A DNA stretch of 32,167 bases from Gluconacetobacter tumulicola (GTDB taxonomy: Bacteria > Pseudomonadota > Alphaproteobacteria > Acetobacterales > Acetobacteraceae): contig NZ_JABEQL010000037.1 in the NCBI RefSeq assembly GCF_014174215.1, positions 1-32,167 on the forward strand, given 5' to 3'. Positions 1 through 32,167 of the stretch are shown piece by piece (position 1 is the stretch's first letter; each line of letters begins with the position of its first letter). The notes beneath the pieces were generated by a model that made no database searches, had not been told where the DNA came from, and saw nothing but the letters and a program-made list of their open reading frames with translations. A program made the position numbers and the translations under genes.

Positions 1-17
1 CGTTTAAACTCGCTCAT
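1..17 (-). CDS. Possible start of a leftward gene, cut by the window edge
   Basis: An ATG on the minus strand (complement of 15-17) opens a reading frame that begins MSEFK and runs off the window. A good ribosome-binding sequence, AGGAG, lies six bases upstream of it. Only five codons are visible, so the product cannot be named. In many alphaproteobacteria ftsZ precedes lpxC in the same direction. If this start is real, the gene next to lpxC here points the other way, so it is not the expected ftsZ. The call rests on the start codon and its ribosome-binding site alone. Confidence 0.35.
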
Positions 18-429
18 GGGCGGCTCCTGGGTTCAGTGTGATGACCCCCTGAACCTTGGCACATGATGCCGTGGGGGCCGTCCACCCCAACACGGCCATC
101 AAGGCCGCTCCGCTTCGGTGCTCAAAAACACACGCCGGCCGTGCCGCTGCGCGGCACTCTCGCTCGCCAGCCCACATTTCCGAGCAGGGTCTCCCTTTTC
201 CGGGCCCGGCCTTCCGGCGCGCGGTTTCAGGCACGCTTCGGGAAAGTTCCCCTGAAACACACTTTGTGTCTTTATTTTGTCCTTATGTTTCAGACTGTTA
301 AGTCGTAATAGTCGGCAATAAACAGTGACTCGCACTCCCGCTTCCGGGTCATTACAGATCATGCTGTTCGTGCTGTCGGTTCTGTAACGGCCAGGCAAGA
401 AGCAACGGTAACAACCGCGAGGGACTGTA
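18..429. other. 412-base non-coding region upstream of lpxC
   Basis: No convincing gene is seen; the open frames here lack ribosome-binding sites and overlap each other. The left part is GC-rich with hairpins, including a 7-bp stem with a 3-base loop (141-147/151-157) and GGCC-ATCAA-GGCC at about 96-108. The right part (about 258-330) is AT-richer and is the likely place for the lpxC promoter, but I could not pick convincing -35 and -10 boxes. Confidence 0.6.
224..275 (+). terminator. Nested inverted repeat followed by a T-rich tract
   Basis: GTTTCAGG (224-231) pairs with CCTGAAAC (251-258), and inside it GGGAA pairs with TTCCC (240-251). A T-rich stretch follows at about 262-278. This looks like an intrinsic terminator reading rightward, but the loop is large and no rightward gene precedes it in the window. 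It could instead be a regulatory hairpin ahead of lpxC. Confidence 0.3.
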
Positions 430-1410
430 ATGGACGGTATGCTGACGATGTCGGGACAGGATTCCTCATCCATCGGCGACACCGTTTCCGCCCGTCCCCT
501 TCCCACGCGCATCGCCCGCCAGCAGACGCTGCGCCAGAGCATTTCCTGCGTCGGGGTCGGCCTGCATACGGGCCTGCGGATCAGGCTGGCGCTCCATCCG
601 GCCGCCGAAAATACCGGGATCGTCTTCCGCCGGACCGATCTCGACGGCCGCACCATTCCCGGCCGTTTCGATCATGTCGTCGATACCAGGCTGTCCACCG
701 TCATCGGCGATCCCACGAACCCCGCCCTGCGGGTCGCGACGATCGAGCATCTGATGGCCGCGCTCTCGGCCGCCGGAATCGACAATGTGCTGATCGACGT
801 CGACGGGCCGGAACTGCCGGTGCTGGATGGTTCGGCGTCCGATTTCGTCTTCCTGCTGGATTGCGCCGGCGTGGCCGAACAGGCCGCCCCCAGGGCTGGG
901 ATCGACATCCTGCGCCCCGTCCGCGTGACCGACGGCGACGCCTTTGCCGAACTGCGTCCGGCGCGCGAGCCCGGCCTGACTCTGACGATGTCCATCGCCT
1001 TCCCCGCCGCCGCGATCGGCGAACAGAGCTTCACCGCCCGGCTGGACCGCCGCAGCTTCCGCGACCAGCTCGCCAATTGCCGTACGTTCACCCTGCGGCA
1101 GGAAATCGAGGCCCTCCACGCCGCCGGCCTGGCGCGCGGCGGGTCGCTGGACAATGCCATCGTGGTCGACGGCGCCACCATCCTCAACCCGTCCGGCCTG
1201 CGCCGCCCCGACGAGTTCGTGCGCCACAAGATGATCGACGCGGTGGGTGACCTGTCGCTGGCCGGCGCCGCGATCAACGGCGCGTTCACCGGCCACAAAT
1301 CGGGCCACGCGCTGAACAACCGGCTGCTGCGCACCCTGTTCGCCGACGCCGAGGCCTGGCGGCCGCGCGCGCGCGCGCCGCGCCCCCAGCCCCTGCGCGC
1401 GGCGGCCTGA
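430..1410 (+). CDS. lpxC: UDP-3-O-acyl-N-acetylglucosamine deacetylase
   Basis: LpxC is the zinc amidase that carries out the committed deacetylation step of lipid A synthesis in the cytoplasm. The 326-residue protein has the family landmarks: the ISCVGVGLHTG start near 38-48, the EHLMAAL segment with zinc ligand His107, the HKMIDAVGDL segment with His266 and Asp270, and the catalytic His293 in GHKSGH. The start was chosen because GAGGG lies six bases upstream of this ATG. It gives about 30 residues before the usual N-terminus, so a later ATG (codons 4 or 7) is possible. The C-terminus is an Arg/Pro/Ala-rich tail beyond residue 310. The gene stands alone, convergent with the tetR gene that follows. 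Confidence 0.97.
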   Translation: MDGMLTMSGQDSSSIGDTVSARPLPTRIARQQTLRQSISCVGVGLHTGLRIRLALHPAAENTGIVFRRTDLDGRTIPGRFDHVVDTRLSTVIGDPTNPALRVATIEHLMAALSAAGIDNVLIDVDGPELPVLDGSASDFVFLLDCAGVAEQAAPRAGIDILRPVRVTDGDAFAELRPAREPGLTLTMSIAFPAAAIGEQSFTARLDRRSFRDQLANCRTFTLRQEIEALHAAGLARGGSLDNAIVVDGATILNPSGLRRPDEFVRHKMIDAVGDLSLAGAAINGAFTGHKSGHALNNRLLRTLFADAEAWRPRARAPRPQPLRAAA

Positions 1411-1468
1411 TCGATCCCCTTCTGTCCGGGCGATCCGTCCGGGCCGGGTTCCCTCCCTACACGCTGCC

Positions 1469-2044
1469 CTATGACGGCGGCACGTTCGTCCGGGCGACGG
1501 CCGCCACGCGCAACGCCGCCTCGCGCGCCAGCCCGGCGGGCAGCGGCGCGTCGGCAAAGATCAGGCGCATCAGCACCGGCGCGACGACGGCGTCGATCAC
1601 CCTGTCGGCGGACAGGCCGACCGGCGGGCCGGCGGCGGTCAGGATGGTCTCGACGACAGGACGCACCGCCTCCAGCAGGGCGCACGCCGCCGTCGTCCCG
1701 TCCCAGCCGCGTAGGACGTCGCGGACCATGTTCCGCCCAGGCGTCGAATCCATTTCGTCCTGGTACATCTCCGCCCAGGCAGCCAGGTCGGTGGCGAAAT
1801 CGCCCGTCAGCCGGATCGGACAGTCGGTCCGCAAGCTACGCCGGGCGACATCGCTGACCAACGTCGCCAGGTCCCCCCAGCGTCGATAGATCGTCGAGGA
1901 CGTCACCCCCGCGCGCTGCGCGACCTGCGGCACGGTCAACGCGTCGCGCCCGACCTCCGCGATCAGTTCGCCGACCGCCGCATGCACGGCCTGCTGCACG
2001 CGCAAACTCCGCCCGCCCGGCCGTACGGCCTGCCTCACCGACAT
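1469..2044 (-). CDS. TetR-family transcriptional regulator
   Basis: This 191-residue protein has an N-terminal TetR DNA-binding domain. The helix-turn-helix is at about 36-57 (LTVPQVAQRAGV then STIYRRWGD), followed by an all-helical ligand-binding region that gives no hint of the inducer. The start has AGGA eight bases upstream. It is divergent from an MFS transporter with 91 bases between them, the common layout for a repressor that controls a drug or metabolite exporter and its own gene. Repeated elements in that gap (see 2055-2110) are candidate operators. The ligand is unknown. Confidence 0.9.
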   Translation of the reverse strand: MSVRQAVRPGGRSLRVQQAVHAAVGELIAEVGRDALTVPQVAQRAGVTSSTIYRRWGDLATLVSDVARRSLRTDCPIRLTGDFATDLAAWAEMYQDEMDSTPGRNMVRDVLRGWDGTTAACALLEAVRPVVETILTAAGPPVGLSADRVIDAVVAPVLMRLIFADAPLPAGLAREAALRVAAVARTNVPPS

Positions 2045-2054
2045 GAAACCAATC

Positions 2055-2110
2055 CTAACGCAAATATATTGCTTTTATCCCGCCATGCGCCCATACGGCT
2101 AACGCATATT
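2055..2110. promoter_or_regulatory. Candidate TetR operator region between tetR and the MFS gene
   Basis: CTAACGCA followed by an AT stretch occurs twice in the same orientation, at 2055-2062 and 2099-2106. The first copy runs into an imperfect palindrome, GCAA-ATATA-TTGC (2060-2072). The elements lie in the only gap between two divergent genes, where an operator for both is expected. No footprint is known; this is inferred from position and repetition. Confidence 0.45.
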
Positions 2111-2135
2111 CTAGGCATTAACCGGAGAGCCGTCC

Positions 2136-3314
2136 ATGACGACGCGACCCACCCAACGCCTGCTCCGCACCTATGGCGCGGTCCTGTTCGTCTTCCTGGG
2201 CGCATCGGCCGCGCTGACGCCGCTCTATCCCCTGTACCAGGCGCAATGGCATGTGCCGGTGCCGATGCTCCAGGCGGCCTTCGCCATCTATGCCCTGACC
2301 CTCCTGGCTGCCCTGCTCTGCCTGGGTGCGCTGTCCGACCATATCGGCCGCCGCCCCGTGGCGCTGGCGGCGATCGCGATCGAGATGCTGGCGATGCTGC
2401 AATGCGCCACCGCCACGGGAATCGACGATATCCTGCGCGGCCGCGCCCTCCAGGGACTGGCCACCGGCATCGCCACCAGCGCGCTCAGCGCCGGGCTGCA
2501 GGATGCCGACCGCGCGCGGGGCGGCCTGATCGGCGGCATGGTGCCGATGGGATCGATGGCGGGTTTCGCCCTGGCCTCGGCCGTCCTCGCGCGCTTCGCC
2601 CCCCATCCGCTGCGGCTGGTCTTCGTGCTGATCCTGGTGGCGTTGGCGCTTGCCGTCCCCGCCATTCTCTCCCTGCCGGAAACGGTGTCGCCGATGCCCG
2701 GCGCGCTCGCCTCGCTCAGGCCGCGCGTGCATGTGCCCCGGCGCGCCAGGGGGGCGATGCTGACGGTCGCACCGGCCAATATCGCCGTCTGGGCGCTGAG
2801 CGGATTGCTGCTGTCGCTCGGCCCGGCCGTCGCGCGACTGGCCGATGGCGGGGCGGCCGATCCGCTGCTGGGCGGGTGGGTGATCGCATCGGTGATGGGC
2901 GCGGCCCTGGCGGCGATGATGCTGCATCGCCGGGGCGACGCGCTCGCGCTGCTGCGGCGGGGCGCGATCCTGGTCCTGGCCGGCCTGCCGGTCGCGCTGC
3001 TGGGGCTCCACGCCCGGTTCCTGGCGATGTTCCTGCTGGGGGGCGGGATCGCCGGCGCGGGGCTCGGCCTCGTGGTGCAGGGATCGCTCCGCATGCTGGT
3101 CCCGCTCGCCCATGTCCACGAACGCGCCGGCCTGATGGCAAGCTATTTCGTGCTCAGCTACCTCGCCTTCTGCGCCCCGGCCTTCGCCGCCGGATTCGCG
3201 GTGCGCGGCCTGGGGCTGATGACCACCACCGATCTTTACGTGGCGCTGCTGATCGGGCTGACCGGCGCCACGCTGCGCGCGCTGCCCCGTCCCGACCCGG
3301 CCGGGACGGCCTGA
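2136..3314 (+). CDS. Major facilitator superfamily transporter
   Basis: The 392-residue protein is almost wholly hydrophobic and fits the 12-helix MFS plan. The loop 2-3 signature is visible as GALSDHIGRRP (about 64-74), and ALQGLATGIATS near 104-115 is also typical. GGAGAG lies six bases before the ATG. The divergent TetR gene suggests inducible efflux of a small molecule. The substrate cannot be read from the sequence. The pair sits between lpxC and bamD and looks like an insertion into a cell-envelope and DNA-repair gene group. Confidence 0.88.
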   Translation: MTTRPTQRLLRTYGAVLFVFLGASAALTPLYPLYQAQWHVPVPMLQAAFAIYALTLLAALLCLGALSDHIGRRPVALAAIAIEMLAMLQCATATGIDDILRGRALQGLATGIATSALSAGLQDADRARGGLIGGMVPMGSMAGFALASAVLARFAPHPLRLVFVLILVALALAVPAILSLPETVSPMPGALASLRPRVHVPRRARGAMLTVAPANIAVWALSGLLLSLGPAVARLADGGAADPLLGGWVIASVMGAALAAMMLHRRGDALALLRRGAILVLAGLPVALLGLHARFLAMFLLGGGIAGAGLGLVVQGSLRMLVPLAHVHERAGLMASYFVLSYLAFCAPAFAAGFAVRGLGLMTTTDLYVALLIGLTGATLRALPRPDPAGTA

Positions 3315-3434
3315 CCCTCGCTCCGCCATCCCTCCCCCCGCCGCCGCTCGGCGTTCATTCGCCGGGAAAACGACGCCATGGCCTTCACCCCGGCCCGCCG
3401 CATGATATAAGGCAGACGAACTGGAAGAGTCGGC

Positions 3435-4400
3435 ATGTCCCTGCGCAGCATTCGAAACCATTCCGCTGATCGTTCGGCCGGCCGCCACGCCGCCCGATAC
3501 GCCTCGATCGCCGTCATTCTGTCGCTCGCGGCATGCAGCGGCGACAAGAAGACGATCAACGACCTGGAATCGCATGTGCCTCCGGTCGATACGCTCTACA
3601 ATAACGGCATCGACGCCCTGCGCGACCAGCGCTACGCCCTGTCGGCGGCGGAATTCGACGTCCTGCAACAGAATTACCCCTATTCCGCCTATGTCGCGAA
3701 CGCGCAGTTGATGGGGGGCTACGCCTACTACCTGCAGGACAAGTATCCCGAGGCCGTGCAGCAGCTCGACCGCTTCCTGGAACTGCACCCGACCAGCCCC
3801 GACGCCGCCTATGCGTTCTATCTGCGCGCACTCTGCTATTACGAGCAGGTCGCCGAGGTGCAGCGCGACCAGCAGGGCACGATCGAGGCGATGAACGCGC
3901 TGGAAGAGGTCATCACCCGCTTCCCGCAATCGCCCTACGCGCGCGACGCCCAGCTCAAGGTCGATCTCTGCCGCGACCATCTGGCCGGCAAGGAAATGCT
4001 GGTCGGCCGCTTCTACCAGCAGCAGCGCGCCTATCATTCCGCAGTCAACCGCTACCAGCGTGTGGTGCAGGATTTCCAGACGACCAACCACGTGCCGGAA
4101 GCGCTGGAGCGGCTGGTCGAGGTCTATCTGGACCTGGGCCTGACCGACCAGGCCCGCCGCACCGCATCCGTGCTGTCCTACAATTATCCCGGCAGCAAAT
4201 GGTACCGCTACGCCTACGACACGCTGCGCAGCAAGCACCTGCTGTCCGCCGGCACCCCGGTGCCGGGCCTGGTCGCGGACAACGCCCCCGCCAGATCGGC
4301 TGACACGGCCAAGCCGCTGGCCAAGGCCCCGCCGCCGCCGTCCCAGGCCACGCACGCCCAGCGCGGCTTCTTCTCGCGCGTATGGCATTCCGTCTTCTGA
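3435..4400 (+). CDS. bamD: Outer-membrane protein assembly factor BamD (ComL) lipoprotein
   Basis: BamD is the essential lipoprotein of the BAM complex that inserts beta-barrel proteins into the outer membrane. The 321-residue product has a basic N-terminus, a hydrophobic stretch and a lipobox LAAC with the lipidated Cys34. Tetratricopeptide-like helical repeats follow, with patterns such as YPYSAYVANAQL and FPQSPYARDAQLKV typical of the family. GGAAGAG lies five bases before the ATG. The tail beyond about residue 270 is Pro/Ala-rich and probably disordered. It precedes recN by 40 bases in the same direction, a common alphaproteobacterial order. Confidence 0.95.
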   Translation: MSLRSIRNHSADRSAGRHAARYASIAVILSLAACSGDKKTINDLESHVPPVDTLYNNGIDALRDQRYALSAAEFDVLQQNYPYSAYVANAQLMGGYAYYLQDKYPEAVQQLDRFLELHPTSPDAAYAFYLRALCYYEQVAEVQRDQQGTIEAMNALEEVITRFPQSPYARDAQLKVDLCRDHLAGKEMLVGRFYQQQRAYHSAVNRYQRVVQDFQTTNHVPEALERLVEVYLDLGLTDQARRTASVLSYNYPGSKWYRYAYDTLRSKHLLSAGTPVPGLVADNAPARSADTAKPLAKAPPPPSQATHAQRGFFSRVWHSVF

Positions 4401-8279
<3,879 letters not shown>

Positions 8280-8295
8280 GCCCGCCGCGCCGCCC

Positions 8296-10680
8296 TCAGA
8301 ATGTGTATCTGACCTGACCGCTGAACCAGCGCGGCATCGAGAATGACGGCGTCGCCGATCCATCGGCCCCGGTAATGTCCACGTTATCGGTGTAGTAAAA
8401 CGCATTCGCCAGATTCTTGACGAAGAACGTCACGGTCCAGCGGCGATTCACGCTGTTCCAACCAACGCTCGCATTGGCCAGCACATAGGACGGCATATGC
8501 AAGGCAGGCGAATTGACCGTGCTGGCATAACGGGAATCCACATAGCTCATATCGCCCTGCACGAAGACATGCCCAAAGCTGACAGGCACCTCATATCGCA
8601 GATTGCTGTTCACCATCCAATGCGGCGCGAAGGCCATATTCTGATCGCGGACCGATCCGTCCGGCATGGAAACGTTACGCACATAACCATGCATCATGCT
8701 CGTTCCAAGCGAAAAACTCAGATTCTCGATGGGATGGGCGGTCAGTGCCAATTCACCGCCATAGGAATAGGCCGATGCATTGAACAGTGCCTCGGACAGG
8801 ACATCCAGCCTGTACGCCTGGTAATTGTGATAATCATAATAGAATGCCCCGACATCGAGATCGAGCTTATGATGGAAAAAGCTCGTTTTGACTCCTGTCT
8901 CGAAATCCCAAAGATCCTCGGGCTTGACGACAATATCCTTGAATTGTGCGTTCGGCGCGATTGCTGTCTGTGCCTCCAGCAGCACGCCACGCGTCCCCCT
9001 GGTGATCGTGCCGTAAGCCATGACCGTGCTGGTCGGCTTCCATGTCAGCCCGACCTTTCCGCTCCAATCCTCATTGGCAAAACTGCCACCCAGTTGGTAA
9101 CCGCTCGGCGCGGAATGCGGTCCCGCGGCGCACAATGCGGCTGGCATGCTGCAATAGGCAAAACTGTGGATCGACTTGCTGTCCACGGTGAATCGCGCGC
9201 CCAGGGTCGCGGTCAGCGTATCCGTGATCCGATAATCGGTCTGTGCGAACACCGCGCCCGTATTGACCTTCTGCTGATAGAACGTGTCCGTCGACCACGA
9301 CGCAGGGTACCCACCGAACATTCCCTGCCGGTAATCGCCGTCGATATGCAGATAATACAGCCCCGCCAGCCAGGACCATCGTCCCTCATGTCCCGCGATA
9401 TTGATTTCCTGCGAAGCCTGCCAGGAATTCGCACTCGTGTTGTAATTCAGGATCGAGAGTTCCGTACCGTCCGTATCTTCCTGATAACGCTTTTTCATGG
9501 AAAAGACATCGGAAATGGCCGTCAGGACAAAATGGTCGCCACGCCATGTGGCGGTATTGGTCGCCCCATAAAGTTGCCTCTGGAAAAACCCGGGCGTGCT
9601 GGAAGAAACCGTATAAGGATATCCTTTCGGCGCTTTCCCGCCATAGCAGGTCAACGATCCCAAAGGCGGCGTACCGAATCCGGCACCGGCGCAGAAATCC
9701 TGAAATTGCTGTTCGTTGGCGGGTGTACTCAGGCCCGCGTTTGACGAATCGGTATAGGTCGGAATAACCGCGTAAATTCCCGACGTGACGTTGGGGACAT
9801 AGCCGCCGTGAAAATTTATCAGATCTTCAAAATAACCGCTCGGGCGCCACAGAAACTGAAGTCGCGCGTTATATGTGCGGTCATTCCCGAAATCTCCCCC
9901 GAGCGTATTATGAATATATCCGTTCTGCCTGCTCGTCTGAAAGGAAAGACGTCCCATCAGGGTTGAACTAATCGGACCGCCGACAGCGCCTTCCTCCTGA
10001 AAACTGCTGTAACTTCCATAGGATGCCTGCCCATATCCCGTCAGCTTGTCCGTCGGCTGTGCCGATATCAGACGAATCGACCCGCCGGTCGTATTGCGCC
10101 CACCGGTGGTGCCCTGGGGACCGCGCTCGATTTCGACACGATCCAGGTCGAACATCGCCGCACCGATCGCGCCAGGAAAACTGATATAGGCACCATCCGA
10201 ATAGACTGTATTGGGCGATTCCTGATGGTCTGAAAAATCCAGATTCGCAACGCCACGAATCGTAATGACGGTCGAAGTCGACGCCTGCCCCATCTGCGAA
10301 ATCATCACGCCGGGCGCGATACGCCCCAGTTCCGCGGTATTGGTAACGTTTCGTTCCCGCAGTTCCTGCTGCGAGACATAGGTGGTGGAAGCGGCGACAT
10401 TTCTGCCGTCATGATGGATCCTCCGCGCCTCGACGCTCAGACTCTCCGGGCTTCCGTGGGCCTGAGCCACCGGCTGCCGCTTGGCGCTACCGACTACCCG
10501 CTTCGCGGGCACGGCCGGCCCCGCGTTGTTCGAAACGATGCGCCGTGGCGGTGATTTATGCTTTCCAACCTGCGTATGCGCCGCATCGGCCCGCGCGGAA
10601 TGGCCATCGAGCCCCCACATGAACAGAAGAGACGTCGTGGAAAGACAGAACAACCGTTTTGCAGATCCAGTGTAAGCCAT
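8296..10680 (-). CDS. TonB-dependent outer-membrane receptor
   Basis: The 794-residue protein is a TonB-dependent importer: a signal peptide ending near SARA, a TonB-box-like ESLSVEA, a plug domain with VITIRGVANLDF and VEIERGPQGTTGGRNTTGG, and a long beta-barrel ending in the outer-membrane signature RYTF. The ATG at 10680 was chosen because GGAGGAG lies five bases upstream and it gives a proper signal peptide; an ATG 11 codons earlier lacks both. The plug resembles the sphingomonad-type receptors, one of which (DdvT) imports a lignin-derived biphenyl acid. Its promoter carries the same 17-bp operator-like sequence as the Rieske oxygenase genes nearby, so I infer it takes up the oxygenase substrate. 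A siderophore role cannot be excluded. It ends only 16 bases from ligA, convergent. Confidence 0.93.
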   Translation of the reverse strand: MAYTGSAKRLFCLSTTSLLFMWGLDGHSARADAAHTQVGKHKSPPRRIVSNNAGPAVPAKRVVGSAKRQPVAQAHGSPESLSVEARRIHHDGRNVAASTTYVSQQELRERNVTNTAELGRIAPGVMISQMGQASTSTVITIRGVANLDFSDHQESPNTVYSDGAYISFPGAIGAAMFDLDRVEIERGPQGTTGGRNTTGGSIRLISAQPTDKLTGYGQASYGSYSSFQEEGAVGGPISSTLMGRLSFQTSRQNGYIHNTLGGDFGNDRTYNARLQFLWRPSGYFEDLINFHGGYVPNVTSGIYAVIPTYTDSSNAGLSTPANEQQFQDFCAGAGFGTPPLGSLTCYGGKAPKGYPYTVSSSTPGFFQRQLYGATNTATWRGDHFVLTAISDVFSMKKRYQEDTDGTELSILNYNTSANSWQASQEINIAGHEGRWSWLAGLYYLHIDGDYRQGMFGGYPASWSTDTFYQQKVNTGAVFAQTDYRITDTLTATLGARFTVDSKSIHSFAYCSMPAALCAAGPHSAPSGYQLGGSFANEDWSGKVGLTWKPTSTVMAYGTITRGTRGVLLEAQTAIAPNAQFKDIVVKPEDLWDFETGVKTSFFHHKLDLDVGAFYYDYHNYQAYRLDVLSEALFNASAYSYGGELALTAHPIENLSFSLGTSMMHGYVRNVSMPDGSVRDQNMAFAPHWMVNSNLRYEVPVSFGHVFVQGDMSYVDSRYASTVNSPALHMPSYVLANASVGWNSVNRRWTVTFFVKNLANAFYYTDNVDITGADGSATPSFSMPRWFSGQVRYTF

Positions 10681-10742
10681 ATCTCTCCTCCGGCACATCG
10701 GAGTGTGCGGCACAAGATGGGGGTTTCCAGCGTTCGCATATT

Positions 10743-10803
10743 TGTTCGATTAAAGAACTTATTACTGCAAAAATATCATTGTTTTTATATCGCAATGAGT
10801 CAA
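10743..10803 (-). promoter_or_regulatory. Promoter of the TonB receptor with a 17-bp operator-like site
   Basis: Reading leftward, TTGACT (complement of 10798-10803) and AATGAT (complement of 10775-10780) are 17 bases apart and form a plausible sigma-70 promoter. Just downstream of the expected start point lies TGTTCGATTAAAGAACT (10743-10759), which has GTTC/GAAC arms. The same sequence with one change occurs at 13733-13749. A bound regulator here would block transcription. The IclR protein encoded at 15441-16247 is the likely binder by proximity. Confidence 0.55.
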
Positions 10804-10922
10804 GAAGCGAGCGAGGAAATGCTATCTATATATTTTATTTTCATGACTCGTTTTAAACACGCACCCTCTCGGCATCTCCTGGCCCGCATCCAGAAGACCG
10901 AACAAAATTCTCTTATGCAATA

Positions 10923-12359
10923 TTAGAACATATCGAAATATTCCCTATGCTCCCATTCCGATACCTCCAGATTATATCGTTCTATCTCGGCTTTTTTTAT
11001 CCTGATCAGGTAGTCGAGAAATGCCTTCCCGAACCCGTCTTCAAAGACCGTACTACCCTCAAGGGCATTGACCGCTTCTTCCAGGGTACGGGGCAGAAAC
11101 GGCGCCGGCGTCGAATACGGCGTGTCCGCGGACGGTCCGGGATTATCCTTGCCTCTGATGCCGTCCAGTCCGCATATCACCTGGGATGCAAGGTAGAGAT
11201 AAGGATTGGCCGCGGGCTCGCCGACACGGTTTTCGATGCGCGTCGCCTTGTCACCCGCCCCCCCGAGAACCCGCAGCATCACACCGCGGTTGTCGCATCC
11301 CCAGATAGCTCTGTCCGGAGCCAGAGAAAACGGTCTGTACCGCTTGTATCCATTGATCGTGGGTGTCGAAAATACTGCTGCCGGAGCGGCATTTTTCAGC
11401 AATCCGGCCAACCATCCCATTCCCAGGCAAGAAAGCGGCTGCTCATCCGTATCCGGCACGAAGAGATTATGCTGTGTCTTCAGGTCGCATAGCGACTGAT
11501 GAAGATGCCAGCCGCTCGACATGACTGACAGCAAGCGGGGACGGCACATGAATGTAACGTGATACCCATGCCGACGGGCAATCTGCTTGGCGGCGCTCCG
11601 AAAAAGCACCATATCGTCGGCGGGCTTCAAACCACATGCGGCATTGAACACGAATTCGACCTGACTCGGACCGAACTCGATCTCCATCGTCTTCAACCCG
11701 AGCCCGAGATCCTCGATATTGGAACGAAGAAGATCAAAGAATGGATCGAGCTGATCATAATACAGCTCGGTCAAATAGTTGTATCCCTTATGCAAAAGAT
11801 CGACTTCCGGGGGCACTCCCGGCTGCCCGGCATCCGAAAGAGACATCCTGGGCTCTTTTACTTTCATGACATGAAACTCGACTTCGAGTCCCGTCATGAA
11901 ACTGTATCCCTCATCGGCGAGACGTCCAAGCACGTCGCGTAAAAGATGGCGGGTAGAAAATGGAACCTTGCGACCGTCCCTGAAATAGAGATCGCACAGC
12001 ATCCATCCCGTCGACGGCGCCCACGGCAGAACGCGGAATGTCGCCGGATCAGGCACCATGATCATATCGGCCGACCCACGCATATCCTGCATCTCAGCGT
12101 CCATGACGCCTTCGAAAATCGGGATGACCGTCCGGTGCGACGTGTCCTTCATCAGCAGGGAAGATGCGACCGAAATCCCGCTCTCGATCGCCCCGCGCAC
12201 CTCGGCGGAAACCAATGTTTTTCCCCGCAGGATGCCGTGCTGGTCCGGAAAGGAGAAACGAACCGTCTTCAGATGCTCTGTTTCTATTTTCCGTAGAACT
12301 TCCGCTGCCTGACGCCTCTGCTCGCTGTCGAACAGAGCGTGACGTTCGATGAATGCCAC
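10923..12359 (-). CDS. Glutamine-synthetase-family ligase (gamma-glutamylamide synthetase-like)
   Basis: The 478-residue protein has the glutamine synthetase catalytic fold: the metal ligands in GLEVEFH (Glu159, Glu161) and in MEIEFGPSQVEF (Glu228, Glu235), the histidine segment SGWHLHQSL (His285), PTINGYKRYRP, and TRIENRVGEPAANPYLYLAS. I chose a GTG start because GGGAGGGG lies seven bases upstream and the frame opens four bases after the oxygenase stop. Such relatives ligate glutamate to amines instead of ammonia, as in aniline (TdnQ-type) and isopropylamine (IpuC) degradation. Coupling to a Rieske oxygenase suggests that the substrate or product is an amine carried as a gamma-glutamyl conjugate. 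No gamma-glutamyl hydrolase or amidotransferase gene is seen nearby. True glutamine synthetase is less likely given the context. Confidence 0.85.
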   Translation of the reverse strand: MAFIERHALFDSEQRRQAAEVLRKIETEHLKTVRFSFPDQHGILRGKTLVSAEVRGAIESGISVASSLLMKDTSHRTVIPIFEGVMDAEMQDMRGSADMIMVPDPATFRVLPWAPSTGWMLCDLYFRDGRKVPFSTRHLLRDVLGRLADEGYSFMTGLEVEFHVMKVKEPRMSLSDAGQPGVPPEVDLLHKGYNYLTELYYDQLDPFFDLLRSNIEDLGLGLKTMEIEFGPSQVEFVFNAACGLKPADDMVLFRSAAKQIARRHGYHVTFMCRPRLLSVMSSGWHLHQSLCDLKTQHNLFVPDTDEQPLSCLGMGWLAGLLKNAAPAAVFSTPTINGYKRYRPFSLAPDRAIWGCDNRGVMLRVLGGAGDKATRIENRVGEPAANPYLYLASQVICGLDGIRGKDNPGPSADTPYSTPAPFLPRTLEEAVNALEGSTVFEDGFGKAFLDYLIRIKKAEIERYNLEVSEWEHREYFDMF

Positions 12360-12363
12360 GATG

Positions 12364-13692
12364 TCACCCCTCCCGCACAGTATCGGAACACGCCCACGGA
12401 GCCCCGACACGCCGACGCTGATCGACATTGCGCCAGTATTCCTGCCACGCCCTGGTTGGACCGACACCGTCCATCGTGGCGGGCCCCCGCATCGACATCG
12501 CCTGCTCGCCATCAAGAACCATGATCGGTTTCTCCCCTTCCTCGACCTGACGGATCGCTGTCATCAGAAGGCGGCGGAACGCGATGATGGCCTTGTCGGT
12601 CTGCCCCAGATGTTCGCGCGTGCGATCCTGAATGCGTCCCTGCGACTCAATGGCCCATTGGTCATGGACGTTGATGTCTTCTCCCATGCCGGTATAGGTC
12701 TGGTGCGCCTGCTCATACGGATCGAATCCGTAATCATTGAAGCGCCCGATCCGCGGTCGATAATCGGGAAGCGTATAGAGTTTAAGGCGCTGGTCGCGCA
12801 TCGTCTCCTTGTCGACAGGCTGGTCGAAACTTGTAAAAATCGCGTACCAGTAACAACTCGTGTCATCGATCGGCACATGCCATTGCGTTATGGTCATCGT
12901 GCCCGACAGCGGAATGACGAATGCTTGGGGGAACAGCACATTCGTTACCCGAACATGCGTCTTCTGTTCGTTGATTTCCCGCAGGGCGATAATACGAAGA
13001 CCATAATCCATTGATTCGACAGAAATGTCCGGACACGGGAATTCACGTAATACCTGCGTCATCGGAATTTCACTGTCAGCCGACGTGGCCCGGAACTGGC
13101 GTCCATAAGCCGCGTCCTGCTTCTCGTCCTCGAAGAATCTGTGAAGAAAGCTGGCGTGCGCCGGATCCATGCCGACTTCCAGAGCTTGCAGCCAATTGCA
13201 TTCTATCAACCCTTTGAATGCAAAAACATAAGGTTCCGGAGCAAGAAAACAGTCCAACGCGGGAAATTCGGGCGGCTCTCCCTCACCCAGATAGGCGAAG
13301 ATGATGCCGCTCCTCTCAACGACCGGATAGGATTTCTGTCTGATATTCTTGCAAAGCCGGCTCCCCTTCGGCTCCGCCGGCGTCTGCAGGCAGTGCCCGT
13401 TCCGATCGAACAGCCATCCATGGAACGGACAGCGCAGACCACCATCCTCAAGCCGCCCGAATGCAAGATCGGCGTTGCGATGCGGACAGTCACGATCAAG
13501 CAGTCCAAGCTGCCCAGCCTCGTCGCGGAAAAGTACCAGATCCTGCCCCAGTAGACGGACAGGCCGGATCGGCCTGGCGCCCTCCAGTTCCACGGCCAGC
13601 GCGGCTGGCTGCCAATAACGGCGCAACAGGTTTCCTGCCGGCTTGCCGGGCGTGATGCGGGTAATCAAATCGTTTTGCGCTGCGCTCAGCAT
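12364..13692 (-). CDS. Rieske oxygenase alpha subunit, phthalate/LigXa/dicamba-demethylase type
   Basis: The 442-residue protein is a terminal Rieske oxygenase. The [2Fe-2S] ligands are Cys69, His71, Cys88 and His91 (CPHRN ... CPFHGW). The mononuclear iron site is in CNWLQALE ... GMDPAHASFLH, with Asp176, His179 and His184. The later segment ESQGRIQDRTREHLG is characteristic of this subfamily, which includes phthalate dioxygenase and aryl O-demethylases such as LigXa and DdmC. Both of those demethylases use a separate adrenodoxin-type ferredoxin and an FAD reductase, as encoded divergently here at 13847-15423. It is followed at four bases by the glutamine-synthetase-like gene. The ribosome-binding site is weak. 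Whether it demethylates or hydroxylates cannot be told from sequence. Confidence 0.93.
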   Translation of the reverse strand: MLSAAQNDLITRITPGKPAGNLLRRYWQPAALAVELEGARPIRPVRLLGQDLVLFRDEAGQLGLLDRDCPHRNADLAFGRLEDGGLRCPFHGWLFDRNGHCLQTPAEPKGSRLCKNIRQKSYPVVERSGIIFAYLGEGEPPEFPALDCFLAPEPYVFAFKGLIECNWLQALEVGMDPAHASFLHRFFEDEKQDAAYGRQFRATSADSEIPMTQVLREFPCPDISVESMDYGLRIIALREINEQKTHVRVTNVLFPQAFVIPLSGTMTITQWHVPIDDTSCYWYAIFTSFDQPVDKETMRDQRLKLYTLPDYRPRIGRFNDYGFDPYEQAHQTYTGMGEDINVHDQWAIESQGRIQDRTREHLGQTDKAIIAFRRLLMTAIRQVEEGEKPIMVLDGEQAMSMRGPATMDGVGPTRAWQEYWRNVDQRRRVGAPWACSDTVREG

Positions 13693-13732
13693 CGGACAGA
13701 TTTGCCTTTCAGAACGAAAAATGACACGGAAC

Positions 13733-13767
13733 TGTTCGATTAACGAACTATATGTTATCAGTCGAAC
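13733..13767. promoter_or_regulatory. Operator-like palindrome between the oxygenase and ferredoxin genes
   Basis: TGTTCGATTAACGAACT (13733-13749) contains the perfect inverted repeat GTTCG-ATTAA-CGAAC. A further CGAAC half-site is at 13763-13767. Reading leftward, TATAGT (complement of 13747-13752) is a possible -10 box for the oxygenase gene and overlaps the palindrome, though no good -35 is present. The site is 41 bases upstream of the oxygenase start and about 98 upstream of the ferredoxin start. It matches 16 of 17 bases of the site upstream of the TonB receptor. Confidence 0.6.
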
Positions 13768-13846
13768 AATGGTTGCAGGAAATCCGATGCCGATGCAATA
13801 TGTCTACGTTGTCTGATCGTAACTTTTTTACGTCCGGAGCCTGCCT

Positions 13847-14170
13847 ATGCCGAAAATAATCTTTCATCTCTCCGACACATCCGTCAGGGAGGTGGAGGTC
13901 AGCATTCCCACGACGGTCATGCAGGCGGCCATCTACGGCGATGTACGGGGGATCGAGGCAGAATGCGGGGGGGCCTGCGCGTGCGCCACCTGCCACGTCT
14001 ATGTCGATCCGGCATTTGTCACCCGCATCCCGCCGGCACAGCAGGACGAACTGGAAATGCTCGAGGGCGTTGCCGCGGACCGTCTACCCAACAGCCGCCT
14101 TGCCTGCCAGATCCATGTCACCGAGGCGCTCGACGGTTTGACCGTAAGCATTCCGGACCGTCAGTTCTGA
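13847..14170 (+). CDS. [2Fe-2S] ferredoxin, adrenodoxin/putidaredoxin type
   Basis: The 107-residue protein has the vertebrate-type ferredoxin cluster pattern C-x5-C-x2-C with a distant fourth ligand: Cys40, Cys46, Cys49 and Cys87. The surrounding residues (ECGGACACATCHVYVD and RLACQI) are typical of ferredoxins serving P450s and three-component Rieske oxygenases. GGAG lies seven bases before the ATG. The stop overlaps the start of the reductase gene (TGATG), so the two are translationally coupled. I infer that it carries electrons from that reductase to the oxygenase encoded at 12364-13692, as DdmB and LigXc do in their systems. Confidence 0.95.
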   Translation: MPKIIFHLSDTSVREVEVSIPTTVMQAAIYGDVRGIEAECGGACACATCHVYVDPAFVTRIPPAQQDELEMLEGVAADRLPNSRLACQIHVTEALDGLTVSIPDRQF

Positions 14171-15423
14171 TGGCGCCGGCGGTTCTGATCATCGGCGCGT
14201 CGCACGCAGGCGTTCAGTTCGCGGCGGCATTGCGCGAACTCGGCCACACCGGCCGGATCACTCTTGTCGACGCACAATCCGGGCCTCCGTGCCAGAGGCC
14301 CCCGTTATCGAAAGCGTTCATGCGGGACGCCGTGCCGGAAGACGCTCTGCATCTCCGCGGCCCCCATTTTTTCACGTCGGCAGAGATCGATTTTCGATCA
14401 GCGATGCCGGCAGCAGCCCTGGACCGCCAGGCACGACATGTTCAGCTCGGCAACGGCGAAAGGATTCCGTACGATGTCCTGATGCTCGCGACAGGCGCGC
14501 GTCCCCGCCCCTGGCCGCAGGGCACCGTTCCGAAGGGCGTTTTTGTCCTCCGCACGCTGGCCGACGCTCGGCTGCTGCGGAACGCAGCCGACCATACGGC
14601 CGGGCCGATCGTCGTCGTCGGCGGCGGATATATCAGCCTGGAACTGGCAGCGACCTGGCGGCGGTACGCACAGCGGGATGTCACGGTCATCAACAGCGGT
14701 CCGCGCCTGCTCTTCCGCTCCGCCTCGCCGGACCTTTCGGCCTTCGTGATGGCACGTCATCACGAGCACGGTGTCCGCGTTTTGAGCGAGCAGCCTGCGA
14801 CCGGATTAGTGGCCAACGACGATGGAGCCGTTCAGGGTGTCGCCCTTGCCGACGGCCGGATTGTTCCAGCAGCACTGGTCGTGCTCGGAACCGGAGCCAT
14901 TCCCGAACAGGACCTGGCGGAGGCCGCCGGGCTGGCATGTGACGATGGCATTCTGGTCGACGATCAATGCCGGACATCCGACCCGGCGATCTTTGCGGCG
15001 GGGGACTGCACCCGGCACATGACCGGCTTTGCCGGACACCGGATACGGCTCGAATGCGTACAGAATGCCCACGACCAGGCGCGCGTCGCCGCCGCCGTCA
15101 TCATGGGCCGCGACGCGCGTTACACGCAGGTACCCTGGTTCTGGTCCGATCAGTTCGACATGAAGATCCAGACGGTAGGCATATTCGACCCGTCATCCAC
15201 CTGCGTGGTACGAGGCAACCCAGCGGCAGGCACGTGCGCCTTCTATCATTTCGGCAAGGCGGAAATCCTGCAGTGCATCGAAACAGTCAATATGCCGGCA
15301 GAACACATGCAGGCCCGCCAGGCACTGACATCGGGCATTCTACCCATCCGCGATCAGGTGGCCTCACCGTCCTTCAGCCTCAAGGCCTTTCTGGCAGAAC
15401 AGCGGGCTGGCCTGATGCGCTGA
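14170..15423 (+). CDS. FAD/NAD(P)H ferredoxin reductase (putidaredoxin reductase family)
   Basis: The 417-residue flavoprotein has two Rossmann motifs, one for FAD (IIGASHAG, 7-14) and one for NAD(P)H (VVVGGGYISLELA, 148-160). It also has LATGARPR near 106-113 and the second FAD-binding segment IFAAGDCT near 274-281. This is the glutathione-reductase-type ferredoxin reductase paired with adrenodoxin-type ferredoxins. The start overlaps the ferredoxin stop by one base; the open frame continues upstream only as a shadow. It completes the electron chain NAD(P)H to FAD to ferredoxin to Rieske oxygenase. It converges with the iclR gene 17 bases downstream. Confidence 0.95.
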   Translation: MAPAVLIIGASHAGVQFAAALRELGHTGRITLVDAQSGPPCQRPPLSKAFMRDAVPEDALHLRGPHFFTSAEIDFRSAMPAAALDRQARHVQLGNGERIPYDVLMLATGARPRPWPQGTVPKGVFVLRTLADARLLRNAADHTAGPIVVVGGGYISLELAATWRRYAQRDVTVINSGPRLLFRSASPDLSAFVMARHHEHGVRVLSEQPATGLVANDDGAVQGVALADGRIVPAALVVLGTGAIPEQDLAEAAGLACDDGILVDDQCRTSDPAIFAAGDCTRHMTGFAGHRIRLECVQNAHDQARVAAAVIMGRDARYTQVPWFWSDQFDMKIQTVGIFDPSSTCVVRGNPAAGTCAFYHFGKAEILQCIETVNMPAEHMQARQALTSGILPIRDQVASPSFSLKAFLAEQRAGLMR

Positions 15424-15440
15424 TTCCCGACCGTGATCCC

Positions 15441-16247
15441 TCAAAGCAATTGGCTACGCAGATTTTCCACCTCCTCGCGCAGGCGCGGAAGAAAGATCCG
15501 CTTCATCTCATCAGGGGCGGCCTGTTCGATCCTGACGCCGACATTCAGCGCCGCGACCTGTCTGCCGTCGTGCCTGAACAGCGGCACCGCCAAAGCCCGA
15601 TATCCGATTTCCGCTTCCTGATCCACAAGAGCATAGCCGTCATCCCGCACAGCGTCCCATAGGATCTTCAGTCGTTTCTTGTCGACGACCGTATACGCCG
15701 TCACCTTTTCCGGCGTGCAGGCCTTCAGGAAAGATGCCGCGTCTTCCGGGCTCAGCGACGACAGAAGAACCCGCCCGACGGCACTGCAGAATGCCGGCAG
15801 ACGCAGACCTATCCCTTCCAGCAGACCATGGGCCTGTACCTTCCTGGGCGAAGCGTAAGCGACCATGACCGCGTCCGTTCCATCAAGAACGGCGACGGAG
15901 AATGTCGCATGAAGTTCCGCTGCCAGATGTTCGCAGACAGGTTGCAGGATCGTGGCGATAGGGTCCGACCCGAGATACGACGCCGCAAGCTTGAGAATGG
16001 ACGGACGAAGAGTGTAAAGGCGCCCATTCTCCACCATATACCCAAGATGGACGAGCGTCAGAAGCGTCCGGCGCACCGTCGCGCGCGGAAGATCGACAAG
16101 ACGGGCGATATCCGCCAGCGACAGGGCCGGACGCGACGCGTTGAACACCTCTATGACGGCAAGTCCACGGGCGAGGGCCTCGGAAAAATCACGCCCGACT
16201 GCATTCTCAGCACGTATGGCCGCGTCACGTTCGCGCAATTTACTCAC
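15441..16247 (-). CDS. IclR-family transcriptional regulator (PcaR/PobR-like)
   Basis: The 268-residue protein has an N-terminal winged helix-turn-helix (FSEALARGLAVIEVF, then LSLADIARLVDLPRATVRRTL, about 43-63) and a C-terminal ligand-binding IclR domain (about 90-265). The opening EALARGLAVIE pattern is typical of the PcaR/PcaU/PobR branch, which responds to protocatechuate and 4-hydroxybenzoate. It starts with GTG, with AAGG nine bases upstream. It is the only regulator in the island and is the best candidate for binding the GTTCG/CGAAC elements at 10743, 13733 and 16339. Whether it activates or represses is not shown. Confidence 0.92.
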   Translation of the reverse strand: MSKLRERDAAIRAENAVGRDFSEALARGLAVIEVFNASRPALSLADIARLVDLPRATVRRTLLTLVHLGYMVENGRLYTLRPSILKLAASYLGSDPIATILQPVCEHLAAELHATFSVAVLDGTDAVMVAYASPRKVQAHGLLEGIGLRLPAFCSAVGRVLLSSLSPEDAASFLKACTPEKVTAYTVVDKKRLKILWDAVRDDGYALVDQEAEIGYRALAVPLFRHDGRQVAALNVGVRIEQAAPDEMKRIFLPRLREEVENLRSQLL

Positions 16248-16312
16248 CGGTCGCTACCTTGGACACTGCCGCTTCTCTCTGGTTTTGATCTGTACCCGCA
16301 ATCGCGGTCGGC

Positions 16313-16388
16313 ATTATATGTTTTCTGCCGTGGGTCAAGCGAACGTTTTTATTGTTAGCATCATTGCCTTCCGGCTTTAAACGTTCGC
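16313..16388 (-). promoter_or_regulatory. iclR promoter with flanking inverted repeat
   Basis: Reading leftward there is a perfect TATAAT (complement of 16313-16318) and TTGACC (complement of 16333-16338), but only 14 bases apart. Abutting the -35 box is a 10-bp perfect inverted repeat, GCGAACGTTT (16339-16348) and AAACGTTCGC (16379-16388), with a 30-base spacer. The arms contain the CGAAC and GTTCG half-sites seen at the other two operators. This suggests autoregulation of iclR with a promoter that needs help because of its short spacer. Confidence 0.5.
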
Positions 16389-16407
16389 AATGATAGCCCG
16401 TCCTGCT

Positions 16408-18024
16408 TCAATCCGTCCGGGTCGGAACCAGCAGCAGCGCCAGGCTTTCGGGTGGAAGCGTAACGTCACATCGGGTTGCCTGCGTGCAGTCCGCCGCAGG
16501 CTGTGGCGCAGGCAAGCGCGCAGCCGCAATCAACGCAGCCGCCTGCGGGCCGGTCGGCGAGACCGGCCGCCCCATGGCCTCGAACAACGCGGCCGGCGTG
16601 CCATGATTCCGATCGATCACGATCACCGTCGCCCCGTCCACGGACGCCAGCCCCCTGAACGCCAGATGCGCATCCCGCGCCCTGTCGGCATCCCGGTTCC
16701 ACAGCACGACCGCAATCACGCCATCCTCCCGGCGCGTCGCAAGCACATCGCCATCGCCCGATCCGGCCGGCAGCCGCCGGTTCCCCAGACGATGCAGCAA
16801 CGCAAAGGCATTGAACGCAGGCTTGGGAATGCCATGGGTCGTCAGCAACCCATAGGCGCCCGGCAGTTCATTGGCGACCACCCCCTGTTCCTCGAAATCG
16901 TCCGAAAACGTCCAGTAGGACATGATCGGCGCCAGCCCGTCACAATCATGGACCGTCTGCACAATCCACGGCGCGATCCACGGACGATCCGCGCTGCCAT
17001 TATGAATGTCCCAGTCCGCACCGAACTCGGTGATATAAAGCGGCAGGTCCGGATGCCCGGCATGATCGATCGCCTGACGCGCCGTCCGCGTCGCATCGCA
17101 GACAATATTACCCGTATTCGCAGGCGATTTCGGCAATCGCAGCAGATCCGGCGGATCATTCGCATAGATATGCGTGGAGACGAAATCGACCGGCACATGC
17201 TCCCGCATGACGTGATCGACGAAATCCCCAACCCAGTGAATGGCCCCCGTCGCAGGCCCACCGACCCGCAGCGCCGGATCGACCGCCTTGATGGTGCGGG
17301 CGGTATTGTCATAAAGCGCGAAATACGTCGCCATTTTCGGCTGCGCCACCCAGGTCGCCTGATCGGGCTCGTTCCAGACCTCGAAGGGCCATTGCCGGAC
17401 TTCCTCGGCGCCATAACGCTGTTCCAGATGCGCGACGAAGGCGCGGATCAGCGCATTCCAGTCTGCCATATGCGCGGGAAACGTCACATTGGCCCGATAC
17501 CAGAGCGTCCCGCCGCTATAATCGGTGATCGGCCTGGCCTGTTCGTCCGCCTTCCAGTGAACCAGCGGCTCCAGCCCCCCATCGCGGCGCAGCACGTCGC
17601 TGCCGATGGCGCTGGGCATGAACGAAAGCTCGACCAGCGGCCGGATATGATGCGCCAGAAGCCCGTCATACACGGCATCGACCTTGCGGAAATTGTAATG
17701 CATGTGGCCGTCCGCATCCGGCGCCATGATGCCCATCGTATCGTCGAAGATGCCGTGGAACCGCACATAGCGGAACCCGGTCGCCTCCCGCGTCCGATCC
17801 GCGTTCCGCAGATAACTCTCCGTCAGCGCCATGTCGGCGCGATCCGAACCGAATGCCTGCTCCCAACTGTGCCGGAACGGCGTCCCGCTCCCGGTGGCAT
17901 CGATCTCTATGGCGGGCACCATCTCATCGGACCAGGCCGGGACCGACCACGACGCGCCACCCGCCAGAAGAGCGATCACCGCCGAACAGGCCCGAACAAT
18001 CCGAAATCCAGCCACCCTTTTCAT
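16408..18024 (-). CDS. Secreted glycoside hydrolase, GH39-like (beta-xylosidase type)
   Basis: The 538-residue protein starts with a signal peptide (basic MKRVAGFRIVR, then a hydrophobic stretch, cleavage near PAWS). It has a TIM-barrel glycosidase pattern: FEVWNEPD with the acid/base Glu219 and LYITEFGADWD with the nucleophile Glu333, the clan GH-A arrangement used by GH39. The C-terminal part (after about 440) looks like the usual beta-sandwich. The chosen ATG at 18024 follows GGGAG and gives a proper signal peptide; an upstream start at 18078 does not. It probably trims xylose-containing or related glycans outside the cytoplasm. No other sugar genes are near it, so the substrate is open. 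Confidence 0.85.
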   Translation of the reverse strand: MKRVAGFRIVRACSAVIALLAGGASWSVPAWSDEMVPAIEIDATGSGTPFRHSWEQAFGSDRADMALTESYLRNADRTREATGFRYVRFHGIFDDTMGIMAPDADGHMHYNFRKVDAVYDGLLAHHIRPLVELSFMPSAIGSDVLRRDGGLEPLVHWKADEQARPITDYSGGTLWYRANVTFPAHMADWNALIRAFVAHLEQRYGAEEVRQWPFEVWNEPDQATWVAQPKMATYFALYDNTARTIKAVDPALRVGGPATGAIHWVGDFVDHVMREHVPVDFVSTHIYANDPPDLLRLPKSPANTGNIVCDATRTARQAIDHAGHPDLPLYITEFGADWDIHNGSADRPWIAPWIVQTVHDCDGLAPIMSYWTFSDDFEEQGVVANELPGAYGLLTTHGIPKPAFNAFALLHRLGNRRLPAGSGDGDVLATRREDGVIAVVLWNRDADRARDAHLAFRGLASVDGATVIVIDRNHGTPAALFEAMGRPVSPTGPQAAALIAAARLPAPQPAADCTQATRCDVTLPPESLALLLVPTRTD

Positions 18025-18057
18025 AAACGCAGACGCTCCCGGTTGAGGACGCGGGAC

Positions 18058-18085
18058 AGCATCGCAATCGACACGCACTTGTCAA
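18058..18085 (-). promoter_or_regulatory. Candidate sigma-70 promoter of the GH39-like gene
   Basis: Reading leftward, a perfect TTGACA (complement of 18080-18085) is followed after 16 bases by GATGCT (complement of 18058-18063). The -10 box is weak, but the -35 box is perfect and the position, 34 to 61 bases upstream of the ATG, is right. Confidence 0.4.
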
Positions 18086-18268
18086 ACCCGTGATGTCCCG
18101 CCCCCTCTGAGCCCCCACCCTTCCATCCGGCTGGCCGAAAGAGGCGCGGATGCGCTAGGCTGCTGATCTCATGACCCATCCCACCCAGGGGCACCCGGCC
18201 CCCACCCGCCATCCCGCCGCGTTCCCGGCCCCCTGCCCCGGCCTCGCCGCACGGGCGGAGGCACGGCC

Positions 18269-19615
18269 ATGATGCTGCTGGCCGGGCTGGTCGCGATCGT
18301 GGTCCTGATCGGCTTCAGCATCCTGATCGCCCTGTCCGAGATCTCGTTCGCGGCGGCGCGCGAGGTGCGGCTGCGCACCCGGGCCGAGGCCGGCGACAGC
18401 CGGGCCGTGAACTTCCTGCGCCTGCGCCGCAACAGCGGGCAGGTGGTGACGGTGCTGCAGATCTGCCTCAACGCCGTAGGCGTGCTGGGCGGCGTCATCA
18501 GCAGCGACATGGTCACCCCGCCGCTGGCCGACATCCTGCACCGCGCCGGGCTGGAAGAGGGTCTGGCCGGGCACGTCGCCTCCACCGCGTCCTTCGTGCT
18601 GATCACGGGCCTGTTCGTGCTGTTCGCCGACCTGCTGCCCAAGCGCATCGCCATGAACGCGCCCGACCGCGTGGCGCTGAGCATCGGCTGGTTCCCCGCC
18701 ATCGCGCTGAAGGTGCTGTACCCGTTCGTCTGGATCTTCTCCAAGATGTCGGACGTCATCCTGCGCGCGCTGAAAATCCCCGCCGCCTCGGCCGTCGAAC
18801 CGGTGACGCCGGAAGACCTCCGCGCCATCCTGGCCGCCGGCACCGCCTCGGGCGTCCTGCTGGAGCAGGAACACCAGATGATCCAGAACGTCCTGGGCCT
18901 CCAGGACCGTTCCGTGACCTCGGCCATGACCCCCCGCGACGAGATCGTGTTCCTCGACATGCAGGAAAGTGCCGAAAGCCAGCGCGACAAGGTGCGGGCC
19001 AAGCCCTATTCCCGCTACCCGCTCTGCAATGGCGGGCTGGACAATGTCATCGGCTCGATCCGCGCCGAAGACGTGCTGGCCGCCGTGGTGGAAAAGCCCG
19101 AGGATGTCGACCCGACCGCGACCATCCTGCCGGTGGCCAAGCAGATCTCCCGCATGCGGCGCGACGTGCTGTCCCTCCCCGACACGCTCAACCTGTGGGA
19201 CACGCTGGCCCAGTTCGACACGCATGGCGCGGGCTTCGCCCTGATCGTCAACGAATACGGTCTGGTGGTCGGCCTGATCACCTTCAAGGACATCATGGGC
19301 GCGCTGATGGACGGGCTCGCCAACCCGTTCGAGGAACAGGCCATCGTCCGCCGCGACGAGAATTCGTGGCTGATCGACGGCGCCGCCCCGATCGGCGACG
19401 TCATCCGCGAACTCGGCGTGCCGGACCTGCCCGACAGCCACAATTTCGATACGATCGGCGGCTTCGTCATGCACCGGCTGCGCCGCATGGCGCGCAAGGC
19501 CGACAAGGTCGAGGCCGCCAATTTCCTGTTCGAGGTCGTGGACGTCGAGGGCTTCCGCATCAACCAGCTCCTGGTCACGCGCCGCCCCCGCCGCCCGGAC
19601 GCCGATCAGCCGTAA
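18269..19615 (+). CDS. CNNM/CorC-family membrane protein with CBS domains
   Basis: The 448-residue protein has an N-terminal DUF21 (CNNM) transmembrane domain of several helices to about residue 170 (LSEISFAAAREVRLR, ICLNAVGVLGG, FADLLPKRIAMNAPDRVA). A pair of CBS domains follows (about 210-340; SAMTPRDEIVFLD, VNEYGLVVGLITFKDIMGAL), then a C-terminal CorC/HlyC transporter-associated domain (about 360-440; GFVMHRLRRM). Members are linked to Mg2+ or Co2+ transport and are often mislabelled hemolysins. GGAGG lies seven bases before the first of two ATGs. Its end overlaps by 10 bases the end of the convergent GST gene. Confidence 0.93.
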   Translation: MMLLAGLVAIVVLIGFSILIALSEISFAAAREVRLRTRAEAGDSRAVNFLRLRRNSGQVVTVLQICLNAVGVLGGVISSDMVTPPLADILHRAGLEEGLAGHVASTASFVLITGLFVLFADLLPKRIAMNAPDRVALSIGWFPAIALKVLYPFVWIFSKMSDVILRALKIPAASAVEPVTPEDLRAILAAGTASGVLLEQEHQMIQNVLGLQDRSVTSAMTPRDEIVFLDMQESAESQRDKVRAKPYSRYPLCNGGLDNVIGSIRAEDVLAAVVEKPEDVDPTATILPVAKQISRMRRDVLSLPDTLNLWDTLAQFDTHGAGFALIVNEYGLVVGLITFKDIMGALMDGLANPFEEQAIVRRDENSWLIDGAAPIGDVIRELGVPDLPDSHNFDTIGGFVMHRLRRMARKADKVEAANFLFEVVDVEGFRINQLLVTRRPRRPDADQP

Positions 19616-20232
19616 TCGGGAATGCCGGGCATGGTGACGAAGCCCGGCAGCCCCCGCACCGCCCGCACCCAGCGCCGCAGCGCGGGATAGGCGGAATATT
19701 CCTCCCCCCAATCCCGACACAGCGCGGCGGCGGGAAACAGGGCGATATCCGCCACCGTCGGCCCATCGCCCACAAACCACGCACCGCCCTCCAGCCGCCG
19801 ATGGACCAGATGGTCCTCCATGATCCGCAGCGCCCCCACCGCCGCCCGCCGGCGGGCGGATTGCCCATCCCCCGCCCCACCGAACAGACAGGCCCGCCGC
19901 ATCAGCAGCGTCGCCCGCAACGGCCCAGCGGCAAACTGCAGCCAGTGCGCCACCCGCGCAAAATCCGCGCGCACCTCAGGCAGCCACGCCGGCCGCCCAT
20001 GCGCCAGCGCCAGCAGCGCGCCACCGGCCCCACAGACCATTTGCCCGTCGATCCGCAGCACCGGCAGCAACCCGGCCGGCGAAACAGCACGAAAACCCGG
20101 ACTGTCCTGCGCGCCACCAGGCACGACATCGACCGCGACCCGACGCGCCTCAAGCCCCAGCAGCGACAGGAACAGCCGCACCCGATAGCAATCCTCGTCC
20201 AGCTCGTCGTCGTGCAGCACCAGCTCACTCAT
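19606..20232 (-). CDS. Glutathione S-transferase-fold protein, possible NdmE-like scaffold
   Basis: The 208-residue protein has an N-terminal thioredoxin-like half (CYRVRLFLSLLGLE, then SPAGLLPVLRIDG in the place of the cis-Pro loop) and a helical C-terminal half with the N-capping box PTVADIALFP. Cys15 is at the usual Ser/Cys catalytic position. Its ATG overlaps the stop of the Rieske gene upstream (ATGA), so production is coupled to it. In caffeine degradation by Pseudomonas putida CBB5, the GST homologue NdmE is a structural partner of the N7-demethylase oxygenase NdmC and the Rieske-bearing reductase NdmD. By context I infer a similar scaffold role; plain glutathione chemistry remains possible. 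Confidence 0.85.
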   Translation of the reverse strand: MSELVLHDDELDEDCYRVRLFLSLLGLEARRVAVDVVPGGAQDSPGFRAVSPAGLLPVLRIDGQMVCGAGGALLALAHGRPAWLPEVRADFARVAHWLQFAAGPLRATLLMRRACLFGGAGDGQSARRRAAVGALRIMEDHLVHRRLEGGAWFVGDGPTVADIALFPAAALCRDWGEEYSAYPALRRWVRAVRGLPGFVTMPGIPDYG

Positions 20233-20909
20233 GCCACGACCCCCGCCAGAAAAACCTGCCCGGCCCGTTCCTCCGCCCGCGCCCGCACATCCTGCCCCCA
20301 ATCGGCCAGATCATGCAGCCGCTCCACCCCGGCAGACGCCGCCGCCAGCAGATGCAGCATGCACGCCCCCTCACGCACCGGCAGCAGCGCCGCCAGCACC
20401 CGGCCCTCCACATCCCGGTCCAGCGCGGCGGCCCGATGCCCGTCCGGCATCCCGACCGCACGCGCCACATCCTGCCACGGGGCCTCGATCCGCAGCGAGC
20501 GCACCGGTACCCACGCCGCCGCATCCATCGCCGGATCGCCCTCCGGCAAGGACCCGTCCTCCTCGACCGAAGCCCAGACCAGCCCATGACATTCCGCAAC
20601 AGGCAAAGGCGCGGCCCGGATCGTCCCCGGCGGCGACAGGTCGGGATGCGCCGGAATATGCACGCACCGCCCATCCACCCCGAAGCGCCAGCCATGATAC
20701 AGGCAGGCCAGCGCCCCCTCCCGCACAAAGCCCAGGCTCAGCCGCATGCCGCGATGCGGGCACCGGTCGTCCCACACATGCGCCTGCCCCTCCCCGTCCC
20801 GCCAGACCGCAAGGTCCCGCCCCAGCACGGTACTGCCGGCCACCGTACCCAGCTCCAGATCCGCCGACAGCATCAGCGGATACCATCCGCCATCACATGT
20901 CCCGCTCAT
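20229..20909 (-). CDS. Rieske [2Fe-2S] protein with a shrunken, iron-less oxygenase domain
   Basis: The 226-residue protein keeps a complete Rieske site: Cys50, His52, Cys69 and His72 (CPHRG ... CLYHGW), with the usual ending HGLVWASVE near 109-117. What follows is much shorter than a Rieske oxygenase catalytic domain. The segment APWQDVARAVGMPDGHRAAA lines up with the iron-ligand segment of the family, but the three ligand positions are Gly, Asp and Ala instead of Asp, His and His. WGQDVRARAEE near the end still resembles the last ligand helix. It therefore can pass electrons but should not bind catalytic iron. It lies between the 91-aa gene and the GST gene with ATGA overlaps on both sides. 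I infer it is the electron-transfer half of the oxygenase whose iron half is encoded at 26731-27603. Confidence 0.88.
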   Translation of the reverse strand: MSGTCDGGWYPLMLSADLELGTVAGSTVLGRDLAVWRDGEGQAHVWDDRCPHRGMRLSLGFVREGALACLYHGWRFGVDGRCVHIPAHPDLSPPGTIRAAPLPVAECHGLVWASVEEDGSLPEGDPAMDAAAWVPVRSLRIEAPWQDVARAVGMPDGHRAAALDRDVEGRVLAALLPVREGACMLHLLAAASAGVERLHDLADWGQDVRARAEERAGQVFLAGVVA

Positions 20910-21181
20910 TCCCTCTCCCCCTGAACCCTGTCCTCACCGGGCACGGGCAGGCAGCGCACCACCGGCACCACACACCCCGCCGGCCCCAGACTGCACGCCA
21001 TCTCGAACGCGCCCACCAGCGGCTCCGGCCCCGCAACCTCGAACACCACCCGCACCGGCCCGGCCTCGACCAACACGCACTCCAGCGCCATCAGGGCGGC
21101 ACGCTCACGGGCGAGGCACAGAATGGCCTCCACCGCCGTGCATCCCTCCAGTTCCAGGCGCATCCGCTCCCACCGGCTCAT
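20906..21181 (-). CDS. Small alpha/beta protein of unknown function (ACT-like fold guess)
   Basis: The 91-residue product matches no family I can name with confidence. AGGAGG lies five bases before its ATG, and its stop overlaps the Rieske start, so it is a real first gene of the leftward unit. The predicted order is strand (MRLELEG), helix (AVEAILCLARERAA), strand (LECVLVEAG), strand (VRVVFEVAG), helix (LVGAFEMAC), strand (CVVPVVRCL). That fits a ferredoxin-like fold as in small ACT proteins such as IlvM. A bacterial microcompartment shell domain has a related order but is a poorer fit. Six cysteines (14, 22, 35, 63, 70, 77) in such a short protein are unusual and might bind metal. Confidence 0.75.
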   Translation of the reverse strand: MSRWERMRLELEGCTAVEAILCLARERAALMALECVLVEAGPVRVVFEVAGPEPLVGAFEMACSLGPAGCVVPVVRCLPVPGEDRVQGERE

Positions 21182-21216
21182 GCCCGCCTCCTGCCCCTTA
21201 ATCCCCGATAGCCCGC

Positions 21217-21260
21217 CCGTTCGAAACGTGCCATCCCTGTTCCGAAACCGTACCGAACGG
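21217..21260. promoter_or_regulatory. Inverted repeat in the divergent control region
   Basis: CCGTTCG (21217-21223) and CGAACGG (21254-21260) form a 7-bp inverted repeat with a 30-base spacer. Inside it GTTCGAAACGT (21219-21229) is echoed by GTTCCGAAACCGT (21239-21251). The 88-base gap lies between the two divergent units of the split-oxygenase system, so this is the expected operator position. The second arm sits just before the pncA ribosome-binding site. No regulator gene is adjacent. Confidence 0.4.
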
Positions 21261-21269
21261 AGAGAGGCC

Positions 21270-21872
21270 ATGATCCATGTCACATCCCACGATGCGCTGC
21301 TGGTCATCGATCTCCAGAACGATTTCCTGCCCGGCGGCGCCCTGGCCGTTCCGGACGGCGACGCGGTCATTCCGGTCATCAACCACCTGACCCTCCTGCC
21401 CTTCGGCCAGCAGGCGGCCAGCCAGGACTGGCATCCGCACTTCCATGTCTCCTTCGCCAGCACTCACGGGCGAAAAGCCACGCCCGATCACTGGCCCGAC
21501 CATTGCGTGGCGGGAACGCACGGCGCCGAACTGGCGGCCACGCTGCACCAGGCACGGATCGGCATGGTGATCCGCAAGGGCCGCGACCCGGATGTCGACA
21601 GCTATTCCGCCTTCATGGACAACGACCGCGCCACCCGGACGGGGCTGGATTCCTGCCTGAAGGGGCTGGGCATCAGCCGCGTCTTCATCACCGGGCTGGC
21701 GCTGGATTATTGCGTGCGCTTCACCGCCATCGACGCGAAGGCCCTTGGTTTCGAGACGATCGTGGTCGAAGATGCATGCCGCGCGGTCGGCTCCGACCCG
21801 CAGGCCACATGGCAGATCCTGGCACAGCACGGCATCGCACGTGCCCACGCCGCCGATCTGGCCGGCCTGTAG
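21270..21872 (+). CDS. pncA: Nicotinamidase (PncA-type isochorismatase-fold amidase)
   Basis: The 200-residue protein has the nicotinamidase triad: Asp14 in VIDLQNDF, Lys103 in IRKG and Cys148 in LDYCVRFTA. The metal-binding pattern is also visible (DWHP with Asp53 and His55, and WPDHCVAGTHG with His78). PncA converts nicotinamide to nicotinate and ammonia for NAD salvage. GGAGAGAGG precedes the ATG. It is the first gene of the rightward unit and is followed after 75 bases by the ABC importer. That placement suggests that it acts on a product of the imported compound, not only in general NAD salvage. Related ring amidases share the fold, so a different heterocyclic amide is possible. Confidence 0.88.
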   Translation: MIHVTSHDALLVIDLQNDFLPGGALAVPDGDAVIPVINHLTLLPFGQQAASQDWHPHFHVSFASTHGRKATPDHWPDHCVAGTHGAELAATLHQARIGMVIRKGRDPDVDSYSAFMDNDRATRTGLDSCLKGLGISRVFITGLALDYCVRFTAIDAKALGFETIVVEDACRAVGSDPQATWQILAQHGIARAHAADLAGL

Positions 21873-21947
21873 GACGGGGCACGGCCCGTTCCGGGGGGAA
21901 CAACCCGGCGCCGGGTGGGACCGGCCCGGGCGATCATCGAGGGGGGA

Positions 21948-23102
21948 ATGCGGAACCATGACCATTCCGGGTCAGGTATGACCACGCACGCGCCGATCAG
22001 GCGGCTGCTCACATCACGACGACACATGCTGGGACTGGCCGCCGGAGCAGCCGGCAGCGGACTGCTCCGACCACCCGCCCTGCGGGCACAGCCACGGACA
22101 TTGCTCCCGGTGGCGGAAGCCGACGCGCTGGTCGCCTTCGGCCATACCAGCCCGGTCACCGACGGCGGCTGGACGATGGCGCACGATCAGGGCGTGCAGG
22201 CGGTGCGGCGGGCCTTTCCACGCCTGCGCACGGTCTATGTCGAAAGCGTGCCCTACTCCGCCGACGCCACGCGCATCTTCCGCCAGTTCGTGGCCGAAGG
22301 CGCACAGATGGTCATCGCGACCTCCAACTATGGCGATTTCATCCGCGACGTCTCCGACCGCGCGCCCGATGTCGCCTTCATGGAATGCGACGGCCACGCC
22401 GTCAGCGGCAATCTGGGCTGGTATTACATCACCCACTGGTACGCCAGCTACGTCATCGGCATCGCCGCCGGGCTGATGACACGCACCAACAAGATCGGCT
22501 TCGTCGGCTCCTTTCCCATCCCGTCCGTCTATGCGGGCGCCAACGCCGTGCTGCTGGGCGCACGCTCGGTCAACCCGGCCGCCACCCTGCAGGCCATCTC
22601 GATCAATGCGTGGTTCGACCCGCAGGCCGCCACCCAGGCCGGCAGCGCGCTGGCCGACAATGGCTGCGATTTCCTGTGCGGCATCATGGACGAACCCGCC
22701 TATCTGCGCGTGGCCGAACAGCGCGGCATCAAGGCCGCGATGTGGAACACCGACATGCGCCAGTACGGGCCGGAAGCCTATGTCAGCTCCGTCACGCTGG
22801 ATTTCCGCGATTACTATGTCGAACAGGTCCGCGCCCGCCTGGCCGGCACCTGGCAGCCCCAGGGCCATTTCCTGACCCTCGGCCACGGCGTGGACCGCGA
22901 CCCGTGGGGCCGCACCGTCCCCCCCGAAGTCGCGGCCCAGGCCGACGCGATGCGCACGCGCATCATGCAAGGCTACAACCCGTTCCAGGGCCCGATCCAC
23001 GACGCCGCCGGCCGCCTCCGCGTACCCCAGGGCCAGGCGATGGACGACGCGCTAATCTATCAGTGGGACTGGGCTGTGGCGGGAGTGACCGGCCTTGACT
23101 GA
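21948..23102 (+). CDS. BMP-family periplasmic substrate-binding protein, Tat-exported
   Basis: The 384-residue protein is of the basic-membrane-protein (BMP/PnrA/NupN) family. These bind purine nucleosides and related compounds for ABC import. Typical segments are VTDGGWTMAHDQGVQAV near the mature start and YVIGIAAGLMTRTNKIGFVG followed by IPSVYAGANAVLLGARSVNP. The N-terminus has a twin-arginine signal (TSRRHMLGLAAGAAG) with cleavage near LRAQ, and no lipobox. Many family members are lipoproteins, so this is a soluble Tat-dependent version. I chose the ATG at 21948 because GAGGGGGGA precedes it; the in-frame ATG at 21978 is also possible and leaves the Tat signal intact. Confidence 0.9.
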   Translation: MRNHDHSGSGMTTHAPIRRLLTSRRHMLGLAAGAAGSGLLRPPALRAQPRTLLPVAEADALVAFGHTSPVTDGGWTMAHDQGVQAVRRAFPRLRTVYVESVPYSADATRIFRQFVAEGAQMVIATSNYGDFIRDVSDRAPDVAFMECDGHAVSGNLGWYYITHWYASYVIGIAAGLMTRTNKIGFVGSFPIPSVYAGANAVLLGARSVNPAATLQAISINAWFDPQAATQAGSALADNGCDFLCGIMDEPAYLRVAEQRGIKAAMWNTDMRQYGPEAYVSSVTLDFRDYYVEQVRARLAGTWQPQGHFLTLGHGVDRDPWGRTVPPEVAAQADAMRTRIMQGYNPFQGPIHDAAGRLRVPQGQAMDDALIYQWDWAVAGVTGLD

Positions 23103-24702
23103 CCCGCGCCACACCCAGCCCGACGCCCCGCCCCCGGTCGCGCCCGGCACGCCGCCGATCCTGCAATTGCAGGGAATCTGCAAATATTTCCCCGGCGTGA
23201 TCGCCAACCAGGATGTCAGCCTCGACATCGCACCGGGCGAGATCCACGCCCTGCTGGGCGAAAACGGCGCCGGCAAGTCCACGCTGATGAACGTCGTCAC
23301 CGGCATCTACCAGCCCGATGGCGGCGAGATCATCCTCGACGGCTACGGCCAGAGCTTCGCCGCCCCGCAGGATGCCATCCGCGCCGGCATCGGCATGGTC
23401 CACCAGCATTTCAAACTGGTCCCCGCCTTCACAGTGGCCGAAAACATCCATCTCGGCTGGCGCGAAACCCCGTTCCGGGCCTCGGCGAAAACACTGGAAG
23501 CCCGCACCCGCGCCCTGTCGGACCGGTTCGGCTTTTCCGTCCGCCCCGATGCCATCGTGGCCGACCTGTCGGCGGGCGAGCAGCAGCGGGTGGAAATCCT
23601 GCGCGTGCTGGGACGCCAGGCCCGCCTGCTGATCCTGGACGAACCCACGGCGGTGCTGACCCCGGCCGAAACGCGCGACCTGTTCCGCGCCCTGCGCGCC
23701 TTCCGTGCCCAGGGCAACGCCGTGATCCTGATCAGCCACAAGCTGGACGAGGTCATCGACATCTCAGACCGCATCAGCATCCTGCGCACCGGCCGCAATG
23801 TCGGCACCTACCGCACGGCCGACTGCACCGCCGCCGGCCTCGCCACCATCATGGTCGGTCGCGAGATCGTTCGCCGCGATCTGCGCGCCCGCGCCCCCGG
23901 CGCCGCCCCCATTGCCACCACCCCCGTCCTGAGCCTGCGCGGCGCCACCTGCCGCGATCCGCGCGGCGTGGAAACCCTGCGCGACGTCACCTTGGACCTG
24001 CATGGCGGCGAAATCCTCGGCATCGCCGGCGTCGCCGGCAACGGACAGCGCGAACTCACCCAGGTCCTCACCGGCATGATGCCCCTCTCGGCGGGCGAGA
24101 TCCTGCTCGACGGCACCCCAGCCCCGCTGGCCGATCCGGCCGCCTTCGCCCGCTCCGGCATCGGCCACATCCCCGAAGACAGGCTGCGCAGCGGCCTGGC
24201 CCCGTCGCTGGACATCACCGACAATATGGCCCTGCGCGAATATGACCGCCCGCCGATCGGCCGCCACGGCCTGTACGACCGCGCCGCCGCCGCCCGTCTG
24301 GCCAGCACGATCGTCGAGGCCGCCGAGGTCCGCGTGCCCGACCTCGCCACCCCCATCCGCAACCTGTCCGGCGGCAACCAGCAGCGGCTGGTGGCACGAC
24401 GCGAAATCCGCATCGCCAGCCGGGTGCTGGTCGCCGCCTATCCCAGCCGGGGCCTGGATATCGGCGCCATCGCCACCGTGCTCCGCTACCTGACCGAACT
24501 GCGCGACCAGGGCGTGGCGGTGGTCCTGGTGTCCGAGGATCTGGAGGAACTGCTGAACGTCGCCGACCGCATCGGCGTCCTGTTCCACGGCCGGCTGATG
24601 GCCACGATCGACGCCGCAACGGCCGATATGGAAACGATCGGCCTGCTGATGGGCGGCCGCCCGGCACCCAGCGGCTCGGCTCACAGCGGAGGACAAGCCT
24701 GA
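23095..24702 (+). CDS. ABC transporter ATPase with two nucleotide-binding domains (NupO type)
   Basis: The 535-residue protein has two ABC domains in tandem. The first is intact: Walker A GENGAGKST (55-63), signature LSAGEQQR (158-165) and Walker B LILDEPT (Asp182, Glu183). The second is degenerate, as is normal for this family: GVAGNGQRE in place of Walker A (about 312-320), signature LSGGNQQR (424-431) and VAAYPSRGLD in place of Walker B. It starts with TTG, eight bases inside the end of the preceding gene, with GGGAG nine bases upstream; no in-frame ATG lies before Walker A. It would power the two permeases encoded next. Confidence 0.94.
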   Translation: MTDPRHTQPDAPPPVAPGTPPILQLQGICKYFPGVIANQDVSLDIAPGEIHALLGENGAGKSTLMNVVTGIYQPDGGEIILDGYGQSFAAPQDAIRAGIGMVHQHFKLVPAFTVAENIHLGWRETPFRASAKTLEARTRALSDRFGFSVRPDAIVADLSAGEQQRVEILRVLGRQARLLILDEPTAVLTPAETRDLFRALRAFRAQGNAVILISHKLDEVIDISDRISILRTGRNVGTYRTADCTAAGLATIMVGREIVRRDLRARAPGAAPIATTPVLSLRGATCRDPRGVETLRDVTLDLHGGEILGIAGVAGNGQRELTQVLTGMMPLSAGEILLDGTPAPLADPAAFARSGIGHIPEDRLRSGLAPSLDITDNMALREYDRPPIGRHGLYDRAAAARLASTIVEAAEVRVPDLATPIRNLSGGNQQRLVARREIRIASRVLVAAYPSRGLDIGAIATVLRYLTELRDQGVAVVLVSEDLEELLNVADRIGVLFHGRLMATIDAATADMETIGLLMGGRPAPSGSAHSGGQA

Positions 24703-25784
24703 TGGCCGGCACGCTGCAACGCCAGCCCACCGTCACCCCGGCCCGCCGGCTGGCCTGGCGCGCGGGCGCCATCGTCACCGCCCTGGCGATCACCACCCTC
24801 TTCCTCGCCCTGTCGGGCCGCGACCCGCGCCTGCTGGCCGACCTGGTGGTGCGCTCCACCGTGGGTTCCCGCTTCGGGCTGGAAGACCTCGCCCTGTTCC
24901 TCACCCCCCTGCTGCTGACCGGCGCGGCCGTCACCGTGACCGGGCGGATCGGCGTATGGAATATCGGCGCCGAAGGCCAGTTCTATGCCGGCGCCATCGG
25001 CGCCACCGCCATCGGCCTGTTCCTGCCCGGCCCGTCCTGGCTGGTGCTGCCGCTGATGGCCGCCAGCGGCATCGCCTGCGGCATGGGCTGGATTCTGGTC
25101 CCCGCCCTGGCCCGCGCCTATGCCGGCGTGAACGAGATCATCACCACCCTGCTGCTCAATTTCGTCGCCGGTCTGCTGACCACCTATCTGGCAGTCGGCC
25201 CATGGCATGACCGCGTCACCGGCGCGCTGGCCTCGACCGGCCGCCTGCCGGTACGCATCCCCGAAATCTGGGGCGTGGTCCATTGGGGCTTCCCCATCGC
25301 CCTCGCCATCGTGCTGGGACTGGCATGGCTCACCACCCGCACAAGCTGGGGCTACCAGATCACCGTCGGCGGCGCGAATGAACAGGCCGCCCGCTACGCC
25401 GGCATCCCGGTCCGCGCCCGCATCCTGGGCGTGATGCTGCTCTCCGGCGGCCTGGCCGCCCTGGCGGGCATGTTCGAGGTCGCGGGCACGGTGCACCGGC
25501 TGCAAGGCGGTCTTGCCAATAATTTCGGCTATTTCGGCATCGTGGTCGCGGTGCTGGCGCGCGGATCGTGCCTCAACGTGCTGCCCGCCGCCCTGCTGAT
25601 GGCCTTCATCCTCAATGCCGGCATCGTGCTGCAAACCCAGCAACTGACAGGCTCCGCCGTGCTGGCCATCACCGGACTGGTCCTGTTCATGATCGCCATC
25701 GCCGACGAACTCGCCCATTACCGCCCGGTGACCGTCCGTCCCGTCACCCCCCGCCCTGCCACCCGCGCGGAGGTCCGGCCATGA
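24702..25784 (+). CDS. ABC transporter permease (NupP type)
   Basis: The 360-residue inner-membrane protein has about ten hydrophobic segments and the family signature WNIGAEGQFYAGAIGAT (about 86-102), followed by AGVNEIITTLLLNFVA. This is the first of the two permeases found in BMP-type nucleoside importers. Its ATG overlaps the ATPase stop by one base (TGATG) and GGAGG precedes it. With the next gene it forms the membrane channel of the importer. Confidence 0.93.
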   Translation: MAGTLQRQPTVTPARRLAWRAGAIVTALAITTLFLALSGRDPRLLADLVVRSTVGSRFGLEDLALFLTPLLLTGAAVTVTGRIGVWNIGAEGQFYAGAIGATAIGLFLPGPSWLVLPLMAASGIACGMGWILVPALARAYAGVNEIITTLLLNFVAGLLTTYLAVGPWHDRVTGALASTGRLPVRIPEIWGVVHWGFPIALAIVLGLAWLTTRTSWGYQITVGGANEQAARYAGIPVRARILGVMLLSGGLAALAGMFEVAGTVHRLQGGLANNFGYFGIVVAVLARGSCLNVLPAALLMAFILNAGIVLQTQQLTGSAVLAITGLVLFMIAIADELAHYRPVTVRPVTPRPATRAEVRP

Positions 25785-26719
25785 TCGACCTGCTGACCGG
25801 CATGCTCTCCACCGCAATCCTCGCCGGCGGCGTGCTCGCCCTGGCCGCGCTGGGCGAAGTCCTGGCCGAACGCGTGGGCGTCACCAATCTCGGCGTCGAG
25901 GGCCTGATGTCGATGGGCGCGGTGGTTGCCATCATCACCGTGGTCGCCACCCCCAACCCATGGCTGGGCCTGCTGGCGGCCACGCTTGCCGGCGCCGCGG
26001 GCGGCATGGTCTTCGCCTTCGCCACCGTCATCGTCCGCGCCAACCAGGTGCTGTGCGGGCTGGCCGTCACCTTCCTCGGCCTCGGCCTGTCGGCCAGTAT
26101 CGGCCATGATTACGCGGGCGTGCCCTCGCCCGCCACATTCGGCCGCGTGCCCGTCCCCGGCCTGTCGTCCCTGCCGGTCATCGGCCCCGCCTTCTTCGGC
26201 CAGAACCTGCCGGTCTATCTCATCTACCTGGTCCTGCCGGCGGTGGCCCACTGGGTGATGTTCCACACCCGCCACGGTCTGGCGATGCGCGCGGTGGGCG
26301 AAAACCCGGCAGCGGCCGACGCGGCGGGCCTGCCGGTCACCGCCTTGCGCTTCTGGTACGTCACGCTGGGCGCCGGCCTGGCCGGGGCCGCCGGCGGCTA
26401 CCTGACACTCACCTACGTGCCCGTCTGGTCCGAGGGGCTGGTGGCGGGAAGAGGCTGGATCGCCCTGGCCCTGGTCATCTTCGCCGGCTACCGGCCCTTC
26501 GGCGCCACCCTGTCGGGCCTGCTGTTCGGGCTGATCACCGCGCTCTCCTTCGTCGGCCAGGCCCGCAACTGGCCGATCGCGCCGGCCTTCCTGAACATGC
26601 TGCCCTATCTGGGCACGATCGCGTTCATCATCGTGCCGGTGGTCGTCTGGCACCGCATGCGCCGCATCATGGCCGCCCCGGCGGCGCTCGGCGTACCGTA
26701 TCATCGTGACGTGAGGTAA
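25781..26719 (+). CDS. ABC transporter permease (NupQ type)
   Basis: The 312-residue inner-membrane protein has the second-permease signature: GEVLAERVGVTNLGVEGLMSMGA (about 25-47), the cytoplasmic coupling segment GLAMRAVGENPAAADAAGLPV and the ending LNMLPYLGTIAFI. Its ATG overlaps the preceding stop (ATGA). The open frame extends upstream only as a shadow of the first permease. The importer is complete: binding protein, double ATPase and two permeases. Confidence 0.93.
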   Translation: MIDLLTGMLSTAILAGGVLALAALGEVLAERVGVTNLGVEGLMSMGAVVAIITVVATPNPWLGLLAATLAGAAGGMVFAFATVIVRANQVLCGLAVTFLGLGLSASIGHDYAGVPSPATFGRVPVPGLSSLPVIGPAFFGQNLPVYLIYLVLPAVAHWVMFHTRHGLAMRAVGENPAAADAAGLPVTALRFWYVTLGAGLAGAAGGYLTLTYVPVWSEGLVAGRGWIALALVIFAGYRPFGATLSGLLFGLITALSFVGQARNWPIAPAFLNMLPYLGTIAFIIVPVVVWHRMRRIMAAPAALGVPYHRDVR

Positions 26720-26730
26720 GGAGCCCCCCA

Positions 26731-27603
26731 ATGACCCATCGCGTGGACCCCACCGACCGCGCCGTTCTCGATGCCTGGCACGCGGTCGGCTTTCTCGAAA
26801 CACTGGGCGCGGGCCCCACCCATACGCGCCTGCTCGGCGTCGGCCTGACGATCCAGCGCACCGCCGACGGCACGGTACAGGTCCGGGCCGAGGGGCACGA
26901 CGCCCCCCTGCCGGTCGCCGAACGCCATGGCTGCCTGTGGACCAGCCTCGGCACGCCCCCCGCCACGCCCCTCGCCATCCCGGAAGCCGACGAGCCCGAT
27001 CGCCGCCTGGTCTGCTGCGGCTCGATCGACGTCCACGCCTCCGGCCTGCGCGTGGTCGAGAATTTCCTCGACATGGCGCATTTCCCGTTCGTCCACACCA
27101 ATATCCTGGGCGCCGAACCGCAGACCGAGGTCCTGCGCTACCACACCGAATGGCGGCGCGACGTCGACGAGATCTGGGCCACCGACTGCCGCTTCCACCA
27201 GCCGCAGGCCGCCCTGTCGGCCGAGGGCGGGCAGGACACGGGCTATATCTACCGCGTCGCCTCCCCTTTCGTGACCCTGCTCTACAAGACCTGCCCCAAC
27301 GACGCGCTGCGCCCCGACGTCATCGCCCTGTTCGTCCAGCCGACGGAACCCGAACGATGCCGCGCCCACCCCGTCATGTTCCTGATCGACGAACTCTCGG
27401 CCCAGGCGGACCTGATCCAGTTCCAGCAGAAGATCTTCCTGCAGGACCGCATCATTCTCGAAAACCAGCGCCCCCGCCTGCTACCATTGGATGCGCGCGC
27501 CGAAATCCCCACCCGCGCCGACTCCCTCTCGGTCACCTATCGCCGCTGGCTGAAGGAAAAACAGGTCCGATACGGCGCAACCGGCACCCTGCCTAGCTCC
27601 TGA
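26731..27603 (+). CDS. Rieske-less mononuclear-iron oxygenase, NdmC-like
   Basis: The 290-residue protein is the catalytic half of a Rieske oxygenase. The iron site is intact: VVENFLDMAHFPFVH with Asn111, Asp114, His117 and His122, and the last carboxylate Asp239 in LQDRIILENQRP. ADSLSVTYRRWL near the end is typical of aromatic and N-demethylating oxygenases. The N-terminal 75 residues keep the edges of a Rieske domain (DAWHAVGFLE and AERHGCLWTSLG), but the cluster-binding segment with its two Cys and two His is missing. NdmC, the caffeine N7-demethylase of Pseudomonas putida CBB5, is also Rieske-less and borrows the cluster of a partner. Here the partner is probably the protein encoded at 20229-20909. 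GGAG precedes the ATG, 11 bases after the permease stop. Confidence 0.88.
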   Translation: MTHRVDPTDRAVLDAWHAVGFLETLGAGPTHTRLLGVGLTIQRTADGTVQVRAEGHDAPLPVAERHGCLWTSLGTPPATPLAIPEADEPDRRLVCCGSIDVHASGLRVVENFLDMAHFPFVHTNILGAEPQTEVLRYHTEWRRDVDEIWATDCRFHQPQAALSAEGGQDTGYIYRVASPFVTLLYKTCPNDALRPDVIALFVQPTEPERCRAHPVMFLIDELSAQADLIQFQQKIFLQDRIILENQRPRLLPLDARAEIPTRADSLSVTYRRWLKEKQVRYGATGTLPSS

Positions 27604-27610
27604 GAGGCTG

Positions 27611-29122
27611 TCAGATCCGCATCGAGCCCGTCTCGATAAAACGCTGATGCCAGGACAACGCCTCGCCCAGCAGATGGGGCGTATCGCCCCCGCCTCCATC
27701 CACCCTCTCGGCCCGGGCCAGATAGTCCCGCAATTGCGGCCGGAAATCCGGATGGGCGCAGTTCTCGATAATCACCCGCGCCCGCCGGCGCGCCGACAGG
27801 CCGCGCAGATCGGCCAGCCCCTGTTCGGTCACCAGCACCTGAACATCCTGATTGATGTGATCGACATGCGACACCATGGGCACGATCGAGGAAATCGTCC
27901 CATTCCGGGCAACAGACGGCAGCATGAAGATCGACAGCAGCGCGCTGCGGGCAAAATCGCCCGACCCGCCGATCCCGTTCTGCACCCGCGATCCCATGAC
28001 GCGGGTGGAATTGACGTTGCCGTAGATGTCGGCCTCGATCCCCGCATTCATCGCAATACAGTTCAGGCCCCGCGCCACCGCCGGATTGTTGCTGACCTCC
28101 TGCTGGCGCAGCACCAGACGGTCGCGCAGCACCGCCATGTCGGCCTTCGCCGCCGCCGCCTGCTCGCGGCTCAGATACAGCGACGCGCCGGAGACGACGC
28201 GCATCTTGCCGCTGCGCACCATGTCCAGCATGCCGTCCTGGATCACTTCGGTATAGGCGGTCAGGTTCTCGAACGGCGCATCGGCCAGCGCGGTCATCAC
28301 GGCATTGGCAATATTCCCCACCCCCGATTGCAGGGGCGGCAACGCCTCCGGCAGCCGGCCGCGCGCGACCTCATGCTTGAGAAATTCGATGATATGGCCG
28401 GCAATACGGGTGGCATCGGGCACGGCACGGAACGACTGGCCCAGATCCCCCTCATCGGTTCGCACCACTGCTGCGATCTTGTCCGGCGGCACCCGCAGCA
28501 CCGTCCCGCCGATGCGCTCGCCCGCCCATGACACCACGGGCAGCCGGGCACCGGCCTCGCGGTCACCGGCCCAGATATCGTGGATGCCCTCCAGTTCGGT
28601 CGTATGCCAGCCATTCACCTCGATGATCACCCTGTCGGCCATCTCCAGCCAGGTCTTGGCATTGCCGATGGCCAGCGTCGGCACGATGCCGCCATCCTCG
28701 CGGATCAGCGCCGCCTCGATGACCGCCACATCGACCTTGCCCAGGAACCCCGCGCGCGCCCAGGGCGCGACACGGCTCAGATGCGTGTCGACATAGGCCA
28801 CCTTGCCTTCATTGGCCTGCGCCCGCAGGTCGGCATCCCCCATATAAGGCATGCGGAAACTGATCGCCTCGGCACGGGCCAGCACCCCGTCCACATCCGG
28901 CGTGGTGGATGCCCCCGTCAGCAGGCTGATCGCGAACGGCTCGCCCCGCTCATGCCGCGCAATGGCCCGACGGGCCAACGCCCTGGGCAGCGCCTTGGGC
29001 GTGCCACCGGGGCCGAACCCGCCCATCCCCACCACGTCCCCATGCGCGATCAGGCACGCCGCCTCATCCGCGTCCATGATCCTGTGCCTGAACGCCGCAT
29101 TGTGGACACGCTCTTCGGCCAT
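27611..29122 (-). CDS. aarC: Succinyl-CoA:acetate CoA-transferase (acetyl-CoA hydrolase family)
   Basis: The 503-residue protein belongs to the class I CoA-transferase family of AarC, which in acetic acid bacteria replaces succinyl-CoA synthetase in the citric acid cycle and consumes acetate. The thioester-forming glutamate is Glu292 in YTEVIQDGML, and the loop GIGGSGDFARSA and MNAGIEADIYGNVNSTRVMGS are present. The length matches the Acetobacter aceti enzyme (about 505). GGGAG lies six bases before the ATG. In Acetobacter aceti the gene lies near aarA (citrate synthase); here it stands alone, converging on the oxygenase gene with seven bases between stops. A general acetyl-CoA hydrolase is the alternative. 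Confidence 0.88.
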   Translation of the reverse strand: MAEERVHNAAFRHRIMDADEAACLIAHGDVVGMGGFGPGGTPKALPRALARRAIARHERGEPFAISLLTGASTTPDVDGVLARAEAISFRMPYMGDADLRAQANEGKVAYVDTHLSRVAPWARAGFLGKVDVAVIEAALIREDGGIVPTLAIGNAKTWLEMADRVIIEVNGWHTTELEGIHDIWAGDREAGARLPVVSWAGERIGGTVLRVPPDKIAAVVRTDEGDLGQSFRAVPDATRIAGHIIEFLKHEVARGRLPEALPPLQSGVGNIANAVMTALADAPFENLTAYTEVIQDGMLDMVRSGKMRVVSGASLYLSREQAAAAKADMAVLRDRLVLRQQEVSNNPAVARGLNCIAMNAGIEADIYGNVNSTRVMGSRVQNGIGGSGDFARSALLSIFMLPSVARNGTISSIVPMVSHVDHINQDVQVLVTEQGLADLRGLSARRRARVIIENCAHPDFRPQLRDYLARAERVDGGGGDTPHLLGEALSWHQRFIETGSMRI

Positions 29123-29418
29123 GGCGTTCTCCCGTCATCTTCTTGTTCTTGTTTTTTTCCGGTTTCCGACGGTCATGACCGCATGTTTCCGGAAGGCACA
29201 GCCACTCTCAGTCTCTCAAACGCACACCAATCAAAATACCAATCATTTGTTAGGTTAACTCGTGTAAAGCCCGACCCCGCGCCTGTCGAGGCCGAATATG
29301 AAGACGCACCATCACACGTGATTGAACGCCCATACACCGCAAGCCGTTTCCCCAGCCCGACGTACCCGCCCATCTCGGGCGACAGGAAAAGCAGCTCCGC
29401 CGCCCGAGGCCGCCAGTC
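29123..29418. promoter_or_regulatory. aarC upstream region with palindrome and direct repeat
   Basis: This 296-base gap has no gene. It holds a perfect 12-bp palindrome, CGGTCATGACCG (29170-29181), about 48 bases upstream of the aarC start, and a direct repeat ACCAATC-AAAAT-ACCAATC (29226-29244) with a 12-base period, close to one helical turn. The stretch 29225-29270 is AT-rich and is the likely promoter zone. These look like binding sites for a regulator of aarC, for example an acetate-responsive one, but none is identified. Confidence 0.45.
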
Positions 29419-30450
29419 TCAGAGCCTGTCCGAAAACCCCTCCAGCACGACCTTGCCCCGCGCCCGCCCGCTTTCCAGCAATGCGTGCGCCCGTTTCAGA
29501 TTGGCGGCGCAGATCGGCCCGAACTGCTCGGCCAGCGTGCTGCGCAGCGTCCCGGCATCCACCAGCCGCGCCACCTCATCCAGAATCTCGCCCTGGCGCC
29601 CCATATCGGGGGTAGCGAACATCGAGCGGGTGAACATCAATTCCCAATGCACCGCCACGCTCCTGGCCTTGAACGGCAGGATGTCGAAAGCCGGTGGATC
29701 GTCGATCAGCCCCATATGGCCCTGTGGCGCGATCAGTTCCGCGATATCGGCCCGATGCCGGTCGGTCTGGGTCGTGGAAAAGACGAAGCCGGGCGCCCCA
29801 CCGGGCAGCGCCGCCACCTGCGGGGCAAGAGAACGGGCATGGTCGATCACATGCGTGGCACCCAGTTCCACGACCCAGTCCCGCGTCTCGGGCCGCGAGG
29901 CGGTCGCAATCACCTCCAGCCCCGTCAGCGCCCGCACAAGCTGAATGGCCACCGACCCGACGCCGCCGGCCCCGCCGACGATCAGCACCGAAGGCGCCGC
30001 CCCCGGCACCGAGCGCCGGATATCCAGCCGGTCGAACAGCATTTCCCACGCCGTCAGCGCGGTCAGCGGCAGGGCGGCGGCCTGGGCCCAGTCCAGCGTG
30101 CGCGGCATGTGCCCGACGATGCGTTCATCCACCAGATGATATTCCGCGTTCGTCCCCTGCCGCCCCAGCGCCCCGGCATAGAAGACCGGGTCACCGACCC
30201 TGAAGCGCGTCACCTCGGGTCCAACGGCGGCCACCACCCCGGCCGCATCCCAGCCAAGGACTTTCCACTCGCCCGGCTCGGCCTGCGCGCGCAGGCGCAC
30301 CTTGGTATCCACCGGATTGACCGACACCGCACGAACCGCGACCAGCAGGTCGCGCCCGGCGGCAACGGGCACCGGCAAATCGAGATCGACCAGCGCGTCA
30401 TCGGCGCTGATGGGGCGGGAGAACTGATAACCGACGGCGCGCATGGCCAT
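29419..30450 (-). CDS. Zinc-type alcohol dehydrogenase/quinone reductase family oxidoreductase
   Basis: The 343-residue protein is a medium-chain reductase: an N-terminal GroES-like domain (LVAVRAVSVNPVDTKVR, LGWDAAGVVAAVG) and a nucleotide-binding domain with VGGAGGVGSVAIQL near 155-168. It fits the subgroup often labelled zinc-binding alcohol dehydrogenase though zinc ligands are lacking; members act as NADPH quinone or enone reductases. AAGGAAGG precedes the ATG. It is divergent from an HxlR regulator, the usual arrangement for electrophile-responsive reductases. The substrate is unknown. Confidence 0.88.
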   Translation of the reverse strand: MAMRAVGYQFSRPISADDALVDLDLPVPVAAGRDLLVAVRAVSVNPVDTKVRLRAQAEPGEWKVLGWDAAGVVAAVGPEVTRFRVGDPVFYAGALGRQGTNAEYHLVDERIVGHMPRTLDWAQAAALPLTALTAWEMLFDRLDIRRSVPGAAPSVLIVGGAGGVGSVAIQLVRALTGLEVIATASRPETRDWVVELGATHVIDHARSLAPQVAALPGGAPGFVFSTTQTDRHRADIAELIAPQGHMGLIDDPPAFDILPFKARSVAVHWELMFTRSMFATPDMGRQGEILDEVARLVDAGTLRSTLAEQFGPICAANLKRAHALLESGRARGKVVLEGFSDRL

Positions 30451-30482
30451 GTTCCTTCCTTGTCGTGCCGTCAGGTGAACCC

Positions 30483-30525
30483 CTATGGTGCGCTATACGC
30501 AAGAACGCACATTTATCGCCCATAG
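30483..30525. promoter_or_regulatory. Candidate HxlR operator
   Basis: CTATGG (30483-30488) and CCATAG (30520-30525) form an outer inverted repeat around an inner one, GTGCG (30488-30492) and CGCAC (30506-30510). The element lies in the gap between the oxidoreductase gene and the preferred HxlR start. It overlaps an upstream in-frame ATG, which argues that this ATG is not the true start. Confidence 0.45.
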
Positions 30526-30544
30526 TGTCGGAAATGATACCGTC

Positions 30545-30937
30545 ATGACCCGTACCCGCCACCTCAACCAGGATTGCTCGCCCGGCTGCGCCGTCGAGGC
30601 CACGCTCCAAGTCATCGGCGGCAAATGGAAGGGCGTGATCCTGTATCACCTGTTCGAGCGCACCATGCGCTTCAACGAACTGAAGCGCCGGCTGGCCAAC
30701 GTCACCCAGCGGATGCTGACCACACAATTGCGCGAACTGGAACGCGACGGGCTGATCACCCGCACCATCTTTCCGGAAGTCCCACCCAAGGTGGAATACA
30801 GCCTGTCCGAGCGCGGGCGCACCCTGCACGCCGTCATCACGGCGCTGAAGGATTGGGGCGACCACCACGCCCCACCCGCAGCAAAAAAGCCCCCATCCAT
30901 TCAGGAGCATCTTCCGCCCCCAACACAACCCCCCTGA
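30545..30937 (+). CDS. HxlR-family transcriptional regulator
   Basis: The 130-residue protein has the HxlR winged helix: a conserved Cys near the start (CSPGCAVEATLQVIGGKWKGVILYHL), then RFNELKRRLANVTQRMLTTQLRELERDGLITR and the wing YSLSERGRTL. The family includes thiol-based sensors of aldehydes and quinones such as HypR and YodB. I chose the ATG at 30545 because it gives the usual length; an in-frame ATG at 30485, with AGGTG upstream, would add 20 residues but falls within an operator-like repeat. The Pro-rich tail is extra. It probably controls the divergent oxidoreductase. Confidence 0.9.
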   Translation: MTRTRHLNQDCSPGCAVEATLQVIGGKWKGVILYHLFERTMRFNELKRRLANVTQRMLTTQLRELERDGLITRTIFPEVPPKVEYSLSERGRTLHAVITALKDWGDHHAPPAAKKPPSIQEHLPPPTQPP

Positions 30938-30944
30938 ACGAATC

Positions 30945-30977
30945 AAAGTTTTTTGGTTCTTTTTTTCAAAAAAGAAC
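30945..30977. terminator. Bidirectional intrinsic terminator
   Basis: A self-complementary AT-rich sequence at 30956-30977 has GTTCTTTTT and AAAAAGAAC arms, with AAAGTTTTTT just before it. It lies between the convergent HxlR and FMN-reductase genes and can serve both. From memory, similar T/A-rich hairpins recur in genomes of acetic acid bacteria. Confidence 0.7.
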
Positions 30978-30987
30978 GTCTTCCCCT

Positions 30988-31557
30988 TTATGCCTTCAAC
31001 TTCCGCGCCAAAGCCGCCAGAGCCACCAACTGCCGCGCCAGGAAATCGCGCGTCGCGGTATCGGTCAGTTCCTGCGCCTCCGCATCGATCTTCTGCGCGG
31101 CCTGCCCGATCATGGCTTCGGGCCGGTTCAGCACCATGGCATCGAGGGAAACCAAAGTCTGGCGCAGATGATACTGCGCCCGCGCGCCCCCGATCACCCC
31201 CGGCGAGGCCGTCTGGATCGCCACCGGCTTTCCCGCCAGCGGCTGCGGCGCGAGGCGCGACAGCCAGTCGATGGCGTTCTTCAGCACACCGGGCATCGAG
31301 TAATTATATTCGGGCGTCACGATGATCACCCCATCCGCCGCGCGGATCTGCTCCGCCATGAGCTGAACGGGGGCCGGAAATCCCTGATCCTGCACGTCCG
31401 CGTCATAGAGCGGGAACGCACCGACCGAGTCCAATGGGCTGATCGTCACCCCCTCGGGCGCCAGCGCGGGCAGCGCCTTCGCCACCGCGCGATTGAGCGA
31501 TTTCCTGCGCAGGCTTCCCAGCAGGGTCACGAAATGAAGAGGAACCAGATCCGTCAT
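30988..31557 (-). CDS. NAD(P)H-dependent FMN reductase (chromate/azo reductase family)
   Basis: The 189-residue flavodoxin-like protein has the FMN phosphate loop GSLRRKSLNR (14-23) and the isoalloxazine-binding segment PEYNYSMPGVLKNAIDW (82-98). Such enzymes reduce FMN, quinones, chromate or azo compounds with NAD(P)H. The ATG at 31557 was chosen because GGAGG lies six bases upstream and the family N-terminus starts here; the frame runs 39 codons further upstream without support. It converges with the HxlR gene and shares its terminator. A link to the oxidoreductase/HxlR pair in oxidative or electrophile stress is possible but not shown. Confidence 0.9.
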   Translation of the reverse strand: MTDLVPLHFVTLLGSLRRKSLNRAVAKALPALAPEGVTISPLDSVGAFPLYDADVQDQGFPAPVQLMAEQIRAADGVIIVTPEYNYSMPGVLKNAIDWLSRLAPQPLAGKPVAIQTASPGVIGGARAQYHLRQTLVSLDAMVLNRPEAMIGQAAQKIDAEAQELTDTATRDFLARQLVALAALARKLKA

Positions 31558-32056
31558 GATGCACCTCCGGCCAGGAGCGGAACACGCCCCCCATCCGCCA
31601 TGTCCCATGCCGGCCCCGCCCCATGCAATCACGATATGAACCGCCCACGGCCGAAGGCCGCCGATGCTCATCACAAGAGCGGAGCGCCTTGTGGGCCCCG
31701 AGCACCGAAGCGCAGAAAATGCGCGCCGGATCGCCGGCAGGGTGATTCCGCAAACAGCCTCTTTCAGTCACCCAGCCATATCGACATTCTCAAGACGGCC
31801 ATCGGATCTACGCAGTATCAGGTCCCGCAATCCCTGCCAGCGTCAGGCTTTCGGCGCCAAGCGCCCGCCAGATACCGTCGCCATGCCCCGCACCGATATC
31901 AGGACGCGCTCTGCAATGGCTTCACGCCTCGGATAAAGGCACCCTGCGACACCCGCCCTCGCCATGACAGGGCCACGCCCTCCCCCCGGTAGCACCTTGC
32001 CACGCGGCGATGAGACGCACTGATACGCAGACCCGAATCAGGTCCGCGAACATCAT
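31558..32056. other. 499-base region without a recognisable gene
   Basis: Several open frames cross this stretch but none has a ribosome-binding site, a family pattern or consistent codon use. I see no RNA gene, repeat array or clear terminator. The right end must contain the downstream region of the TonB receptor gene that starts beyond the window, and the left end the promoter of the FMN reductase gene. Confidence 0.6.
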
Positions 32057-32167
32057 TCAGAACGTCACGCGCACGCCGCCAAACCCACCGATCGGCGCGG
32101 CGGGGCTATAGCTGCGCGGATTGCTCGCCCCCGGCGCCTGCACCAGATAGACCGAGGAGGTCGGCGA
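32057..32167 (-). CDS. C-terminal end of a second TonB-dependent receptor (partial)
   Basis: The last 36 codons of a leftward gene are visible, ending in GGFGGVRVTF and a stop at 32057-32059. A final aromatic residue with alternating hydrophobic residues is the outer-membrane barrel signature, and the SYSPAAPIGGFGGVRV pattern is common at the ends of TonB-dependent receptors. The rest of the gene lies outside the window, so the ligand cannot be inferred. A different outer-membrane barrel is the alternative. Confidence 0.75.
   Translation of the reverse strand, partial: SPTSSVYLVQAPGASNPRSYSPAAPIGGFGGVRVTF

Follow-up and report, generated by a model that had tools for sequence, protein, structure and literature searches.

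The window, by which we mean the whole 32,167-nt stretch of Gluconacetobacter tumulicola contig NZ_JABEQL010000037.1 that was analyzed, encodes two proteins related to Rieske oxygenases. They belong to divergent units, and a nicotinamidase-type gene and the genes of a BMP-type ABC transporter lie between the two. On the minus strand, a gene with an ATG start (20229..20909) encodes a 226-aa protein, the free-standing Rieske half, made of a Rieske [2Fe-2S] domain and a shrunken catalytic-type domain devoid of iron ligands. Directly downstream lies the gene of a 208-aa GST-like protein (19606..20232, minus strand; Pfam GST_N/GST_C, run on 19606-20244), the counterpart of NdmE and a presumed scaffold, whose reading frame opens on the last 4 bases of the Rieske gene. 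The plus strand carries a nicotinamidase-type hydrolase (21270..21872; NCBIfam NF008623, 193.4 bits for a cut-off of 174), the BMP/PnrA-type substrate-binding protein of an ABC importer (21948..23102; Pfam Bmp, 1.3e-30), a double-cassette ABC transporter ATPase (23095..24702; Pfam ABC_tran, 3.9e-46, two stretches), and the ABC transporter permeases A (24702..25784; Pfam BPD_transp_2, 1.5e-25) and B (25781..26719; BPD_transp_2, 2.3e-36). Permease B is directly upstream of the gene of the 290-aa catalytic half (26731..27603, plus strand, ATG start), the counterpart of NdmC, which consists of a mononuclear iron domain and an N-terminal Rieske scaffold without the cluster-binding segment. Both reading frames were recovered, with their ATG starts, where the original prediction had placed them. 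The same window also holds a full Rieske oxygenase of 442 aa (12364-13692) with its ferredoxin and reductase (13847-15423).

Among the 80 named loci, the substrate-binding protein and each of the two permeases were found in 66, and an ABC ATPase match, which may include an unrelated ATPase, in 67. The GST and the Rieske half were both present in 77 and lay side by side elsewhere in the genome in the other three; the start of the GST overlapped the end of the Rieske gene in 99 of 114 neighbor pairs, a total that does not represent distinct sequences and in which some genomes are counted twice. The GST had indeed been predicted to belong with the pair. The nicotinamidase-type gene is confined to 14 of the 80 loci, from Gluconacetobacter (9) and Acetobacter (5), the match in L080 being a weak one of 47 residues, and its place in the module is uncertain. 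On Rhizobium pRL10 and two other plasmids, the genes follow one another on one strand in the order Rieske half, catalytic half, GST, amidohydrolase, BMP, and ABC. The apparently split pair occurs in many plant- and soil-associated bacteria, often with transport and purine-breakdown genes. A search upstream of the importer for a riboswitch that might hint at the substrate gave no Rfam match in the window and only a tRNA in six relatives.

Each protein keeps both scaffolds and one metal site

The sequence confirms that the 226-aa protein has an intact Rieske [2Fe-2S] site and that its shrunken catalytic domain lacks the iron site. At E<=0.1, Pfam yields Rieske alone for it (2e-23), and all four ligands of the cluster (C50, H52, C69, and H72) are invariant in 70 aligned Rieske halves. 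In a profile–profile alignment, its G153 and D156 occupy the positions of D114 and H117 in the 290-aa protein; A161 falls opposite H122 by ungapped extension, the profile alignment ending just before. The 290-aa protein is likewise confirmed, as judged from its residues, to have a complete iron site and a Rieske scaffold lacking the cluster-binding segment. It matches VanA_C (3.6e-20) and, just above its cut-off, KshA_C; neither Pfam nor the profile alignment revealed a Rieske match or ligands. All iron-site residues are present (E110, N111, D114, H117, H122, and D239), and an alignment of 52 catalytic halves shows D114, H117, H122, and D239 without variation. In the profile–profile alignment, some 50 residues covering the cluster-binding segment are missing, and the flanking strands still align. 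The original prediction had noted four Rieske ligands, the iron-site residues Asp114, His117, His122, and Asp239, the Gly, Asp, and Ala at the vacant iron site, and the missing segment with its domain edges kept, all of which agree with our alignments.

AlphaFold2 models of the two proteins (pLDDT 93.3 and pTM 0.89 for the 226-aa protein, pLDDT 91.5 and pTM 0.91 for the 290-aa protein) gave Foldseek matches to GxtA/SxtT, the best for the former (TMq 0.64-0.72), with TMq 0.79-0.84 for the latter, and the domain folds of Rieske oxygenases were recognized in both models. Neither protein contains both of the metal sites that a Rieske oxygenase alpha subunit carries in one chain, but between them the two proteins account for both: each retains the scaffolds of the two domains and a single metal site.

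The same division was observed in relatives. The cluster motif was present in 110/110 distinct free Rieske halves and the iron motif in none of them (0/110); the iron motif was present in 128/129 distinct catalytic halves, the sole exception being a piece of a frame-broken gene, and the cluster motif in none (0/129). Because the sequences had first been sorted by profile matches, the zeros in these counts are partly there by construction. Some genomes occur twice in the totals, and the counts are therefore given as distinct sequences. They leave out the catalytic fragments L055, L263, and the first piece of L261, as well as the Rieske fragment of L263, and they include rows dropped from A4 (the truncated catalytic L284) and from A5 (the short Rieske L108, L262, L265, L271, and L272, and the fused ones).

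Cooccurrence and ancestry of the halves

A search of genomes for joint occurrence of the halves, as the original prediction had suggested, found that, of 397 genomes from the host's family, the same 36 contain both and none contains only one, the best 6-12 candidates per genome being scored; genome G403 contains fragments of both. A Rieske partner was present on the same contig in 21/21 further genomes with a catalytic half; in 14 it stands free, and in 7 it is joined to a part of reductase or ferredoxin type. In the three Acetobacter loci without a nearby Rieske half, the Rieske and GST genes were found on another contig of the genome (3/3). Among the best 6-12 candidates per genome in 239 genomes of the phylum, nine genomes gave a match at E<=1e-38, of which seven also had the catalytic half and two corresponded to full-length oxygenases. 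No Rieske half was found on the Roseicitreum plasmid bearing a catalytic-half gene (L172), the search covering that plasmid alone. These counts come from related genomes and are not independent events. In none of the genome sets searched did a full Rieske oxygenase accompany one half in place of the other. The pairing of the two halves is strongly supported, and the halves and the GST are inherited together.

Phylogenetic trees provide support independent of the profile-sorted motif counts. In each of two trees, a single branch sets the free and fused halves apart from all full-length oxygenases, with supports of 92/90 and 99/97. Both trees were built without the long-branch rows seen in first quick trees, one of them also with near-copies thinned. 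They include ndmCDE-like clusters from Klebsiella, P. fulva, and Sinorhizobium plasmids and from other genomes, and NdmC and NdmD of CBB5 themselves are absent. The first quick trees had placed the ndmCDE-like cluster of a Klebsiella plasmid (L176) with the window's halves, and HpxD (L180), in which both domains are present, with the full-length group. The two later trees point to common descent of the halves with NdmC and the Rieske domain of NdmD. Together with motif counts, profile alignment, and cooccurrence, they support what had been predicted, that is, complementary halves of one oxygenase with NdmC/D/E as the nearest known case.

Compared with the caffeine N7-demethylase NdmCDE, of which it is a sister form, the system differs in having a free Rieske subunit. 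NdmCDE of Pseudomonas putida CBB5, the N7-demethylase of 7-methylxanthine, is described as a 3:3:3 complex that requires the GST-like NdmE. Both systems have a catalytic subunit without Rieske cluster, a Rieske domain on another polypeptide, and a GST-like third protein; however, the Rieske domain of NdmCDE is fused to the reductase NdmD whereas here it is a free protein of 226 aa, and the transporter and neighboring genes are not the same. The flanks of the 80 named loci, up to 10 kb on each side, contained no NdmD-type reductase. That a free-standing Rieske half would amount to a different architecture had been predicted. SxtT and GxtA, which both halves match best in the PDB by sequence as well as by structure, and the single-chain N-demethylases NdmA and NdmB, further PDB matches of both, differ in that a single chain carries both metal sites. 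SxtT and GxtA are not known to have a GST partner. In NdmA/NdmB, an alpha3-alpha'3 heterohexamer, PMC10380055 gives a cluster-to-iron distance of 12.1 angstroms between neighboring subunits. The molybdenum-independent purine hydroxylase HpxDE is also a Rieske oxygenase acting on purines, as stated in PMC7373994, but HpxD is full-length and 28.8% identical to the catalytic half. In the titles and opening lines of abstracts of the open-access literature searched, we found no description of a free-standing Rieske form; the same literature yielded nothing joining a Rieske oxygenase with 8-oxoguanine deaminase and nothing on a Rieske-type 7-methylguanine demethylase, and the passages of PMC6421345, examined for data on expression in rhizobia, do not mention these genes.

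A probable two-protein oxygenase, its likely substrate, and alternative readings

In ordinary Rieske oxygenases, each catalytic chain contains both metal sites and the electron passes between neighboring subunits of the trimer; because both sites are in each chain, this step is hard to study apart. We consider it very probable that the 226-aa and 290-aa proteins together make up a single Rieske non-heme iron oxygenase, each being a subunit that carries one of its two metal sites. An electron would enter the [2Fe-2S] cluster of the 226-aa protein from a donor and then pass between the subunits, leaving by a histidine of the cluster and reaching the conserved Asp114 and the iron site of the 290-aa protein, which would activate O2 on a substrate imported by the BMP-type transporter. 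The GST-like protein may serve as a noncatalytic clamp, as proposed for NdmE, and by analogy the assembly is probably oxygenase3-Rieske3-GST3. Such a natural split, conserved across many genera, means that donor and acceptor can be made, mutated, and mixed independently; it also makes NdmCDE, an unusual enzyme of caffeine breakdown, a member of a broader class and suggests that a fused reductase is not required for a split enzyme.

That the 226-aa protein is instead a Rieske ferredoxin for another oxygenase, such as the 442-aa one, the 290-aa protein receiving electrons otherwise, appears highly improbable. This oxygenase has its own ferredoxin and reductase in the same window, and in one genome (G032, locus L054) a 33%-identical oxygenase is encoded some 5.5 kb away from the two halves. 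However, the 226-aa protein retains a shrunken catalytic-type domain, which ferredoxins do not, and among the best 6-12 candidates per genome of the sets searched the Rieske half was never seen without the catalytic half. When the 80 named loci and the 15 module loci L041-L055 were searched with the 442-aa oxygenase, nothing matched it better than the Rieske half, except in L054. Its ferredoxin and reductase were considered as candidate donors for the pair, but the ferredoxin was found in none of L041-L060 and L061-L140 and the reductase only weakly in 3/80 named loci, so the position of these genes beside the module is not shared. An NdmD-type reductase was absent at E<=1e-15 from the window's own genome; at this threshold it occurs in 8 of 13 genomes, including the module-less G002 and G013, and is missing from five genomes with the module, and we therefore rejected it as a universal donor. 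Still less credible is the view that one or both halves are nonfunctional remnants of a duplicated oxygenase: the second domain of each is degenerate and two genomes (G403 and G356) have broken copies, but the metal motifs are kept in 128/129 and 110/110 distinct sequences, the metal-site residues are invariant in the 52 catalytic and 70 Rieske halves aligned, and operon structure and coretention argue against decay.

The substrate of the two-protein oxygenase is likely a purine-type base, which may be N-demethylated, as by NdmCDE, or hydroxylated, and would feed the guanine or 8-oxoguanine deaminases adjacent in many relatives. Guanine deaminase occurs in 40/80 named loci, 8-oxoguanine deaminase in 24/80, and either in 48/80. 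One representative of each scored above its NCBIfam cut-off; the guanine deaminase of L136 and the amidohydrolase of pRL10 scored below theirs. Adenine-deaminase-like neighbors (40/80) were not relied on, the one tested being below its cut-off. Because the flanks of 32/80 loci, including those of 9 Gluconacetobacter, contain neither guanine nor 8-oxoguanine deaminase, the purine link is not uniform. Hydroxylation of a ring carbon (for example, guanine to 8-oxoguanine to urate) rather than N-demethylation is possible but rather unlikely. The urate step would be that of 8-oxoguanine deaminase, whose gene immediately precedes that of the catalytic half in 22 of the 23 loci placed by ORF map, and HpxD is annotated as a molybdenum-independent xanthine hydroxylase, hpxDE oxidizing hypoxanthine and xanthine according to PMC7373994. 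On the other hand, NdmC, the nearer characterized relative, is an N7-demethylase, and guanine deaminase outnumbers 8-oxoguanine deaminase (40 vs. 24). From the split, an uncharacterized, probably purine-linked pathway may be expected in rhizobia and acetic acid bacteria, its proteins bearing generic database names.

We can only tentatively propose a modular two-protein class, in which the free Rieske subunit and the GST would form a common electron platform fed by general ferredoxins, onto which interchangeable catalytic halves, acting on different substrates of purine type, dock; alphaproteobacteria, including rhizobia, would then gain an oxygenase route into purine catabolism beside the molybdenum enzymes. 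Compatible with the two-subunit oxygenase, although doubtful, is a Rieske half that delivers electrons to two or more catalytic halves. A single copy of each half is found in most loci, and a second catalytic half could be inactive; yet seven loci, two of them from strains of one species, combine two catalytic halves with one Rieske half, free or fused, and in an eighth case, on a Rhizobium tumorigenes plasmid, the additional catalytic half (289 aa) is encoded some 6 kb away from the Rieske gene.

Two probable halves of a Rieske oxygenase

The 226-aa protein encoded at 20229-20909 (minus strand), the Rieske half, has the Rieske domain as its sole Pfam match (2e-23), and the 290-aa protein encoded at 26731-27603 (plus strand), the catalytic half, matches Pfam VanA_C (3.6e-20), KshA_C marginally, and no Rieske model. 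The window is an entire contig from an acetic acid bacterium, whose close relatives, as named in a homologue search, are Gluconacetobacter species. Sequence comparison with the PDB ranks two single-chain oxygenases, SxtT and GxtA (deposited under the name SxtDIOX), highest for both proteins; the 226-aa protein aligns with their residues 11-121, and the 290-aa protein with residues 109-333 and, weakly, 5-44. When the profiles of the two families were aligned, the catalytic family showed a gap of some 50 residues across the segment carrying the Cys and His cluster ligands, with the scaffold strands of both families aligned on its flanks, and Gly153 and Asp156 of the Rieske family fell opposite the catalytic family's iron motif. 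By analogy with other Rieske oxygenases, Asp114 of the catalytic half is presumably the bridge to a Rieske histidine of its partner.

Confident AlphaFold2 single-chain models were obtained for the Rieske half (pLDDT 93.3, pTM 0.89) and the catalytic half (pLDDT 91.5, pTM 0.91). In the former the Rieske domain is complete, and after it come a small sheet and a long helix at the C-terminus (residues 195-225); the latter has six short N-terminal strands, which may be read as Rieske scaffold, and then the full iron domain. Foldseek ranked GxtA/SxtT top for both models (query-length TM-scores, for the GxtA/SxtT chains listed, of 0.64-0.72 and 0.79-0.84, respectively), and we read each half as a whole-oxygenase fold minus one metal site.

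Among relatives, 128 of 129 distinct catalytic halves carry the iron motif (the odd one out is a piece of a gene with a broken reading frame) and not one carries the cluster motif, while all 110 distinct free Rieske halves have the cluster motif and none the iron motif, zeros that are partly by construction because sequences matching both profiles (29 frames) were put aside as full-length. It is fairer to state that the split halves stand in the trees without any full-length oxygenase among them. In both trees, all split halves, free and fused, lie on one side of a branch facing the full-length oxygenases. Support for this branch is 92/90 in the catalytic-domain tree, which has 68 rows and still draws long-branch warnings, and 99/97 in the Rieske-domain tree, which has 90 rows but few columns. 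Free and fused forms are interleaved, and because well-supported branches require at least two or three changes, the reductase fusion was either gained more than once or gained and then lost. Read most simply, a single-chain oxygenase was divided once, in the distant past, after which the Rieske half joined a reductase in some lines.

Co-retention and gene order

The pair in the window represents a genuine two-protein form of Rieske oxygenase that is conserved widely and is accompanied by a GST-like protein (208 aa; 19606-20232, minus strand), the complex of these proteins being putative. A catalytic-half match (E ≤ 1e-30) was found in 39 of 397 family genomes, but in two of these the match is a full-length oxygenase (open frame of 377 in G092 and of 355 in G312) and in a third, G403, it is a catalytic-half fragment; in our reading of the two search tables, the remaining 36 genomes are exactly the 36 in which a Rieske-half match reaches beyond the Rieske domain. 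Fragments of both halves lie side by side in G403 (locus L263), where the two seem to decay together. Within the genus of the window, both halves are present in 12 of 14 genomes and absent from the other two, one of which (G013) is an assembly of 1310 contigs with 87% completeness. The class sample (385 genomes) and the phylum sample (398 genomes) yielded 21 further genomes with a catalytic half at E ≤ 1e-45, each with a Rieske partner on the contig that carries the catalytic half (14 free-standing, 7 fused); seven other hits in the phylum sample were full-length oxygenases. Rieske-half matches (E ≤ 1e-38) occurred in 9 of 239 phylum genomes, seven with a catalytic half and two being full-length oxygenases; like the other co-occurrence counts, these come from related genomes rather than independent events, with scoring limited to the few top candidates in each genome.

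Six of the seven fused partners are NdmD-type, five by Pfam and the sixth (G840) from size and Rieske position only. A 437-aa protein of G1072 (L287, 7104-8417) joins the Rieske domain to a plant-type ferredoxin domain, with no NAD-binding domain recognised by Pfam, and is perhaps an intermediate between a free Rieske half and NdmD.

Both the Rieske half and the GST were found in the flanks of the catalytic half in 77 of the 80 named loci (best 80 of 537 relatives), the Rieske gene lying on the opposite strand to the catalytic gene in all 77. In the other three (Acetobacter sacchari, A. nitrogenifigens, and Acetobacter sp. DsW_063), they sit together on another contig; linkage there is lost or long-range, and co-retention is kept. 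Neighbouring Rieske and GST genes overlap in 99 of 114 pairs from all loci, some genomes being counted twice, typically by 1 or 4 bases. The GST N-terminal domain is shortened in Gluconobacter morbifer and two further family genomes (L052, L053, and L136). Three plasmids, namely Rhizobium johnstonii pRL10 and one each from Shinella and Agrobacterium, carry the genes on one strand in the order Rieske half, catalytic half, GST, amidohydrolase, BMP binding protein, ABC ATPase, and two permeases. No Rieske half was found on a Roseicitreum plasmid carrying a catalytic half, the search covering that plasmid only.

Seven loci contain two catalytic halves and one Rieske half (L285 in G1128, L274 in G724, L275, L276, L277, L177, and L178). 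An eighth is a Rhizobium tumorigenes plasmid (L295) with a single Rieske-GST pair, whose second catalytic half is a 289-aa protein (profile E-value 2.4e-125) that has the iron motif and lacks the cluster motif; it lies on the far side of that pair, adjoining an amidohydrolase and a molybdopterin-type oxidoreductase. These eight loci suggest that a single Rieske subunit may serve two catalytic subunits; a bolder reading is that one Rieske subunit may be a platform for several catalytic halves. A (2Fe-2S) protein and an aldehyde dehydrogenase also lie beside the second catalytic half (L295, 51-5975).

Relation to NdmCDE and likely substrate

In caffeine degradation, NdmC has no Rieske cluster of its own, depends on the Rieske domain carried by the reductase NdmD, and requires the GST-like NdmE. 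A 360-kDa NdmCDE complex with three of each subunit has been described (PMC10380055), its structure being unsolved according to a 2026 note (PMC13237722); the word NdmC does not occur in a 2025 Rieske oxygenase review (PMC12445004). An ndmCDE-like cluster on a Klebsiella plasmid, which encodes a catalytic subunit 50% identical to that of the window, then a 585-aa Rieske-reductase and a GST, groups in the same clades as the window's halves. The window's system would resemble NdmCDE in working mode, but its Rieske subunit is free (226 aa, Pfam Rieske only) rather than fused to a reductase, which sets it apart as a variant of the NdmCDE kind. No NdmD-type reductase was found in the flanks of the 80 named loci (best 80 of 537 relatives), nor, at E ≤ 1e-15, in the genome that the window comes from; at this threshold, 5 of 13 genomes had none and 8 had one or more. 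The GST reads LDEDCYRVRL in the window's clade versus LSGNCYK in several members of the fused clade. A small number of GSTs are also shortened, and these sequence differences would fit a structural role.

Among the same best 80 of 537 relatives, a BMP-type importer was found in 66 loci, guanine deaminase in 40, 8-oxoguanine deaminase in 24, and either deaminase in 48. One representative of each deaminase exceeds its NCBIfam cut-off, and the L136 guanine deaminase and the pRL10 amidohydrolase score below theirs. Given these neighbours, and because NdmC and HpxD both act on purines, the substrate is probably of purine type, and N-demethylation would be a likelier reaction than ring hydroxylation. 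The deaminases are replaced in the Gluconacetobacter and Acetobacter loci (14 of the 80) by a gene of nicotinamidase type (21270-21872 in the window, linked to the module). Different clades may therefore use different substrates, and this one perhaps a pyridine instead of a purine.

An ordinary Rieske system in the window

A complete ordinary Rieske oxygenase system occupies 12364-15423: a LigXa-type oxygenase (442 aa; 12364-13692, minus strand) and, named from sequence by eye, a 2Fe-2S ferredoxin (13847-14170, plus strand), an FAD-type ferredoxin reductase (14170-15423, plus strand), and an IclR-type gene after it. This system possibly supplies electron donors for the split pair. The G+C content drops to 0.55-0.57 in 8000-14000, versus about 0.63-0.73 elsewhere, and this stretch, which covers a TonB-receptor-like gene, a glutamine-synthetase-like gene, and the 442-aa oxygenase, is possibly an acquired island.
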